Positions 1 to 64,000 of a stretch of DNA of 64,000 bases are shown here, piece after piece. The stretch spans positions 608,955 through 672,954 of the forward strand of contig NZ_MBFM01000002.1 of NCBI RefSeq assembly GCF_001696715.1, read 5' to 3'. The DNA comes from Thauera phenolivorans (lineage in GTDB: Bacteria > Pseudomonadota > Gammaproteobacteria > Burkholderiales > Rhodocyclaceae). Position 1 is the first letter of the stretch; each line of letters opens with the position of its first letter. A program made the translations under genes and the position numbers. A model generated the notes under the pieces. The model saw only the letters and a program-made list of their open reading frames with translations, ran no database searches and was not told the DNA's origin.

Positions 1-1
1 A

Positions 2-1246
2 CTCTTCGTGCGCGCCCTGCCCGCGCAGCGCAACTTCCTGCTCGCCGCCGGGCTCGAACAGGCCCTCGACTACCTCGAGAACCTTCGCTTTCGCGAGGAT
101 GAGCTCGCCTGGCTGCGAGACAGCGGCCGCTTCCGCGACGACTTCGTCGATTGGCTGGCGGCTTTCCGCTTCAGCGGCGAGGTCCATGCGATGCGCGAGG
201 GCACGGCCTTCTTCCCCGACGAACCGGTGCTGCGCGTCGAGGCACCGATCGGCGAGGCGCAGTTCGTCGAGAGCCGGCTGATCAACCTGATCAACTTCTC
301 CAGCCTGATCGCCACCAAGGCGGCGCGCTGCGTGCTCGCCGCCCCGGGCAGGCTGCTGGTGGATTTCGGCCTGCGCCGCGCCCACGGCGCCGAGGCCGGG
401 CTGCTCGCGGCGCGCGCGAGCTACCTCGCCGGCTTCGGCGGCACCGCCACCGTGCTCGCCGGCCAGCGCTTCGGCATCCCGGTGTTCGGCACCATGGCGC
501 ACTCCTACATCGAGGCGCACGCGCTCGAGCACGAGGCCTTCGAAGCCTTCTCCGCCTCCCAGCCGGCCAGCGTGACCTTGCTCATCGACACCTACGACAC
601 CGAGGCCGCGGCGGCGAAGGTGGTCGAACTCGCCCCCGCGCTGCGCGCCCGCGGCGTGCGCCTCGCCGCGGTGCGGCTCGACAGCGGCGATCTCGCCGAG
701 CACGCGCGCCAGGTGCGCGCGATCCTCGATGCGGGCGGCCTCGGCGAGGTGCGCATCTTCGCCAGCGGCAACCTCGACGAGTTCCGCCTCGCCCGCCTGC
801 TCGGCGAGGGCGCGCCGATCGACGGCTTCGGCATCGGCACCCACCTCACCACCTCGATCGACGCGCCCGCCCTCGACTCCGCCTACAAGCTGCAGGAATA
901 CGCCGGCCGCGGGCGGCGCAAACGCTCGGAGGGCAAGGCCACATGGCCGGGGGCGAAGCAGGTGTATCGCGCACTCGACGCCGACGGCCGCCTGGGCGGC
1001 GACCTCGTGGCGCAGCGCAAGGAAGCGGTGAGCGGGCGCGGCGAGCCCTTGCTCCAGCCGGTGATGCGCGACGGCAGACGCCTCGCGCCCGCCGAACCGC
1101 TGGCCGCCCTGCGCGAGCACGCCGCGGCCGAACTCGCCCGCCTGCCCGAGGCGCTGCGCGCGGCCGCGCCCGCTACGCCCTATCCGGTGGAGATCTCGCC
1201 CGGCCTGAGGGCGCTCGCGGCCGAGGTCGACCGCATGCCGCATTGA
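2..1246 (+). CDS. pncB: Nicotinate phosphoribosyltransferase, 5' end cut by window
   Basis: This enzyme makes nicotinate mononucleotide from nicotinate and PRPP in NAD salvage, in the cytoplasm. The reading frame is open from base 2 (L-F-V-R-A-L-P-A-Q-R-N-F), which matches the family from about residue 30, so roughly the first 30 codons lie outside the window. Family landmarks visible are GTMAHSYIEAH (the conserved His that is phosphorylated in this family), RLDSGDLAEHAR in the phosphate-binding barrel, and KRSEGKATWPGAKQ. A perfect inverted repeat follows the stop and may terminate it. It converges on the leftward sulfur module and is not related to it. Identification is secure; only the true start is missing. 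Confidence 0.93.
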   Translation, partial: LFVRALPAQRNFLLAAGLEQALDYLENLRFREDELAWLRDSGRFRDDFVDWLAAFRFSGEVHAMREGTAFFPDEPVLRVEAPIGEAQFVESRLINLINFSSLIATKAARCVLAAPGRLLVDFGLRRAHGAEAGLLAARASYLAGFGGTATVLAGQRFGIPVFGTMAHSYIEAHALEHEAFEAFSASQPASVTLLIDTYDTEAAAAKVVELAPALRARGVRLAAVRLDSGDLAEHARQVRAILDAGGLGEVRIFASGNLDEFRLARLLGEGAPIDGFGIGTHLTTSIDAPALDSAYKLQEYAGRGRRKRSEGKATWPGAKQVYRALDADGRLGGDLVAQRKEAVSGRGEPLLQPVMRDGRRLAPAEPLAALREHAAAELARLPEALRAAAPATPYPVEISPGLRALAAEVDRMPH

Positions 1247-1250
1247 AGAA

Positions 1251-1287
1251 CGGGCGCCGCCACGCCGCGAGGAGATTGCGGCGCCCG
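1251..1287. terminator. Inverted repeat between convergent genes
   Basis: CGGGCGCCGC (1251-1260) pairs perfectly with GCGGCGCCCG (1278-1287) around a 17-base loop, just after the pncB stop. There is no T-run, so it is only terminator-like. It could serve both convergent transcripts. Confidence 0.4.
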
Positions 1288-1335
1288 TCGCCGGCGCGCT
1301 GCGCCGGGGCAGCCGGGTCGGCCCGACCGCGGGTC

Positions 1336-1503
1336 TCAGCGTCCCGAGCAGTGCCCGCCCGAGGCCGCCTGACCGCTGCCGAGCGCGATCGGCGGCGGCT
1401 CCACGCGCACGCCGCTCGTGCTCGCGGTGTCGAGCGCGACCAGCGCAAGCACCAGCACCCAGAAGAGCAGATTGACGAGGCGGAAGATTCGCTTGCTGTC
1501 CAT
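1336..1503 (-). CDS. 55-aa single-span membrane peptide
   Basis: This is a short gene supported by a strong ribosome binding site (GAGGAGGGG a few bases before the ATG at 1503) and by its position 12 bp after the YeeE/YedE-like permease stop on the same strand. The product has a basic N-terminus (MDSKRIFR), one hydrophobic segment at about residues 8-24 (LVNLLFWVLVLALVALD), and a short tail ending GGHCSGR with a single Cys. No family is recognised. It is probably co-transcribed with the permease and rhodanese. A role as a small subunit or accessory peptide of the permease is a guess from position only. Confidence 0.6.
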   Translation of the reverse strand: MDSKRIFRLVNLLFWVLVLALVALDTASTSGVRVEPPPIALGSGQAASGGHCSGR

Positions 1504-1515
1504 GTCCCCTCCTCC

Positions 1516-2661
1516 TCAGGCCGCGATGCGCCGACGCAGGCGCACGCCCAGGATCGAACCCGCGAAGGCGAGCGCGAACCACACCCAGCCATGCAGGCTG
1601 GCCGAGGCCACGCCGCCGAAGAAGGCGCCGACGTTGCAGCCGAAGGCCATGCGCGAGCTGTAGCCCATCACCAGCCCTGCAACGCTCGCCGCGATCAGCC
1701 GCTTCGCGGAGGGCGTGGTGAACATCGCCACGCCGTTCCAGCGCGAGGCGGCGAGCGCGCCATAGATCAGGCCGAGGTTGGTCACCGAGGTGACGTCGGC
1801 GAGCACCGGCTCGGCCAGCCGCGTGGCGTGCGGCGCCGCGCCCCAGAAGGCATCGCCCACCGGGCTCCAGCCGAGCGCGGCGGCGACCTTCGCGCCCCAC
1901 ACGCCGATGCCGTAGACGATGCCCCAGGGCTGGCCGGCGACCACCAGATGCGCGGTGTACAGCACCGCGAGCACCAGCGCGCCGATCCACCAGCGCCGGG
2001 CCCAGCCACCGTAGCCTGAGGCCGCGTCGAGCGCCTTCGGCAGCGCCTCGGGACGACCCGTGATGCGGGCACGCGCGTTCTGTCGCGCGCCGCGCGCCGC
2101 CAGCCAGGACACCAGGCCGCAGCCGAGCACGGTGAGCAGCAGCGCCACCGGCCAGCCGAAGCGCAGCAGGTCGACCGCCGGCAGGCCGCCGAGCGCGACC
2201 CAGCCCGGCTGATGCGAGGCGCCGACGAAGCTGCCGATGGCGAAGGTCGGCAGCACCGCCACCGACAGCGGCGCACCCGCACCGGCCTTATACAGCGTGC
2301 CCGAGCCGCAGCCGTCGGCGAGCTGCATCGCGGCGCCGAACAGGAAGGCGCCGAGCACCAGGCTGAAGGTGAGCGGCGCCACCGCGCCGACGAGCTCGCC
2401 CGGGTTGGCCGCCAGCAGCGGCAGGGTGAGCGCCGCCGCGAGCGCGAGCAGCAGCATCTGCGCCCACAGGCCCTGCGGGTCGCGGCGCTCGATGTAGTCG
2501 CGCCAGCCGGTGGTGAAGCCGAAGCGCGCGCCCTGCAGGGCGGCGCCGAAGCCGATGCCGAGCAGCGCGAGCAGGCCCTGGCGCACGCCGGCGGTGAGCA
2601 TCACCGCGAACACGCCCGCCAGGCCGCCCGCCACCAGCAGGAGTCGGTTCATGAAACGCAT
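1516..2661 (-). CDS. YeeE/YedE family sulfur-compound permease
   Basis: This is a multi-span inner-membrane protein of the YeeE/YedE (DUF395) family, whose characterised members import thiosulfate; others are linked to selenium metabolism. About ten hydrophobic segments can be seen. The two family signatures with conserved cysteines are present: LADGCGSGTLYKAG and AFGCNVGAFFGG. I chose the ATG at 2661 (MRFMNRLLLV) because GGGAAGGAA lies just upstream; a longer frame would run into the rhodanese gene. It follows the exported rhodanese by 19 bp and precedes the 55-aa peptide, so a sulfur-uptake or sulfane-transfer module is the natural reading. The exact substrate cannot be told from sequence. 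Confidence 0.85.
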   Translation of the reverse strand: MRFMNRLLLVAGGLAGVFAVMLTAGVRQGLLALLGIGFGAALQGARFGFTTGWRDYIERRDPQGLWAQMLLLALAAALTLPLLAANPGELVGAVAPLTFSLVLGAFLFGAAMQLADGCGSGTLYKAGAGAPLSVAVLPTFAIGSFVGASHQPGWVALGGLPAVDLLRFGWPVALLLTVLGCGLVSWLAARGARQNARARITGRPEALPKALDAASGYGGWARRWWIGALVLAVLYTAHLVVAGQPWGIVYGIGVWGAKVAAALGWSPVGDAFWGAAPHATRLAEPVLADVTSVTNLGLIYGALAASRWNGVAMFTTPSAKRLIAASVAGLVMGYSSRMAFGCNVGAFFGGVASASLHGWVWFALAFAGSILGVRLRRRIAA

Positions 2662-2680
2662 CGTTCGGTTTCCTTCCCGC

Positions 2681-3679
2681 TCACCTGGCGAACGCGCGCT
2701 TGACGTCCTGCACCAGCGCACTCACGCGTGAGGGCTGGTTCTGCATCGGCAGCTCGCGTTGGCTCCACGCCACCACCGACTCGGGATAGAGCTTGACCTG
2801 CTCGTTGCCGGCGATCTCCGACATCACGAACCAGTTGGTCGCCGCCCAGTGGCCGGTGTTGCAGAAGGACACCGCCGGCGCGTCACCGATGCCCGCCTGC
2901 GCCACCAGCGCCTTCAGCTCGCTCGCCGGCTTCAGCGTGGTGCCGCCCTTGGGGAAGAACTGCGCGTTGTCGAAGGAGGTGGCGCCGGGCAGCGTACCGT
3001 AGCGGGCGGCCGCGTCGGTGCGCGCCTCGCCGCCGAAGAAGGACTTCGGCCGCGCATCGAGGAGGAGCGGGGTCGCGCCTGCCTGCACCGCCGCGGCGAG
3101 CTCCTGGGTGCTGACGATCTGCTCGTGGTCGTAGTGGTAGCTGAACTGTGTCGGGGTTACCGTCGGCGCCGTGGTCTCGAGTGCGCCGCCGGCCGCCTTC
3201 CACGCCTTGGTGCCGCCATCGAGGATGGACAGCCGGCTGAGGCCGCCGACCTTGAGCGTCCAGTAGACCCGCGCCGCGGCACCGAAGTCGGTGTGATCGG
3301 TGCCGCCATGCACCACCACCACATGGGTGTCGCGGTCGACGCCGGCGGCCTGCAGCAGCGCGCTCAGCGCGGCCTCGGCCGGCAGCGCGCCGGGATTGTC
3401 CTGCGGGCCGCGGTACTTGCCATAGGGGGTGTTGACCGCGCCCGGGATGTGCCCGCCGGCGTAGTCCTTGTCGGCGCGGATGTCGAGCACACGCACGCCC
3501 GGCTGGCCGAGCAGCGTGGCGAGATCCTGGGCGGAGAGCAGCGGCGAGACCGCCGCCGCGCTCGGCGCCGGGGCGGTCCGGGAAGCCGCCGGGGCGGCAT
3601 GGGTGCTGGCCAGCGCCGGGGCGGCGAGCACGAGGCTGCCGGTGGCGAGGGCGACGGAGACGATGAGCTTCTTCAACAT
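2681..3679 (-). CDS. Exported two-domain rhodanese (sulfurtransferase)
   Basis: This is a 332-aa protein with a Sec-type signal peptide (MLKKLIVSVALATGSLVLAA, cleavage near ALA/STH), so it acts in the periplasm. Two rhodanese folds follow: an N-terminal inactive domain (about 48-165, RVLDIRADKDYAGGHIPGAV) and a C-terminal catalytic domain (about 190-310) with the persulfide-forming Cys273 in SFCNTGHWA. Enzymes of this type move sulfane sulfur from thiosulfate or related donors to thiol acceptors. It is first in a leftward operon with the YeeE/YedE permease and a small peptide, which suggests delivery of sulfur to the permease. The ATG at 3679 gives an intact signal peptide; upstream in-frame codons would bury it. 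Confidence 0.88.
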   Translation of the reverse strand: MLKKLIVSVALATGSLVLAAPALASTHAAPAASRTAPAPSAAAVSPLLSAQDLATLLGQPGVRVLDIRADKDYAGGHIPGAVNTPYGKYRGPQDNPGALPAEAALSALLQAAGVDRDTHVVVVHGGTDHTDFGAAARVYWTLKVGGLSRLSILDGGTKAWKAAGGALETTAPTVTPTQFSYHYDHEQIVSTQELAAAVQAGATPLLLDARPKSFFGGEARTDAAARYGTLPGATSFDNAQFFPKGGTTLKPASELKALVAQAGIGDAPAVSFCNTGHWAATNWFVMSEIAGNEQVKLYPESVVAWSQRELPMQNQPSRVSALVQDVKRAFAR

Positions 3680-3909
3680 GAGATGGGCGTCCGCGAAAGT
3701 GCTTGATGGGAACCTGGGGCGCGCGGCCCGCAGGTCCAAGTGAGAACGATTCTAGGTCAGGCTTTTATCTCCTGGAATGCATTTCCAGGCACTTGTATAT
3801 AGCCGTGAGTTACATGGCAGGCCATTCGTCGCGCTCGATCGCGCTTCACGCGGATCAGCGCCCCGCCAGCGGTGGCGGTGGGCCGCTTCACCGCTAGAAT
3901 CCCGACTTT
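3680..3909. promoter_or_regulatory. Divergent intergenic region, rhodanese operon / torR-like gene
   Basis: This 230-bp gap holds the start regions of two divergent units. TGGAATGCATTTCCAG at 3771-3786 is an imperfect palindrome that could be an operator. No convincing paired -35/-10 boxes were found, and no GTTAAC repeats of the kind seen upstream of the reductases. Confidence 0.35.
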
Positions 3910-4659
3910 ATGTTGACGAGATCCGGGATGCAGGGAGTGCGGGAAACGAGCGGCCCGACCCTTCTGGTCGTCGATGACGACCTCGTGGCCCAGGCCAGGC
4001 TGAACGCCTATTTCACCCAGGAGGGCTACCGTGTGCTGCTGGCGGGCGACGGCGTGGCCTTCTGGCAGGCGCTCGGCCGCAATCCGGTCGACCTGGTGCT
4101 GCTCGACGTCAACCTGCCGGGGCAGGACGGCCTCTCGCTCGCGCGCGACCTGCGCGCCCGCAATCCGTCGATCGGCATCATCCTCGTCACCAGCCGCAGC
4201 GATGACGTCGACAAGGTGGTCGGCCTCGAGGTGGGCGCCGACGACTATGTCACCAAGCCCTTCAACCCGCGCGAACTGCTCGCCCGGGTCAAGAGCCTGC
4301 TCCGGCGCACCGGCGAACATCGCCCCGCCGAGAGCGAGGGCGTGTTCGGCTTCGCCGGGTGGACGCTCGACCTGCCCAGGCGCCGCCTGTGCGACGCCGG
4401 CGGCCGCGAGCTGACGCTGACGCGCGGCGAGTTCGAGGTGCTGGCCCTGCTGGTGCGTCATCCCGGCGAGGTAATCGACCGCGACCGGCTGTCGCGGGCC
4501 GTGAGCGGCAGGGACTGGGCGCCGCAGGACCGCACGATCGACGTCCTCGTGCGCCGGCTGCGCGGCAAGATCGACGAAGGCCGCGCCGACTCGCTGATCG
4601 TGACCGTGCGCGGCGAAGGCTACCGGCTCGCGGTCGACAGCGAGCGGCGGCGGGCCTGA
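3910..4659 (+). CDS. torR: OmpR-family response regulator, TorR-like
   Basis: This is a cytoplasmic two-component regulator. The receiver domain (about residues 17-130) has the acidic cluster VVDDD, the phospho-acceptor Asp66 in LLDVNLPG, and the conserved Lys in VTKPFNPREL. A winged-helix DNA-binding domain follows (about 150-245, ending in VRGEGYRL). The stretch QARLNAYFTQEGY is typical of TorR. It faces the hybrid kinase tail to tail with only 4 bp between stops, and a TorT-like sensor lies beyond, so the set is a Tor-type system. The start is uncertain: ATG 3910 is the longest choice and ATG 3928 is equally close to the domain. It probably regulates both TMAO-reductase operons in the window. 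Confidence 0.85.
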   Translation: MLTRSGMQGVRETSGPTLLVVDDDLVAQARLNAYFTQEGYRVLLAGDGVAFWQALGRNPVDLVLLDVNLPGQDGLSLARDLRARNPSIGIILVTSRSDDVDKVVGLEVGADDYVTKPFNPRELLARVKSLLRRTGEHRPAESEGVFGFAGWTLDLPRRRLCDAGGRELTLTRGEFEVLALLVRHPGEVIDRDRLSRAVSGRDWAPQDRTIDVLVRRLRGKIDEGRADSLIVTVRGEGYRLAVDSERRRA

Positions 4660-4663
4660 GGGT

Positions 4664-7636
4664 TCACGCCTCGGGCTCCTCGAGGCGGTGCAGCGCGACT
4701 TCCAGATGCTCGAGACTGTGCAGGTAGTCGTGTCGCAACGCCTCGGCCCGCGCCGCCAAGCTGGTACCCGCCGCGTGTGCGCGGAGGTCCTCTTCCAGCC
4801 GGCCCGCAGCGCGCCCCAGCCGCTCGAGTCCGAGATTGAAGGCCGCGCCCCGCAGCTTGTGCGCGAGCCGCGCGCAGTCCTCGGCCTGCCCCGCCCGCGC
4901 GGCGGCCAGCAGCGCCGCCGCCAGTTCATCGCCCTGGGCCCGGAACACGCGGGCGATCCCGGCCAGCACCGTCTCTCCGAGCGCCTCGCGCTCGGCGCGC
5001 AGGAAGGCCAGGCTCACCCATTCGACGGGCGCGTCAGCGGGCTGCGTGCCGGGCGCGTCGGCGGTTTCCCCCGCGTCCGCCGAGGTCGGGAATTCGCCGG
5101 TGCCTGCCGCCCCGGGCGTCGACAGCAGGCGCGCAAGCAAGGCCTGCAGCTGGACACGGGTGAAGGGCTTCGACAGGAACGCGCTGAACCCCGCATCGAG
5201 CAAGGCCTGCACCTCGTTCGCAGGAATGTGGGCGGACATCAGCACCACCGGCAGTTCGCGCCCGCCCGGCAGCGTGCGCAGGCGGGCGAGCAGCTCGCGG
5301 CCGTCGCCATCGGGGAGGTACATGTCGATCAGGGCGAGCGCCGGCCGCTGCGCCGCGAGCGCCTGCAGCGCCGACTGGATGTCGGTGGCGCACATCGGAT
5401 GCTGACCGAGCCGCTGCAGGAAGCGCTCGACGACCATGCGATTGACCGCGTCGTCCTCGACCACCAGCACGGCGTGGCCGCGCTCGAGCGCATCGGCCTG
5501 CGCGCCGGTGGCGGCGGACGGCGCACTGGCCACCGGCGCAAGGCTCAGCTCGAAGCTCACCGTCGTGCCCCGCCCGGGCGCGCTGCGCAGCGCGATCTCG
5601 CCGCCGAGCGCCTGCACCAGACGCTTGCACACCGCGAGCCCGAGGCCGGTGCCCGCATGGTGGCGGCCGGTGTCGCGCACCTGGACGAAGGGCTCGAAGA
5701 CTTCGCGCTGGCGCTCGGGATCGATCCCGATGCCGTGATCCTCGACCGCGAAGGCGAGCGCGCCGGGCGCGCTCCCCGCCGCGATGCGCACCGTGACCGC
5801 GCCTTCGTCGCTGAACTTGATCGCGTTGCCGACGAGATTGAGCAGGATCTGGCTCAGCTTGCGGCGATCGCCGAGCACGAGATCCGCTATCGCCGGCTCG
5901 ATGTCGGCAACCAGCGCCAGGCCGCGCGCCGCCGCCCGCGAACCCTGCACCGCGAAGACGTCGTTGACCGCATCGCGCAGGCTGAACGGTGTGTTCTCGA
6001 CATGAACCCCGCCCGCCTCGATGCGCGCGAAATCGAGCATGTCCTCAAGCAGCTCGAGCAGCAGCAGCGCCGCCGCGCGGATCTGGGCGAGGTACTGCTG
6101 CTGGCCAGGCGCGGGCTCGGCGTCCTCTAGCAGCTCGAGCAGCCCGAGGATCCCCGCCATCGGCGTGCGCAGCTCGTGACTGACGGTGCCGAGGAAGGCC
6201 GTCTTCGCGCGGTCGGCCTTCTCGGCGGCGATGCGCGCGTCGGCATGCTCAGCCATCTCGCGCGCAAGCGCGCCATTGCTCTGGCGCAACTCGGCGGTGC
6301 GCGCCGCGACCTCTTGCTCCAGCGCCGCCTGCTGCTGGCGCAGCGCCTCGGCGAGCCGGTCGCGTTCGATCGCGTCGTTGCGAAAGCGCTCGAGCGCGCG
6401 CGACAGTGAGGCGAGCTCGTCGTCGCCTGCAGTGTCGATCTTCACCTCGCGCCTGCCCGCGGCGAGCGCCAGGGTCGCCTCCTCGAGCGCGAGCAGGCGC
6501 CCGAGCGTGTGCCGGCGCAGCACGCGGCCGATGACCAGTGCGGTCACCAGCAGCAGCGCCGCGCCGATCACGCCGAAGGCCACCAGCCCCGAGGTGGCGC
6601 TGCGCTCGGCGGCCAGTCCGGCCGAGGCGAGAATGCGCCCGCCGCGGTGGATCAGTTCGCCGGCGAGCGCGTCGAGCTCGGTGGTGAGGGTGCCGACCTC
6701 GCCCTGCAGCGCGTCGCCGTGGGTGCGCAGCGCGAGCGCGTGGGCGCGCAGCGCGAAGGCGCCTGCCGGCGCCAGCGCCGCCCCCAGGCCATCGTGCAGC
6801 GCAACGCCCTGCGCACGGGCGACCGGGTCGCCAATGTCGCGCAGGCGGCGCGCGAGCAACGCGAGGCGCGCCCCGAACTCGCTGCGCGCGGCATCCAGCC
6901 GCTCGTCGGTGTCGAGCTCGTCGAGGCGGTCGACCAGGGCGCCGAGCGCATGCACGGTCAGGCTCAGTTCGTGCATGCGCTCCAGCGTATCGAGGTCGAG
7001 GTCGAGCAGGCGGTCGCTCGCCGCGGCGCGTGCCGCGCCTTCGAGCGCCCCGCCTGGCTGCGACGGCTGCATCAGCGCGGTGAGGGTCGACACCAGCAGC
7101 GCGGTGGCGTTGTCGGCCTGGGTCCCCGCAAGCGTCTCGAGGGCGTCGACCTGCGCGCGCAGCGTGCGCCCCATGGCGGCGAGGTCGTCGCGCAGCCGCA
7201 GCCGCTCGGCGATGGTGTCGGCCATCGCGCCAAGGCGGACAGCGAGCACTTCGCCGGTCGCCTGCAGGCGTGTGCGCAGTTCCGGCTCGACGTGCGGCGA
7301 ATCGAGCGCGCCCAGGCGGTCGCGGATCATGGGCACGTCGGCCTCCAGCATCGCGCGCAGCTGCGCGAGCTCGGCGCTGGAGTCGGCGCGCGCCAGCCGC
7401 GGCGCGAGCGCCGCGAGGCGAGCGTTGCCGCGCACCGCCTCGTGCAGGGCGTCGGCGGCCGGCAGGGTGTCGCGGACGATCGCCTGCTGGCTGGCGACCA
7501 CGCGCTGGAAGCTGATCCATCCCACCACCGCCACCATCACCGTGGCGAGCGCGCCCAGCAGCAGGCCGAGCAGCAGCCGCTCGCGCAGGCCGAAGCGGCG
7601 GGCGGGAACGGCTTTCACGTAAGATGGAGCGTCCAT
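4664..7636 (-). CDS. torS: Hybrid sensor histidine kinase, TorS-like
   Basis: This is a membrane-bound, tripartite hybrid kinase. In order it has a transmembrane segment at about 22-45, a long alpha-helical periplasmic sensor region, a second transmembrane segment near 350, HAMP, HisKA with phospho-acceptor His487 in SHELRTPMAGILGLLELL, a HATPase domain (DHGIGIDPERQ and GTGLGLAVCKRL), a receiver (LALIDMYLPDGDG), and a C-terminal Hpt domain (ARLAHKLRGAAFNLG). This order and length match TorS, which senses TMAO through TorT and signals to TorR. The ATG at 7636 (MDAPSYVK) was chosen over an in-frame start that would overlap the divergent torT-like gene. Function beyond the family assignment, such as the ligand, is inferred. 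Confidence 0.88.
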   Translation of the reverse strand: MDAPSYVKAVPARRFGLRERLLLGLLLGALATVMVAVVGWISFQRVVASQQAIVRDTLPAADALHEAVRGNARLAALAPRLARADSSAELAQLRAMLEADVPMIRDRLGALDSPHVEPELRTRLQATGEVLAVRLGAMADTIAERLRLRDDLAAMGRTLRAQVDALETLAGTQADNATALLVSTLTALMQPSQPGGALEGAARAAASDRLLDLDLDTLERMHELSLTVHALGALVDRLDELDTDERLDAARSEFGARLALLARRLRDIGDPVARAQGVALHDGLGAALAPAGAFALRAHALALRTHGDALQGEVGTLTTELDALAGELIHRGGRILASAGLAAERSATSGLVAFGVIGAALLLVTALVIGRVLRRHTLGRLLALEEATLALAAGRREVKIDTAGDDELASLSRALERFRNDAIERDRLAEALRQQQAALEQEVAARTAELRQSNGALAREMAEHADARIAAEKADRAKTAFLGTVSHELRTPMAGILGLLELLEDAEPAPGQQQYLAQIRAAALLLLELLEDMLDFARIEAGGVHVENTPFSLRDAVNDVFAVQGSRAAARGLALVADIEPAIADLVLGDRRKLSQILLNLVGNAIKFSDEGAVTVRIAAGSAPGALAFAVEDHGIGIDPERQREVFEPFVQVRDTGRHHAGTGLGLAVCKRLVQALGGEIALRSAPGRGTTVSFELSLAPVASAPSAATGAQADALERGHAVLVVEDDAVNRMVVERFLQRLGQHPMCATDIQSALQALAAQRPALALIDMYLPDGDGRELLARLRTLPGGRELPVVLMSAHIPANEVQALLDAGFSAFLSKPFTRVQLQALLARLLSTPGAAGTGEFPTSADAGETADAPGTQPADAPVEWVSLAFLRAEREALGETVLAGIARVFRAQGDELAAALLAAARAGQAEDCARLAHKLRGAAFNLGLERLGRAAGRLEEDLRAHAAGTSLAARAEALRHDYLHSLEHLEVALHRLEEPEA

Positions 7637-7686
7637 ATCGGGGCGTGTTCCGCGCAGTTTCGCCTGACCCAATGATCAGCAACAAA

Positions 7687-8793
7687 ATGGCTTCATCTTA
7701 CCGGTGCCGCGCCGCCAGGGCATTGGGCACGCTCGCGCTCGCCGCGCTGCTGGCCGCCGCCTCCGCATCGGCGGCGGATCCCACGGCGGCGTGGCCGATC
7801 GAGCGCTGGGCGGGCGACCAGCGCGCCGCGACCGCGGCAGATGCGCCCGCGCCCGCGATGGCGCGGATCGCCGCCTCGCGTCCGTGGCAGGTGTGCGCCG
7901 TCTATCCGCATCTGAAGGACAGCTACTGGCTCGCGGTGAACTACGGCATGGTCGAGGAGGCGCGCGCGCTCGGGGTGGGCCTGCGCGTGCTCGAGTCGGG
8001 TGGCTACGCCGGGCTGGCGCGCCAGCGCGAACACGTCGCCGGCTGCCTCGCGGACGAGCGTGTCGACGCGTTGCTGGTCGGCACGGTGAGCCTTGCCGGC
8101 CTCGACGACCTGCTCGCGCCGGCGCGAACGCGCAAGCCGGTGCTGGCGCTGGTCAACGACATCGACGCCGACGTGGTGCGCGGCAAGGTCGGCGTGCCCT
8201 GGTACCAGCTCGGCGCGAAGATCGGCGGCTGGCTGGCGGCGCGCCACCCGGCCGGCTCGGCGCCGGTCGATATCGCCTGGTTCCCCGGCCTCGAGGACGC
8301 GGGCTGGGTGGACTTCATCGATCGCGGCTTCCGCGACGCCATCGCGGACAGCGCGGTGCGCATCGCCAGCGTGCGCTGGGGCGACACCGGGCGCTCGATC
8401 CAGCGCCGGCTGGTGGAAGAGGTGCTCGACGCCCACCCCCGGCTGGACTACCTGGTCGGCAACGCGCCGATGGCGGAGGCGGCGATCGCCGAACTGCGCC
8501 GGCGCGGGCGCGAGGACGAGGTCGGCATCGTCTCGTCCTACCTGACGCCCGGCGTCCACAGCGGCCTGCTGCGCGGTCGCATCCTGGTGTCGGTGACCGA
8601 CTTCCCGGTGCTGCAGGGCCGGATGGCGATGCGGCAGGTCTTGCGGGCGCTCGAGGGACTCGCGATCGAGCCCCATGTCGGCCCCGCGGTCGAACTCGTC
8701 GACGCCGCGCGCCTCGAGCGCTTCCCGGTGGATTGGATGCTGCCGCCGGCCGGCTTCGTGCCGGTGTACGAAGTGGCGCCGACCCGGCCCTGA
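7687..8793 (+). CDS. torT: Periplasmic ligand-binding protein, TorT-like
   Basis: This is a 368-aa exported protein with a signal peptide (basic start, hydrophobic LGTLALAALLAAASASA, cleavage before ADP). The mature part is a type-I periplasmic-binding-protein fold: VCAVYPHLKDSYWLAVNYG at the N-terminal lobe and LDYLVGNAPMAEAAIAELRR in the second. The closest known relative is TorT, which binds TMAO and presents it to TorS. It is divergent from the torS-like gene with a gap of about 50 bp, and a hairpin follows its stop before the converging reductase gene. Alternative in-frame starts lie at 7672 and 7624; 7687 gives the cleanest signal peptide. TMAO itself as the ligand is inferred from context. 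Confidence 0.82.
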   Translation: MASSYRCRAARALGTLALAALLAAASASAADPTAAWPIERWAGDQRAATAADAPAPAMARIAASRPWQVCAVYPHLKDSYWLAVNYGMVEEARALGVGLRVLESGGYAGLARQREHVAGCLADERVDALLVGTVSLAGLDDLLAPARTRKPVLALVNDIDADVVRGKVGVPWYQLGAKIGGWLAARHPAGSAPVDIAWFPGLEDAGWVDFIDRGFRDAIADSAVRIASVRWGDTGRSIQRRLVEEVLDAHPRLDYLVGNAPMAEAAIAELRRRGREDEVGIVSSYLTPGVHSGLLRGRILVSVTDFPVLQGRMAMRQVLRALEGLAIEPHVGPAVELVDAARLERFPVDWMLPPAGFVPVYEVAPTRP

Positions 8794-8815
8794 GGCCCGG
8801 TCGGCGCCGCGCGCT

Positions 8816-8831
8816 GGCCGCTTCAGCGGCC
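8816..8831. terminator. Short hairpin between convergent torT-like and reductase genes
   Basis: GGCCGC (8816-8821) and GCGGCC (8826-8831) pair around a TTCA loop in the 43-bp gap between two convergent stops. No T-run follows, so intrinsic termination is only possible. Confidence 0.35.
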
Positions 8832-8836
8832 GCCGC

Positions 8837-11485
8837 TCACATCGGCTTGGCGTTCTTCTCGAGGAAATCGAGCACCAGGGCGCGTTCCTCGTCGGTCAGG
8901 CCGGCGCGCGGGAACATGCTCTCGGTGATGCCGTGCCACTGCTTCACGGTGAAGTCGGCCGGTTCGCGCGGCACGTGGCAGAGCGTGCAGCGCTGGTAGA
9001 AGAGCTGTTCGCCCGGCGTCATGCCTGCGGTCGAGGCCGCCTTCGCTTCGTGTGCGCGGTCGGTGAGCTTGAGCGCCGCCGCGTCGATGCGCGCGGCGGT
9101 GGTCTCGACCACCGGCGGCTCGTAGGCGCGGTTCGGCCCCTCGGCGTCGGTGCACTTGCGGAAGTACGCGAGGCAGGTGTTGGCGCTGGTGGCCTGACTG
9201 AGGTCGCTCGCCGCCACGCTGGTGGTCAGCACGTTGATCGCGCCGCTGTTGCAGCGGCCCTTGCTGTCCTTCGACAGCCAGGCGCCCTCGTAGATGCTGA
9301 TCACGCCCTTCATGATGTCGGGCGACACCCGCGCACCGACGATCACCGCGCCCCGGTCATTGTAGACCTCGATCAGTTCGCCGTCCTTCACCCCGCGCTC
9401 GCGCGCGTCTTCCTCGCTGATGAGCGCGAACTCGCGGCCCTGGATGTTCAGGTGCTTCGCGCACTCGGCGTTGGCCATCTGCGAATGCACCCGCATGAAG
9501 GGGTGCGGGCTGACCACATGCACCTGGCCGGGCCTGGCGTTGCCGAGGAACTCGGCCGGCTCGAGGTACTTCGGGATCGGCGGGCATTCCTTCGTGCCGA
9601 AGCGCTCGAAGGCTTCGATGTAGAGGCCGATCTTGCCGGTGGCGGTGTGCAGCGGATTCTTCTCGGGGTCGGTGTAGAAGTCGCCGTGGCGCACCCAGCG
9701 CCGGGCCGCGTCGGGCACCGCCATCTCGGCGACGCCGGTTTCCCAGAACTCCTCGAACGGGATCGTGGCGTCGGTGTTGGCGTAGCTGTTCTTGACGATG
9801 TCGAACACCGTCAGACCTTCGGTGAAGCCGTACTCGACCCCGAACAGCTCGCCCAGGCGGCGGAAGATCTCGAAGTCGTCGAGGCTCTCGCCATAGGGCT
9901 GGATCACCTGGCGCATCGCCCAGATCTTGTCGTTGGCGTAGGTGCCGCCGCTGCTGATGTCGTTGCGCTCGAGCGTGGTGGTGGCCGGCAGCACGATGTC
10001 GGCGTAGCGCGAGGACGCGCACCACCACGGGTCCTGGTTCACCACGGTGTGCACCTTCTTCGCCATCGCCTCGATCAGCTCGTTGGTGTTCTGCTGGTGA
10101 TGAACGAAGTTGTTGCCCGCGTTGTAGATCATGTGCACGTCGGGGTAGTTGAAGGTGGCGCCGTCCCGGGTATAGGGCTTGCCGGGGTTGAGCAGCATCT
10201 CCGAGATCCGCGAGGCCGGGCAGCGGCCCTTCGCCGGGTTGCGGCCCTGGGCGATGCCGACCGCGCTGCGCTTGCCCGACACCGGCATGCCGCCACCGCC
10301 GTAGTGCCAGGAAAAACCCACACCCTCGCCCGGCTTGCCGATCTTGCCGGTCATCGCGGCGAAGGCGATGATCGCCCAGTGGCTCATCTCGCCGTGGTGG
10401 GCGCGCTGCAGCGACCAGGCACCGGCGAACTGGGTGCGCTTGCTGGCGAACAGGTCGGCCATCTCGACGATCTTCGCCGCCGGAATGCCGGTGATCCGCT
10501 CGGCCCATTCCGGGGTCTTGGGCGGCGTACCGTCAGCATCCTTGCCGAGCAGATAGGGCAGGAACCTGTCGAAACCGACGGTGTACTTGTCCAGATAGGC
10601 CTGGTCGTACTTGCCGCTGGTGTAGACGTGCGAGCACATCGCGAGGAACAGCGCGGTGTCGGTGTTGGGGATGATCTTCACCCACTCCGCTTTCATGGCG
10701 TGGGCGGTGGTGGTGCGCTGCGGGTCGATCGCGATGAACTTCACGCCGGCGTCGCGGATCGCCTCCCAGCGCGGATACATCTGGTGGTCGGCCACGGTGT
10801 ATTCGATGCGGTTGTTCTTCCACGGGTCGCAGCCGACGAGCACGAAGACCTCGGTGTTGTCGCGGATCACCTCCCACGCGGTCTGCGTCGAATAGACCTC
10901 CATGTCGCCGATGATGTGCGGCAGGCTGATCTGCGAAGCGCCGCCGGAGTAGTCGCCGGTGGTCACGCTGTGGCCGCCGATGAGACCGAACAGGCGGCCT
11001 TGCAGCACCTGCGGGCGCAGCACGCCGGCATGCGACCAGCCGCCGTAGGACGAGCTGAACAGCGCGTCGTTGCCGTGCTCCTCGATCGTGCGCAGGCTGG
11101 CGTCGGCGACCAGGGCGAGCGCGTCTTCCCAGGACACGCGCACGAAGGGCTCCTTGCCGCGCAGGTGCGGCTTGGTGTCGCCACGGGGATTGGCGAGATA
11201 GGAGCGGCGCACCATCGGGTACTGCACGCGGGTCGGGTGGTAGGTGCGGCTCAGCACACCCTCGAGCAGCATCTGCGTGGGCATCGGGTCGAAGTCCTTC
11301 AGCGGCTGCACACCGATCAGCACGCCATTCTTCACCACCGCCGTGAAAGGGCCGTAGTGGGTGGCGTGCGGAATCAGCACGGTGTCGGAAGCGAAGACTT
11401 CGTTGACGCCGAAGAGCTTGAGCCCGCCGCTGGCGACGGCGATGGCGGCGGTGGACTTGAGGAAGGCGCGGCGGCTGAGGGTCAT
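8837..11485 (-). CDS. torZ: TMAO/DMSO-reductase-type molybdoenzyme fused to a C-terminal c-type heme domain
   Basis: This is an 882-aa periplasmic reductase. A Tat signal is clear (SRRAFLK at residues 4-10). The body is the bis-MGD molybdopterin fold of the TorA/TorZ/DMSO reductase family, with the likely molybdenum ligand Ser in YGGWSHAGVL and no iron-sulfur Cys motif at the N-terminus, as usual here. After about residue 790 there is an alanine-rich linker and then a single heme site CTLCH (833-837) in a segment ending MFPRAGLTDEERALVLDFLEKN, a small mono-heme cytochrome fold like the C-terminal heme domain of TorC. The fusion may give the enzyme its own electron entry. ATG 11485 has AGGAG upstream. 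It needs a TorD-type chaperone; one is encoded at 55.8 kb. Confidence 0.9.
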   Translation of the reverse strand: MTLSRRAFLKSTAAIAVASGGLKLFGVNEVFASDTVLIPHATHYGPFTAVVKNGVLIGVQPLKDFDPMPTQMLLEGVLSRTYHPTRVQYPMVRRSYLANPRGDTKPHLRGKEPFVRVSWEDALALVADASLRTIEEHGNDALFSSSYGGWSHAGVLRPQVLQGRLFGLIGGHSVTTGDYSGGASQISLPHIIGDMEVYSTQTAWEVIRDNTEVFVLVGCDPWKNNRIEYTVADHQMYPRWEAIRDAGVKFIAIDPQRTTTAHAMKAEWVKIIPNTDTALFLAMCSHVYTSGKYDQAYLDKYTVGFDRFLPYLLGKDADGTPPKTPEWAERITGIPAAKIVEMADLFASKRTQFAGAWSLQRAHHGEMSHWAIIAFAAMTGKIGKPGEGVGFSWHYGGGGMPVSGKRSAVGIAQGRNPAKGRCPASRISEMLLNPGKPYTRDGATFNYPDVHMIYNAGNNFVHHQQNTNELIEAMAKKVHTVVNQDPWWCASSRYADIVLPATTTLERNDISSGGTYANDKIWAMRQVIQPYGESLDDFEIFRRLGELFGVEYGFTEGLTVFDIVKNSYANTDATIPFEEFWETGVAEMAVPDAARRWVRHGDFYTDPEKNPLHTATGKIGLYIEAFERFGTKECPPIPKYLEPAEFLGNARPGQVHVVSPHPFMRVHSQMANAECAKHLNIQGREFALISEEDARERGVKDGELIEVYNDRGAVIVGARVSPDIMKGVISIYEGAWLSKDSKGRCNSGAINVLTTSVAASDLSQATSANTCLAYFRKCTDAEGPNRAYEPPVVETTAARIDAAALKLTDRAHEAKAASTAGMTPGEQLFYQRCTLCHVPREPADFTVKQWHGITESMFPRAGLTDEERALVLDFLEKNAKPM

Positions 11486-11555
11486 GCGGTTCTCCTGGAT
11501 CACGTTCGGGCCCGAAGGGCCGGAGGCGCTTGTCGAGCGTGATCTTCCTCGGCCA

Positions 11556-11614
11556 CGGTTAACCGAGGCAGGAGAATTGCAAACGGCGGCTGTGGATCCG
11601 TTAATCGCGTTCAC
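11556..11614 (-). promoter_or_regulatory. Candidate TorR-type operator upstream of the heme-fused reductase
   Basis: CGTTAATCGCGTTCAC at 11599-11614 matches 13 of 16 bases of a repeat upstream of the torECAD genes (51580-51595), with the same 9-base step between GTTAAY and GTTMAC. A palindrome CGGTTAACCG lies at 11556-11565. Both sit 70-130 bp upstream of the ATG. Direct repeats suit an OmpR-family regulator; assignment to the torR-like gene is inference. Confidence 0.45.
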
Positions 11615-11695
11615 AAAGCCGGAGCCGCCCGGCACACGGTGCGGGGCGGCTCCAGTCGCGATCTCTCGGCAGTCTGCACCAGGCAGGCGGGCCGC

Positions 11696-13927
<2,232 letters not shown>

Positions 13928-13975
13928 ATCGCCGCCATTGTACGGCGCCGGGGGCCGCGCCGCCGCCCGCCCCGC

Positions 13976-14272
13976 TCAGCCCATGCCGTGGCGCTTCATC
14001 CAGGTGCGGAACTCGACCTCCGAACCGCCGCGGCGCAGGCGCGCGAGCTGCAGCAGCATGTTCTCCACCATCGTGTGCGCGGCGATCGCGGCCATCATCT
14101 CGAGCCGCTCCTCGCTGCCGAGGCCGGCTTCGGCGAGGCGGTGGTCGAGCTCGCACAGGTGGGCGGCCATCAGCCGCCGCGCGCCCTCGGCATCGATCGC
14201 GAGGCGGTCGAAATCCGGCGGATCGGTCTGCTCGATCTCGCCGATCAGGCTCGCAAGGTGTTCGGGTGTCAT
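13976..14272 (-). CDS. 98-aa helical protein of unknown function
   Basis: No family is recognised. The start at ATG 14272 (MTPEHLASLIGEIEQ) has an excellent GGGAGGAG ribosome binding site 7 bases upstream, so the gene is likely real. The product is soluble, predicted mostly helical, with an acidic N-terminal half and a basic C-terminus (RRGGSEVEFRTWMKRHGMG). It ends 48 bp before the ygiQ start on the same strand, so the two are probably one transcript. A longer in-frame start at 14296 exists but lacks a comparable binding site. Confidence 0.6.
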   Translation of the reverse strand: MTPEHLASLIGEIEQTDPPDFDRLAIDAEGARRLMAAHLCELDHRLAEAGLGSEERLEMMAAIAAHTMVENMLLQLARLRRGGSEVEFRTWMKRHGMG

Positions 14273-14477
14273 CGCGCTCTCCTCCCGGGCTCGCATGCCG
14301 CTTCGACCGCGACTTCCCGCGCGAAGTGCCCGGGACGCCCCCTGTCCTGGCCGCGATCCGGCGCGAATGTTTGCGCGATGCGGGTGTCGTGGGCGGCGCG
14401 CCGGGTTAGGATTGTCCGCGGCGTCCGGCAGGCACAGGCTGCGGACACGGATCGACGAACCGAACGGGTGAGCACGA

Positions 14478-15818
14478 ATGACCGAATACGACTATCTGGT
14501 GATCGGCGGCGGCAGTGGCGGCGTGGCGACCGCGCGGCGCGCCGCGGAGTACGGCGCGAAGGTGCTGCTGATCGAATCGGACCGCCTCGGCGGCACTTGC
14601 GTGAACGTCGGCTGCGTGCCGAAGAAGGTCATGTGGTACGCGGCCAGCATCGCCGACGCGCTGCGCGACGCGCCCGGCTACGGCTTCACCGTGGCCGGCC
14701 ACGAGTTCGACTGGGCCACCCTCAAGCAGCGCCGCGACGCCTACATCGAACGCCTCAACGGGATCTACGCCGGCATGGTGCAGAAGGCCGGCGTCGACCT
14801 GGTGCACGGCTTCGCCCACTTCGTCGATCCGCACACGGTCGATGTCACCGGCCACCACTTCCGCGCCCGCCACATCGTCATCGCCACCGGCGGCCGGCCG
14901 AACGTGCCGCCGATCCCGGGCGCCGAGCTCGGCATCAGCTCGGACGGCTTCTTCGGCCTCGAGCAGCAGCCGCGCCGGGTCGCGGTGGTCGGCAGCGGCT
15001 ACATCGCGGTGGAGCTCGCCGGGGTGTTCAACGCGCTCGGCTCCGAGGTCACGATGCTGGTGCGCGGCGACGTGCTGCTGCGCCCCTTCGACGCCCTCGT
15101 GCGCGAGGAGCTGATGAGCCAGATGCAGGACAACGGCGTCGAGCTGCGCCTGCACACGCAGGCGAAGGAGATCACCCGCAACGCCGACGGCAGCCTGAAG
15201 GTGGCGCTCGACGACGGCAGCAGCATCGAGGTCGACTGCCTGCTGTGGGCGATCGGCCGCCACCCCAACACCGACCGCCTCGAGCTCGATGCCGCCGGTG
15301 TCGAGCTGGGCGAGGGCGGCGTGATCCCGACCGACGCCTTCCAGACCACCAACGTGCCGCACATCCACGCGATCGGCGACATCACCGGCCAGGCCGAGCT
15401 CACCCCAGTGGCGATCGCCGCGGGCCGCCGGCTCGCCGCCCGCCTCTTCCGCGACCAGCCCGACAGCAAGCTCGAGTACCACACCATCCCCTCGGTGATC
15501 TTCAGCCACCCGCCGATCGGCACCGTCGGCCTGAGCGAGGACCAGGCGCGCAAGGAGCACGCCGAGGTCAAGGTCTACACCACCCGCTTCACCGCGATGT
15601 ACAACGCGATGACCGAGCACCGCCCGAAGACCGCGATGAAGCTGGTGTGCGCCGGCCCCGAGGAACGCATCGTCGGCTGCCACGTCATCGGCGACGGTGC
15701 CGACGAGATGCTGCAGGGCTTCGCGGTGGCGATCCGCATGGGGGCGACCAAGGCCGACTTCGACGACACCATCGCGATCCACCCGACCAGCGCGGAGGAG
15801 ATGGTGACGATGCGCTGA
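14478..15818 (+). CDS. gor: Glutathione-disulfide reductase
   Basis: This 446-aa cytoplasmic flavoenzyme reduces oxidised glutathione with NADPH. It shows the FAD-binding [12 protein letters not shown] at residues 10-21, the redox-active disulfide Cys41/Cys46 in [13 protein letters not shown], the second dinucleotide fold ([14 protein letters not shown]), the FAD site AIGDITG, and the C-terminal dimer-interface catalytic motif ([14 protein letters not shown], with the conserved His-Pro). Length is normal for the family. It begins about 200 bp from the divergent 98-aa gene. No operon partner is evident; the next rightward gene starts 153 bp downstream with its own ribosome binding site. Confidence 0.93.
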
Positions 15819-15971
15819 GGCGCGCGCCGCGCAGGAACGGTCCCGGGGCACCAAATCCGACCTCGAGGGTCAACGGTTCGCGGGCCTTGGGCCGCCTTTC
15901 CTCGACGCATGCGGCGCGAGGGTCGTGGCCGAAGGCCGAATCCCGATCGAGATCGAGAGGAGGAGACGACC

Positions 15972-16568
15972 ATGACGCTACAGAACCTGCCCAAGATGTT
16001 CTATTCCTACTCGGAGGGCTGGCCGGACCTGATGCGCATGCATCCGTCGGTGATGAGGATGCTCACCTTCTACGTCCTGCCGATGTCGCTGATTCCGGCG
16101 GCGATGTTCGTGTATTCGATCTTCGTCACGCCGGGGGCGGTCTTCCCCGAGGTGGTCCCCGCCTTCAGCGGCGGCGAGGCCGCCACGCTCTTCGTCGCCT
16201 TCGTCGCGGTGCAGCTGCTGATGGTCGCGCTGATGGCCTCGATCATCCAGCAGATGGGCAACGTCGCCGGTGCCCAGCCCAGCTACCACGATGCCTTCAT
16301 GCTCGCCGCGGTCGCCCCCACGCCGCTCTGGCTGGGCGCGCTGGTGCTGTTCATCCCTTCGATGTGGGCCGCGATCACCGCCATGGCGGTGGCGTGGGTG
16401 GGCTCGGCCGCGCTGATCTATCACGGCGTCGAGCCGCTGTTCAACCTCCAGGGGCACGACCGCGCCCGCCTGATGGGCAGCTTCGTGCTCGCCGCCGGTG
16501 TCGTCGCCTGGTGCGCGCTGATGGTGGTGCTCGCGCTCATGATGAGCATGATCATCGGCCTGCGCTGA
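15972..16568 (+). CDS. Yip1-like integral membrane protein
   Basis: This 198-aa inner-membrane protein has five hydrophobic segments (about 30-52, 68-92, 110-130, 134-152, 168-192). The overall pattern and the motif LPKMFYSYSEGWPDLMRMHP before the first span fit bacterial Yip1-domain proteins, whose function is unknown. AGAGGAGGAG lies upstream of the ATG. The 3' end overlaps the stop of the converging DUF364-like gene by 17 bp. It could be read with gor, but a 153-bp gap separates them. Confidence 0.65.
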   Translation: MTLQNLPKMFYSYSEGWPDLMRMHPSVMRMLTFYVLPMSLIPAAMFVYSIFVTPGAVFPEVVPAFSGGEAATLFVAFVAVQLLMVALMASIIQQMGNVAGAQPSYHDAFMLAAVAPTPLWLGALVLFIPSMWAAITAMAVAWVGSAALIYHGVEPLFNLQGHDRARLMGSFVLAAGVVAWCALMVVLALMMSMIIGLR

Positions 16569-17397
16569 GCGCGGACCCGTCCGCGGCCGCGCGCCCCGGA
16601 TAGTCCTCGCGCCGGATCAGGAACTTCCAGGCAAAGGCCCCCCATGGCTCGCCGCGCCGCAGCGCGTCGATCATGCCGGGGCCGTCGTCGATCCAGCTCC
16701 CGCCCACCGCACTCACCCCGCGCGCGAACAGCGGATCGGGCAGGCAGCCCGCGCTCGGCCCGATCAGGGCCACGTAGCGCGCCCGCCGGCAATGCGCGAG
16801 CATGCGGTCGAGGCTGTCGTTGAGCAGCACCGTGCTGGTCGACAGCACCTTGTCGCACTGCTCGAGCTCGCGCGCGTCGAGCGTCACCCGGTAGCCGTCG
16901 AAGTCCCCCGCCCACGCCGGCTCGAGCTCCACCACGGTGAGCCTCGCCCCGGCGTCGACCACCCGCCGCAGCAGCGGGGTGAACAGCCCGATCATGCCGA
17001 TGTGCTCGCCCGGGCGCGGGTCGATGCCGCCGATCGAATCCCCGCCGCGCGGCGGCCGGTAGCCCGCCCGGTCCAGCACCGTGCGCGACAGCGCATTGGC
17101 GGCGGCGAAGCCGAGCGTGCGCTCCGCCGCCCCACCCTTCACGAACTGCCGCGCCAGCTCGAGCGCATCCATCCTCGCCACCGCGCCCGCCGCATCGCCG
17201 TCGAGCAGGCGCGCCAGGCTGTCGTCGAGCAGCACGTAGGACAGGCCGATCGAACCGTCGTCGAGCTCGAGCGCGCAGAACTCGCCCGCCTTCGAGCCGA
17301 TCGCCGATGGCGGCGGCAGGTGGAGGGCGCGGACCCGCGGGTTCGGGGCGGGCAGCGAGCGTTCGAGCAGGGAGATGAGGTCGGTGGCGAAGCGCAT
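16552..17397 (-). CDS. DUF364 / Rossmann-like heavy-metal chelation domain protein
   Basis: This 281-aa soluble protein resembles the DUF364 family of putative metal-chelation, Rossmann-like proteins. An N-terminal region (about 1-120, with ALELDDGSIGLSYVLLDD) precedes a Rossmann-like half with GEHIGMIGLFTPLLRR, DKVLSTSTVLLNDSLDRML and ARYVALIGPSAGCLPDPLF, where a phosphate or metal ligand would bind. The start chosen is ATG 17397 (MRFATDLISLLER); ATG 17436 is also possible. Family members are usually near molybdenum, nickel or siderophore genes, but no such partner is adjacent here. It converges on and overlaps the Yip1-like gene. Confidence 0.65.
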   Translation of the reverse strand: MRFATDLISLLERSLPAPNPRVRALHLPPPSAIGSKAGEFCALELDDGSIGLSYVLLDDSLARLLDGDAAGAVARMDALELARQFVKGGAAERTLGFAAANALSRTVLDRAGYRPPRGGDSIGGIDPRPGEHIGMIGLFTPLLRRVVDAGARLTVVELEPAWAGDFDGYRVTLDARELEQCDKVLSTSTVLLNDSLDRMLAHCRRARYVALIGPSAGCLPDPLFARGVSAVGGSWIDDGPGMIDALRRGEPWGAFAWKFLIRREDYPGRAAADGSALSAGR

Positions 17398-17648
17398 GGC
17401 GGGCGATGGCGAAGGGGGCACGGCGGGATCGATCATACCTGTGGAGGGGCGTCGGACGGCCGCCCGCCTTCCGCCAAGGCGCAATCGCGCGACGTGCGGT
17501 AGGAGCGGCAACCGCCGCGATCCCGCGGTGCCAGGTCGAGATGAGGTTCAGGTTCGCCACCCACGGACCCGGGCGTCCGCACCTGGCGTGCGGATGATGC
17601 TTCTTCTCTGCCGCTCGCGACACATTCGCCTTTAACTCTTTTGTCATA

Positions 17649-17678
17649 TTGACGCAGCGGATATGCCTTTGCCATTAT
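17649..17678 (+). promoter_or_regulatory. Putative sigma-70 promoter of the Tad operon
   Basis: TTGACG (17649-17654) and CATTAT (17673-17678) are separated by 18 bp, 35 bp before the flp ATG. A GGGGGA ribosome binding site follows at about 17700. The surrounding sequence is locally AT-rich, unlike the coding regions. This is the only convincing promoter seen before the 18-kb run of overlapping genes. Confidence 0.55.
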
Positions 17679-17713
17679 TCGGTCACTGAAACACATCGCG
17701 GGGGAACCGAACC

Positions 17714-17983
17714 ATGGCATACAGCAAGCGCGTCGCCGCCCAGCTCGGGCAGGGCATGACCGAATACATCATCATCGTCGCGCTGATCGCGGTGGCGGCG
17801 ATCGCGGTCTACCAATACTTCGGTCAGACCGTGCGCAACCAGACCGCGGCGATCGCGAGCGAAATCGCCGGTAGCGACGGCACCGCCGCCAAGAGCGCCG
17901 CACAGACCGCCGCAGGGAATTCAGCCACGCAGGCCAATCAGAAGCGCACCCTCGACAACTACACCGGTAACGTCGGCCGCTGA
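17714..17983 (+). CDS. flp: Flp-type major pilin
   Basis: This 89-aa prepilin has a short basic leader cut after Gly12 (QLG/QGMTEY), giving Glu at +5 and Tyr at +6, the Flp hallmark. The hydrophobic helix follows (IIIVALIAVAAIAVYQYFG). The mature part continues as a 50-residue Ala/Thr/Asn-rich tail, longer than classic Flp pilins. It is the first gene of the Tad locus, just behind the promoter. A small hairpin over its stop may let it be made in excess over the downstream genes. No prepilin peptidase gene lies in the window, so a peptidase encoded elsewhere is needed. Confidence 0.85.
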   Translation: MAYSKRVAAQLGQGMTEYIIIVALIAVAAIAVYQYFGQTVRNQTAAIASEIAGSDGTAAKSAAQTAAGNSATQANQKRTLDNYTGNVGR

Positions 17984-17989
17984 GGCGGC
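17976..17989 (+). terminator. Small hairpin at the flp stop codon
   Basis: GCCGC and GCGGC pair around TGAG, covering the stop of flp. It could be a weak attenuator or RNA-stabilising hairpin between the pilin and the rest of the operon. No T-run is present, so this is tentative. Confidence 0.25.
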
Positions 17990-18003
17990 GGGCCGGTTCG
18001 ACC

Positions 18004-19557
18004 ATGACCATGCTGCCCCTCCTGCCACACCTGCACCCCGACGGCCGCTGGCGCTGGGTGGCGACGGGCGCGGCAGGCGGCCTCGGTCTCGCGCTCGCGC
18101 AAGCCCCGGTAGCCTGGTGGCCGGCCGCCCCCCTCGGACTCGCCGTTCTCGCCGGGATCGTGCTGCGTGCGCCGGGCCGAAGCCAGGCACTGGCGGGCGG
18201 CATCGCCTTCGGCGTCGGCGCCTGGCTGCCGGTGCTCGGCTGGCTGTATTCCGGGATCGAACCGGACCATGCGGCCTGGTTCGCCTACGGCGCACCGACC
18301 CTCGTGATCGCCGCCTTCGCCGCCGGTCCCGCAGCCTGCTCCCTCGTCGCCCACACCCTGCATGCCCGGCCGGCACTGACCGCCTGCCTGCTGTTGCCCG
18401 CGCTGTGGGCCGGAACCGAATGGTTGCGACAGCTTGGCAGCTTCCGCTTTCCCTGGGCGCCGCTCGGCCACACCCAGGTCGAGGCGCCGCTCGCCGGCCT
18501 CGCACCGCTCATCGGCGGCCTCGGCGTGGGCTTACTGACCGTGGCGCTCGGCGGGGCGATCGCGCTGATCTGCCTCGGGGGGTGCCGCACGCGGAAGGCC
18601 GCGGCCCTTTCCCTCCTCGCGATCCTCGCCGCCGCCGAACTCGCCGCCCGCATCGAATGGACGCGTCCGGCCGGCGCGCCACTGCGCGCCGCGCTGATGC
18701 AGGGCGGCTACGCGGGCAGCGAGAAATTCGATAGCGATGGTGTCGTCTCGGCACTGCAACGCTACGCCGAGTTCACGCTGCACAGCCGCGCAAGGGTAGC
18801 CATCCTGCCCGAGACCGCCTTGCCCCTGCTCGAGCACGAGTTACCGCCGGGCTACCTCGACGTCGTCGAGCGACGCGCGCGCGAACAGAACCGCGACGTG
18901 CTGCTCGGCCTCTTCCGCCGCACTGAAGACGATCCTCGGCGTCATCACAACTCTGCACGCATCGTCGGCGCCTCCGGCGCACAGACTTACGACAAGACGA
19001 TCCTGCTGCCCTTCGGCGAGACGATCCCCGCCGCCGCCATCCTGCGGCCGCTGTTCGAGCGCATTGCGCGCGTGCCCATGCTCGACGCGGTGCCGGGTTC
19101 CCGGCTGCAGCCCGCGCCAGTCCTCGGCGGCATACGCATCGGCCTGCGCTTGTGCTTCGAGGACCTGTTCGGCGACGCAGCGCGCGAAGCGAGCGCAGCC
19201 GCGGGTTACCTCGTCGTCCTCTCCAACGACAGCTGGGACGGCAGCGATCTGCCGATGCATCAGCACCTGCCGGCCGCCCAGATGCGCGCGCTCGAGGCGG
19301 CAAAACCGCTGCTGCGGGTGGCGAACACCGGCTGGACCGCCTCGATCCGCGCCGACGGCCGGATTGACGCGGTCGTCCCCCCGCACCAGCCGGCAGTGCT
19401 CGAGACAACGCTGCAGCCACGTATCGGCATCACGCCCTACGTGCGCCACGGCGACGCGATCCCGCTCGGTCTCGCCGCGCTCGCCTTCTCCGCGTCCCTG
19501 TCGGCCCTGCCCGGGGCCCGGCACGGGCGCGCCCGTGACGCGCGGAGTGCCGCATGA
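18004..19557 (+). CDS. lnt: Apolipoprotein N-acyltransferase (Lnt)-like protein in the Tad operon
   Basis: This 517-aa inner-membrane protein has about six hydrophobic segments in the first 210 residues and then a periplasmic nitrilase-fold domain. The catalytic triad of Lnt is in place: Glu270 (ILPETALPL), Lys331 (YDKTILLPFGE) and Cys384 (GLRLCFEDLF), close to the E. coli positions 267, 335 and 387. Lnt adds the third acyl chain to lipoproteins. What is odd is the setting: it lies between the Flp pilin and the TadG-like gene, with a 4-bp overlap with the latter, so it is part of the pilus operon. Whether the genome also has a housekeeping lnt elsewhere cannot be seen. It may modify the lipoprotein or another product of this operon. 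Confidence 0.85.
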   Translation: MTMLPLLPHLHPDGRWRWVATGAAGGLGLALAQAPVAWWPAAPLGLAVLAGIVLRAPGRSQALAGGIAFGVGAWLPVLGWLYSGIEPDHAAWFAYGAPTLVIAAFAAGPAACSLVAHTLHARPALTACLLLPALWAGTEWLRQLGSFRFPWAPLGHTQVEAPLAGLAPLIGGLGVGLLTVALGGAIALICLGGCRTRKAAALSLLAILAAAELAARIEWTRPAGAPLRAALMQGGYAGSEKFDSDGVVSALQRYAEFTLHSRARVAILPETALPLLEHELPPGYLDVVERRAREQNRDVLLGLFRRTEDDPRRHHNSARIVGASGAQTYDKTILLPFGETIPAAAILRPLFERIARVPMLDAVPGSRLQPAPVLGGIRIGLRLCFEDLFGDAAREASAAAGYLVVLSNDSWDGSDLPMHQHLPAAQMRALEAAKPLLRVANTGWTASIRADGRIDAVVPPHQPAVLETTLQPRIGITPYVRHGDAIPLGLAALAFSASLSALPGARHGRARDARSAA

Positions 19558-20957
19558 CCTTTCTGCGCCATACGTGCCGCCTACGCGCGGAGCGCGGTCA
19601 GGTGCTCGCCCTCGGCCTGTTCTTCCTCTTCGCCTGTGCCGCGGTCATGTACCTGATGTTCAACAGCGGTCGCGCGGTCGACGAGAAGATCCGTCTCACC
19701 AACGCGGCCGACGCCGTCGCCTACAGCGTCGCCCTGATGGAAACGCGTGCCCTGAACTACGACGCCTGGACCAACCGGGCAATCGTGGCCAACCAGGTGG
19801 CGATCGCGCAGGCGGTCGGGCTCGCGGCCTGGTTGCGCTACTTCGAGCGCGGCGTCGCCAATGCGCCCCTCCTCGCAAGTCTCTCCACGAGCTGGATCTA
19901 CGAGCCCTCCGACTATCCTGACCTGCTGCGACTCGTCGCCGCCTTCGGCGGCACCGCGTATGCCAATGCCCTCGGTGGCCAGCCGATCGCCCGCGCCCTG
20001 CCCGCACTCGAGCGCAGCCTCGCCACGATCGTCGCCGCCCATGACGGCGCCGCTCATGCGCTGGCAGGCTCGCAGACCTTGCTCCACGCCAGCCTCGCGA
20101 CCGGGGCCGCCCAGCAGGCGCTCGCCAGCGAACTTGTACGCCGCATCGACCCGGCGATGTCCGCCGAATTGATCCCGTCCAGCCACGGTTTCGCCAGTTT
20201 CACCCGCCGCTACGGTCGCAACGAGGCCGGAGGCGATCTGCGCGGCCGGCTCGCCGAGCTCACCACGCGCTCCCTCGACGAGTTCAGCCGCGACCGCCGC
20301 TGGTCGATCGGCGGTCCCGACATCTTCCCGCTGCAGCGCAACGTCGAGCTCAAGCGCCGCGGCGGGACCGAACTGATCGGCTTCGACCAGTGGCGCGCAC
20401 TCGACACCCTGGAGCATGAGGGCCAGCGCCTGCGCAAGGGACGTTGGCGCTGGCAGCGCCAGTCGCTTGCCTGGAGCGCGGCGGAAACCGGTTCGAGCGA
20501 GGGCGGCCGCGGCGACCATGGCGGCAGCTATCGAGACAATCCGAAGACCTCGAAGGGCTATGCGGAGCCCTCGATGCGCGAGCTCGATCGTGTCGGCGCC
20601 AGCTTCACGGGGCTGCCCGCCACCCGCGGCCTCGCAGATCTCGCTGCAGGCTCCGAGACGAGCACCGGCCTCAGCCTGCGGGTAAGCAAGCCACGCCGCG
20701 CCCTGCGCCTGTCCGGTGGCAGCAGCCGGGTCGAGCCGAGTGGACGGCTGCACCAGTTCGACGCCACCGTTCCCGGGGACGAATTCGCTGCGCTCGCCCG
20801 CGCAGAGGCCTTCTTCGACCGCAGCAACGCGCGGACTGACGGCCGCACCGAGCTTCCCAGCCTGTACGCGCCCTACTGGCAGGTCCGGCTCGCGAGTCCG
20901 AGCGCAGCGGACCGTGCCTGGGCCGCGGCGCGCCAGGAAGGGGCGGTGCTGCCATGA
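19554..20957 (+). CDS. TadG-like pilus-assembly protein
   Basis: This 467-aa protein starts with a basic stretch and the motif RGQVLALGLFFLFACAAVM, the N-terminal hydrophobic helix of the putative Flp pilus-assembly TadE/G-like family. It is followed by the typical NAADAVAYSVALMETRALNYDAWTNRA region, in which a helix faces the periplasm. The remainder (about 80-467) is a long soluble domain with low-complexity Arg/Ser/Gly stretches and no recognisable enzyme motif. It overlaps the Lnt-like gene by 4 bp and the next TadE-like gene by 4 bp. A von Willebrand A domain, common in TadG, is not evident. Confidence 0.7.
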   Translation: MTFLRHTCRLRAERGQVLALGLFFLFACAAVMYLMFNSGRAVDEKIRLTNAADAVAYSVALMETRALNYDAWTNRAIVANQVAIAQAVGLAAWLRYFERGVANAPLLASLSTSWIYEPSDYPDLLRLVAAFGGTAYANALGGQPIARALPALERSLATIVAAHDGAAHALAGSQTLLHASLATGAAQQALASELVRRIDPAMSAELIPSSHGFASFTRRYGRNEAGGDLRGRLAELTTRSLDEFSRDRRWSIGGPDIFPLQRNVELKRRGGTELIGFDQWRALDTLEHEGQRLRKGRWRWQRQSLAWSAAETGSSEGGRGDHGGSYRDNPKTSKGYAEPSMRELDRVGASFTGLPATRGLADLAAGSETSTGLSLRVSKPRRALRLSGGSSRVEPSGRLHQFDATVPGDEFAALARAEAFFDRSNARTDGRTELPSLYAPYWQVRLASPSAADRAWAAARQEGAVLP

Positions 20958-21724
20958 GGCCGATCGCCCTCCCGCCTCGCCCCGGCACCACCACGCAGGA
21001 CGGCCAGTCGACCGTGGAGTTCCTCGTCCTCGCCCTCGTGCTGGTGCCCTTGTTCGCGCTCGTGCCCATGCTTGGCAAATACCTCGACATCGCCCACGCC
21101 ACCGAGCTCGCCGCCCGCTACCTCGCCTTCGAAAGCACGATCGCCCATGGCGCCGCGGGTTTCAAGAGCGAGGCCAGGCTCGCCGCCGAGGTACGCACCC
21201 GCTTCTTCGGCGCGAGCGACGCGCCGATCGAAAGTGGCGAGGGCAGGCGGGCCCCCACGGCCGCCCTCAACCCCCTGTGGACCGACCCGGACGGCACGCC
21301 CTTGCTGGACGACCCGGACACCACGGTATCGATCGCAGTGCGACGGGCCGGGCCCCTGATTCCGGAGGGAGCGCTGCTCGCCGGTGCGCACGGTCTCGAC
21401 CTGCCGATGCGCAATGAGCACGCACTGCAGATCAACGTGCGACTGCACGATCTCGAAGCGCTGCCGCCGTTCGACCGCCTCGGGCTCGAGATCAGCCGCC
21501 ATCAGCTGATCCTCGCCGACGGTTGGGCGACCGCGTCCCCCGCCGCGGTGGCCGCGGGCATCAGCAGTGCCGGCCCGCTCGTGTACCCGATCAGGTCGCT
21601 GAAGATGCTCGGCGAAACGGTGGGCACGCTGTTGCCCCCGCTGGTACTCGACCCGGCCCTCGCCGTGGACCGCGTCGACCCCGAGCTCGTCCCCTGCGAC
21701 CGCCTGCCGGGAGCCTGCCGATGA
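20954..21724 (+). CDS. TadE-like pseudopilin
   Basis: This 256-aa protein has a prepilin-like leader: DG/QSTVEFLVLALVLVPL with cleavage after Gly17, Glu at +5 and Phe at +6, the TadE signature, then a hydrophobic helix and a large soluble domain. It overlaps the preceding TadG-like and the following secreted-protein genes by 4 bp each (ATGA). TadE pseudopilins are processed by the prepilin peptidase and are needed for Flp pilus assembly. The soluble part is larger than in common TadE proteins. Confidence 0.75.
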   Translation: MRPIALPPRPGTTTQDGQSTVEFLVLALVLVPLFALVPMLGKYLDIAHATELAARYLAFESTIAHGAAGFKSEARLAAEVRTRFFGASDAPIESGEGRRAPTAALNPLWTDPDGTPLLDDPDTTVSIAVRRAGPLIPEGALLAGAHGLDLPMRNEHALQINVRLHDLEALPPFDRLGLEISRHQLILADGWATASPAAVAAGISSAGPLVYPIRSLKMLGETVGTLLPPLVLDPALAVDRVDPELVPCDRLPGACR

Positions 21725-22428
21725 TCGCCTGTCGCAAGCTGCCCAGGCTGGCCCTGTCCCTCGCGCTGATGGCGCTCCTCGACCTCCCTGTCGCACAGCG
21801 CGCGATCGCCGCCAACGCCGAGCGACAAGGCGGGCAGATCGCCCTCCCGGCGGGCGCCGCCTCCTTCGAACTCGCCGACGAGGTCCGCATTGGCGCTCGC
21901 CCGACGCGCATCCGGCTGTTCCGGGTGGCGCAACCCCTTGGCACGGTGCAAGCCCACTTCCGCGAGGCGCTCGGCACCGCACGGATCGAAACGGAGCACG
22001 AGGGCTGGCGCCTGCTCGCAAGTCAGGACGGCGCCCATCTGATCGGCGTAAGGCTGCGCGCCACCGACCGTCACCACACCGAAGGCAGCGTGGCGGTCAC
22101 CGAGTTCGGCGGCGCACCGTCGCGGCCGCTTGAGATCGTCCTGCCGGCAGCGAGCCGGCTGAGTGGCGACGTCGAGACCACGGACCGAGGTCGCAGCGCG
22201 CGCACGCTGGTGTGGCACAACCGCCACTCGATCGCACTCAACGTCGGCCACCTGCTGCGCCAGCTCAAGCGCCGCGGCTACCGGCCGGAGCGGGAGATCG
22301 CCATCGCTGGCGGGCGCAGCGTCTGGTTCGGCGGCGATGGGCGCGACGCGCTGGCGCTGGTCACCGGACGCGCCGGCGAGACCGTGGTTGTGCTCCAGCT
22401 GGTTCGTTACCGGGGAGAAGCGGGGTGA
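21721..22428 (+). CDS. Exported protein of unknown function in the Tad operon
   Basis: The 235-aa product has a signal peptide (MIACRKLPRLALSLALMALL, cleavage near AIA/AN). No family is recognised. The mature part looks like one alpha/beta domain, with IRLFRVAQPLGTVQAHFREA and GVRLRATDRHHTEGSVAV as the most ordered regions, and a basic segment LLRQLKRRGYRPERE near the C-terminus. The start is the ATG in the ATGA overlap with the TadE-like stop; the next gene starts on a GTGA overlap with this stop. Tight coupling implies a role in pilus biogenesis, perhaps like other locus-specific periplasmic Tad proteins, but this is inference. Confidence 0.6.
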   Translation: MIACRKLPRLALSLALMALLDLPVAQRAIAANAERQGGQIALPAGAASFELADEVRIGARPTRIRLFRVAQPLGTVQAHFREALGTARIETEHEGWRLLASQDGAHLIGVRLRATDRHHTEGSVAVTEFGGAPSRPLEIVLPAASRLSGDVETTDRGRSARTLVWHNRHSIALNVGHLLRQLKRRGYRPEREIAIAGGRSVWFGGDGRDALALVTGRAGETVVVLQLVRYRGEAG

Positions 22429-22637
22429 GCCACGCAGTCCGCGCCCGTACGCACACACCCTCGTCCTCCGCCCGCGAGCGCGCGCAGGCAATCCCCGAGT
22501 ACCTGCTCGCGCTCGCCGTGGTCGTCGGCCTCTTTGGGCTGCCGTTTGGCGGCGAACCGCCCCTGATCGCGCAGTTCGCCGATGCCGTCGGCACTGGCTT
22601 CGCGCGCTTCCTCCACGCTCTTGCCCTGCCGCTATGA
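22425..22637 (+). CDS. 70-aa second Flp-like pilin or pseudopilin
   Basis: This small gene starts with GTG at 22425, overlapping the previous stop (GTGA), with GGGGAG 6-10 bases upstream. The leader is basic (RARTHTPSSSARERA) and is followed by QAIPEYLLALAVVVGLFGLPF. Cleavage after Ala20 would put Glu at +5 and Tyr at +6 as in Flp pilins, but the -1 residue is Ala, not Gly, and a Pro sits at +4. The mature part is only 50 residues. It lies just before rcpC. It may be a minor pilin or a priming subunit, and whether the Ala at -1 is processed is open. Confidence 0.6.
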   Translation: MSHAVRARTHTPSSSARERAQAIPEYLLALAVVVGLFGLPFGGEPPLIAQFADAVGTGFARFLHALALPL

Positions 22638-22644
22638 ATCCGTC

Positions 22645-23541
22645 ATGAAACTAAAGCTCGCCCTGAACCGCAACTGGATCACCCTCGCCGTCGCCGCGCT
22701 GCTCGGACTCGCCGCCGCCTGGCTGGCGATGCGCCATGTCGAACAGCGCGTCGCCGACATCGAACAGCAGGCGCGCCAGCCGATGGCGCAGGCCGTGGTC
22801 GCCCGCGAGACCCTCGCCGCTGGCGCCCGGGTCACCCACGACAACGTCGCGGTGCGCGAGGTGCCGCGCGAATGGCTCCACTCGGCGGCCATCACGCCGG
22901 AGCAGTTCGACCGCGCGGCCGGTGCCGCGCTCGCTTTCCCCGCGCGCGGCGGCGAACCCTTGCTGTGGTCGCAGCTCAAGGGCGAACGGGCCGCGCGTTT
23001 TTCGGCGCGCCTTGCGCCCGGACGGCGCGCGGTCACGGTGCCGGTCGATCAGCTCAGCTCGATCTCCGGCCTGCTCGAACCGGGGGACGTCATCGACCTC
23101 GTGCTCGACGTGGCCAAGGATGGCCGGCGCTTCAGCTTTCCCCTGCTGCAGGAGGTCAGCGTGCTCGCCACCGGCTCCCGCGTCGGCGGTGCCGAGTCCG
23201 GCGAAGCCGATTTCACCACCATCACCCTCGAGCTCGACCCCGACCAGGCGGGCAGGCTTCTCGCCGCCCGCAGCGTGGGCAGCCTGAGCGCCGTGCTGCG
23301 GCCGCCTGGCGACCGACACCATGCGGCGCGTCCGCGCGGCGATGCTTTCGCGCTGCTCGGGCTGGACGATCCGCCATCAGCACCCCCTCCCTCCGTGCCC
23401 GTCATCTACGGCGGCCGAGGCGGACCCATTGCCGAGGGCAATACCCCCCTTTCGCCGGGTCGCTTCGCACAAGCGCTCTCAGAGCTTCTCTCCGACCGCG
23501 CCTCTCCAACCCCTGTCGCTCTGGAGACCGACGAACGATGA
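22645..23541 (+). CDS. cpaB: Flp pilus assembly protein RcpC/CpaB
   Basis: This 298-aa protein has an N-terminal membrane anchor (ITLAVAALLGLAAAWLAM) and then a SAF-type beta-clip domain (AQAVVARETLAAGARVTHDNVAVREVP) and the RcpC/CpaB core (RRAVTVPVDQLSSISGLLEPGDVIDLVL), as in proteins that line the periplasmic side of the Tad secretin. The C-terminal 60 residues are Pro/Gly/Ser-rich and probably disordered. It starts 7 bp after the small pilin-like gene and overlaps the secretin gene by 4 bp. Confidence 0.88.
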   Translation: MKLKLALNRNWITLAVAALLGLAAAWLAMRHVEQRVADIEQQARQPMAQAVVARETLAAGARVTHDNVAVREVPREWLHSAAITPEQFDRAAGAALAFPARGGEPLLWSQLKGERAARFSARLAPGRRAVTVPVDQLSSISGLLEPGDVIDLVLDVAKDGRRFSFPLLQEVSVLATGSRVGGAESGEADFTTITLELDPDQAGRLLAARSVGSLSAVLRPPGDRHHAARPRGDAFALLGLDDPPSAPPPSVPVIYGGRGGPIAEGNTPLSPGRFAQALSELLSDRASPTPVALETDER

Positions 23542-24953
23542 CCCGCCGCAGCCGGGCGCTGATCGCGCTCACCCTTCCCCTCCTGCTCGTCGCTCCCGCC
23601 CTGCCCGCCACCGCGAGCACGACGTCTTCCGGCGTCGTGCCCTTCGACCTCCGCCCCGCCCGCGGCGAGTCCGCCCTCGCAGAAGTGCAGATGTTCGCCG
23701 GCGAAACCCGCGTATTGCCGCAACGCAATGCGGAACGACTGGCTGTCGGCGACGGCAAGGTGCTTTCCGCGGCGGTGCTCGACGAGCGTGAGATCCTGCT
23801 GATCGCCAACGCCGCCGGCGACACCATGCTCCACGTGTGGACGCGCGACGGACGCAGCCAGCGCATGAAGATCACCGTGCGCCAGCACGACATGGGCCGG
23901 CTCGCGCGCGATCTGCATGCCTTTCTCGACAGCATCCCCAACGTGCGCAGCCGCCCCCTCGGCGACCATCTCGTCATCGAAGGCGAGAACATCTCGGACG
24001 CGGACCGCGACAGGATCGCCGAGATCGTCAAGCGCTTTCCCCAGGTCATCGACTTCACCAGCCGCGTCGGCTTCGATCGCATGTTCGCCTTCGATGTCCA
24101 CTTCGTCGAGATCTCGCGCAACGGACTGGAAGACCTCGGCATCGACTGGACCAGCCAGGGCAAACCGCTGCTCGGGCTCGACATCGTCGGCGACCTGTAC
24201 CACGACAACCGGACCGGGGCGGACCTGTCCCGAGTGCTCGAGGACGGCGACGCGCGCACCGAAATCAGCATCGACGGCCAGCGTCTGAGGCCGTTCTCGA
24301 GCCGCTTCAGCCTCGTCGGCTCGCTCGTCGGGCGGCTCAACCTGCTCGCCCAGAAGGGGGATGCGGTGATCCTCGCCCAGCCCCGCCTCGCCGCACGCAA
24401 CCGCGGCACGGCCAACTTCCTCGCCGGCGGCGAGATCCCGATCGCGACCGCCTCGGCCACCGGCACGCCGAACATCGAGTTCAAGGAATATGGCATTCGC
24501 CTCGAGATCATCGAGCCGGTCGCCGACGATTCCGGCACGATCCGCGCGCGCATCAAGACGGAGGTCAGCTCGCTCGACCGCAGCGTCAGCGTGATGGGCG
24601 TTCCCGGCCTGCTCTCGCGCCGCACCGAGACCGAGTTCAACCTGCGCGAGGGCGAGACCCTGGTGCTCTCGGGCGTGATCAACCAGGAGCAGGCGAACGA
24701 TGTCAGCGCCGTCCCCTACCTCGGCCGGATGCCGGTGCTCGGCAGCCTGTTCCGCTCGAAGCGCTTCCAGAACCGCGAGAGTGAGCTCGTCGTCTTCCTC
24801 ACCCCTTGGTCGGTCAAGCCGGGCGAGATCGGCTCCGACCCGCGCGCGACCGCGCTGCGCGAGCGCGCCGAGCGCCGCCTTGCCGCACCGACGCCGCCCG
24901 ATCGCGGCGCCCGGCCCATTCACGACCCTTTCGGGAACATCTACGCGCCCTGA
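23538..24953 (+). CDS. cpaC: Tad outer-membrane secretin RcpA/CpaC
   Basis: This 471-aa protein has a signal peptide (LIALTLPLLLVAPALPATAS), an N-terminal pilus and BON-type region (about 50-180, GETRVLPQRNAERLAVGDGK and the IVKRFPQVIDFTS segment), and a type II/III secretin domain (about 230-430) with the signature VLSGVINQEQANDVSAVPYLGRMPVLGSLF cut by key residues V-P-x-L-G-x-x-P-x-L-G-x-L-F. It forms the outer-membrane channel for the pilus. It is in a 4-bp overlap with cpaB and 19 bp before tadA. No separate pilotin or TadD lipoprotein gene is seen in the locus. Confidence 0.9.
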   Translation: MTRRSRALIALTLPLLLVAPALPATASTTSSGVVPFDLRPARGESALAEVQMFAGETRVLPQRNAERLAVGDGKVLSAAVLDEREILLIANAAGDTMLHVWTRDGRSQRMKITVRQHDMGRLARDLHAFLDSIPNVRSRPLGDHLVIEGENISDADRDRIAEIVKRFPQVIDFTSRVGFDRMFAFDVHFVEISRNGLEDLGIDWTSQGKPLLGLDIVGDLYHDNRTGADLSRVLEDGDARTEISIDGQRLRPFSSRFSLVGSLVGRLNLLAQKGDAVILAQPRLAARNRGTANFLAGGEIPIATASATGTPNIEFKEYGIRLEIIEPVADDSGTIRARIKTEVSSLDRSVSVMGVPGLLSRRTETEFNLREGETLVLSGVINQEQANDVSAVPYLGRMPVLGSLFRSKRFQNRESELVVFLTPWSVKPGEIGSDPRATALRERAERRLAAPTPPDRGARPIHDPFGNIYAP

Positions 24954-24972
24954 GTGGCGAGCGAGGCCAGCC

Positions 24973-26253
24973 ATGAGCGACACCACCCTCCCCGACCCCG
25001 CAAAACTGCACTGGCGCCAGCGGGTGCACGAACGCCTGCTCGACACCATCGACCTGCGCCGCCGCGATCTCGGCCGCATGTCGGACGCCGAGCTGCGCCA
25101 CGAGACCGCTGCCCTGATCGCGGAGATTGTCGCCGCCGACCCTGCGATTCCCGCCGCGGTCGACCGTGACCGACTGTGCCGCGAGGTCCTCGACGAGGCG
25201 ATCGGACTCGGTCCGCTCGAGGCCCTGCTCGAGGACGAGCGCATCAGCGAGATCATGGTCAACCGCTTCGACGAGATCTTCGTTGAGCGCGACGGCCGCA
25301 TCGAGCGCCATCCCTGCAGCTTCACCAGCGACCGCGCGGTGCTGGGCGTGATCGAGCGCATCGTCGCACCGATCGGTCGCCGCATCGACGAGAGCTCGCC
25401 GATGGTCGACGCCCGACTGAAGGACGGTTCGCGGGTCAACGCGGTGATCCCACCTCTCGCGCTCAAGGGACCGACGCTGACGATCCGCCGCTTCGCACGC
25501 CGCCACCTGACGATGGCCGACATGCTAGAGCGCGGCACGCTGTCGGCCGCGATGGCGGCGTTCCTGCGCATCTGCGTCGAGGAGCGGCGCAACATCGTCG
25601 TCTCCGGCGGCACAGGCACCGGCAAGACCACCTTCCTCAACCTGCTCTCGGGCCTGATCCCCGAAGGCGAACGCGTCATCACGATCGAGGACGCCGCCGA
25701 GCTTCGCCTCGACCACCACAATCTGGTGTCGCTCGAAGCGCGCCCGAGCAACCTGGAGGGCCGTGGCGCGGTGAGCATCCGCGAGCTCGTGCGCAATGCG
25801 CTCCGGATGCGCCCCGACCGCATCGTGATCGGCGAATGCCGCGGCCCCGAGGCGCTCGACATGCTGCAGGCGATGAACACCGGCCACGAGGGCTCGCTCA
25901 CTACCCTTCACGCCAACAGCCCACGCGACGCCCTCGCCCGCCTCGAAACCCTGGTGCTGATGGCCGGCATGGACCTGCCGCTGAACGCGATCCGGGAACA
26001 GATCGCGAGCGCGATCGACATCATCGTGCAGCAGACCCGCTTCGCCTGCGGCACGCGCCGGGTCACCAGCATCTGCGAGGTCACCGGCCTCGAGGGCGGC
26101 CGCGTCCAGTTGCAGGAGCTGTTCCGCTTCGAGCGCGCAGGCCAGCGCGGAGAGCGCTTCGTCGGCTGCGATGCGGTGCCGAACTTCTACGACGAGCTGC
26201 GCCAGCGCCAGGTCGCGCTCGACTTCACCATCTTCGACCGTCTGCCGGCATGA
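24973..26253 (+). CDS. tadA: Tad secretion ATPase TadA/CpaF
   Basis: This 426-aa cytoplasmic ATPase of the type II/IV secretion family powers Flp pilus assembly. It has an N-terminal domain, the segment LEDERISEIMVNRFDEIFVER, a Walker A motif GGTGTGKTT with Lys218, an Asp box (VITIEDAAELRL), and a Walker B region (RPDRIVIGECRGPEALDML), then the His box TGHEGSLTTLHANSP. Ribosome binding site and spacing indicate translation as part of the operon; it overlaps tadB by 4 bp. No TadZ/CpaE localiser is present next to it, where many Tad loci have one. Confidence 0.94.
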   Translation: MSDTTLPDPAKLHWRQRVHERLLDTIDLRRRDLGRMSDAELRHETAALIAEIVAADPAIPAAVDRDRLCREVLDEAIGLGPLEALLEDERISEIMVNRFDEIFVERDGRIERHPCSFTSDRAVLGVIERIVAPIGRRIDESSPMVDARLKDGSRVNAVIPPLALKGPTLTIRRFARRHLTMADMLERGTLSAAMAAFLRICVEERRNIVVSGGTGTGKTTFLNLLSGLIPEGERVITIEDAAELRLDHHNLVSLEARPSNLEGRGAVSIRELVRNALRMRPDRIVIGECRGPEALDMLQAMNTGHEGSLTTLHANSPRDALARLETLVLMAGMDLPLNAIREQIASAIDIIVQQTRFACGTRRVTSICEVTGLEGGRVQLQELFRFERAGQRGERFVGCDAVPNFYDELRQRQVALDFTIFDRLPA

Positions 26254-27104
26254 GCACCCAACCGCTTCTCGCCGCCGTCGGGGCAGGCCTGGCGGTCGCC
26301 CTGTTGGCATGGGCGATGGCCGCCATCGGCGAAGACGGGCTCACCATCTATCGCGCCCGCTTCACCGCCGAGGCGCGCTTCCGTCTCGGCGAGCTCTTCC
26401 TCTTCTTCGACCCTGCCCGCCTGTTCGCGGCCAACCTCGCGCTCGTCGCCCTCAGCGGGTTGGTCGGCTGGCTCGTGAGCGGGCAGCCCCTGATCGGGCT
26501 CGCGCTGGGCGCCGGCACTGCGCTCGTGCCGGGACTCACCTACCGTCGGCTGCGCGTGCGGCGAATGCGCCTGATCGAAGGCCAGCTGGCCGATGCCCTG
26601 CTGGTGATCGCCGGTGGCTTGCGCGCCGGCGTATCGCTGACCCACGCCCTGCAGCAGCTGGTGCGGGAGGGCAGCCCCCCGCTGGCGCAGGAATTCGACC
26701 TGGTACTGCGCGAGCAGCGGCTCGGCGTCAGCCTCGACGAGGCGCTCGAGCACCTCGCCGGGCGCGTCCCACTATCGTCGCTGACGATGGTAATCGCCGC
26801 CATGCGCATCGCCGGCGAAACCGGCGGCAGCCTCGCCGAGGCGCTCGAGCGCAGCGCCCACACGGTGCGCAGCCAGCTCGCGATGGAGGAGAAGATCCGA
26901 GCCCTGACCGCGCAGGGCAAGCTGCAGGCGATCGTGGTCGGCCTGCTCCCGGCCCTCCTGTTGCTCGTACTCGGCCGCATGGAGCCCGAGGCGATGGCCG
27001 TGATGTGGTCGACGCCGATGGGCTGGGCCACGCTCGGCGTGATCGCAGTGCTCGAAGCCTGCGGCGTCATGCTGATCCTTCGCATCGTGGCGATCGACGT
27101 ATGA
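26250..27104 (+). CDS. tadB: Tad inner-membrane platform protein TadB
   Basis: This 284-aa membrane protein contains a GspF/TadB domain (about 110-240: QLADALLVIAGGLRAGVSL and AMRIAGETGGSLAEALERS), with transmembrane segments at about 5-28, 62-85, 225-245 and 260-283. TadB pairs with TadC as the inner-membrane platform that couples the TadA motor to pilin insertion. The ATG overlaps the tadA stop and its own stop overlaps tadC, as in most Tad operons. Confidence 0.9.
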   Translation: MSTQPLLAAVGAGLAVALLAWAMAAIGEDGLTIYRARFTAEARFRLGELFLFFDPARLFAANLALVALSGLVGWLVSGQPLIGLALGAGTALVPGLTYRRLRVRRMRLIEGQLADALLVIAGGLRAGVSLTHALQQLVREGSPPLAQEFDLVLREQRLGVSLDEALEHLAGRVPLSSLTMVIAAMRIAGETGGSLAEALERSAHTVRSQLAMEEKIRALTAQGKLQAIVVGLLPALLLLVLGRMEPEAMAVMWSTPMGWATLGVIAVLEACGVMLILRIVAIDV

Positions 27105-27979
27105 GCGCCGTCCTCGCCCTCAGCGCCCTAGCCATCGGCCTGTGCGTCGCCCTCGTCGCGCTCGTGGTCGCGCGCGCAATCGCCGCGATCCCGCCCGAGG
27201 ACCGCAGCTGGCTCGACCGCCCGCCCGCGTTCGTGCACTGGCTGTGGTGGCCGACACGCTGGATCGCCCACCTTGGCGGGGCGCGGCTGCCCGCGCGCCT
27301 GCAGCAGCGCACGCTCGCCCGCTTGCGCATCGCCGGGCTCGACTACGTGATGACGCCGTCCCAGCTGCTCGCCCATCGTGTCGCGGCAGCGCTCACGCTC
27401 GGCCTGGTCGGCGCGACCGCGGCGGCGAACCTGCCCGGGCACGGCGTATCGATCGGTTTTGTCATCGGTGGCGCAGCTGGCCTCCTCCTGGCGCTCTCGT
27501 GGTTCAACGATCGCGTGCAGCGCCAGCGCAGCCTGCTTCTCAAGACGCTGCCCTTCTTCCTCGACCTGGTCACGCTCTGCGTGGAGGCCGGACTGAACCT
27601 CACCGGCGCCTTTCAGCAGGCGGTCGCCAAGGGTCCGGCCGGTCCGCTGCGCGACGGCCTGCAGCGCGTATTGCGCGACATCCGTGCCGGCAAGTCGCGC
27701 GCCGACGCCTTGCGCGAACTCGCCGAGCGGCTCGACGAGCCGGCGATCGGGTATCTGGTGTCGGCGATCATCCAGGCCGAGAGCATGGGCATGAGCCTCG
27801 GTCCAGTGCTGCGGGCGCAGGCCGAACAGCGCCGGATGGAGCGCTTCGCGCTCGCCGAGAAGAAAGCGATGGAAGCGCCGGTGAAGCTTCTGCTGCCGCT
27901 GATCGCCTTCATCTTCCCTTGCACCTTCCTCGTGCTCGGCTTCCCGATCGCGCTCAAGTTCATGGAGATGGGGCTGTGA
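27101..27979 (+). CDS. tadC: Tad inner-membrane platform protein TadC
   Basis: This 292-aa protein has the GspF/TadC domain (LPFFLDLVTLCVEAGLNLTG and IQAESMGMSLGPVLRAQAEQ) and transmembrane segments at about 5-28, 90-130 and 260-285. It forms the platform with TadB. It overlaps tadB by 4 bp and is followed one base later by the DUF192 gene. Sequence features are ordinary for the family. Confidence 0.9.
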   Translation: MSAVLALSALAIGLCVALVALVVARAIAAIPPEDRSWLDRPPAFVHWLWWPTRWIAHLGGARLPARLQQRTLARLRIAGLDYVMTPSQLLAHRVAAALTLGLVGATAAANLPGHGVSIGFVIGGAAGLLLALSWFNDRVQRQRSLLLKTLPFFLDLVTLCVEAGLNLTGAFQQAVAKGPAGPLRDGLQRVLRDIRAGKSRADALRELAERLDEPAIGYLVSAIIQAESMGMSLGPVLRAQAEQRRMERFALAEKKAMEAPVKLLLPLIAFIFPCTFLVLGFPIALKFMEMGL

Positions 27980-27980
27980 G

Positions 27981-28337
27981 ATGCAGAGTCTGAGGATGTG
28001 TCGCCCCGACCGCGACTACAGGGTCCGCATCGCTACCGGATTTTTCGCACGCACCCGCGGCCTGCTCGCCACCCGCACGCTGGCGCCGGGGCACGGCCTG
28101 CTGCTGTTGCCGTGCAATGCGGTGCACAGCCTCGGCATGGTCTATCCGATCGACCTCGCCTTCATCAGCCCGGATGGCGTCGTCCTATCCACCCGCAGCG
28201 CATTCCGCCCGTGGCGCGCGATGCGCTGCGCCGGCGCGCGCGCGGTGCTCGAGTTGCCGGCCGGCAGCCTGGCCAGCGCGCGCATCTTCCGCGGCGAGCG
28301 CCTCGACGAGCTCGTCGCAGCGATGAGTGCCCGATGA
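27981..28337 (+). CDS. DUF192 family protein
   Basis: This 118-aa protein matches the DUF192 family (UPF0127), a small beta-barrel of unknown function. Conserved features are FFARTRGLLATRTLAPGHGL, PCNAVHSLGMVYPIDLAFI and RAVLELPAG. Unlike most members, which carry a signal peptide, this copy has none. It is embedded between tadC and a TadE-like gene; DUF192 genes are seen in several Tad-type loci, so a pilus-linked role is plausible but undefined. Confidence 0.75.
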   Translation: MQSLRMCRPDRDYRVRIATGFFARTRGLLATRTLAPGHGLLLLPCNAVHSLGMVYPIDLAFISPDGVVLSTRSAFRPWRAMRCAGARAVLELPAGSLASARIFRGERLDELVAAMSAR

Positions 28338-29257
28338 CGCCCCGCACGCTCGATGCCATCGTCCGGCGCGACCACCAGCATGGCGCTGGCCTCGTCGGCT
28401 TCGTCGTCGTCGCCCCCACCCTGCTCGCGCTGACGATGGCGATCCTGCAGACCGGGCTCGCCTTCCACGCCAAGAGCAGCCTGAACTACGCGGGCTTCGA
28501 GGCCGCCCGCGCCGGCAGCCTGGCCCATGCCGACCCCACGCGCATCCGGCTCGCCTTCACGCGCGCGATGACCGCCTACTACGGCGGCGGCCGCAACGCC
28601 GGGGAACTCGCCGCGGCGGCCCGCCGGGCCCACGACGACCTCGCGGGCGCCGTGCGCATCGAGATCCTGTCACCGAGCAAGGAGAGCTTCGACGACTTCC
28701 ACAGTCCCGCGGCGGCGCACCGTCTGGGGACCGCCGAACGCGTCATTCCCAGTGCAGCCCTCGCCCATCGGCGCTGTCCGCCCGACCGCCCCGGCTGTGC
28801 CGCGGACCCCGCACACAACCGCTCGGCCCAGACCCTGGCCGACGCCAACCTGCTCAAGCTTCGCCTCACCTGGGGCATCCCGCGCGCGAAACAGATGCCC
28901 CTCGCAGGGCGCTTCTTCACCTGGGCGCTGCGCACCCTCGATGCGGACGATCGCGACGCGTTTCGCAGCCGCCTGCTCGCTGCCGGGCGTATTCCGCTGG
29001 TTTCCCACGTGACCGTGCGCATGCAATCCGACGCGATCGAGAGCGGCGCGATCGTTCCCCGCCCGGTCTCGGGCGGCGGCGACACGCCGATCGCGCCGGG
29101 CACACCGGCGCCACCCGAGCCGCTTCCCCCCTGCGGCAGCCTCGATCCCCTTTGCACCGAGCCCAAGCCGCCCTCGCCTCCGATCGTGGAGCCCGTTCAA
29201 GGCGGTGACGCACCCACGCCCCCTTCCGACGACAGCGGAGACCTTCCATGCCCATGA
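28334..29257 (+). CDS. TadE-like protein lacking the +5 Glu, Pro-rich C-terminus
   Basis: This 307-aa protein begins with a TadE-like leader and helix (DHQHGAGLVGFVVVAPTLLA). If cut after Gly, position +5 is Gly instead of the usual Glu, so methylation and assembly may differ. A soluble domain with Cys pairs (CPPDRPGC) follows, and the last 60 residues are Pro-rich (APPEPLPPCGSLDPLC, PPSPPIVEP), probably an extended spacer. It overlaps the DUF192 gene by 4 bp and the Rhs gene by 10 bp, making it the direct link between the pilus genes and the Rhs toxin candidate. It could act as an adaptor for that protein. Confidence 0.65.
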   Translation: MTPRTLDAIVRRDHQHGAGLVGFVVVAPTLLALTMAILQTGLAFHAKSSLNYAGFEAARAGSLAHADPTRIRLAFTRAMTAYYGGGRNAGELAAAARRAHDDLAGAVRIEILSPSKESFDDFHSPAAAHRLGTAERVIPSAALAHRRCPPDRPGCAADPAHNRSAQTLADANLLKLRLTWGIPRAKQMPLAGRFFTWALRTLDADDRDAFRSRLLAAGRIPLVSHVTVRMQSDAIESGAIVPRPVSGGGDTPIAPGTPAPPEPLPPCGSLDPLCTEPKPPSPPIVEPVQGGDAPTPPSDDSGDLPCP

Positions 29258-32200
29258 TCTGCCTCGGCCCCTGCCGCCGCCCGGGACGCGCACTGCGGCG
29301 GATCGTCGCGGTGGCGACACTGTTCGCGCAGTCCCTGCTGCCGACGCACGCCGGGTTCTTTGACGGCGAGTCCACCTCGCCCGCCAACGACGGCGGCTCG
29401 ATTCTCGACCCGGCGATCGGTTCCGCGCCTTCCGCCCCTGCCGTATGCCGGCCGAGCGCCGGCGGCGCCACGTGCGACGGAGCCGGTCCGGCCAGTCAGG
29501 AGGGCGGCGCCGGCGGCGCGCTAGACGTCGGCGCGGGCAATCCGATCGATGTCCTCAACGGCAACAAGTACCAGCGTGAAACCGACCTCGCGCCCTTGCC
29601 GGGCGTGCTCGGCCTGGAAATCGTGCGCCACTACAACAGCGCCTACGCCGACAGCGGCCGCGCCAGTGGGCTCTTCGGCCGCGGCTGGCGGCTCAGCTAC
29701 GAGACCACGCTGCATGTGATCCGCGACACGCTTCAGATCGTGCAGGCCGATGGACGCGGCCTGATCTTCAGGCGCGAACCGGACAGCGGCACGCGCTGCG
29801 CGAGCACCGATCCCGCCGATGGCTACATCGAGACCCGCACCGCGGACGATGGTACGCATTACGTCTGGCACTGGACCCACGGCGCGGGCGCCGGGCGCGC
29901 GCTCGGTTTCGACGCCGACGGCCGCCTGATCCAGATCCTCGCGCCTAGCGGGGAATTCGTCAGCCTTCACTACGCGCCCGACGGCAGCCTGCTGCGGATC
30001 GTCGACCCGCAGGAGCGCGAGCTGCGCTTCCGCTACGCCCGCACCCCGGGCCAGGGTGCGGGCCGCCAGGTATCGCAGATCGATTCGCCGGCCGGCAGCT
30101 TCCACTATCGCTATGCGGACGCCACGCCTGCCACGCCGGGCGGCAGACCGGAGCCGCTACTGACGCAGGTGGAGCGGGAGGTCGCTGCCGGCAGGGTCGG
30201 GCGCGAGTACCACTACGAAGACGCGCGTCACCCACGCCACCTCACCGGCATCACCGCCACCACGACCGCGCGAGACGGCAGCCGCGTCGCGCGGCGAGAG
30301 AACACCTGGCGGTACGACGAGGAGGGTCGCGGCGTGTTCTCGATGCGTGGCGAACCGAGCGAGTCCGAGGACCCGGAGACGGTCCGGCTCGTGTTCGAGC
30401 GCGCGGCGAAGGACGGCGCCAGGGGCATCACCATCGTCACCGATGGCACAGGAGGAACGCTCCGCCACATCCATGGGTTGGTCGGTCGCCAGCGGAGGTT
30501 GCTCGAGACCCTTGCCCGACCCTGCCACGACTGTGCGGAGCTCGCCATCCGCCACCGCTACGATGAGCATGGTCGCCTGATCGAATCCCACCGCGTCGAT
30601 CCCGCGCACGAACGGGTCGTGGAGACGAGGCGCTTCAGCTTCGACACGCGCGGTCGCCTGGAGCGCATCGACCTCTCCACCGCGGGGGCCGCGGGCGAGC
30701 GGAAATCGCATTTTCTCCGCTACGAGTACGAGGGCGAGCTCACCCGACCGACATTGCTCGCCCGACCCAGCGTCGTCCCCGGCCGGGAGCATCGACTCGC
30801 GCTGCGTTACAACATGCACGGCCAGCCGGTCGAGCTTCTCGAGACCGGCTACAGCCCGGTCGATGCCGAGGGCCGACCCGTCCCGGGGGGCGTGCCGCTG
30901 GAACGGACGACTCGCTACACCTACCGGCAGGCCCGCGGCCGCAGCCTGCTGCAGGCCTTCGACGGCCCGCTGCCGAACGGCCCTGCCTCGACCCCCGCGG
31001 ACAGCGACATCACCTTCCTCACCCACGACGAGGCCGGCAACCATCTCCTCGCACTGAACCGTCCGATGGCGCTGCTCGAACGACTGCAGCGCGACGCGCT
31101 CGGGCGCATCGTCGCCGCCACCCCCGCCGACGGCGTGCCCATCCGGCTGAGCCTGGACGAGGACGGTCGCCCGCTGCGATGGCAGCGCGGCGATGCGATC
31201 CTCGAGATCGCACGCGACGGCTTCGGTCGCCCGCTGCGGATCACGCTGCCCGACGGCGAAGTGCGCTGGTTCGGGCACGACGGTCGACAAGGCCTCGCCG
31301 CCATGGTGTCCAGCCGCGGCCACGGCCTGTGGCTCCAGGACGGCCACTCGCGGCCGATGGCCCCCCTGCCGCAGCCGGCGGTCGGGCAGGCTGCCAGCGC
31401 TCGTACGCCTCCACCCGCGACATCGGCCGCTATCAGCGACTGGGCGGGTCTGGCGCATTGGCGCGACGATTTCGGCCTCCTGCGCGCCAGGCGGACCGAT
31501 GCGACCGGACTGGAAACCTTCGACTACGACGCCGCCGGACGCCTGATCGAGCGACGCTTCGCTGACGGCGGCGTCTGGCGCTGGCAGCGCGACGCGGCCG
31601 GGCGCATCGTCGCCCATTCGGTCAGCCGACCGGGGAGCCCGGGCGCGGTCACCCGGCTTCACTACGAAGGGCCGCATCTCGTGCGCATCGCTCATCCGCA
31701 TGAGACCGAAACACGAATTCATGACCCCCTCGGGCGGATCGCCACCCGCCGCATCGCACGCGCCGGGCAATACGGTCGCCCCGATCTCGGTGCTTTCGAG
31801 TACGTCGAGCGCTTTCGCTACGACGAAGCCGACCGGGTCCTCGCGCACGAACTGCCCGAGGGCGGCACGCTCCACTATCGCTGGGGCTCCGGGCGCCAGT
31901 TACGGGGGATCGACTGGGTCGATCCGCTCCGTCGCAGGACACCTCTGATACGGTCCGCCAGCCCGGCGGACGCGCTGCGCGCCGAAGCCCCAGGACTGCC
32001 GGTATCGGGCGGCTACCGCTTCGGCAATGGCGTCGAGGCCAGATGGACGATCGGGGCAGACGGTCGACTGTCTGCGCTTCAGCATCATGTCATCGCCCCC
32101 CCCGCCCAACAGCCACTTTTGTCTTGGCTACGTGTGGCCCACGCCGCGGAAGCCGGCCTGGCAGGTCTGATCGAGCGCTGGGCCTACCGCTATGATCCCA

Positions 32201-34170
32201 CCGGACAAATGGTCGCGCGCGAGGATGCACTGCGGCACAGGCACAGCCGTTTCGGCTTCGACCTGGGCGGGCGGTTCATCGCCGCCGAACATGCGGAACA
32301 AGGCGCCACACCCCAAGCGGAGTACTACGCCTACGATCGGCTCGGGGACACGCTCGGTCGGCGGATCGACGGTCGCACGGACGACTTCCACCGAACACTT
32401 CTCGAGCGCGACGCAGGCGGGCTGCCCAGCCGGATCGGCGACTACGAACTCGCCTATGGCGCCGACCGCCGCCCGGTCGAGATTCGCGATCGCAGCGGCA
32501 TCGCCGGCGCGAGCAGCCCTGCACCCGCGTTGCTCGCCCGCTACCGCCACAACGCCCACGGGCTGCGGATCCAGAAGGAGGTCTTCCCGCGCAAGACTGC
32601 CGACGGTCTCGCAGCCGAAGACACCCACTTCCTCTGGCAGGGCCACCAGCTTGTCGGCGAAGCGCGCGGCGGGCGCGGCGCGGCGCGCCTGATGCGTCGC
32701 TATGTCTATGCGCACGGTACGCCCGTGGCGCTGCTCGACTACCCGAGCGGACGCCGTCTGCAGGAACGCGGCCGGCTTGCGCGCATCCTCTCGATCGGCT
32801 GGAACGAGCTCCTCGGTCGCGGCACCCGCATCCGCTACATCCACGCCAACGAGATCGGCACGCCGACCGCGGTGACCGACGATCGGGCGCGCGTGATTTG
32901 GCGCGCCGATCATTCGGTCTACGGCGAGGCTCGCCCGGTTGTCGGCCGCACCGAACCGACGACGAGGCGACCGTTCGTGCTCAACCTGCGTCTGCCCGGC
33001 CAATATTTCGACGCGGAAACCGGCTGGCACGACAACGTCCTGCGCACCTACGACCCCCGCCGCGGCCAGTACCTCGAGCCCGACCCGCTGGGACCGCATC
33101 GGCTCACCACCCCCTTCGCCTACGCTGCGCACAACCCGCTGACGCACGCCGACCCACTCGGCCTGATCCTGTTTGCGTTCGACGGGACGGGGAATGAGGA
33201 GATACCGGGGAAGCCGGTGTCGAATGTGGTGAATTTTCGCGAGCTTTATGATGACGGTCGGACCTACTACATCACCGGTCCGGGCACTGTCGACCCCGGC
33301 ACGGGAATCCACAATGCCGTCTACAAGGGCGGCAACCCTCTTGACATGGCGTTCTCGTTCACGGGAAAGGAACGCGTCGCAGCGATGGTCGACTATCTCG
33401 ACCGCCACGCCGACGGGGTGGAGGACGAGCTTGCGTTCGACATCGACATCATCGGCTTCAGCCGCGGAGCGGCACAGGCGCGCGATTTCGCCAACCAGGT
33501 CGCCGCCAGCTACCGGGACGGCTACTACCGGTACGCAAGCGACCATCAGTTCCGGTGCCAGCGCGTCAATCTGCGCTTCATCGGGCTGTGGGACACGGTC
33601 CTGAGCGTGCACGTCGGCTCATACGACCTCCGCATCCCAGACGAATTCGCCCATGTGGCCCATGCGGTCGCGCTCAATGAATACCGGCGCCTGTTCCCGC
33701 TGGAATCCATCTCAGGCATGGACACGCCGGACGGCAAGACGAGGATCGAGCGCGGCTTTCTGGGCTCGCATTCGGATATCGGCGGCAGTTTCGAAGAGGG
33801 CGATCTCGCCAAGGTCGCACTGGCCTGGATGGTAAAGGAGGCGGAGAGCGTCAATGTCAAGATGGATGTGGATGCTCTTGATCGCAGTGTCAGTCCCCAG
33901 CCCGTAATGCATGACAAAAGCAGCAACCTCTTCGCCGAAGAGGGCCCGGCGCCCAACGAGCATTCCGAAGACCGCGAAGTCCGTTATCAGAATGGCAGCC
34001 TCGCCCTGCAGCGCGAGGCCCACATCGACGGCATGCGCCACGCGGACACCACCGCCTTTATCCGCTATGACGACTGGCCGGTGCAAAATGTCTCCGGCAG
34101 CGTGGACATGGAAGCCTATCTCGCCTGGCTGGCGGCGAACGACTACGACATCGAGATGATCCTGCAATGA
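29248..34170 (+). CDS. Secreted Rhs-repeat protein with C-terminal DUF2235/Tle1-like lipase domain
   Basis: This 1640-aa protein has a Sec-type signal peptide (RIVAVATLFAQSLLPTHA then GFFDG). A DUF6531-like start (NPIDVLNGNKYQRETDL) leads into a long YD-repeat Rhs shell (about 110-1290), closed by the Rhs core motif with DPLGL at 1302-1306. After it comes a variable tip (about 1308-1640) of the DUF2235/Tle1 alpha/beta-hydrolase type: FAFDGTGNEE, nucleophile Ser1405 in IIGFSRGAAQ, RFIGLWDTV, and GSHSDIGGSFEEGD with the likely His/Asp. Such tips are phospholipase toxins of interbacterial systems. Its start lies inside the TadE-like gene and a lipoprotein gene overlaps its stop. No VgrG, PAAR or Hcp is nearby. 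Delivery by Tad secretin is an inference. Confidence 0.85.
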   Translation: MPMICLGPCRRPGRALRRIVAVATLFAQSLLPTHAGFFDGESTSPANDGGSILDPAIGSAPSAPAVCRPSAGGATCDGAGPASQEGGAGGALDVGAGNPIDVLNGNKYQRETDLAPLPGVLGLEIVRHYNSAYADSGRASGLFGRGWRLSYETTLHVIRDTLQIVQADGRGLIFRREPDSGTRCASTDPADGYIETRTADDGTHYVWHWTHGAGAGRALGFDADGRLIQILAPSGEFVSLHYAPDGSLLRIVDPQERELRFRYARTPGQGAGRQVSQIDSPAGSFHYRYADATPATPGGRPEPLLTQVEREVAAGRVGREYHYEDARHPRHLTGITATTTARDGSRVARRENTWRYDEEGRGVFSMRGEPSESEDPETVRLVFERAAKDGARGITIVTDGTGGTLRHIHGLVGRQRRLLETLARPCHDCAELAIRHRYDEHGRLIESHRVDPAHERVVETRRFSFDTRGRLERIDLSTAGAAGERKSHFLRYEYEGELTRPTLLARPSVVPGREHRLALRYNMHGQPVELLETGYSPVDAEGRPVPGGVPLERTTRYTYRQARGRSLLQAFDGPLPNGPASTPADSDITFLTHDEAGNHLLALNRPMALLERLQRDALGRIVAATPADGVPIRLSLDEDGRPLRWQRGDAILEIARDGFGRPLRITLPDGEVRWFGHDGRQGLAAMVSSRGHGLWLQDGHSRPMAPLPQPAVGQAASARTPPPATSAAISDWAGLAHWRDDFGLLRARRTDATGLETFDYDAAGRLIERRFADGGVWRWQRDAAGRIVAHSVSRPGSPGAVTRLHYEGPHLVRIAHPHETETRIHDPLGRIATRRIARAGQYGRPDLGAFEYVERFRYDEADRVLAHELPEGGTLHYRWGSGRQLRGIDWVDPLRRRTPLIRSASPADALRAEAPGLPVSGGYRFGNGVEARWTIGADGRLSALQHHVIAPPAQQPLLSWLRVAHAAEAGLAGLIERWAYRYDPTGQMVAREDALRHRHSRFGFDLGGRFIAAEHAEQGATPQAEYYAYDRLGDTLGRRIDGRTDDFHRTLLERDAGGLPSRIGDYELAYGADRRPVEIRDRSGIAGASSPAPALLARYRHNAHGLRIQKEVFPRKTADGLAAEDTHFLWQGHQLVGEARGGRGAARLMRRYVYAHGTPVALLDYPSGRRLQERGRLARILSIGWNELLGRGTRIRYIHANEIGTPTAVTDDRARVIWRADHSVYGEARPVVGRTEPTTRRPFVLNLRLPGQYFDAETGWHDNVLRTYDPRRGQYLEPDPLGPHRLTTPFAYAAHNPLTHADPLGLILFAFDGTGNEEIPGKPVSNVVNFRELYDDGRTYYITGPGTVDPGTGIHNAVYKGGNPLDMAFSFTGKERVAAMVDYLDRHADGVEDELAFDIDIIGFSRGAAQARDFANQVAASYRDGYYRYASDHQFRCQRVNLRFIGLWDTVLSVHVGSYDLRIPDEFAHVAHAVALNEYRRLFPLESISGMDTPDGKTRIERGFLGSHSDIGGSFEEGDLAKVALAWMVKEAESVNVKMDVDALDRSVSPQPVMHDKSSNLFAEEGPAPNEHSEDREVRYQNGSLALQREAHIDGMRHADTTAFIRYDDWPVQNVSGSVDMEAYLAWLAANDYDIEMILQ

Positions 34171-34181
34171 GGAGAGGACGA

Positions 34182-34715
34182 ATGAACAAACGCGACTTCT
34201 TGACGCTGGCGCTCGGCCTGCCCGCACTCACCGCCTGCGCGAGTTACGCCAAACCAAGGACCGACCGCGATCTTCGCGGCTGGGGCTTCATCGTTTACCA
34301 CGAGCTCGCGCCGGGTGCACAGGACAAATACGGCGTCAAGGGAACAACCGACACGGGCAAATCGATCTTCGGCAACGCGCGATTGAACGAACGCAACTCC
34401 GCAGTCAGCGCCTACGGCGGCAGCCGCTATCAGTCCTTCCCCAAATGGGTCCGGGTCACCTGGCGCGAAGGGGATTTCGTGCTCGACATGCGGGGCGGCT
34501 GGAAAGGCGGCACCATCGTCGGCGACTACACCGTCCCCGTCCTCGAACGCATCCCCGAAGAGCTCTTCACCTACGTGCGTGCCCAGCGTGGCCGCGCGAT
34601 CCGTCTCAAGTTTCGCATCCATGACGACGGCGTACTGTTCGGCTGGGACGTGGAGGATCACGGCAAGGACTTCAAGGGCCCGCTACGCAACGTGATGGCC
34701 GGTGGCGACTGGTGA
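34182..34715 (+). CDS. Lipoprotein, candidate immunity protein for the lipase-tipped Rhs protein
   Basis: This 177-aa protein has a lipoprotein signal: basic MNKRDF, hydrophobic LTLALGLP, lipobox LTAC with Cys19. It starts 11 bp after the Rhs stop with GAGGAGAGGA upstream, the position of an immunity gene. The mature protein is beta-rich; the segment FPKWVRVTWREG followed by IPEELFTYVRAQRG resembles the DUF2931-type lipoproteins that accompany Tle lipases, but I cannot confirm family membership. Lipase immunity proteins typically sit in the periplasm, matching a lipoprotein. Its maturation would need an N-acyltransferase, and an Lnt-like protein is in the same operon. Confidence 0.6.
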   Translation: MNKRDFLTLALGLPALTACASYAKPRTDRDLRGWGFIVYHELAPGAQDKYGVKGTTDTGKSIFGNARLNERNSAVSAYGGSRYQSFPKWVRVTWREGDFVLDMRGGWKGGTIVGDYTVPVLERIPEELFTYVRAQRGRAIRLKFRIHDDGVLFGWDVEDHGKDFKGPLRNVMAGGDW

Positions 34716-34723
34716 GGCACGGA

Positions 34724-35559
34724 TGGGACCTCCGAATGCTGCACCATCCTTCCCCGCCGCCGCGCTGTGGCTTTTCGCACTGTTGCCCTCACGCAGGCTG
34801 ATGTCCGCGTTCAGCCTTGCGGCAATGGCCGTCTGCTCATCCTCAATGGCGACGGCAAGCCCGACGGCGCCCGCAAGACTCTACATCGGCTACTACGTCG
34901 AGGACGCTGCGAACAATCCTGAGGATCCCACCGTCGGCGGCGTGCTTCTCAAAGTTCCTCCGCACGGCGGGCGCTTTTCCGGCCTGATGCCGTTCAGCTT
35001 TATCGGCTGCGAGGCGGGGATGGACATCGGCACGGTCGGCGGAACACGCGTCGGCACGGACCTTCGTGGCGAATGGAAGGGCAAGGTCGACGGGGCTGCC
35101 GTCGGCGGTCGTTTCGGTGGTCGGTACGATGCCGGGACCGATCGCATCTCCGGCGACTTCGACAACACTGCGGGCAAGACCGAAGTCAGCGCCGGTGATT
35201 GCCACTACTTCGTCGCCGCCCACGGCAGCTACACGCTATTCGGTTCCACCGGAAACGTCCCACCCGCCTTCACCGCCGCCGTGAGCAAGGGCACACGACC
35301 GCGGATCTCCTGGCCGGCACTGGGTCGCGAAGTGTATTACCGGGTGCAGGTCTTCGACGAGGATTGCGTTCTCGCCGACACCGCGGATGCGTCCTGCTTC
35401 AAGGGCGAGGCGCTCACCGAGCGCGAGCACGCGGACTTTCCGCTGTCGCGCCCGCTCGCGCGCCCCGGACCGTACCTGATCCTGCTCACCGCCATCGATG
35501 GCGGCACCGGCCGGATGGCGGGCTTTTCAGCACTCCGGGCCGTGCTGTCGCCGAACTGA
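34724..35559 (+). CDS. Exported beta-rich protein after the Rhs/lipoprotein pair
   Basis: No family is recognised. The frame is open from 34702; the best start is ATG 34801 (MSAFSLAAMAVCSSSMATASPTA), a signal-peptide-like start, though the upstream ATG at 34723 also leads into a hydrophobic stretch. The mature part is Gly-rich and beta-like, with paired Cys residues (FIGCEAGMDIG and SAGDCHYFVAAHG; EDCVLADTADASCFKG) that may form disulfides. Its C-terminal half, beginning RPRISWPALGREVYYRVQVFDEDC, looks like a fibronectin-III-type strand pattern. It is likely the last gene of the operon. It might be a second immunity or a surface protein; the role is unknown. Confidence 0.55.
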
Positions 35560-35914
35560 GCGCAGCCGTGCCCGGGATGACGACGTCAGCCCAAGGATCA
35601 GCGCTTGGCGCGCTTGCGCGCCGCGACGAGGCCGAGCGCACCGATGCCGAGCAGCGCCAGCACGCCGGGCTCGGGCACGGGATTCACCGAGGCGGCGTCG
35701 CCCACATTCTCGATGGGGCCGTCGCCTGCGGTGTCGCCCACGCTCTCGCGCGCGCCGGCAAGGATCGGCAGGCCGGCCGCATCCTCGTAGGCCCATTCGC
35801 GCACGCTCAGCCCGTCCGACGAGATCGCCACGTCGACCCAGCCATAGCGGACTTCCTGTTTGGCATCGGTGAAGGAGAAGCCCAGGTAGCCGGTGGGCTT
35901 GGACGCCCACTCCC

Positions 35915-37842
35915 CCGGGGTTCGACACTTCCCCCCGATTTTCGCCCCTTTTCGGAAAGTGCCTCCAACGCCGGCGCGGGTTTGAAGGCCGCGACCGCAA
36001 AAGTGCTGTGGTGGCACGTTTGTAACAGCCACCCTCAAGCTTGACGGCGCTTCTTAGGTGGTTAAAGTGGCGGCAACATGCACGTCAAGCTCACCACCTC
36101 CGGAGGCCGCCGCTACGTCCAACTCGTCGAGTCCTATCGCGACGAGGCGGGACGGGTGAAGAAGCGCACCGTCGCCACGCTCGGCCGCGCCGAGCAGGTC
36201 GATGGTGCGCTCGACGCGGTGATCAACGGCCTGCTCAAGATCACCGGCCGCGAGCCGATGGCCGCCAAACCGCCGGCGCCGACGGTGTCGTTCGAGTCCG
36301 CGCGGGCGCTCGGTAACGTGTGGGCGCTGACCGAGCTGTGGAAGTCGCTGGGTTTCTCGGAGCTGCGGCGGGTATTTCGCCGCACGCGCCGCACCACGGA
36401 CGTGGAAGCGCTGATTCGGCTGATGGTGCTCAACCGCCTGTGCGACCCCGAATCCAAACTCGGCGTGTTGCGCTGGGTGCAGACGGTGGCGCTGCCCGAC
36501 TTCGGACCGAAGGCGGTCACCCACCAGCAGTTGCTGCGCAGCCTCGATGCGCTGATGGATCATCAGGACGAGGTCGATGCCGTGGTCGCCGGGCTGCTGC
36601 GACCGCTGATCGACCAGGATCTGTCGGTGGTCTTCTACGACCTCACCACGATCCGCAGCGAAGGGCTCAGCCAGCAGGCCGGTGACGTGCGCCAGTACGG
36701 CATGGCCAAGGAGGGGCTGATCGCCCGCCAGTTCATGCTCGGCGTGGTGCAGACCGCCGAGGGGCTGCCGATCTACCACGAGGTGTTCGACGGCAACACG
36801 GCTGAGACGCGCACTCTGCTGCCCACGCTCACCAAGGTGCTCGAGCGCTTCCCGTCGGTGCAGCGCCTGGTGCTGGTGGCCGACCGGGGACTGCTCAGCC
36901 TGGATAACCTCGAGGCGCTGAAGGCCGTGCGCTTGGCCAGCGGCAAGCCGCTCGAATTCATCGTCGCCGTGCCCGGTCGGCGCTACAACGAGTTCATCGA
37001 GCTGCTCGAACCCTTCCACGAAGCGCAGTGCGCTGGCGCCACGCAGGAGGTCATCTCGGAGCACGCCTGGAACGATCTGCGGCTGGTGGTCGCGCACGAC
37101 CCGGTAACAGCGGCTGCCAAGACCGGGCAGCGCAACGAGCGCATCGACGCGCTGATCCGCCAGGCGGACCAATGGTCGGGCAAGCTCACCGAGCAGGACG
37201 AAGGCGTGAAGCACCGGGGGCGCAAGCTCTCGGATAGCGGCGCCAAGGCGCGCTTCTACCACGCGGTCAGCGAAGCGCACCTGTCGCGCATCCTCAAGGT
37301 GGATCTGGGTGAGGAACTCTTCAGCTACCACATCGACGACAAGGCGAAGCGTCTTGCCGAAATGATGGACGGCAAGCTGCTGCTGGTCACCAACGCCGAG
37401 GGCCTCGCCGCGCAGAACGTGATTCAGCGCTACAAATCGCTCGCCGACATCGAGCGCGGTTTCAAGGTGCTCAAGTCCGAGATCGAGATCGGCCCGGTGT
37501 ATCACCGCCTGCCCGAGCGGATTCGCGCGCATGCGTCGATCTGCTTCATGGCGCTGATCCTGCACCGGGTGATGCGCAGCCGCCTCAAGGCCGCCGACGC
37601 GGGCTACACGCCCGAGCGGGCGCTCGAGCAGTTGCAGCGTATCCAGCATCACCGCGTGCGCCTGAACGGCGGCGAGCCCATGGCGGGGGTGTCGACGATC
37701 AGCACGGAACAGAACGAGGTGCTTCATGCGTTAGGAATAGAAAGACCGGCGGCGCCGGAGCAGTTGGCGCTGTTGTAGTGGCATTTTTGAAAGTGCGCTC
37801 TAACAAAAACAAATACTTGCGCGCGTAACTGTCGAACTCGGG
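35915..37842 (+). mobile_element. IS1634-family insertion sequence, 1928 bp
   Basis: The left end CCGGGGTTCGACACTTCC (35915-35932) and the reverse complement of the right end CCCGAGTTCGACAGTTAC (37825-37842) match at 14 of 18 positions. The element is flanked by ACTCCC direct repeats at 35909-35914 and 37843-37848, a 6-bp target duplication. One transposase gene is carried. The interrupted host gene becomes in-frame when the element and one repeat are removed, which fixes the ends. Confidence 0.85.
36078..37778 (+). CDS. IS1634-family transposase
   Basis: This 566-aa DDE transposase looks intact. The N-terminus MHVKLTTSGGRRYVQLVES and the motif EAGRVKKRTVATLGR are typical of the family. The DDE-domain landmarks include SVVFYDLTTIRSEG, RLVLVADRGLLS, and the C-terminal Y-(2)-R-(3)-E-like region RYKSLADIERGFKVLKSE. 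It fills most of the element. The element may still be active, since ends and transposase appear complete. Confidence 0.88.
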   Translation: MHVKLTTSGGRRYVQLVESYRDEAGRVKKRTVATLGRAEQVDGALDAVINGLLKITGREPMAAKPPAPTVSFESARALGNVWALTELWKSLGFSELRRVFRRTRRTTDVEALIRLMVLNRLCDPESKLGVLRWVQTVALPDFGPKAVTHQQLLRSLDALMDHQDEVDAVVAGLLRPLIDQDLSVVFYDLTTIRSEGLSQQAGDVRQYGMAKEGLIARQFMLGVVQTAEGLPIYHEVFDGNTAETRTLLPTLTKVLERFPSVQRLVLVADRGLLSLDNLEALKAVRLASGKPLEFIVAVPGRRYNEFIELLEPFHEAQCAGATQEVISEHAWNDLRLVVAHDPVTAAAKTGQRNERIDALIRQADQWSGKLTEQDEGVKHRGRKLSDSGAKARFYHAVSEAHLSRILKVDLGEELFSYHIDDKAKRLAEMMDGKLLLVTNAEGLAAQNVIQRYKSLADIERGFKVLKSEIEIGPVYHRLPERIRAHASICFMALILHRVMRSRLKAADAGYTPERALEQLQRIQHHRVRLNGGEPMAGVSTISTEQNEVLHALGIERPAAPEQLALL

Positions 37843-38326
37843 ACTCCCAAGCGATCTGGTCGCCATCGGCCTTGCCGCTATCGCGCACTTTATAGAGATT
37901 GAGGCGTTCGACGAAGGGGCCCGACTGAGCGTCGATCAGCGCATCGAGGTCGAGCGCGGACTCCTTCAGCACCCGCACGCCATCAGCGGTCACGAAAGCA
38001 CTGAGGAAGGGCGAATTGCCATTGCGCTCGACGTAAAACTCGAGCTTGCGACCATCCGGCAGCTCCAGCACCACGCTGTCAGTCGGCTCGGCGGCGGGGC
38101 CTTCGTTGTAGATCACCGCGGCATGAACCGGGGCGGCAAGGAGCGCGCTGGCCAGGATGGCCGGCACCGCTCGAAGGACTCGTGGGAATTGGGAAAACAT
38201 TCTTTTTTGCCTCGCATTCTGGGTTGATCGGGGCAAATCCCTGCCCCGGGGCCAGATTAGCGAGAGCCGCCCGTTCGTCCCCGTGCATCCGTCACGCCGC
38301 GGCGCACAAACAGCGCCACGGCATGC

Positions 38327-38689
38327 TCACCATGCATATTCCTTGAGGGTATCGAGGTCGATCACCCGGAGCGTGAGTTCATTGGTCGCCTCGAGGACGA
38401 CCGGCGGCGCCGCACCGGCTTCGAGCGCCTCCTTCCAACGCAGCGCACACAGGCACCAGCGGTCGCCCGGCTTGAGCCCGCGGAAGCGGTACTCCGGCCG
38501 CGGCGTGGACAGGTCGTTGCCCATGCGGCGCGAGAAGGTCAGGAACTGATCCGTCACCCGCACGCACACCAGATGCAGCCCGACGTCGTCCGGACCGGTG
38601 TCGCAGCACCCGGTGCGGTAGAAGCCGGTGAGCGGGGAGTAACTACAGGCCAGCAGCGGGCCCCCGAGCACGTTTCGCGCCTGATTCAT
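38327..38689 (-). CDS. DUF2237 family protein
   Basis: This 120-aa protein matches the DUF2237 family of unknown function. Characteristic segments are MNQARNVLGGPLLACSYSP, TGFYRTGCCDTGPDDVGLH, VCVRVTDQFLTFS and GDRWCLCALRWKEAL, rich in conserved Cys. The frame extends upstream to 38803, but the ATG at 38689 with AAGGAAGG just upstream matches the family start. It lies alone between the split PEP-CTERM gene and tRNA-Ser and is divergent from the tRNA. Confidence 0.85.
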   Translation of the reverse strand: MNQARNVLGGPLLACSYSPLTGFYRTGCCDTGPDDVGLHLVCVRVTDQFLTFSRRMGNDLSTPRPEYRFRGLKPGDRWCLCALRWKEALEAGAAPPVVLEATNELTLRVIDLDTLKEYAW

Positions 38690-38732
38690 GCCTTCCTTTC
38701 TCGTCAAACGTCCCGAAGACGGCCCAAAGGCT

Positions 38733-38760
38733 TTGACTCCTCGCGGAGCGCGGCTATAAT
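38733..38760 (+). promoter_or_regulatory. Strong sigma-70 promoter of tRNA-Ser
   Basis: TTGACT (38733-38738) and consensus TATAAT (38755-38760) are separated by 16 bp and lie 13 bp before the tRNA. A GC-rich stretch follows the -10 box, as expected of a stringently controlled stable-RNA promoter. Confidence 0.8.
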
Positions 38761-38773
38761 CTCGCGCTTCCAC

Positions 38774-38864
38774 GGAGAGGTGGATGAGTGGTTTAAGTCG
38801 CACGCCTGGAAAGCGTGTTCAGGGTAATACCCTGACGCGGGTTCGAATCCCGCCCTCTCCGCCA
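38774..38864 (+). tRNA. serT: tRNA-Ser (anticodon GGA)
   Basis: A class II tRNA with acceptor GGAGAGG pairing CCTCTCC, anticodon GGA in GCCTGGAAAGC, a long variable arm (AGGGTAATACCCT) and a T-loop GGTTCGAATCC. CCA is encoded at 38862-38864. The long variable arm and the anticodon identify tRNA-Ser reading UCC/UCU. Confidence 0.96.
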
Positions 38865-38874
38865 GAATATGTAG

Positions 38875-38910
38875 AAAAGCCCGGGACCTCAATGCGTTCC
38901 CGGGCTTTTT
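38875..38910 (+). terminator. Intrinsic terminator of tRNA-Ser
   Basis: AAAAGCCCGGGA (38875-38886) pairs perfectly with TCCCGGGCTTTT (38898-38909), a 12-bp stem with an 11-base loop ending in five T. It is a textbook rho-independent terminator. Confidence 0.9.
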
Positions 38911-38928
38911 GCTTTGCGCCGCCGTCAT

Positions 38929-39057
38929 CGCCGGCAGGCCACGCTGCTGCGCGTGCTACAGGAACACGGGCTGCATCGACTGGGCGTGAAGGCGATGGTC
39001 GACGAAGGCCGGTTTCGCGCATATCTCCACTACCGCATTCACGTGCAGGCGCCCTGA
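38929..39057 (+). pseudogene. Decayed fragment of a sigma-54-dependent activator (AAA+ domain)
   Basis: The frame reads RRQATLLRVLQEHGLHRLG and then VKAMVDEGRFRAYLHYRIHV before a stop. These two pieces match consecutive parts of the NtrC-type AAA+ domain (family pattern QAKLLRVLQE...R.G and AMV..GRFR.DLYYRLNV), but the roughly 15-20 residues that normally separate them, including the VRVIAATN sensor I strand, are missing. It has no start or ribosome binding site. This is a remnant left downstream of the tRNA. Confidence 0.55.
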
Positions 39058-39083
39058 ACCCAGGACGCCCTTCTCCCTTGCGT

Positions 39084-39326
39084 TCACCCGGCCGCCCGGA
39101 TCCACTCGGCGATGCTCGCCGCGGTCGGGATGCGGCCCGAGGACACCAGCTTCTCGTTGATCACCAGGCCCGGCGTCTTCAGCACGTCGTAGGCGACGAT
39201 CTGCTGCATGTCGGTGACCTTGATGATCTCCGCCTCCACGCCGGTGGCGGCGACCGCCTCGCGCGCGATCTCCTCGAGCTTGCGGCAGTTGGCGCAACCG
39301 GGGCCGAGAACCTTGATGCTGAGCAT
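39084..39326 (-). CDS. Thioredoxin-like small redox protein
   Basis: This 80-aa cytoplasmic protein is a minimal thioredoxin fold: VLGPGCANCRKLEE carries the CxxC redox pair (Cys11, Cys14), and KTPGLVINEKLVSSGRIP contains the cis-Pro segment. Proteins of this type (redox-active disulfide protein 2) are almost always encoded next to ArsP-type or SO_0444-type permeases, as here, with the permease stop 2 bp upstream. It may deliver electrons or metal/metalloid to the permease. Confidence 0.85.
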   Translation of the reverse strand: MLSIKVLGPGCANCRKLEEIAREAVAATGVEAEIIKVTDMQQIVAYDVLKTPGLVINEKLVSSGRIPTAASIAEWIRAAG

Positions 39327-39328
39327 GA

Positions 39329-40798
39329 TCAGACTCCTTTCAGTGGGGACGAGCTTACGTGGCGGCTGGCGATCGACAGCAGCACGGCCAGTGCCGCGAT
39401 GAAGCCCGCAAGATACAGGGCGAGCGCCAGCAGCGGGGTGCCGTCGATCCAGGCGCCATAGGTGAAGCCGGCGGTCGCACTGAAGAGCGCGACCAGTCCG
39501 ACATAGGTGGCCGTCTTCTTGCGCCCGATGATCGCCGAGATGATCAGCATGCTCTGCAGCGACAGCTCGGGGTCGGACATCAGGTAGGCGAGCAGCGGCC
39601 CGCGGTGCATGCCGAGGTCGAGGAACATCTTCGCGATCGGCACTTCGACCAGGGTGGGAAAGTACATGAACACCCCGAAGGCGACGCCGGCCAGGTTGCC
39701 GGTCAGCGAGTTGGTACCAGCCAGCATCTCGATCCACTCCGGGCGAATCAGCACGCGGATCATGCCGACGATGAACACGCCGATCACCAGCAGCGGGAAG
39801 ATCTGCTTCACGAAGCGCCACGACTCCCACAGCCAGTCGCCCAGTTCCTGCTCGGACAGCCGGTGCCGTGCGATCGCGTACAGCCCGGCAAGGCTGACGG
39901 CGACCGCGAGAAACTTGCCGGTCAGGCCCACGCGCAAACCCTCGGGCACGGCCTGCACCGACAGCGCGGCCACCAGCAGGGTCACGGCGATCAGGCCGAG
40001 GCTGGTCCACGTCCATGCGCTGGCCCCATCCTGGATGTTCTCGAAGCCGCGCCAGGCGCTCAGCCCGATCCCGGCCAGCAGCGCGATCAGCACCACGCCC
40101 TGCAGCGAGACGCCTTCCTCGCCCCGGGTGGCGTCATAGGGGACGAGCCTGTCGAGCACGCCCTGCCAGGCCTGCGCCTCGGCCAGCGGCAGGTCGATCG
40201 CGAGGTAGGTGCCGGTCAGTACGTCGAGCTTCAAGGTGCCCGCCAGCAGCAGCGCGACCCAGACGAAGAGGAACACCAGCGCCGTGCGCCCGATCCCCTC
40301 GCCGCGGGCGGCGAAGGGACTGTCCGTCGCCAGATCGTGCGCGGCGTCGTCGGCGCGAAAGATCAGCGCCATGAGCAGCCCGATGCCGATGCCGAAGATC
40401 AGCGACAGCACGAAGCGCGCGATCGCGAGGTCGGGCCCGATGACGCCGCCGGTATAGACCAGGGCGAGGATGTTGGCCGCCGGCGCGAAGAACAGGAAGG
40501 TGATCGCCGGCCCGAGGCCCGCGCCCTTCTTGTAGATGCCGGCAAACAGCGGAACGATGGTGCACGAACACACCGCCAGCAGCGAGCCGGCCGCCGCGGC
40601 CGCCGGATACGACACCGCCTTGCTGGAGTTGCGCCCGAGAAAGCGGGTGACGGTCTCCTTCGGGATCAGCGCCGCCATCGCGCCGGCGATGAAGAAGGCC
40701 GGAAGCAGGCACAGCAGCACGTGAGCCGCGAGATAGGCGGCCAGATTGCCCAGCCCGCCGTGGAAGACGGGGAGGATCCAGGAAAGTACGGTGTCCAT
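39329..40798 (-). CDS. ArsP/SO_0444-type permease
   Basis: This 489-aa inner-membrane protein has about ten transmembrane segments and the family signature AVCSCTIVPLFAGIYKKGAG with FFAPAANILAL, repeated in the second half as FPTLVEVPIAKMFLDLG. Relatives export trivalent organoarsenicals (ArsP) or Cu/Zn (SO_0444 family). It is paired with a thioredoxin-like gene and lies near an ars operon, so metal or metalloid export is likely. Start: ATG 40798 (MDTVLSWILPV), with GGAG 8 bases upstream; a GTG at 40807 is also in frame. Confidence 0.82.
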   Translation of the reverse strand: MDTVLSWILPVFHGGLGNLAAYLAAHVLLCLLPAFFIAGAMAALIPKETVTRFLGRNSSKAVSYPAAAAAGSLLAVCSCTIVPLFAGIYKKGAGLGPAITFLFFAPAANILALVYTGGVIGPDLAIARFVLSLIFGIGIGLLMALIFRADDAAHDLATDSPFAARGEGIGRTALVFLFVWVALLLAGTLKLDVLTGTYLAIDLPLAEAQAWQGVLDRLVPYDATRGEEGVSLQGVVLIALLAGIGLSAWRGFENIQDGASAWTWTSLGLIAVTLLVAALSVQAVPEGLRVGLTGKFLAVAVSLAGLYAIARHRLSEQELGDWLWESWRFVKQIFPLLVIGVFIVGMIRVLIRPEWIEMLAGTNSLTGNLAGVAFGVFMYFPTLVEVPIAKMFLDLGMHRGPLLAYLMSDPELSLQSMLIISAIIGRKKTATYVGLVALFSATAGFTYGAWIDGTPLLALALYLAGFIAALAVLLSIASRHVSSSPLKGV

Positions 40799-40895
40799 GA
40801 CACACACTCCGGCGAGAAGGCCTTGCTGCCCGACGGGCGCTCCGGCTCAGGTTCGACCGAGCGCCGGACGACCCGTTGCTCGACGATGGGCCGCT

Positions 40896-43730
40896 TCATT
40901 CATGAAGACGCACGTCCGACGAAAAGGATGCAGCCGCCGGCGCGCTTGCGAGCCGCAGCACGAGCTTGCGCGACTCCCCGAACCAGAGCACCGCACTGCC
41001 CATCGCGAGACAGATCAGCCACTGCTCGCCCGTGAGCGGGACCGTTCCGAACGCCTGGTTGAGGAAGGCGAGATGGACGACCGCCACCTGCAGCAGCGCC
41101 GACAGCGCCACCGCCGCCCACAGCCACGGATTCACGAAGGGTCGATGGAACGCGCTGGTGACGGCGGAACGGGCATTGAAGCAGTTGAACAACTGGGCGA
41201 AGACCAGCACCGTGAAGCCGGCGGTACGTGCGGTGTCGATGTCGTGCGCGCCCTCGATGAGGCCGCCCGGCAGGAACAGATCGATGGTCAGCAGCGCGAC
41301 CAGCGCCATCACCAGCCCGATCTGCACGACCCCCATCCACATGCGGGCATCGATGACGCGCTCGTCCGGGCGGCGCGGGCGGCGCGCCATCACGTCGTCG
41401 GTGTGCGGATCCACCCCCATCGCCATCGCCGGCCAGGAATCGGTGAGCAGGTTGATCCACAGGATCTGCGTCGCCAGCAGCGGCACCACCACCGCCTCGT
41501 CGGGCGCTGTGAGGCCGATCACGCCGGCGCCGACCACGCCGAGGAAGATCGTCAGCACCTCGCCCATGTTCGACGACAGCAGGTAGCGCAGGAACTTGGT
41601 GATGTTGTCGAGGATGCCCCGTCCTTCACGCACCGCTTCGACGATGGTGGCGAAGTTGTCGTCGGCCAGGATCATCTTGGCCGCCTCCTTCGTCACCTCG
41701 GTACCCGTCCGCCCCATCGCCACGCCGATGTCCGCCGACTTCAGCGCAGGCGCGTCATTGACGCCGTCCCCGGTCATGGCGACGACCTGCCCTTCGGCCT
41801 GCAGCGCATCGACGATGCGCAGCTTGTGCGCCGGCGCGACGCGGGCGAAGACCGAGGTCGTGCGCACCGCCTCCGCAAACCGCGCGTCGTCCATGGCGTC
41901 GATCTCGATGCCGGTGATCGCCTCCGCCCCGGCTTGTACCACGCCCAGGTCGGCGGCGATGCGCGCCGCGGTGCGCGGGTGATCGCCGGTGATCATGATC
42001 ACGCGGATGCCCGCCCGATGCGCGTCGGCGATCGCCTGCGCCGCCTCTTCGCGCGGCGGATCGATGATGCCGACGGTGCCGACGAAGATGAGGTCGGTTT
42101 CCAGCGCCGCGTTCCTGCCGGCATCCTCGCCCGCGGCGAGCGGCCGGTAGGCCACCGCGAGGGGGCGCAGCGCCGCATCGGACATCTCGTCGACCTCGCC
42201 CAGCAGGCGCGAGCGCAGACCGTCGTCGAGCACGACCACGTCGGGGCCGAGACGGGCGTGGGTGCAGCGCGCGAGCAGCACGTCCGGCGCGCCCTTCGCG
42301 ATGAGCACCCGCGCATCGTCGTGCTCATGATCGATCGCGATCACCGACATCATCTTGCGTTCGGAGGTGAACGGCAGCTCGCCGACGCGCTCGAAGCGGC
42401 CTTGCCGCCGCTCGTGCACGCCGAGCTTGCGCTCTGCCACGAGGAAGGCCGCTTCGGTGGGGTCGCCCTGGATCTCCCAGCCGCCGCCGGCGGCCTGGCG
42501 GAGGTCGGCGTTGCCGGCCAGGCTGCCGCCGGAGAGCACCACGACCTGCTCGGCATGCAGCGCCCCATCGGCCAGCGGCTGGCCCGCCTGCTGCACCTCG
42601 CCCTCGGGCGCGTAGCCGACGCCGCTGACCTCGGTGCTGCCCGACAGGGTCGCGACGCGCACGATGGTCATCTCCGAACGGGTCAGAGTGCCGGTCTTGT
42701 CCGAGCAGATCACCGACGCGGACCCGAGGGTCTCGACCGAGGACAGGCGCTTGACGATCGCGTTGCGCGCCGCCATGCGCTGCACGCCGAGCGCCAGCAC
42801 GACGGACAGGATCGCGGGCAGGCCTTCGGGGACGGCGGCAACGGCGAGCGATACGCCGAGCAGCAGCACGCCGAGCAGATCGCTTGCGCTGCGGATCTCG
42901 GAGGTCAGCAGGATCGACCCGACGACGATGACCGCGATCACCAGCACCGCGATGCCGAGCATGCGGCCGATGCGTGTCACCTCACGCTGCAGCGGCGTCG
43001 GGTCCTCCTGCGTGCCCTCGAGCAGCGCGGCGATCGCCCCCATCTGCGTGTCCATGCCGGTCGACGTCACCAGCGCGAGGCCGGTGCCCTGCACCACCGC
43101 CGTCCCCTTGAAGACCATGTTCTGCTGGTCGGCGATCGACGCCGCATCGGCGCGGGTGGCGACGTCCTTGAGGACCGCCTCGCTCTCGCCGGTCAGCGAC
43201 GCCTCCTGCACGAACAGCGTGGCCGCGCGCACCAGACGGGCGTCGGCGCCGACGGCATCGCCTTCGGCCAGCACCAGCAGGTCGCCGCACACCAGCTCCG
43301 CGCTCGGGATGCGCAGCGGTGTCCCATCGCGGATGACGCCCGAGCTCACCTCGGTCATCTTCGCCAGGGCGGCGGCGGCATTCTCCGCCCTCGCCTCCTG
43401 CACGAAACCCAGGATCGCGTTGAGCACGACGATCACCGCGATCACGATCGCATCGAAGGGCAAGCCCGTGCGTCCCTCGATCTCCCACACGACGAGCGTG
43501 ACGACGATTGCGGCGAGCAGGAGATAGATCAGCGGATCGTTGAACTGCGCCAGCAGACGCTTCCAGGCCGGAACCGCAGGTGCCGCGCGCAGTTCGTTGC
43601 GCCCGCCGCGGGCGAGACGGGCGCGCGCCTCTACCGCCCCCAGGCCGCGCTCGATGTCCGTGCCCAGCGCCGCGGCGATCTCGGCGACCTCGCGCCGACT
43701 GGCATCACTGCATGTGCATTCCCTCGCCAT
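40896..43730 (-). CDS. P2-type cation-transporting ATPase (calcium-ATPase-like), first copy
   Basis: This 944-aa membrane pump contains every P-type landmark: LTGESEAV (actuator), AAVPEGLPAIL in helix M4, CSDKTGTLTRSEM with the phosphorylated Asp, the nucleotide-binding KGAPDVLLARC, and MTGDGVNDAPALK, plus a C-terminal six-helix domain. The order and PEGLP motif place it in the P2A (SERCA/PMR1-like) group. The N-terminus MARECTCSDASRREV has an unusual Cys pair. A second, distinct P2-type pump lies at 48.9 kb. It is leftward, between the permease pair and the ECF sigma gene, with 97 bp and 144 bp gaps. Confidence 0.9.
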   Translation of the reverse strand: MARECTCSDASRREVAEIAAALGTDIERGLGAVEARARLARGGRNELRAAPAVPAWKRLLAQFNDPLIYLLLAAIVVTLVVWEIEGRTGLPFDAIVIAVIVVLNAILGFVQEARAENAAAALAKMTEVSSGVIRDGTPLRIPSAELVCGDLLVLAEGDAVGADARLVRAATLFVQEASLTGESEAVLKDVATRADAASIADQQNMVFKGTAVVQGTGLALVTSTGMDTQMGAIAALLEGTQEDPTPLQREVTRIGRMLGIAVLVIAVIVVGSILLTSEIRSASDLLGVLLLGVSLAVAAVPEGLPAILSVVLALGVQRMAARNAIVKRLSSVETLGSASVICSDKTGTLTRSEMTIVRVATLSGSTEVSGVGYAPEGEVQQAGQPLADGALHAEQVVVLSGGSLAGNADLRQAAGGGWEIQGDPTEAAFLVAERKLGVHERRQGRFERVGELPFTSERKMMSVIAIDHEHDDARVLIAKGAPDVLLARCTHARLGPDVVVLDDGLRSRLLGEVDEMSDAALRPLAVAYRPLAAGEDAGRNAALETDLIFVGTVGIIDPPREEAAQAIADAHRAGIRVIMITGDHPRTAARIAADLGVVQAGAEAITGIEIDAMDDARFAEAVRTTSVFARVAPAHKLRIVDALQAEGQVVAMTGDGVNDAPALKSADIGVAMGRTGTEVTKEAAKMILADDNFATIVEAVREGRGILDNITKFLRYLLSSNMGEVLTIFLGVVGAGVIGLTAPDEAVVVPLLATQILWINLLTDSWPAMAMGVDPHTDDVMARRPRRPDERVIDARMWMGVVQIGLVMALVALLTIDLFLPGGLIEGAHDIDTARTAGFTVLVFAQLFNCFNARSAVTSAFHRPFVNPWLWAAVALSALLQVAVVHLAFLNQAFGTVPLTGEQWLICLAMGSAVLWFGESRKLVLRLASAPAAASFSSDVRLHE

Positions 43731-43874
43731 GATCGCCCTGGCCATCCGGTATCGGCATCAACCGCCACCATACTGCATGTGAGGCGGGAAGAGACTCCCC
43801 GGCGATTCTGCGCCGGCCTGACGATGAAGAGGCCGCCGCCCCACTTCAGGGCGGGTGCAGCGACGCACGGGGTT

Positions 43875-44498
43875 TCATTCCAGCGGCGGCCTCGGCACGA
43901 AACAGCACACCTGCCCGCGCTCATCCAGGCGGACCTGGCAGGCACGCAGCAACCGCTCGCGCAGCCGCTTTCGCGCACGCTGCACGCGCGATTTCGCGCC
44001 CGCCAGCGACAGCCCCTTCAGTTGGGCGAAGCGCGCCTGGGTGATGCCGCCGATGTCGCACAGGCTGATGGCCTCGCGATCCTCCTCGGACAACTCCGCC
44101 AGCACGCGAGGCAGGCAGGCCGACAGCTGGTCGACCACCGCAACTTCGAATTCCGGCGCGGCCAGGTCTTCCGGCAGGGGCTCGCCGTTGCGGACGCGGC
44201 GGGCACGATCGACGACCACGTTGCGCGCCACCTCGAACAGCCAGGCACGGGGATCGCGCACGGCGCAGAAACGCTCGCCCTGACGCAAGGCCTTGACGAA
44301 GAGATCGTGAAGCAGATCCTCCGCGTCCGCGGGCGGGCGCACGTGATGGCGAAGGTAAGCCCACAGCTCGGCTTCGTGTGTCGTCCAGGCATCGAGCAGG
44401 CAAGGCCTCGCCGCGCCGCGGCGATGGGCGTGGTTCCCGTCCGGCCGGGCGGGATCAGATGGCGCGCTGATTGACCTGCTTCGACAATGCTTCGGCAC
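43875..44498 (-). CDS. ECF-type RNA polymerase sigma factor, SigZ-like
   Basis: This protein of up to 207 aa has sigma region 2 ([31 protein letters not shown]) seen through key residues A-E-D-L-L-H-D-L-F, and region 4 ([25 protein letters not shown]). The C-terminal extension contains a [14 protein letters not shown] segment with Cys residues, which could sense metal or redox. The only ATG, at 44498, lies inside the arsH 3' end, so translation is probably coupled; the first 35 residues look non-conserved and a non-ATG start closer to the domain is possible. No anti-sigma gene is adjacent. It may extend the arsenic response. Confidence 0.78.
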
Positions 44499-45177
44499 TT
44501 TCCTTGCGCTCGCTGTAGCGGTCCACCAGATAGGGCGCGACGTCGCGTGTGAGCAGGGTGAACTTCACCAGCTCCTCCATCACGTCGACGATGCGATCGT
44601 AGTAGGCGGAGGGCTTCATGCGGTCGTTCTCGTCGAACTCGAGGAAGGCCTTCGCCACCGAGGACTGGTTGGGGATGGTGAGCATGCGCATCCAGCGCCC
44701 GAGCACCCGCATCTGGTTGACCGCGTTGAAGGACTGCGAGCCGCCGCACACCTGCATCAGCGCCAGGGTCTTGCCCTGGGTCGGACGAACCGCGCCGACC
44801 GCGAGCGGAATCCAGTCGATCTGCGTCTTCATGATGCCGGTCATCGCGCCGTGACGCTCGGGCGAGCACCACACCATGGCCTCGGCCCATTGGGCGAGCT
44901 CGCGCAGTTCGACCACCTTGGGGTGGGTGTCGGGCGCGTCGTCGGGCAGCGGCAGGCCGCTCGGGTAGAAGATGCGCGTCTCCGCGCCCATCGCGCGCAG
45001 CAGGCGGGCGGCCTCCTCCGTCGCCAGGCGGCTGAACGAGCGTGCGCGCAGCGAGCCGTAGAGCAGCAGGATACGCGGCGGATGGGTCGAGAGCCGCGCG
45101 CTGTGCAGCTGTGCGGGGTCGGGCACGCGGAACAGGGCCGGGTCGATGTTGGGCAGCTCGGGCAGGGGCTCAGACAC
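44455..45177 (-). CDS. arsH: ArsH, NADPH-dependent FMN reductase
   Basis: This 240-aa flavoprotein oxidises trivalent organoarsenicals using FMN and NADPH. Family features are [18 protein letters not shown] at the flavin phosphate loop, [22 protein letters not shown] and [20 protein letters not shown]. Its start is GTG at 45177 ([11 protein letters not shown]), overlapping the arsC stop; an ATG at 45192 is also in frame. It is the fourth gene of a leftward arsR-acr3-arsC-arsH operon and overlaps the sigma-factor gene by 44 bp. Confidence 0.92.
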
Positions 45178-45592
45178 GGCGCCCCTCCGCATCGACCACC
45201 TGCTCGCCGTCCTCCTTGGTGAAGGCGCCGCGCTGGACATGCGGCAGGATCTCGAGCACCACCTCCGAGGGACGGCACAGCCGGGTGCCGAGTGGAGTGA
45301 CCACGATCGGGCGGTTGATCAGGATCGGGTGCGCCATCATCGCGTCGATCAGCTCGTCGTCGGTCTTCGCCGGATCGCCGAGGCCGAGCTCGCTGAAGAT
45401 CGCCTCCTTGGCGCGCATGATGCCGCGCACGCCGAGGCCGGCGGCGCCGATCAGCTCGACCAGCTTCTCGCGCGCCGGCGGGGTCTTCAGGTACTGGATG
45501 ACGGTCGGCTCCTCGCCGCTGTTGCGGATCATCGCCAGCGTGTTGCGCGAGGTGCCGCAGCGCGGGTTGTGGTAGATCGCGATGTCGCTCAT
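45170..45592 (-). CDS. arsC: Arsenate reductase, glutaredoxin-coupled ArsC
   Basis: This 140-aa enzyme reduces arsenate to arsenite. Catalytic Cys12 lies in [15 protein letters not shown], and the arsenate-binding residues are in [19 protein letters not shown]. It is the E. coli R773 type that uses glutaredoxin, not the thioredoxin type. It overlaps acr3 (ATGA) and arsH (GTGTCTGA). Confidence 0.95.
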
Positions 45593-46653
45593 CAGCGTAT
45601 TTCCTCTTTCATGACGGGCTGCGCCGCCGCGACGGCGGCGGGCGCGAACCAGTGTTGCGTGCGGTTGACGATCGCCACCAGGGACAGCATCACCGGCACC
45701 TCGACCAGCACGCCGACCACGGTCGCCAGCGCCGCGCCCGAGTTCAGGCCGAACAGCGAGATCGCCACCGCCACCGCGAGCTCGAAGAAATTGGAGGTGC
45801 CGATCAGGCAGGCGGGGCCGGCGACGTTGTGCGGCAGCTTCAGGGACTTGGCGGCGATGTAGGCGATCAGGAAGATGCCGTAGCTCTGCACCATCAGCGG
45901 CACCGCGATCATCCCGATCACCATCGGCTGGTCGACGATGGTGCGCGCCTGGAAGCCGAACAGCAGCACCACGGTGGCGATCAGGCCGACGATGGACCAG
46001 GGCTTGAGCCGACCGACGAACGCCGCCACCGCCATCGGCGAACGACGCTCGAGCACATGCCGCGTCGCCATGCCGGCGAGCAGCGGCAGCACCACGTAGA
46101 GCACGGTCGACAGCACCAGGGTTTCCCACGGCACGGTGATGTCGGTGACGCCGAGCAGGAAGGCGGCGATCGGCGCGAAGGCGAACACCATGATGATGTC
46201 GTTCACCGACACCTGCACCAGGGTGTAGTTGGCGTCGCCCCGCACCAGCTGGCTCCACACGAAGACCATCGCGGTGCACGGCGCCACGCCGAGCAGGATC
46301 ATGCCGGCGATGTATTCGCTGGCGGACTGCGGATCGACCCAGGGCGCGAAGATGTAGTGGAAGAACAGCACGCCGAGCGCCGCCATGGTGAAGGGCTTGA
46401 TCAGCCAGTTCACCACCAGGGTCAGGACCAGTCCGCGTGGCTTGCGGCCGACGTCCTTCACCGCGTGCCAGTCGATCTGGATCATCATCGGGTAGATCAT
46501 CACCCAGATGAAGACCGCCACCACCAGGTTCACATGTGCGAACTCGATCGCGGCGATGCCCTGGAAGGCGCCCGGCATGACCAGCCCGAGGCCGACCCCG
46601 GCGAGGATGCCCAGGCCCACCCAGACGGTCAGGAAGCGTTCGAACAAACCCAT
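45592..46653 (-). CDS. acr3: Arsenite efflux transporter, ACR3 family
   Basis: This 353-aa inner-membrane protein has ten transmembrane segments. The ACR3 signature [17 protein letters not shown] includes the essential Cys, and the second conserved region is [16 protein letters not shown]. It exports arsenite formed by ArsC. It starts 22 bp after the arsR stop and ends in a 1-bp overlap with arsC. The ATG at 46653 ([15 protein letters not shown]) has AGGAGA upstream. Confidence 0.95.
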
Positions 46654-46675
46654 ATCGATTCTCCTGGTGCCCGCA

Positions 46676-47014
46676 TCAGCATTCGAGACCGTCGGCGCAG
46701 GCGGCGCGCGTCTCCGCACAGCGCTCCGGCATGCCGTCGCAGCACTCCGCGGTGAGGAACACGATCAGCTCGCGCATCAGCGACAGGTTGGCGCGGTAGC
46801 GCTGGTAGCGCCCCTCCTGCTCCACCGACACCAGCCCGGCGTGGGTGAGCGCCTTCAGGTGGAAGGACGCGTTGGTCGGCGGCAGGTCGAGCGTGGTCGA
46901 GATTTCCCCGGCCACCAGGCCGTCCGGACCCCTGCGCACCAGCAGCCGGAAGATGTCGAGCCGGATGCCGGAGGACAGCGATTCGAAGACGGCGAGTGCA
47001 GCGGCTTTTTCCAT
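46676..47014 (-). CDS. arsR: ArsR-family transcriptional repressor
   Basis: This 112-aa winged-helix repressor begins [19 protein letters not shown]. The DNA-binding helix region is [20 protein letters not shown]. Unlike the classic ELCVCDL motif, the arsenite-sensing cysteines are in the C-terminal tail, [17 protein letters not shown], with ECC plus later Cys, as in C-terminal-site ArsR proteins. First gene of the ars operon; it presumably binds the AT-rich element just upstream. Confidence 0.9.
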
Positions 47015-47075
47015 GATCACCTTCGTGCTTCGTCGACTGGATCGTCCGCCGGGCGATCCGTCGCGCTCCAACAGG

Positions 47076-47097
47076 TCAATATTTTTAGCAGACTTGA
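47076..47097 (-). promoter_or_regulatory. AT-rich arsR promoter/operator region
   Basis: The sequence TCAATATTTTTAGCAGACTTGA has inverted TCAA/TTGA arms around an AT-rich core, in otherwise GC-rich DNA, 62-83 bp upstream of arsR. An ArsR operator with an overlapping promoter is the likely reading; spacing of -35 and -10 boxes is not clear. Confidence 0.4.
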
Positions 47098-47284
47098 ATA
47101 GACCGCAACGATAGGGGATTCCGGGGCGCAGATCAACAGGCACTCAGGGCCCAGCGTCGCCCACGGCATCCCGCCACCCGCGCCCCCGGCCGCCGCCGAT
47201 CGCCTACACTGGGAAAAACCAGAGGCGCACGGCACCGCAAGCGTCCGCTCGAGCAAGCCCTTTCACTTCACCGAGGAGACACAG

Positions 47285-47677
47285 ATGGAGATCATCCAGC
47301 AGATTCTCAGCAACTTCCGCGACACGCTGCCGAACAACAGCAAGACCGCGGAGGCGATCGAGCGCGGCGCGAGTGCCGAGGAAATCGCCAATAGCGCGAG
47401 CGCCGAAGGCCTGCATGCGCTTTCGGGTGCGCTGTTCGAAGCGCTCGAACAGCAGAACGCCACCGGATCGCCAGGCGAATCCGACAACAGCGTGCTCGGC
47501 GCGCTGAGCACGCGACTTCGCGACTTCCGCACCCAGTTGCCCGACACCAGCGCAACCGCGCAGGCGATCGATCGCGGCGCCCCCCTCGAGGAAATCTCCG
47601 AAGCCGCGCAACAGGAAGGACTGAGCTCGCTCGCGGCGATGCTGATGGAGGCCGAGCAGGAGCAGGCCAGGGGCTGA
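47285..47677 (+). CDS. 130-aa protein made of two tandem repeats
   Basis: No family is recognised. The protein has two copies of a roughly 50-residue unit: residues 1-54 (FRDTLPNNSKTAEAIERGAS, EEIANSASAEGLHALSGALF) and 68-125 (FRTQLPDTSATAQAIDRGAP, EEISEAAQQEGLSSLAAMLM). It is acidic, all-helical by appearance and has no signal peptide or membrane segment. GAGGAG precedes the ATG by 7 bases, and a strong intrinsic terminator follows, so it is a single-gene unit. The function is unknown. Confidence 0.72.
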   Translation: MEIIQQILSNFRDTLPNNSKTAEAIERGASAEEIANSASAEGLHALSGALFEALEQQNATGSPGESDNSVLGALSTRLRDFRTQLPDTSATAQAIDRGAPLEEISEAAQQEGLSSLAAMLMEAEQEQARG

Positions 47678-47693
47678 CCGCCTGCCGATCGTG

Positions 47694-47724
47694 GAAGCAC
47701 GGGCTCCGCGCCCGTGCTTCTTTC
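47694..47724 (+). terminator. Intrinsic terminator
   Basis: GAAGCACGGGC (47694-47704) and GCCCGTGCTTC (47710-47720) form a perfect 11-bp stem with a 5-base loop, followed by TTTC. It ends the unit of the 130-aa repeat protein. Confidence 0.8.
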
Positions 47725-47765
47725 CCGCCACGCGGATGCGCACATCCGCACCTTCTTCCGCACTC

Positions 47766-48710
47766 ATGACGACACTCTCCAGATTCCTCTCCTGCCTCGC
47801 GATCGGCACCGCGCTGATTGCCCCCGCGGCCGCCAGTGACACCTTCAGCCTCGACCACCGGGAGGTCGCGGCCGGCGTGCACGCCCTCGTCGGACCGACC
47901 GGCGGGCGCACCTACGACAACCACGGCCTCAACGCCAATTTCGGCGTCATCGACACTGCCGAGGGCGCCGTGCTGATCGACAGCGGCGCCTCGCGGCAGG
48001 GCGCGCAGCTGCTCGAAGCCGAGGCCACCCGGCTTACCGGCAAGCCGGTGCGCTGGGTGATCAACACCGGCGTGCAGGATCACCGCTGGCTGGGGAATGG
48101 CTACTTCCGCGGCAAGGGCGTGGAGGTGATCGCGCTCGCCCGCACCGCCGAGGCGCAGGAGAAGAACGCCCTCGCCCAGCTCGACGGCCTGCGCCCGGTG
48201 CTGAAGGAGCGGCTCGACGGCACCGCGCCGGTGACCGCCGACCGCCGCCTCGAGGGCGCCCACGAGACGCTCGACCTGGGCGGACGCCTCGTCGAGATCC
48301 ACTACTTCGCCGATGCCCATTTCCCGGGCGACGTGGTGGTGTGGCTGCCGCAGGAGGGCGTCGCCTTCGCCGGCGACCATGTCTATGTCGACCGCCTGCT
48401 CGGCATCCTGCCGCAGAGCAATGCCGAGAGCTGGCTCGAGGCCTTCCAGGCGCTCGTGGCGCTCGAGCCGAAGGTGATCGTCCCGGGCCATGGCGCCGTC
48501 ACCGACCTCGCCCGTGCGCAGGCCGACACCGGCGACTATCTCGCCTTCATCGTGAGCGGGGTGAAGGCGCTGGCCGAGGACATGGCCGGGGTGGACGAGG
48601 CGGTCGCGCAGCTCGGCGACGCACCACGGTTCTCCCGCCTGGCGAACTATGACGAGCTGCACCGCGGCAACGTCAACCGGGCGTATCTGCGTTTCGAGTC
48701 GGCCGAGTGA
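47766..48710 (+). CDS. Exported metallo-beta-lactamase-fold protein with altered metal motif
   Basis: This 314-aa protein has a signal peptide (LSRFLSCLAIGTALIAPAAAS) and an MBL fold: HALVGPTGGRTYDNHGLNANFGVIDT, GAVLIDSGAS, the usual metal-site strand, HYFADAHFPGDVVVWLPQEG, AFAGDHVYVDRLLG and VIVPGHGAVTD. The canonical HxHxDH is replaced by NTGVQDHRWLGN, so two of the histidines are missing while DH and the later His residues remain. Its relatives include quinoprotein-relay and SoxH-like hydrolases. The enzyme may bind one metal or be non-catalytic. An upstream in-frame ATG at 47691 would sit in the terminator and is unlikely. Confidence 0.8.
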   Translation: MTTLSRFLSCLAIGTALIAPAAASDTFSLDHREVAAGVHALVGPTGGRTYDNHGLNANFGVIDTAEGAVLIDSGASRQGAQLLEAEATRLTGKPVRWVINTGVQDHRWLGNGYFRGKGVEVIALARTAEAQEKNALAQLDGLRPVLKERLDGTAPVTADRRLEGAHETLDLGGRLVEIHYFADAHFPGDVVVWLPQEGVAFAGDHVYVDRLLGILPQSNAESWLEAFQALVALEPKVIVPGHGAVTDLARAQADTGDYLAFIVSGVKALAEDMAGVDEAVAQLGDAPRFSRLANYDELHRGNVNRAYLRFESAE

Positions 48711-48864
48711 GCATCGTGGTCGAAGAGGGCGACTACGCCTTCGCCCACCTCGGGGGCGCAGCGGAGTGTGATCCTAATCGGCAAGGATCGTGAATACGGG
48801 ATCGAGGGGCGGATCATCCGGCACCGCGCGCAAGCTGCACGGAACCGGGAGATCGGGACACGGC

Positions 48865-51579
48865 ATGACGAACAAGGTCAAAGCGGCGCAGCAAAACAGA
48901 CACTGGCACGCCATCGAAGCGGGCAACGCCGCGCAGCGCCTGCAGGTCGACCCGGCGCGTGGCCTGGACGCCGCCGAGGTGAGCAAGCGACAAGCGCTCT
49001 ACGGCCCCAACACCCCGTCGCAGCGGCATGGCCGAGGGCCGCTGCTGCGCCTGCTGCTGCAGTTCGTCCAGCCCCTGGTGCTCGTACTCGTGGTGGCCGG
49101 TGCCGTCACCGCCGCGCTCGGAGAGTGGATCGATTCGAGCGTGATCTTCGCCGTGGTGCTCATCAACGCCGTGGTCGGCTTCCTCCAGGAGGGCAAGGCC
49201 GAGGCGGCGCTCGCCGCGCTCGCGCGCGTGATCGCCACCGAGGCCAGCGTCACCCGCGATGCGCGCCGAACGCGCATCGACGCCGTGCAACTGGTGCCGG
49301 GCGACGTCGTTCATCTTGCCGCCGGCGACAAGGTGCCGGCGGATCTGCGCCTGCTGCACAGCCGCGAACTGCGCACCGCCGAGGCCGCGCTCACCGGCGA
49401 ATCCACCCCGATCGACAAGAACCACGCGCCACTGCCCGCGCCCACTCCGCTCGCCGACCGCCGCAACATGGCCTATACCGGCACGCTGGTGGTCGCCGGT
49501 CGCGCCACCGGGGTGGTGGTCGCGACCGGGGACGACACCGAGACCGGCCGCATCGCCCGCCTGATCGGCGCCGCACCCGACCTGGCGACACCGCTCACGC
49601 GCAAAATGGGCGTGTTCGCCCAACGCCTGCTCGTCGCCATCCTGCTGCTCGCGGCGCTGACCTTTGCGGTCGGCGTGTGGCGCGGGCAGCCGCTGTTCGA
49701 CATGTTCATCGCCGCCGTGGCGCTGGCGGTGGGCGCGATTCCCGAGGGTCTGCCCGCGGCGATGACGATCACGCTCGCGATCGGCGTCGCGCGCATGGCC
49801 AAGCGCCGCGCCATCATCCGCAAGCTGCCGGCGGTGGAGACGCTCGGCAGCACGACGGTGATCTGCTCCGACAAGACCGGCACGCTGACCCAGAACGAGA
49901 TGGTGGTGCGCGAGGCCTGGGCAGGCGGCGCGCGTTTTACCTTCACCGGCAACAGCTACGCCCCGGAAGGCCGCATCGAGCACGCCGGCCTGCCGGTCGC
50001 GCCCCGCGGCGCCCTGCGCGCCGCGCTGGTGGCCGCTGCGCTGTGTAACGACGCCCGCCTGCGCCGCGACAACAACCAGTGGGTGATCGACGGCGACCCG
50101 ACCGAGGGCGCGCTCATCACCGCCGCACGCAAGGCCGACCTGGATGAGGACACGCTCAACGCGGTGTTCCCGCGCCGCGACGAGCTGAGCTTCGACGCCG
50201 CGCGTCAGTTCATGGCCACGCTGCACGAGGTTGACGGCCAGCACATCGTCTATGCCAAGGGCGCAATCGAGAAGCTGTTGCCCGCCTGCACCACCATGCT
50301 CGATGATGACGACGGCCTGGTCGGGGTCGATGTCGCCACCATCAGCAAGGTCGCGGTGCGGATGGCCGAAGAAGGCCTGCGCGTGCTGGCGCTGGCGCGC
50401 TCCGAGCTGTCGCCCGACCATGTGCTGACGCACGAGCACCTGCGCGAAGGGCTCGTCTTCCTCGGGCTCGTCGCCATGATCGACCCACCGCGTCCGCGCG
50501 CGATCAGCGCGGTGCGCACCTGCCACGCCGCCGGCATCCGCGTGAAGATGATCACCGGCGACCATCCGGGCACGGCGATGGCGGTCGCGCGCCAGCTCGG
50601 CATCATGCGCGACGGTGAAGCGGCCCTGACCGGCCGCGCGCTGGCAGCACTCGACGACGACGCCTTGCGCTCGGCAGCCGCGCGCGTCGATGTCTTCGCC
50701 CGCGTCGAGCCGGAGCAGAAGCTGCGCCTCGTGCAAGCCCTGCAGGCCAACGGCGAGGTGGTGGCGATGACCGGCGACGGTGTCAACGACGCCCCTGCCC
50801 TGCGCCAGGCGGACATCGGCGTGGCGATGGGCCTGGGCGGTACCGAAGTCGCCAAGGAAGCCGCCGAGATGGTGCTCACCGACGACAACTTCGCTTCCAT
50901 CGAGGCGGCGGTGGAGGAAGGCCGCGGGATCTTCGACAACCTCGTCAAGTTCATCGCGTGGACGATCCCCACCAACGCGGGCGAAGGCCTGGTGATCCTG
51001 GTCGCGGTGTTCGCCGGCACCGCACTGCCGATCACGCCGCTGCAGATCCTGTGGATCAACATGAGCACCGCCATCCTGCTCGGCATGAGCCTCGCGTTCG
51101 AGCCGGCCGAGCCCGGCATCATGCGCCGTCCGCCACGACCGCCCGCCGCGCCGATCCTGGATCGCGGCCTGATGCTGCGGATCCTGCTGGTGAGTCTGCT
51201 GATGCTGGGCGGCGCCTTCGGCCTGTTCGAACTCGCGGTGCACCAGGATCGCACGCTCGAGGAGGCGCGCACCCTGGCCACGAACGTGTTCGTCGCCATC
51301 GAGACGGCCTACCTCTTCAGCTGCCGCTCGCTCGATCGCGCCCCCTGGGCGCTCGACGGCTTCGGCAACCCCTGGGTCTGGGCGGGCAGCCTCGCGATGC
51401 TCGCGCTCCAGATCGGCTTCACCTACCTGCCCTGGGCCAATCGCATCTTCCAGACGACCCCGCTCGGCGCGGCCGACTGGGCGATGATCGCCGCAATCGC
51501 CGCCTCCAGCTTCCTCATCGTCGAGTTCCAGAAGGGCCTGACAGGAATGCTGCGACGTCGCGCCGCCCGCATGGCGTAA
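48865..51579 (+). CDS. P2-type cation-transporting ATPase (calcium-ATPase-like), second copy
   Basis: This 904-aa pump has the N-terminal cation-ATPase segment (HWHAIEAGNAAQRLQVDPARG), LTGESTPIDKN, GAIPEGLPAAM, CSDKTGTLTQNEM with the phosphorylated Asp, KGAIEKLLPAC and MTGDGVNDAPALRQADIGVA. It is also P2-type (PMR1/PacL-like) and clearly diverged from the copy at 40.9 kb. The start at ATG 48865 (MTNKVKAAQQN) is the best; GTG/ATG codons upstream at 48790 add a non-conserved Ser/Gly-rich stretch. The stop is directly followed by the candidate TorR repeat of the tor operon. Confidence 0.9.
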   Translation: MTNKVKAAQQNRHWHAIEAGNAAQRLQVDPARGLDAAEVSKRQALYGPNTPSQRHGRGPLLRLLLQFVQPLVLVLVVAGAVTAALGEWIDSSVIFAVVLINAVVGFLQEGKAEAALAALARVIATEASVTRDARRTRIDAVQLVPGDVVHLAAGDKVPADLRLLHSRELRTAEAALTGESTPIDKNHAPLPAPTPLADRRNMAYTGTLVVAGRATGVVVATGDDTETGRIARLIGAAPDLATPLTRKMGVFAQRLLVAILLLAALTFAVGVWRGQPLFDMFIAAVALAVGAIPEGLPAAMTITLAIGVARMAKRRAIIRKLPAVETLGSTTVICSDKTGTLTQNEMVVREAWAGGARFTFTGNSYAPEGRIEHAGLPVAPRGALRAALVAAALCNDARLRRDNNQWVIDGDPTEGALITAARKADLDEDTLNAVFPRRDELSFDAARQFMATLHEVDGQHIVYAKGAIEKLLPACTTMLDDDDGLVGVDVATISKVAVRMAEEGLRVLALARSELSPDHVLTHEHLREGLVFLGLVAMIDPPRPRAISAVRTCHAAGIRVKMITGDHPGTAMAVARQLGIMRDGEAALTGRALAALDDDALRSAAARVDVFARVEPEQKLRLVQALQANGEVVAMTGDGVNDAPALRQADIGVAMGLGGTEVAKEAAEMVLTDDNFASIEAAVEEGRGIFDNLVKFIAWTIPTNAGEGLVILVAVFAGTALPITPLQILWINMSTAILLGMSLAFEPAEPGIMRRPPRPPAAPILDRGLMLRILLVSLLMLGGAFGLFELAVHQDRTLEEARTLATNVFVAIETAYLFSCRSLDRAPWALDGFGNPWVWAGSLAMLALQIGFTYLPWANRIFQTTPLGAADWAMIAAIAASSFLIVEFQKGLTGMLRRRAARMA

Positions 51580-51653
51580 CGTTAACCTCGTTAACGTCGA
51601 AGCCGCTCCCATTCACAAAACTTGCCCCGGCGTTAACGGCAGATCCCTATAGT
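51580..51653 (+). promoter_or_regulatory. Candidate TorR-regulated promoter of torECAD
   Basis: CGTTAACCTCGTTAAC at 51580-51595 is a direct repeat starting right after the ATPase stop; it matches 13 of 16 bases of the element at 11599-11614 upstream of the other reductase. ATTCACAAAA at 51611-51620 and CGTTAACGGC at 51631-51640 look like further half-sites. TATAGT at 51648-51653 is a good -10 box with no matching -35, as expected of an activator-dependent promoter. Confidence 0.5.
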
Positions 51654-51741
51654 GGATGGGTGATTTCTCCACCGGGCGCACCGGGGCTCGGACTTCGGCG
51701 CAGTTCCTCTTCGGTGAATCAGTGAGCACGGAGACAGAGAC

Positions 51742-51927
51742 GTGAATAAGCAAGCAATCGAACTCGCCGCCCCATCCGTTGCCGACGAAACCGGTCACAA
51801 GCGCGAGTGGCCCAGATTCCTGCTCCTCGCCTTCGTCGGCCTGCCCATCGCGATGGTGCTCGCGATCGCGGCCTACGGCTTCGTGGTGTGGTTTCTGCAG
51901 ATCCTTTTCTTCGGCCCGCCGTCCTGA
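51742..51927 (+). CDS. torE: TorE/NapE-like small membrane protein
   Basis: This 61-aa protein starts with GTG and has GGAGA upstream. It has a charged N-terminus, one transmembrane segment (FLLLAFVGLPIAMVLAIAAY) and the tail FVVWFLQILFFGPPS, matching the NapE/TorE family. Such peptides are encoded with NapC/TorC-type cytochromes; the role is not settled. It precedes torC by 73 bp. Confidence 0.85.
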   Translation: MNKQAIELAAPSVADETGHKREWPRFLLLAFVGLPIAMVLAIAAYGFVVWFLQILFFGPPS

Positions 51928-52000
51928 CTCCTGACCTTGCGCGGGAGGCGCCCAGCGCCCCCGCCGGTGCGGCACTCGGACAACACGCAGGAGCAACATC

Positions 52001-53227
52001 ATGAAAAAGCTCATCCGCTTCATCGGAGACCTTTTCCTGAAGCCATCGGTCAGGATCGGACTCGGGGTGCTCGTCACCGGCGGCTTCATCGCCGGCGTGC
52101 TCGCATGGCAGGGCTTCAACACCGCCATGGAAGCGACCAACAAGGAGGAGTTCTGCATCAGCTGCCACACGATGCACGACAACCTCCTGCCCGAACTGCA
52201 GAAGACGGTGCACTGGAACAACCGCACCGGGGTCCGGGCGCGCTGCCCCGACTGCCACGTGCCGCACGAATTCACCGACAAGGTCGCGCGCAAGATGCAG
52301 GCTAGCCGCGAGGTGTGGGGCCATCTGGTGGGCACCATCGGCACGCGGGAAAAGTTCAAGGAGCACCGTATCGTGCTCGCGCAACGTGAATGGACGCGCT
52401 TCGCCGCCAACGGCTCCAGGGAGTGCCGCGCCTGCCACGACTACAAGGACATGGACTTCGACAAGATGCGGCCCGCCTCGCAGGTGGCGATGCGCAACGC
52501 GGCGGCGCGTGACCAGAGCTGCGTCGACTGCCACAAGGGCATCGCGCACCAGTTGCCCGAGATGAAGGGCGCGCGCAACCCGGCATTCGACACCCTGGTG
52601 TCCTCGGCATCCTCTCAGCGCGTGGCTGCGGGCGAAACCTATTACCTCGCCGTTCCGCAGGTGCTGTTCGCCGACGAGGGACTGAGCCAGCGCATCGGCT
52701 CGATCGAGGTCGCCGCGCCGGTGAAGGTGCTCGAGATCAAGGGCGACGCCCAGCGCGTCGAGCTCGCACTGTGGCGCAAGAACAAGGGCTACGGTCGCGT
52801 GTGGTACAGCGACTTCGGGCTCAACATCACCAGCGCCATCCTCGACAAGGAAGTCGCCCGCGACGAGAACCTCGTCAAGGTGCTCGACAGCCGCGAAGAC
52901 CCGATGACCGGTCTCGAGTGGCAGCAGGTCACGGCGAGCGCCTGGATGCCGAAGGGCAGCCTGATCGACAGCGTCGAGCCGGTGTGGACGATCGCCCGCG
53001 CCAGCTACAACAGCAGCTGCAGCGTGTGCCACCGCCAGCCTGACGAAGCGCACTTCGACGCCAACACCTGGCCTGGCCTGTTCGGCGGCATGGTCGGCTT
53101 CACCAGCATGGACGAAGACACGGCACGCGTGGTGCTCAAGTACCTGCAGACCCATTCTTCCGATTTCAGCACGACGCAGCACGGCCCCGGCGCGCCCGAC
53201 AGCACGCTGCAGACGGCCCGTCCTTGA
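52001..53227 (+). CDS. torC: Pentaheme c-type cytochrome TorC
   Basis: This 408-aa NapC/NirT-family cytochrome passes electrons from menaquinol to the periplasmic reductase. It has an N-terminal membrane anchor (about 17-38) and five heme sites: CISCH, CPDCH, CRACH and CVDCH in the N-terminal NapC domain, and CSVCH near residue 343 in the C-terminal domain, which in TorC docks to TorA. Length and heme arrangement match TorC. It is followed by torA after 16 bp. Confidence 0.94.
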   Translation: MKKLIRFIGDLFLKPSVRIGLGVLVTGGFIAGVLAWQGFNTAMEATNKEEFCISCHTMHDNLLPELQKTVHWNNRTGVRARCPDCHVPHEFTDKVARKMQASREVWGHLVGTIGTREKFKEHRIVLAQREWTRFAANGSRECRACHDYKDMDFDKMRPASQVAMRNAAARDQSCVDCHKGIAHQLPEMKGARNPAFDTLVSSASSQRVAAGETYYLAVPQVLFADEGLSQRIGSIEVAAPVKVLEIKGDAQRVELALWRKNKGYGRVWYSDFGLNITSAILDKEVARDENLVKVLDSREDPMTGLEWQQVTASAWMPKGSLIDSVEPVWTIARASYNSSCSVCHRQPDEAHFDANTWPGLFGGMVGFTSMDEDTARVVLKYLQTHSSDFSTTQHGPGAPDSTLQTARP

Positions 53228-53243
53228 TCAGGGGGTGAACAAA

Positions 53244-55760
53244 ATGAACTACTCTCGGCGAGGTTTCCTCAAGGCGATGGCAGCGATGTCGGGCAGCGCG
53301 ATGGTCGCGCCCGGCCTGCTGACCGCTCGCTCCGCCCTTGCCGCCAGCGAGGCGGCTGCCGCCACCGAGGACATCACCACCTGGAAGATCTCCGGCTCGC
53401 ACTTCGGCGCGATGCGCGCCAAGGTGGTCGGCGACCGGGTGGTGGAGATCCGCCCCTTCGAGCTCGACAAGCATCCGACCGAGATGATCGACGGCATCAA
53501 GGGCCTGATCTACGGCCCTTCGCGGGTGCGTTACCCGATGGTGCGGCTGGACTGGTACCGCAGGCGCCACCTCAGCGACACGAGCCAGCGCGGCGACAAC
53601 CGCTTCGTGCGGGTGAGCTGGGACGAAGCGATCGACCTCTTCTACGAGGAGCTCGAGCGCATCCAGAAGGAGCACGGCCCGTGGGCGCTGCACACCGGCG
53701 GCGTGGGCTGGCGCTCGGTGGGCCAGGTGCATAGCTGCGGCAACCACATGGTGCGCGGCGTCGGCATGCACGGACGCAGCGTAGGCACCGTGGGCGATTA
53801 CTCGACCGGCGCGGGTCAGATCATCCTGCCCTACGTGCTCGGCTCGACCGAGGTCTATTCGCAGGGCACCTCCTGGGAACTCATCCTCGAGCACAGCAAG
53901 CTGGTGATCTTCTGGGCCAACGACCCGATCAAGAACCTGCAGGTGGGCTGGAACACCGAAACCCACGAGGCCTACGCCTACTACGAGCAGCTGCGACAGA
54001 AGATCGCCGACAAGTCCGTGCAGGTGATCTGCCTCGACCCGGTCAGGAGCAAGACGCTCAACTACCTCGGCGCCGAGCACCAGTACGTCAATCCGATGAC
54101 CGACGTGCCGCTGATGCTGGCGATCGCGCACACCCTGGTGAAGGAAGACCTCTACGACAAGGCCTTCCTCGACACCTACGCCCTCGGCTTCGACCGCTTC
54201 GTCCCCTACCTCGAAGGCAGGGGCGAGGACGGCATCGAGAAGACCCCGGAGTGGGCGGCCGCGATCTGCGGCGTGCCGGCCGACCGCATCCGCGAGCTGG
54301 CGCGGCTGATGGCGCAGCACCGCACCCAGCTCATCTTCGGCTGGGCGATCCAGCGCCAGCAGCACGGCGAGCAGCCCTACTGGATGGGCGCGGTGCTGGC
54401 GGCGATGCTCGGCCAGATCGGCCTGCCGGGCGGCGGGGTCAGCTACGCGCACCACTACAGCTCGGTGGGCGTGTCCTCCTCGGGCGCGGCGATGCCGGGC
54501 GCCTTCCCGCTCAACCTCGATCCGGGCCGCAAGCCCAAGCACGACAATACCGATTACAAGGACTACAGCACGGTGATCCCGATCGCGCGGGTGATCGACG
54601 CCCTGCTCGAACCCGGCAAGGAGATCGACTTCAACGGCGGCAAGGTGAAGCTCGCCCCCTACAAGATGGCGATCTTCAGCGGCTGCAACCAGTGGCACCG
54701 CCAGCCCCAGCGCAACCGCATGAAGGAAGCCTGGCGCAAGCTCGAGACCGTGGTCGCGATCGACTACAACTGGACCGCCACCTGCCGCTTCGCCGACATC
54801 GTGCTGCCCGCGTGCACGCCGTACGAGCGCAACGACCTCGACGCCTACGGCTCGTACAGCAACCGCGGCGTGATCGCGATGCAGAAGCTGGTCGACCCGC
54901 TGTTCCACTCGCGCAGCGACTTCGACATCTTCCGCGCCCTCACCCGCCGCTTCAACCGCGAGCAGGAATACACCCGTGGCATGGACGAGATGCAGTGGGT
55001 GGAGAAGATCTACGAGGACTGCCGCGCCGAGAACGGCCTCAAGGACATCGCGATGCCGCCCTTCACCGAGTTCTGGAAGCAGGGCTACGTGATGTTCGCC
55101 GAGGGCAAGCCCTAGGTGCGCCACGCCGACTTCCGCGACGACGCCGAGGTCCATGCGCTCGGCACGCCGTCGGGCTTCATCGAGATCTTCAGCCGCAAGA
55201 TCGAGCGCTACGGCTACGCCGACTGCAAGGGCCATCCGGTGTGGATGGAAAAGGCCGAGCGCTCCCACGGCGGTCCCGGCTCCGACCGCTTCCCGCTGTG
55301 GCTGCAGTCGGTGCACCCGGACAAGCGCCTGCACTCGCAGCTGTGCGAATCGGAGGAGCTGCGCGCAACCTACGCGATCCAGGGGCGCGAGCCGGTGTTC
55401 ATGAGCCCGCAGGACGCCGCCGCGCGCGGCATCTCGCACGGCGATCTGGTGCGGGTGTTCAACGACCGCGGCCAGCTGCTGGCCGGCGCCCATGTCTCGG
55501 ACGACTTCCCGCCGGGCGTGGCGCGGATCCAGGAAGGCGCCTGGTACGGGCCGACCGGCCCGGAGATCGGCGCGCTCGACACCTACGGCGACCCCAACAC
55601 GCTGACGCTCGACATCGGCACCTCCAGCCTCGCCCAGGCCACCAGCGCCAACACCTGCGTGGTCGACATCGAGAAGTTCGTCGGCAAGGCGCCGCCGGTG
55701 ACCGCCTTCGGTGGCCCGACCGAGGTCGATCCGGACGGGCGCGAGGTGCAGGCCACATGA
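53244..55760 (+). pseudogene. torA: TMAO reductase TorA, interrupted by an in-frame amber codon
   Basis: The gene encodes 838 residues with the Tat signal SRRGFLK, the bis-MGD molybdoenzyme fold and the likely molybdenum-ligand Ser in GGVGWRSVGQVHS. At codon 624 (55113-55115) the frame has TAG. The sequence continues in the same frame ([16 protein letters not shown]) to the stop at 55760, so only one codon is affected. The heme-fused paralogue at 8.8 kb has Trp at this point (RRWVRHGDFYTDP), so TGG to TAG is the simple reading. Without readthrough, the C-terminal molybdopterin-binding domain would be lost. The start is ATG 53244 with AGGGGG upstream; a GTG at 53235 is also in frame. Confidence 0.88.
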
Positions 55761-56467
55761 GCGCAGGCGAGCAAGGCGCGATCGACGCCGCGGAGTGGGC
55801 GCTCGCGAGCGCCGAGCGCAGCAGGCTCTACGGCTGGTTCTCGGCGCTTTACGCCAAGGAGGTGTCCGAGGACATGTACCGGACCCACTTCGCGGAGGGT
55901 GCTTTCGCGCCCTTCGCAGGCTTGGGCGGACTCGGCCTCGAGGCGGAGCTTAGACGGCTGGAGGCCGCGATCGCGTCGCTGCGCGGCACCGACCTGCCCC
56001 GCCTCGAGCTGGCGGCGGATTTCGCCCAGCTCTTCCTGCTCGACGGCAAGACCAGCGCCCTGCCCTACGCCTCCGCCTACGAGGGCAAGGAGGCCGCCTC
56101 GCCGCTCTACGGCGCGGCCGAGGCACGGATGCGGGACTTCCTCGCCGCCCGCGCACTCTCGATCCAGTCCGACTTCCGCGAACCCGCCGACCACCTCGCC
56201 GTGCCGCTGGCGCTGATGGCCGACCTGGCGGAGAAAGACGCCGCTCGCAACGACATTGCCGCGGCCGCCACTGACCAGGCCACCTTCCTGCGCAGCGCGC
56301 TGCTCGACTGGCTGCCGCGCTTCGTCGGACGCTGCCAGCAGGCCGCGCCGCGCTTCGATTTCTATCCTGCGCTCGCCACCCTGCTGGTCGGTTTCCTGCG
56401 GGCCGACCAGCTGTTCCTCGACGACGTCGGGGTCGGCGGACGAGAGGCGGCCGCCCGGGCCGGGTGA
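55757..56467 (+). CDS. torD: TorD-type cytoplasmic chaperone
   Basis: This 236-aa all-helical protein belongs to the TorD/DmsD family, which binds the Tat leader of the reductase and helps insert the molybdenum cofactor. Family features are [47 protein letters not shown] (with the conserved Y-x-S-x-Y) and [16 protein letters not shown] (the E-P-x-D-H hallmark). The ATG overlaps the torA stop by 4 bp, so translation is coupled to passage through the torA 3' region. Confidence 0.92.
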
Positions 56468-56911
56468 GCGAAAGCCAGGCTGGGTCTGGCGGGTGGCGCG
56501 AAAGCACGCCCAATCCTCGCCGGCGCGCATGTGCTTGCTGCATCGCAGCGAGTCCGCTACCCTGCCGGGGCTGCCGACCGCCTCCGCCCCGGTTCCCGCG
56601 CGGACTACACGAGCGGAAAGCCCCTCTTCCTGCGACACCGACGAGCGACCCATGTAAGCCTTGCCCCAGCCTGCGAGCTGTTTTTCTTTCTTCCCGCTCG
56701 CGCGAGGCTTGCTGCAACGCGTTCGCTCGATCCGCCCCTGTCCGGCCGATCCCGCGCCTGAATCCGGCGCCCCCGCGCATCCGCCCCGATGCGCGCTTCC
56801 GGACACCCCCGCCCACGCTTTGGGGCGAGGCTTCATTTGCGAACCGGCCTCACGCGAGTTCCTGCGTTCCGTTGCGGACGCGCGCCCACTTCGATGGACC
56901 GATAACGACAA
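56468..56911. other. 444-bp region without a recognised gene
   Basis: This is the gap between torD and the SulP gene. Several short frames are open but none has a ribosome binding site, codon pattern or recognisable domain. A T/C-rich tract lies near 56682-56696. I see no clear promoter or terminator. Confidence 0.6.
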
Positions 56912-58387
56912 ATGAAATCCTTCCAGCAGGACTGGCTGTCCAATATTCGCAATGATCTGCTCGCCGGCCTCGTCGTCGCGCTGGCGCTGATTCCCGAGGC
57001 GATCGCCTTCTCGATCATCGCCGGCGTCGATCCCAAGGTCGGCCTCTACGCCTCGTTCTGTATCGCGGTGGTCATCGCCTTCACCGGCGGCCGCCCGGGC
57101 ATGATCTCGGCCGCTACCGGGGCCATGGCGCTGCTGATGGTCACGCTGGTCAAAGAGCACGGCCTCGAATACCTGCTCGCCGCCACCGTCCTCACCGGCG
57201 TGCTGCAGATCGTCGCGGGCTGGATCCGGCTCGGCGCGCTGATGCGCTTCGTGTCGCGCTCGGTGGTCACCGGCTTCGTCAACGCGCTCGCCATCCTGAT
57301 CTTCATGGCCCAGCTGCCCGAGCTCACCGACGTCAGCTGGCACGTCTATGCGATGACCGCCGCCGGCCTCGGGATCATCTATCTGTTCCCCTACCTCACC
57401 CGCGCGATCCCCTCGCCGCTGGTCACCATCGTAGTGCTCACCGCGGTGGCCATCATGCTCGATCTCGACATCCGCACTGTCGGCGACATGGGCGAGTTGC
57501 CCGACAGCCTGCCGGTGTTCCTGCTGCCGGACGTACCGTTCAACCTCGAGACGCTCGCCATCATCTTCCCCTACTCACTGACCCTCATGGTGGTGGGCCT
57601 GCTCGAGTCGCTGATGACGGCGACCATCGTCGACGACCTCACCGACACCCCCAGCGACAAGAACCGCGAGTGCGTCGGCCAGGGCGTGGCCAACATCGCC
57701 AGCGGCTTCATCGGCGGCATGGCGGGCTGCGCGATGATCGGGCAGTCGGTGATCAACGTGAAGTCGGGCGGCCGCGGCCGGCTGTCGACGCTGTCGGCGG
57801 GCCTCTTCCTGCTCGCGCTGCTGATGCTGGTGGGCGACTGGGTGGCGCAGATCCCGATGGCAGCGCTGGTGGCGGTGATGATCATGGTGTCGATCGGCAC
57901 CTTCGACTGGAACTCGATCCGCAAGCTGCGCGAGAACCCGCCGAGTTCCAGCGTGGTGATGATCGCCACCGTCGCGGTCACCGTCGCCACCCACGACCTG
58001 GCGCAGGGCGTGCTGGTTGGCGTGCTGGCCTCGGGCTTCTTCTTCGCGCACAAGGTTGGCCGCCTGCTGCGCGTGCGTTCGATCGCCGAGGACGAAGGTC
58101 GCCAGCGCCGCTACACGATCAGCGGCCAGGTCTTCTTCGCCTCGGCCGACGCCTTCGTCGCCGCCTTCGACTTCCGCGAAGTGATCGACAAGGTGGTGAT
58201 CGACGTGTCGCGCGCCCACTTCTGGGACATCACGGCGGTCAGTGCGCTCGACAAGGTGGTGGTCAAGTTCCGCCGCGAAGGCACGGAGGTCGAGGTCGTC
58301 GGCCTCAACGAGGCCAGCGCAACGATGGTCGACAGGTTCGCCGTGCACGACAAGGACGGGGCCGACGACCTGCTGATGGGCCACTGA
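56912..58387 (+). CDS. SulP/SLC26-family anion transporter
   Basis: This 491-aa inner-membrane protein has an N-terminal SulP core of about 11-14 spans and a C-terminal STAS domain (about 395-485, [20 protein letters not shown] and [21 protein letters not shown]). [20 protein letters not shown] is the classic SulP opening. The substrate (sulfate, bicarbonate or a carboxylate) cannot be deduced. It is followed after 10 bp by the tandem universal-stress-protein gene, a pairing often seen for SulP genes. Confidence 0.9.
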
Positions 58388-58397
58388 GGAGAACGGC

Positions 58398-59276
58398 ATG
58401 AACAAGCAAGACAGGAAAGTGCTGGCCTGCGTGGACCAGTCCCACTTCGCCGATACCGTCGCCGAGTACGCCGCCTGGGCCGCGCACCGCATGGAGGCAC
58501 CGCTCGAGCTGTTGCACGTGATCGATCGCCACCTCGAACAGGGCTCGGGCGAGGACCACAGCGGCGCGATCGGCATCAACGCGCAGGAACACCTGCTGAG
58601 CGCGCTCAGCGACAAGGAGGCCGCGATCGCCCGCGGCAAGCGCGAACAGGGCCGCCTCTTCCTCAACCGCCTGCGCGAGCGTGCGCTGGCCGCCGGCGCC
58701 CCGTCGGTCGACATGCGCCAGCGCCACGGCGCGCTCGACCAGACCCTGGCCGAGCAGGAGGCCGGCGTTCGCCTCTTCGTCCTCGGCCGTCGCGGCGCCT
58801 CGGCCGCGACCGCGCAGCCGGGCAGCGCGAAGGCGCTCGGGCGCAACGTCGAGCGCGTGGTGCGCGCGGTGCACAAGCCGATCCTCACCGTCACCGAAGG
58901 CTTCAAGGCGCCGGCGCGCGTGATGCTCGCCTACGACGGCACCGCGGTCACCCGCAAGGGGGTGGACATGATCGCCGGCAGCCCGCTGTTCAAGGGCCTG
59001 CCGATCGACATCGTGATGGCGGGCAAGGAACGCGGTGACGCCGATCGCCAGCTCGGCTGGGCCCGCGAAGCGCTCGAGGCGGCCGGATTCCGGGTCGTCG
59101 CCGACTACCTGCCGGGCGACCCGGAAACGGTCATCGCCCGCGAGATCGCGGCGCGCAGCATCGACATGCTGCTGATGGGCGCCTGGGCTCACTCGCCGCT
59201 GCGCTCGCTGATCTTCGGCAGCAAGACCACCGATCTGCTGCGCGCAGCGACGATTGCGACCCTGCTGCTGCGGTAG
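58398..59276 (+). CDS. Tandem universal stress protein
   Basis: This 292-aa cytoplasmic protein has two Usp domains: 1-155 ([20 protein letters not shown], ending [10 protein letters not shown]) and 158-292 ([20 protein letters not shown], ending [19 protein letters not shown]). The second has an incomplete ATP-binding Gly motif. GAGGAGAACGGC precedes the ATG, 10 bp after the SulP stop, so the two are co-translated. It may regulate or protect the transporter in stress. Confidence 0.88.
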
Positions 59277-59465
59277 TCGCGGCAGGCACAGGCCGGCCGA
59301 AGCGCACCGCGCCGCACCGTCTGCAAGCCGCTAGAATCGGGTGATCCCGTCGTCAGTCATCGGCGCGTCCGCCGGCGCGCCGGCAGGCGGCGGCAGCAAC
59401 GCTTCGACGCCCACGAGGCCCGCCCCGGCGGGACCGCGGCGAGTGCATTCACAGCGAAGGCCGGA

Positions 59466-60410
59466 ATGGGAGCGAGTCACGAAGAGGCGCGGAAATACCC
59501 GCTGGCAGCGGCGCGACTGTTCGACAGATGTCGGGGAGCGCTGGTGGAAAGCGGCTTCACGATCGAGCGCGAACTGCCAGCCGAAGGGCGCATCGAGGCA
59601 AGCGGCGGGGTCAACTGGAAGTCCTTCGGCGAGCACATCGAGCTCCGGGTGGAGGGGGCCACCGTCCATGTGCGCAGCAGCTGCAAGGTGAGCACGACGG
59701 TGTTCGATTTCGGCCGTAACAGGCAGAACGTCGATGCGGTATTCAAGGCGCTCGAATCCTCGCTCGCTCGAATGCCGCCGGACCGCTCCGGGAGCGTTGA
59801 GGCCACCCCCTCCAGCCCGGCAGACATCGCGCTGGGATCGGCAGATGCCTCGCCCGAAGTCTTCGTTTCCTATGCCTGGGGCGGCGAAAGCGAAGCCCTC
59901 GTCGACCGCCTCGAGCGCGTGTTCGCCGCGCGTGGCATCGCGGTCGTGCGCGACAAGCACGCCTTGGGCTACAAGGCCGACATCCACGCCTTCATGCAAC
60001 GACTCGGCCGCGGCCGCTGCGTCATTGCGGTGATCGGCGACAAGTACCTGCGCTCGCCGCACTGCATGTTCGAGTTGATGCAGGTCGCAGCACGGGGCGA
60101 CTTTCAGGACCGCGTCTTCCCGGTCCTGCTCGATGACGCGAAGATTCAGCGTGCGGCCGAACGGGTGCGTTACGTGCAGCACTGGGAGGCGCAGATTCGG
60201 GAACTCGACGAAGCCCTCAAGACCGTGTCCGCTGCCGACCTGAAAGGGTTCAGGGAGGAGATCGACCTCTACACCGAGATCCGCCGCACGATCGCGGAAC
60301 TGACCGCCATTCTCCGAAACATGAATACGCTTTCGACGCAGATGCACAGCGAAACCGATTTCGTCGCCCTCGTCGATGCGGTCAGCGCCAGACTGACAGC
60401 ACGGTCTTGA
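59466..60410 (+). CDS. TIR-domain protein with an N-terminal beta-rich domain
   Basis: This 314-aa protein has an N-terminal domain (about 10-100, with VNWKSFGEHIELRVEGATVH and NVDAVFKALESSL) that I do not recognise, a short linker, and a TIR domain (about 128-270): EVFVSYAWGGESEALVDRLE, VRDKHALGYKADIHAFMQRL, RCVIAVIGDKYLRSPHCMFE with the likely NADase Glu203, and FPVLLDDAKI. The last 45 residues are helical. Bacterial TIR proteins often consume NAD on phage sensing, or act as virulence or metabolic effectors. No STING, Thoeris or CBASS partner is next to it. A 189-bp gap upstream has no gene. Confidence 0.82.
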   Translation: MGASHEEARKYPLAAARLFDRCRGALVESGFTIERELPAEGRIEASGGVNWKSFGEHIELRVEGATVHVRSSCKVSTTVFDFGRNRQNVDAVFKALESSLARMPPDRSGSVEATPSSPADIALGSADASPEVFVSYAWGGESEALVDRLERVFAARGIAVVRDKHALGYKADIHAFMQRLGRGRCVIAVIGDKYLRSPHCMFELMQVAARGDFQDRVFPVLLDDAKIQRAAERVRYVQHWEAQIRELDEALKTVSAADLKGFREEIDLYTEIRRTIAELTAILRNMNTLSTQMHSETDFVALVDAVSARLTARS

Positions 60411-60541
60411 CGTTCGCCGCCCGGGCGCCCCTGGAACTGGCGGTGCGCCGCCATGCGGCCCTGCTGTTCGTGCTGCTGTTCGTGCTGCTGGTCGCGCTGA
60501 CCGTCGCGCTCGTTTTGGCCTGGATGCGTTCAGTGCGCTAG
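60407..60541 (+). CDS. 44-aa single-span membrane peptide overlapping the TIR gene
   Basis: A frame starting with TTG at 60407 overlaps the TIR-gene stop (TTGA). It encodes RAPLELAVRRHAALLFVLLF followed by VLLVALTVALVLAWM and a basic end. It is a basic N-terminus plus one strong transmembrane helix. No good ribosome binding site is visible, and GTG 60443 is an alternative start. It could be a membrane partner of the TIR protein, or a chance frame in GC-rich DNA. Confidence 0.35.
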   Translation: MTFAARAPLELAVRRHAALLFVLLFVLLVALTVALVLAWMRSVR

Positions 60542-60554
60542 ATCCGCGGGCGAA

Positions 60555-61670
60555 TCAATCGCCGGCCGGTTTCTGGTACTGCCGCATGAACCGCCGGTCG
60601 ATCCAGTCCTTCCAGCGCCATGCGAGCGCGCCGCTCGCAGCGAGCCCGCCCCATGACACGATCGCCTCCTTCGGCCCCGTCGCCAGCAGGTACAGGCTTC
60701 TCCGCTGGGGCCGGTAAGGCAAGGGGTCGCGCCCCGCGAGCGCGCGCTGCAGGTTGGCCGTCAGCACCGGCCCGGCTCGCACCGCATGCACACCGGACTT
60801 CGGCCGCGGTGCATCGACGCGCGTGGCGACGTCGCCCGCCGCGAAAACCTGCGGGTGCGAGGCGCTTCGCTGGCCCGGTCCCACCGCGACGAAGCCGTCC
60901 GGCGCCAGCGCAAGCCCGGCGCCTGCGAGCCACGTCGGAGGGCGCACGCCGGTCGCCGCCACAATCCACTGCGCGCGCACCGGGCCGCCCGCAAGGGTCT
61001 CGAGGCCGTCGCGCCCGGCCCGGACGCGCGCCTCGACGAGTTCGACACCCTGCTGTGCCAATGCCGTGCGCACCCGCCTGACTACGCCGGGGGCGTGCCC
61101 CGGAAGCAGCGTGTCGCCGGATGCAAGCACCACCCTCGGTGCTTCGCTGCCGGTCTCCACGCGCAATCGATAGGCGACCGCGAGCGCCAGTTCGACCCCC
61201 GCCGCGCCACCCCCGCAAACCGCCACGCGGCTGCCGGGATCGCGCACGAGCGCCGCATGCGCGTCCCGCCATCGCGCCACGAAGGACTCGAGCGGCCGCA
61301 CCGGGAGCACGCCGGGATGGGTGGCCAGCGCCGCCTCGAGCGCGAGCCCCGCGCCGGTGTCGAGCGACAGCAGGTCGTAGGCGACGACACGCCCGTCCGC
61401 CAGGCGGACGCGACGTTGATCCGCGTCCATGCCCACCACCGCCCCCTGAACGTAGCGCACGCCCGCGGCCCGGGCCAGCGGCGGGATGGGCGCGACGCAT
61501 TCTTCGATACGGTAGTGGCCGGCGATCCAGCCGGGCACCATGCCGGAATAGATCTGGCGCGGATGGGGCGAGATCAGCACCACCTCGACGCCGCGCCAAC
61601 GCCCCTCGCCCAACGCTCGCAGCACATGCAGGTGGGCGTGTCCGGCGCCGGCGAGCACGAGCCGCTTCAT
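60555..61670 (-). CDS. TIGR03169-like FAD-dependent oxidoreductase
   Basis: This 371-aa flavoprotein begins MKRLVLAGAGHAHLHVLRAL and contains PRQIYSGMVPGWIAGHY, a segment shared with the NDH-like domain fused to selenide water dikinase (SelD) in many bacteria (TIGR03169). The second dinucleotide fold is VAVCGGGAAGVELALAVAYR and the FAD site is VFAAGDVATR. The stand-alone version may act in selenium or sulfur redox chemistry; the substrate is unknown. It overlaps the next leftward gene by 4 bp. Confidence 0.78.
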   Translation of the reverse strand: MKRLVLAGAGHAHLHVLRALGEGRWRGVEVVLISPHPRQIYSGMVPGWIAGHYRIEECVAPIPPLARAAGVRYVQGAVVGMDADQRRVRLADGRVVAYDLLSLDTGAGLALEAALATHPGVLPVRPLESFVARWRDAHAALVRDPGSRVAVCGGGAAGVELALAVAYRLRVETGSEAPRVVLASGDTLLPGHAPGVVRRVRTALAQQGVELVEARVRAGRDGLETLAGGPVRAQWIVAATGVRPPTWLAGAGLALAPDGFVAVGPGQRSASHPQVFAAGDVATRVDAPRPKSGVHAVRAGPVLTANLQRALAGRDPLPYRPQRRSLYLLATGPKEAIVSWGGLAASGALAWRWKDWIDRRFMRQYQKPAGD

Positions 61671-62329
61671 GTCCGCTCCGCCGGCGCGACCGCCGCGCGG
61701 ACCGCCGGGCTAAGTGCGGCCAGCCGCTCGAAGTCCTCGGGCCGGTCCACATCCCACAGGGCTGCCGGTTCGTGCCAGCGCAGCCCGAGCGCGCGCAGGC
61801 GTTCCCGCGTCTGCTCCATGACGCGGTCGGTGCTCCAGTCGATGTCCGCGAACAGGCGCGGATCGGCACGACGGAGCGCGATCAGCACGTAACCCCCATC
61901 CTCGGCCGGCACGACCACCGCATCGTGCTGGCCGAGCGCGCGTGCAACGCGACGGATCAGCACCGGCGTCAGCACCGGGCAGTCGGTGCCGATGATCAGC
62001 ATGCCGGCCGGCGTGCGCGATGCTGCCGCGGCCGCCTGCATGCGCACGCCGAGATCACCTTGCGGCTGGGACAGCAGCCGGACCTCGCCCGAGGCCAGGC
62101 AGCGCTCGAAGTCCGGATGCCCGGTGTCCGGCGCGCACCAGAGGCTCACCGGCCCGAGGTCCGCCCTCACCGCCACCCGCACCGCGCGCCGCAGCAGCCA
62201 GCGCTGCAGCGCTGCCGCCCCCTCGCGGCCGAGATGCGGAATCAGCCGCGTCTTCGCAAAACCGGCCACCGGCGCCTTTGCGAGGATCGCCAGCTCGATG
62301 GCCGCAGGCTGCCCGTGCCCGCCGCTCAT
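61667..62329 (-). CDS. TIGR04282-type glycosyltransferase (GT-A, arsenosugar-type)
   Basis: This 220-aa protein has the nucleotidyltransferase-like GT-A fold: LAILAKAPVAGFAKTRLIP at the N-terminus, MLIIGTDCPVLTPVLIRR and VPAEDGGYVLIAL, as in TIGR04282, a family annotated for arsenosugar biosynthesis. The partner TIGR04283-type glycosyltransferase precedes it with a 4-bp overlap. The true sugar acceptor is not known. Confidence 0.85.
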   Translation of the reverse strand: MSGGHGQPAAIELAILAKAPVAGFAKTRLIPHLGREGAAALQRWLLRRAVRVAVRADLGPVSLWCAPDTGHPDFERCLASGEVRLLSQPQGDLGVRMQAAAAASRTPAGMLIIGTDCPVLTPVLIRRVARALGQHDAVVVPAEDGGYVLIALRRADPRLFADIDWSTDRVMEQTRERLRALGLRWHEPAALWDVDRPEDFERLAALSPAVRAAVAPAERT

Positions 62330-63039
62330 CGGGGCGCGTAGCCGTAAGCGCGTGCGAGCGCCTCGGGCGAGGCGCCGAGCCAGAAGCGCAGGCGCAGCCA
62401 CCACATCGTGAGCACCGTCCGCACGACACCGTGACGCGCCCAGCGTCGCCCCGAGGTTTCGACCCTCGTGCGCAGACAGGCCGGACGCGCGATCGCGCGC
62501 AGGCGCCGCGACAGCACGATGTCTTCCATCAGCGGGATTTCCGGAAAACCGCCAGCACGGTCGAAGGCCGCCCGGGTGCAGAACATGGCCTGGTCGCCGG
62601 TCGCGATGCCGGTCAGGCGCGAACGCAGATTCATCGCCCAGGCCACCATCGCGAGCGCGGCTGGGCCATCGACGATGCGCACGTCGAAACGACCCCAAGG
62701 GGAAGCGTCGCCGATCGCCTGGCGAACCGCCGGCAGCGCATCGGCCGGCAGCCGGGTATCGGCATGCAGAAAGAGCAGTGCCCTGCCCCGCGCACAACGC
62801 GCGCCCGCGTTCATCTGCCGCCCCCGCCCCCGGCCCGCCTGTTCGACACGGTCCGCCAGCGGCGCCGCCAGCGCGACCGTGTCGTCCCTGCTGCCGCCAT
62901 CGACGACGACGAGTTCCACGCCGTGCGCACGCAAGCCCTGAAGCGCCTGCAGGTGCTCGACGACGCCGGCGGCCTCGTCGAGCACCGGGATCACGATCGA
63001 CAGCTCATGGGGCTGGACCTCGATCCCGGGCGCCGCCAT
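62326..63039 (-). CDS. TIGR04283-type family 2 glycosyltransferase
   Basis: This 237-aa GT2 enzyme has LSIVIPVLDEAAGVVEHLQA, ELVVVDGGSRDDT, GRGRQMNAGARCARGRALLF with the metal-binding LHADTRLP, and FPEIPLMEDIVLSRRL with the catalytic ED. These are marks of TIGR04283 family members paired with TIGR04282. ATG 63039 is preceded by GGGAGGAG; a longer frame to 63069 lacks this. Arsenosugar formation is suggested by the family name, and an ars operon exists 16 kb away, but no radical-SAM ArsS gene is visible. Confidence 0.85.
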   Translation of the reverse strand: MAAPGIEVQPHELSIVIPVLDEAAGVVEHLQALQGLRAHGVELVVVDGGSRDDTVALAAPLADRVEQAGRGRGRQMNAGARCARGRALLFLHADTRLPADALPAVRQAIGDASPWGRFDVRIVDGPAALAMVAWAMNLRSRLTGIATGDQAMFCTRAAFDRAGGFPEIPLMEDIVLSRRLRAIARPACLRTRVETSGRRWARHGVVRTVLTMWWLRLRFWLGASPEALARAYGYAPR

Positions 63040-63106
63040 CGACTCCTCCCTGCGATCCTTCACGCTCATGCCCTCGTCGGAATGCTCACCATGACCTGAT
63101 CCACCG

Positions 63107-64000
63107 TCAGCCCGCCGCCCCCCGGCGCCAGTCGTGGAAGCGCTTCACCCAGCCGAGCAAACGCTTGGGCGCGTGCGCCCGCTTCCAGTTCCCCGCCACG
63201 TACTTGTTTGCTTCGGCCAGGGTCGGATAGATGTGGATGGTGCCGAGAATCCTGTTCAGGCCGATCCCCTGCTTCATCGCCAGCACGTATTCCGCGATGA
63301 GGTCGCCCGCATGCTCGCCGACGATGGTCACGCCGAGAATACGGTCCTTGCCCGGCACCGTCAGCACCTTGATGAAGCCGTGCGCCTCGCTGTCGGCGAT
63401 CGCGCGATCGAGGTCGTCGATGCCGTAGACCGTCACTTCGAAGGCGATGCCCTGCGCGCGCGCCTCCTGCTCGTTGAGCCCGACGCGGGCGACCTCGGGT
63501 TCGACGAAGGTGGCCCAGGGGATGACCCGATAGTCTGCCTTGAAGGTCTTGAACGGAGCGAACAGGGCGTTGACCGCCGCATACCACGCCTGATGGGCGG
63601 CAGTGTGGGTGAATTGCCAGGGGCCGGCGACGTCGCCCGCGGCGTAGATGTTGGGGTAGTTGGTCTGCAGCAGGGCGTTGGTCTCGATCGTCCGCGCGCA
63701 GCGCGCGCAGCGCACGCCGAGCTCCTCGAGCCCGTAGCCGCTCAGATTGGCGCTGCGTCCGAGCGCAAGGAGCACCGTGTCGAAGGGAACGCGCACCGCT
63801 TGGCCGGCATGATCGGCGATCAGGACCTTGTCGTCGCCCTCCCGCACGAAGGCCTTGGCGTGGTGGCCCAGGCGCAGATCGATGCCTTCGGCGCGAAAGC
63901 GCTGCATCACCAGCTCGGAAACATCCGCATCCTCGCGCGGCAACAGGCGCGGTCCGCGGTGAAGCAGCGTGACCCGGGCGCCGAAGCGCGCGAACGCCTG
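63107..64000 (-). CDS. Pyridine-nucleotide disulfide oxidoreductase, C-terminal part (gene leaves window)
   Basis: The visible 297 residues are the second dinucleotide fold, FAD contact and dimerisation domain of a mercuric-reductase/lipoamide-dehydrogenase-like flavoprotein: QAFARFGARVTLLHRGPRLL, the NYPNIYAAGDVAGPWQFTH FAD segment, WATFVEPEVARVGLNEQEA and the C-terminal LGTIHIYPTLAEANKYVAGN with the catalytic His-x-Y-P. The C-terminus (HDWRRGAAG) lacks the Cys pair of MerA, so mercuric reductase itself is unlikely. The redox-active disulfide is beyond the window. It is upstream of the glycosyltransferases on the same strand. Confidence 0.85.
   Translation of the reverse strand, partial: QAFARFGARVTLLHRGPRLLPREDADVSELVMQRFRAEGIDLRLGHHAKAFVREGDDKVLIADHAGQAVRVPFDTVLLALGRSANLSGYGLEELGVRCARCARTIETNALLQTNYPNIYAAGDVAGPWQFTHTAAHQAWYAAVNALFAPFKTFKADYRVIPWATFVEPEVARVGLNEQEARAQGIAFEVTVYGIDDLDRAIADSEAHGFIKVLTVPGKDRILGVTIVGEHAGDLIAEYVLAMKQGIGLNRILGTIHIYPTLAEANKYVAGNWKRAHAPKRLLGWVKRFHDWRRGAAG

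What the first reader, a model, noticed from the sequence alone, without database searches (positions are those of the whole stretch)
28334..35559. Lipase-tipped, signal-peptide-bearing Rhs protein and lipoprotein encoded as the tail of a Tad pilus operon
Seen: a 1640-aa Rhs protein with a Sec signal peptide and a DUF2235/Tle1-type lipase tip (Ser1405 in GFSRGAA, His/Asp in SHSDIGG) starts inside a TadE-like gene. A lipoprotein gene starts 11 bp after its stop and an exported protein follows. Known: Rhs cores cage toxic tips, Tle tips are phospholipases usually sent by type VI secretion, and their immunity proteins are often lipoproteins. No type VI gene (VgrG, PAAR, Hcp) is present here. Inference: the toxin crosses the inner membrane by Sec and leaves through the Tad secretin or rides on the pilus, a contact-dependent antibacterial use of a Tad machine. 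This is the best candidate for an undescribed system.
Basis: partly seen in the sequence, partly recalled or inferred. Interest (0 to 1): 0.8.

Follow-up and report, generated by a model that had tools for sequence, protein, structure and literature searches.

The report
Toxin gene in a pilus operon
Several soil and water bacteria encode a caged toxin-like protein as the last gene of a hair-like (Tad) pilus operon, and in some relatives the pilus subunit and the toxin are one protein, which suggests that the pilus carries the toxin to neighbouring cells.

Summary
A 1640-aa Rhs protein with a Sec-like signal and a Tle1-type lipase tip overlaps the TadE2 minor-pilin gene that ends a Tad operon; no + strand terminator-like site separates them. 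Of the 75 best relatives in named genomes, 46 have TadE2 directly upstream, 31 of them with CpaB, CpaC, CpaF, TadB and TadC in the same locus. In a class sample of 369 genomes, all 7 strong Rhs hits follow TadE2, and in 5 both lie in one open frame. A sixth fusion lies in the window's family; another TadE2 carries a pretoxin-HINT domain. Tips vary. The window's lipoprotein family follows 22 of 30 lipase tips and 0 of 25 others, as a cognate immunity protein would. No TssB (type VI) gene was found in the genome. I read this as a polymorphic-toxin system whose vehicle is a Tad minor pilin, separate here and fused elsewhere. Toxicity, exit through the secretin and killing are inferred, not shown. 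The papers I searched do not describe it, but not all listed were opened. Against: 7 of 63 assemblies with this Rhs show no TadE2, one shows no Tad ATPase either, and a type II secretin is present.

The parts
18004..19557 (+). second Lnt (apolipoprotein N-acyltransferase) paralogue at the head of the run of genes
   Evidence: TIGR00546 223 bits; the genome's stronger Lnt is elsewhere, 314.6 bits
19554..20957 (+). TadG-like minor pilin
   Evidence: PF13400 20.4 bits, just under the 22.3 cut-off; similar genes in relatives' Tad loci
20954..21724 (+). first TadE-like gene (TadE1)
   Evidence: homologues in the same place in relatives; no Pfam TadE hit of its own
22645..23541 (+). CpaB/RcpC
   Evidence: PF16976 77.8 bits
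23538..24953 (+). CpaC secretin
   Evidence: PF00263 128.8 bits
24973..26253 (+). CpaF/TadA ATPase
   Evidence: PF00437 214 bits
26250..27104 (+). TadB platform protein
   Evidence: PF00482 81.7 bits
27101..27979 (+). TadC platform protein
   Evidence: PF00482 59.5 bits
27981..28337 (+). DUF192 protein; overlaps the TadE2 start
   Evidence: PF02643 57.6 bits
28334..29257 (+). TadE2 minor pilin with a disordered Pro/Cys tail (from about residue 245)
   Evidence: PF07811; AlphaFold model confident over most of 18-242, low after
29248..34170 (+). Rhs protein: Sec-like signal, Cys-bearing linker, DUF6531, Rhs core, lipase tip
33166..34167 (+). tip (residues 1307-1640), Tle1-like lipase domain with GFSRG
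   Evidence: PF09994; motif positions
34182..34715 (+). lipoprotein, probable immunity protein for the lipase tip
   Evidence: family follows 22 of 30 DUF2235 tips and 0 of 25 other tips
34702..35559 (+). exported-looking protein of unknown role, last gene of the run
   Evidence: ORF overlaps the lipoprotein gene; no Pfam or NCBIfam hit

Best explanation
This is a polymorphic-toxin system whose vehicle is a Tad pilus. TadE2 is a minor pilin with a long flexible tail. The Rhs protein is made from the same operon, crosses the inner membrane by Sec, folds as a cage around its C-terminal toxin in the periplasm, and docks on TadE2. In related bacteria the two are one polypeptide (pilin, linker, Rhs cage, toxin), so no separate signal peptide is needed. 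The pilin places the cage on the pilus, most likely at its tip; the pilus extends through the CpaC secretin and presents the toxin to a neighbouring cell. Here the tip is a Tle1-type phospholipase that should act on the target's membranes, and the lipoprotein next to it protects the producer's own envelope. Shown: the gene link, the fusions, tip variation, the tip-specific lipoprotein. Inferred: docking in the unfused form, the tip position, exit by the secretin, toxicity, and a bacterial target.
For: TadE2-Rhs order kept in 46 of 75 loci, with TadC and DUF192 also present in 35 of the 46, across Thauera, Azoarcus, Thiobacillus, Massilia, Duganella, Aquabacterium, Hydrogenophaga and Solimonas. 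Family sample: 11 of 13 strong-Rhs genomes have TadE2 and 11 of 13 strong-TadE2 genomes have Rhs, n=199, Fisher 1.6e-14, ancestry not corrected. Class sample: 7 of 7 strong Rhs hits next to or in frame with TadE2, n=369. Fusions: Pfam finds TadE and RHS in one chain in L130, L145, L146, L152; L148 and L155 are cut by contig ends. L146 lies behind Tad genes; the genomes of the other class-level fusions have a CpaF-like ATPase (55-69% identity) elsewhere. Fusion linkers lack a strongly hydrophobic segment (best 12-residue mean 0.90 or less in 5 of 6, 1.65 in L130), whereas the Rhs genes next to or near TadE2 have one (1.87-2.92, n=48). TadE2 with a PT-HINT pretoxin domain in a Tad operon, L137. 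At least five unlike tip groups. Immunity-like lipoprotein. No TssB in 15 of 22 genomes, G000 among them.
Against: 7 of 63 assemblies with this Rhs show no TadE2; one of them, Delftia sp. PS-11 (an isolate), also shows no close CpaF (best 38 bits), and G210's best is 156 bits at 36%, so some relatives are not Tad-borne or are orphans. G033 has the Rhs and a close CpaF but no TadE2 match. 26 of 75 Rhs loci have no TadE2 in the locus, 8 of these with under 3 kb upstream. In 8 of the 46 no CpaB, CpaC, CpaF, TadB or TadC was found in the locus, some with ample upstream room, and the same holds for the fusions L145 and L152 and the pair in L147. TadE2-like genes also occur without Rhs. A type II secretin is present in G000 and over the cut-off in 18 of 22 genomes, so T2SS export is not excluded for the window. 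Nothing here tests secretion or killing. The window's TadE2 lacks the conserved pilin Glu.
Confidence: 0.78

Rival explanations
1. The Rhs protein is exported by Sec and then by the type II secretion system (or simply anchored at the surface); the Tad operon is only its transcriptional neighbour, giving co-expression on surfaces.
For: T2SS secretin over the cut-off in G000 and in 18 of 22 genomes. The 2012 polymorphic-toxin survey lists T2SS/Sec as a route with RHS repeats among its toxins (PMC3482391, passage seen). 26 of 75 loci have no TadE2 in the locus, and Delftia sp. PS-11 has neither TadE2 nor a close CpaF.
Against: TadE-Rhs fusions put the toxin on the pilin itself. G193, G009, G174 and G279 have the Tad-linked or fused Rhs but no T2SS secretin over the cut-off.
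Confidence: 0.11
2. The Rhs-lipase is a pilus-tip adhesin or surface hydrolase (for host, biofilm or nutrient lipids), not an antibacterial toxin.
For: No toxicity was tested; minor-pilin tips of another type IV pilus are adhesins (PMC12075869, passage seen).
Against: Tips swap on a conserved core, including a VanY-like peptidase and DUF6765. The lipoprotein family tracks the lipase tip and not other tips, and stands in tandem copies in several loci, as immunity genes do.
Confidence: 0.08
3. The Rhs protein is an effector of a type VI secretion system elsewhere in the genome.
For: Tle1-type tips and Rhs cages are classic type VI cargo (recalled; solved Rhs relatives include type VI ones); 7 of 22 genomes have TssB.
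Against: No TssB in G000 and 15 of 22 in all; the window's protein has a signal-like N-terminus and no PAAR hit.
Confidence: 0.02

Closest known systems
Kil system of Myxococcus xanthus (Tad-like pilus with minor-pilin Tips; PMC8460266 passages seen; PMC12075869 abstract, passages and section 16 seen)
   Same: Tad machine required for contact-dependent killing; function linked to minor pilins with extra C-terminal domains
   Different: the killing effectors are not identified, and 'Rhs' occurs in neither main text as held; Kil works with a needleless T3SS; its tip genes are reported as restricted to Myxococcota
Type VI-delivered Rhs toxins and Tle1 phospholipases (recalled; solved Rhs relatives)
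   Same: Rhs core, DPLG motifs, Tle1-type catalytic domain, immunity gene next door
   Different: no TssB found in the genome; a Sec-like signal or a TadE pilin at the N-terminus
Large signal-peptide Rhs proteins such as Myxococcus Rhs4/5 (PMC10433427, passages seen)
   Same: signal sequence, large size, delivery independent of type VI in Myxococcus
   Different: described as likely residing on the cell surface and delivering their toxins to neighbours, by analogy with CDI; no Tad link in the passages seen
Type VII secretion variants T7SSg/T7SSh next to Tad pilus genes (PMC11217815, passages seen)
   Same: candidate antibacterial secretion loci beside Tad genes
   Different: Gram-positive, no TadE-toxin link in the passages seen; the authors leave the colocation open

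Membership tests
Rhs polymorphic toxins | RHS/YD repeat core with Rhs-associated core and DPxG motifs before the tip | tested here: met
Rhs polymorphic toxins | variable C-terminal tips on a conserved core | tested here: met
   30 lipase and 25 other complete tips; at least five groups
Rhs polymorphic toxins | tip-specific immunity gene downstream | tested here: met
   by association only: 22 of 30 against 0 of 25
Rhs polymorphic toxins | toxicity neutralised by the immunity protein | not testable with these tools
   needs an assay
Tad (type IVc) pilus | CpaB, CpaC, CpaF, TadB, TadC | tested here: met
Tad (type IVc) pilus | Flp major pilin and prepilin peptidase | tested here: inconclusive
   a short Flp-like ORF at 22422-22637 has no Pfam hit; the peptidase was not searched for
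Tle1 phospholipase effectors | PF09994 domain with a GFSRG nucleophile motif | tested here: met
   activity not tested
Type VI secretion effectors | T6SS machinery (TssB) in the genome | tested here: not met
   no PF05591 match in G000
Kil predation system | Kil tip genes and the needleless T3SS | not tested
   known only from the papers read
Known Tle1 immunity families | a recognised family or fold of the lipoprotein | tested here: inconclusive
   no Pfam hit for the window member; two families hit by one member each at E 0.24 and 0.35 among 20 members; no PDB fold match at E<=0.001; not compared directly with known Tli1 proteins

The most novel reading that the evidence does not exclude
TadE-type minor pilins are a general delivery module for polymorphic toxins: Rhs cages docked on or fused to TadE2, and pretoxin-HINT toxins fused to it, form a Tad-pilus-borne class of interbacterial weapon separate from type VI, CDI and type VII systems, and they give Tad pili identifiable killing effectors.
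Probability: 0.58. Interest if true: 0.93.

Novelty: new variant of a known kind. Interest (0 to 1): 0.86.

Why it matters
A Tad-like pilus is needed for prey killing in Myxococcus, but what it delivers is not identified in the papers I saw, and how large signal-peptide Rhs toxins reach other cells is open. A toxin fused to a Tad minor pilin would bear on both in one molecule and makes the question testable: delete the pilin, secretin or tip and measure export and competition. It would add a delivery route for polymorphic toxins; the 2012 survey of their trafficking modes has no 'TadE', 'pilin' or 'pilus' in the part of its text held. It occurs in common soil and wastewater Betaproteobacteria.

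Tried and rejected
Type VI delivery: rejected for this genome, no TssB. Chance neighbourhood: rejected by 46 of 75 loci and the fusions. The lipoprotein as a known family or fold: no Pfam, no PDB match at E<=0.001. TadE2 fold search: no match at E<=0.001. PADLOC, 3 proteins: nothing. Plasmid collection: 1202 records with a match to the Rhs, none covering 80% of the query; not followed. Disulphide docking of TadE2 to Rhs: mature TadE2 has an odd number of Cys in 46 of 46 measured and the Rhs N-terminus an even number in 45 of 48, but Rhs cores are mixed, 35 odd and 19 even, and linkers of the 6 Rhs fusions are also odd, so I kept it as an oddity, not as the mechanism. The first clustering of tips merged unlike short tips because some core was included; finer groups were then read by eye and from Pfam.

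Limits and doubtful rows: the 75 loci are what remained of the best 80 of 228 confirmed relatives, so biased to close ones; several come from one assembly (63 assemblies; 45 with an adjacent pair, 3 near, 8 with TadE2 elsewhere, 7 without; accession prefixes typed and counted, TadE2 elsewhere). L054's adjacent TadE2 is a fragment and L115's is truncated, yet both are among the 46. The genome searches score only the first candidates of each genome (2, up to 11, 6), so copies can be missed. The match list was cut, so 'no weaker Rhs hit lies next to TadE2' holds only for the rows listed, read by eye. The signal-segment measure is a hydropathy window, not a signal-peptide predictor; the L130 linker end was not found, so 170 residues were taken. 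G198, the ninth genome without a TadE2 match, was not searched again with the profile.

Full report
What is in the window. A run of + strand genes from 18004 to at least 34715 encodes a second Lnt, TadG-like, TadE1, two short unassigned ORFs (21721-22637), CpaB, CpaC secretin, CpaF, TadB, TadC, DUF192, TadE2, Rhs and a lipoprotein. DUF192-TadE2 and TadE2-Rhs overlap. In 27900-36100 the only promoter-like site is at 36041, and the four terminator-like sites are all on the - strand, about the number expected by chance. The Rhs protein has a signal-like N-terminus, a Cys-bearing linker, DUF6531, the Rhs core with DPLG at 1279 and 1302, and a Tle1-like tip with Ser1405, His1508 and Asp1510. The window lies in a 3.69 Mb genome in 14 contigs of the same genus as G103. 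G103 contig C4 and the Thauera aminoaromatica S2 contig Cont4 are both 66,110 bases long, so the genus is probably Thauera.

Is the link conserved? In the family sample (199 genomes), 68 have some match to the Rhs and 13 (own included) reach 200 bits; 24 match TadE2 and 13 reach 100 bits; 11 genomes are in both strong sets (Fisher 1.6e-14, ancestry not corrected). Rhs lies directly behind TadE2 at the end of a Tad operon in the window and in G174, G143, G193, G139, G009, G103 and G179, the last with a weak TadE2 match. In G115, G119 and G006 both exist but apart or on different contigs. G184 has a fused copy (below). G033 has the Rhs and a close CpaF (69% identity) but no TadE2 match. G037's contig ends at TadE2; G153 (80% complete) has TadE2 but no Rhs match.

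In named genomes the scan confirmed 228 relatives and kept the best, 75 loci. 46 have TadE2 immediately upstream (stop within 600 bp of the VRHYNS-type motif), 3 have it nearby (in L059 another Rhs stands between), 26 have none in the locus, 8 of those with under 3 kb upstream; 31 of the 46 hold CpaB, CpaC, CpaF, TadB and TadC as well, and 8 hold none of these. Of 22 genomes searched with TadE2, most of them with an Rhs away from it, 13 have a match. Eight without it were searched again with the profile and gave nothing above 32 bits. By assembly, 56 of 63 have TadE2. Of the 7 without, five have a CpaF-like ATPase at 46-53% identity, G210 a weaker one, and Delftia sp. PS-11 (G217) none close. 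So at least one relative lives without a recognisable Tad machine.

Fusions. In the class sample (369 genomes) the Rhs N-terminal profile hits 77 and the TadE2 profile 39. The 7 Rhs hits of 150 bits or more are all next to TadE2, and in G260, G279, G308, G432 and G574 both profiles fall in one open frame; in G000 and G499 they are neighbouring genes. Reading the frames shows pilin, a linker of about 100 residues, Rhs core and, where complete, a tip. Pfam finds TadE and RHS in one chain for L146, L145, L152 and L130; L148 and L155 are cut by contig ends. L130 is from the window's family (G184). L146 lies behind CpaB, CpaC, CpaF, TadB, TadC and DUF192; L130 behind CpaF, TadB, TadC and DUF192. 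L145, L152 and the pair in L147 show no Tad machinery in the 15-20 kb read, but their genomes, and those of L148 and L155, have a CpaF-like ATPase elsewhere. L145 has a lipase tip and a lipoprotein-family hit downstream. Linkers in fusions have no strongly hydrophobic stretch, L130 being the weakest case. In the phylum sample (398 genomes, 95 with a TadE2 match) one strong locus was read in each of 8 genomes: L159 has the Rhs behind TadE2, L157 breaks at the Rhs start, 6 have none. L137, behind a Tad operon, is TadE plus a pretoxin-HINT domain.

TadE2. The model is confident over most of residues 18-242 and low from about 245. Tails next to or near Rhs are long (median 88.5, minimum 55, n=48); in TadE2-like proteins without adjacent Rhs the median is 15.5 (16 measured of 19; p=2e-4). 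Six of those 16 are long too: three from genomes with Rhs elsewhere, one HINT fusion, and two unexplained (G153, G482). In L094, L110 and L120 the tail is an OmpA domain.

Tips and immunity. Of 55 complete Rhs proteins in the 75 loci, 30 end in the lipase domain; tips of others match DUF6765, VanY (just over its cut-off), VWA7_N/Het-C-like (under the cut-offs), or nothing; some look like PD-(D/E)XK nucleases to me, without Pfam support. The window's lipoprotein family lies within 2.5 kb of 22 of 30 lipase tips (L097 and L107 add two by tblastn) and of 0 of 25 others, in several loci in tandem. It has no Pfam family and no PDB fold match at E<=0.001. That is what an immunity protein for this tip should look like; protection was not tested.

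Delivery. TssB is absent from 15 of 22 genomes, G000 among them. The T2SS secretin passes its cut-off in 18 of 22, including G000, but not in G193, G009, G174 and G279, so T2SS is not general to the system yet not excluded here. Tad delivery is inferred from the fusions and the operon.

Literature. Searches for Rhs or polymorphic toxin with Tad, TadE, Flp, secretin or minor-pilin terms (listings, not all papers opened; one search listed 15 of 45) showed no title or abstract start that describes this link. Passages of PMC12075869, PMC8460266, PMC10433427, PMC11217815 and PMC3482391 were read. The library lacks most subscription papers and all bioRxiv preprints, so 'undescribed' is limited to it.

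Judgement. The parts are known; the coupling of an Rhs polymorphic toxin to a Tad minor pilin, with natural fusions, appears undescribed. I rate physical coupling at about 0.9, an antibacterial role at about 0.8, and exit through the Tad secretin at about 0.75.

Noticed in passing
window 18004-19557: A second Lnt paralogue heads the Tad genes; the genome's stronger Lnt is elsewhere. G174 and G143 also have a second Lnt, beside a second, divergent Rhs gene upstream of their Tad operons; G103, G139, G193 and G009 have only one over the cut-off.
   Followed up: partly
window 28397-28399 (TadE2 residue 22): The window's TadE2 has Gly in place of the conserved pilin Glu5 (LVGF for LVEF). As I recall, the tip pseudopilin GspK also lacks it.
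   Followed up: no
TadE2 tails in 48 loci: All 48 TadE2 tails next to or near Rhs hold an odd number of Cys (1, 3, 5, 7 or 9), as if pairs plus one free thiol are kept.
   Followed up: partly
Rhs core, window residues 426-429: A CxxC motif, often GxGCxxCG, is present in 53 of 54 cores measured; meaning unknown.
   Followed up: no
L137:8311-10500: TadE pilin fused to a pretoxin-HINT domain and an unidentified C-terminal domain, behind a Tad operon.
   Followed up: partly
L094, L110, L120 TadE2: TadE2 proteins next to Rhs with a C-terminal OmpA domain.
   Followed up: no
window 35598-37778: A minus-strand ORF that ends like a PEP-CTERM protein (recalled motif) stops just before a transposase-like ORF (36078-37778; by eye, no family search); it may be cut by an insertion.
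   Followed up: no
L164:5405-9460: A 1352-aa protein with a TIG domain directly behind a TadE2-like gene; possibly another kind of pilus cargo.
   Followed up: no
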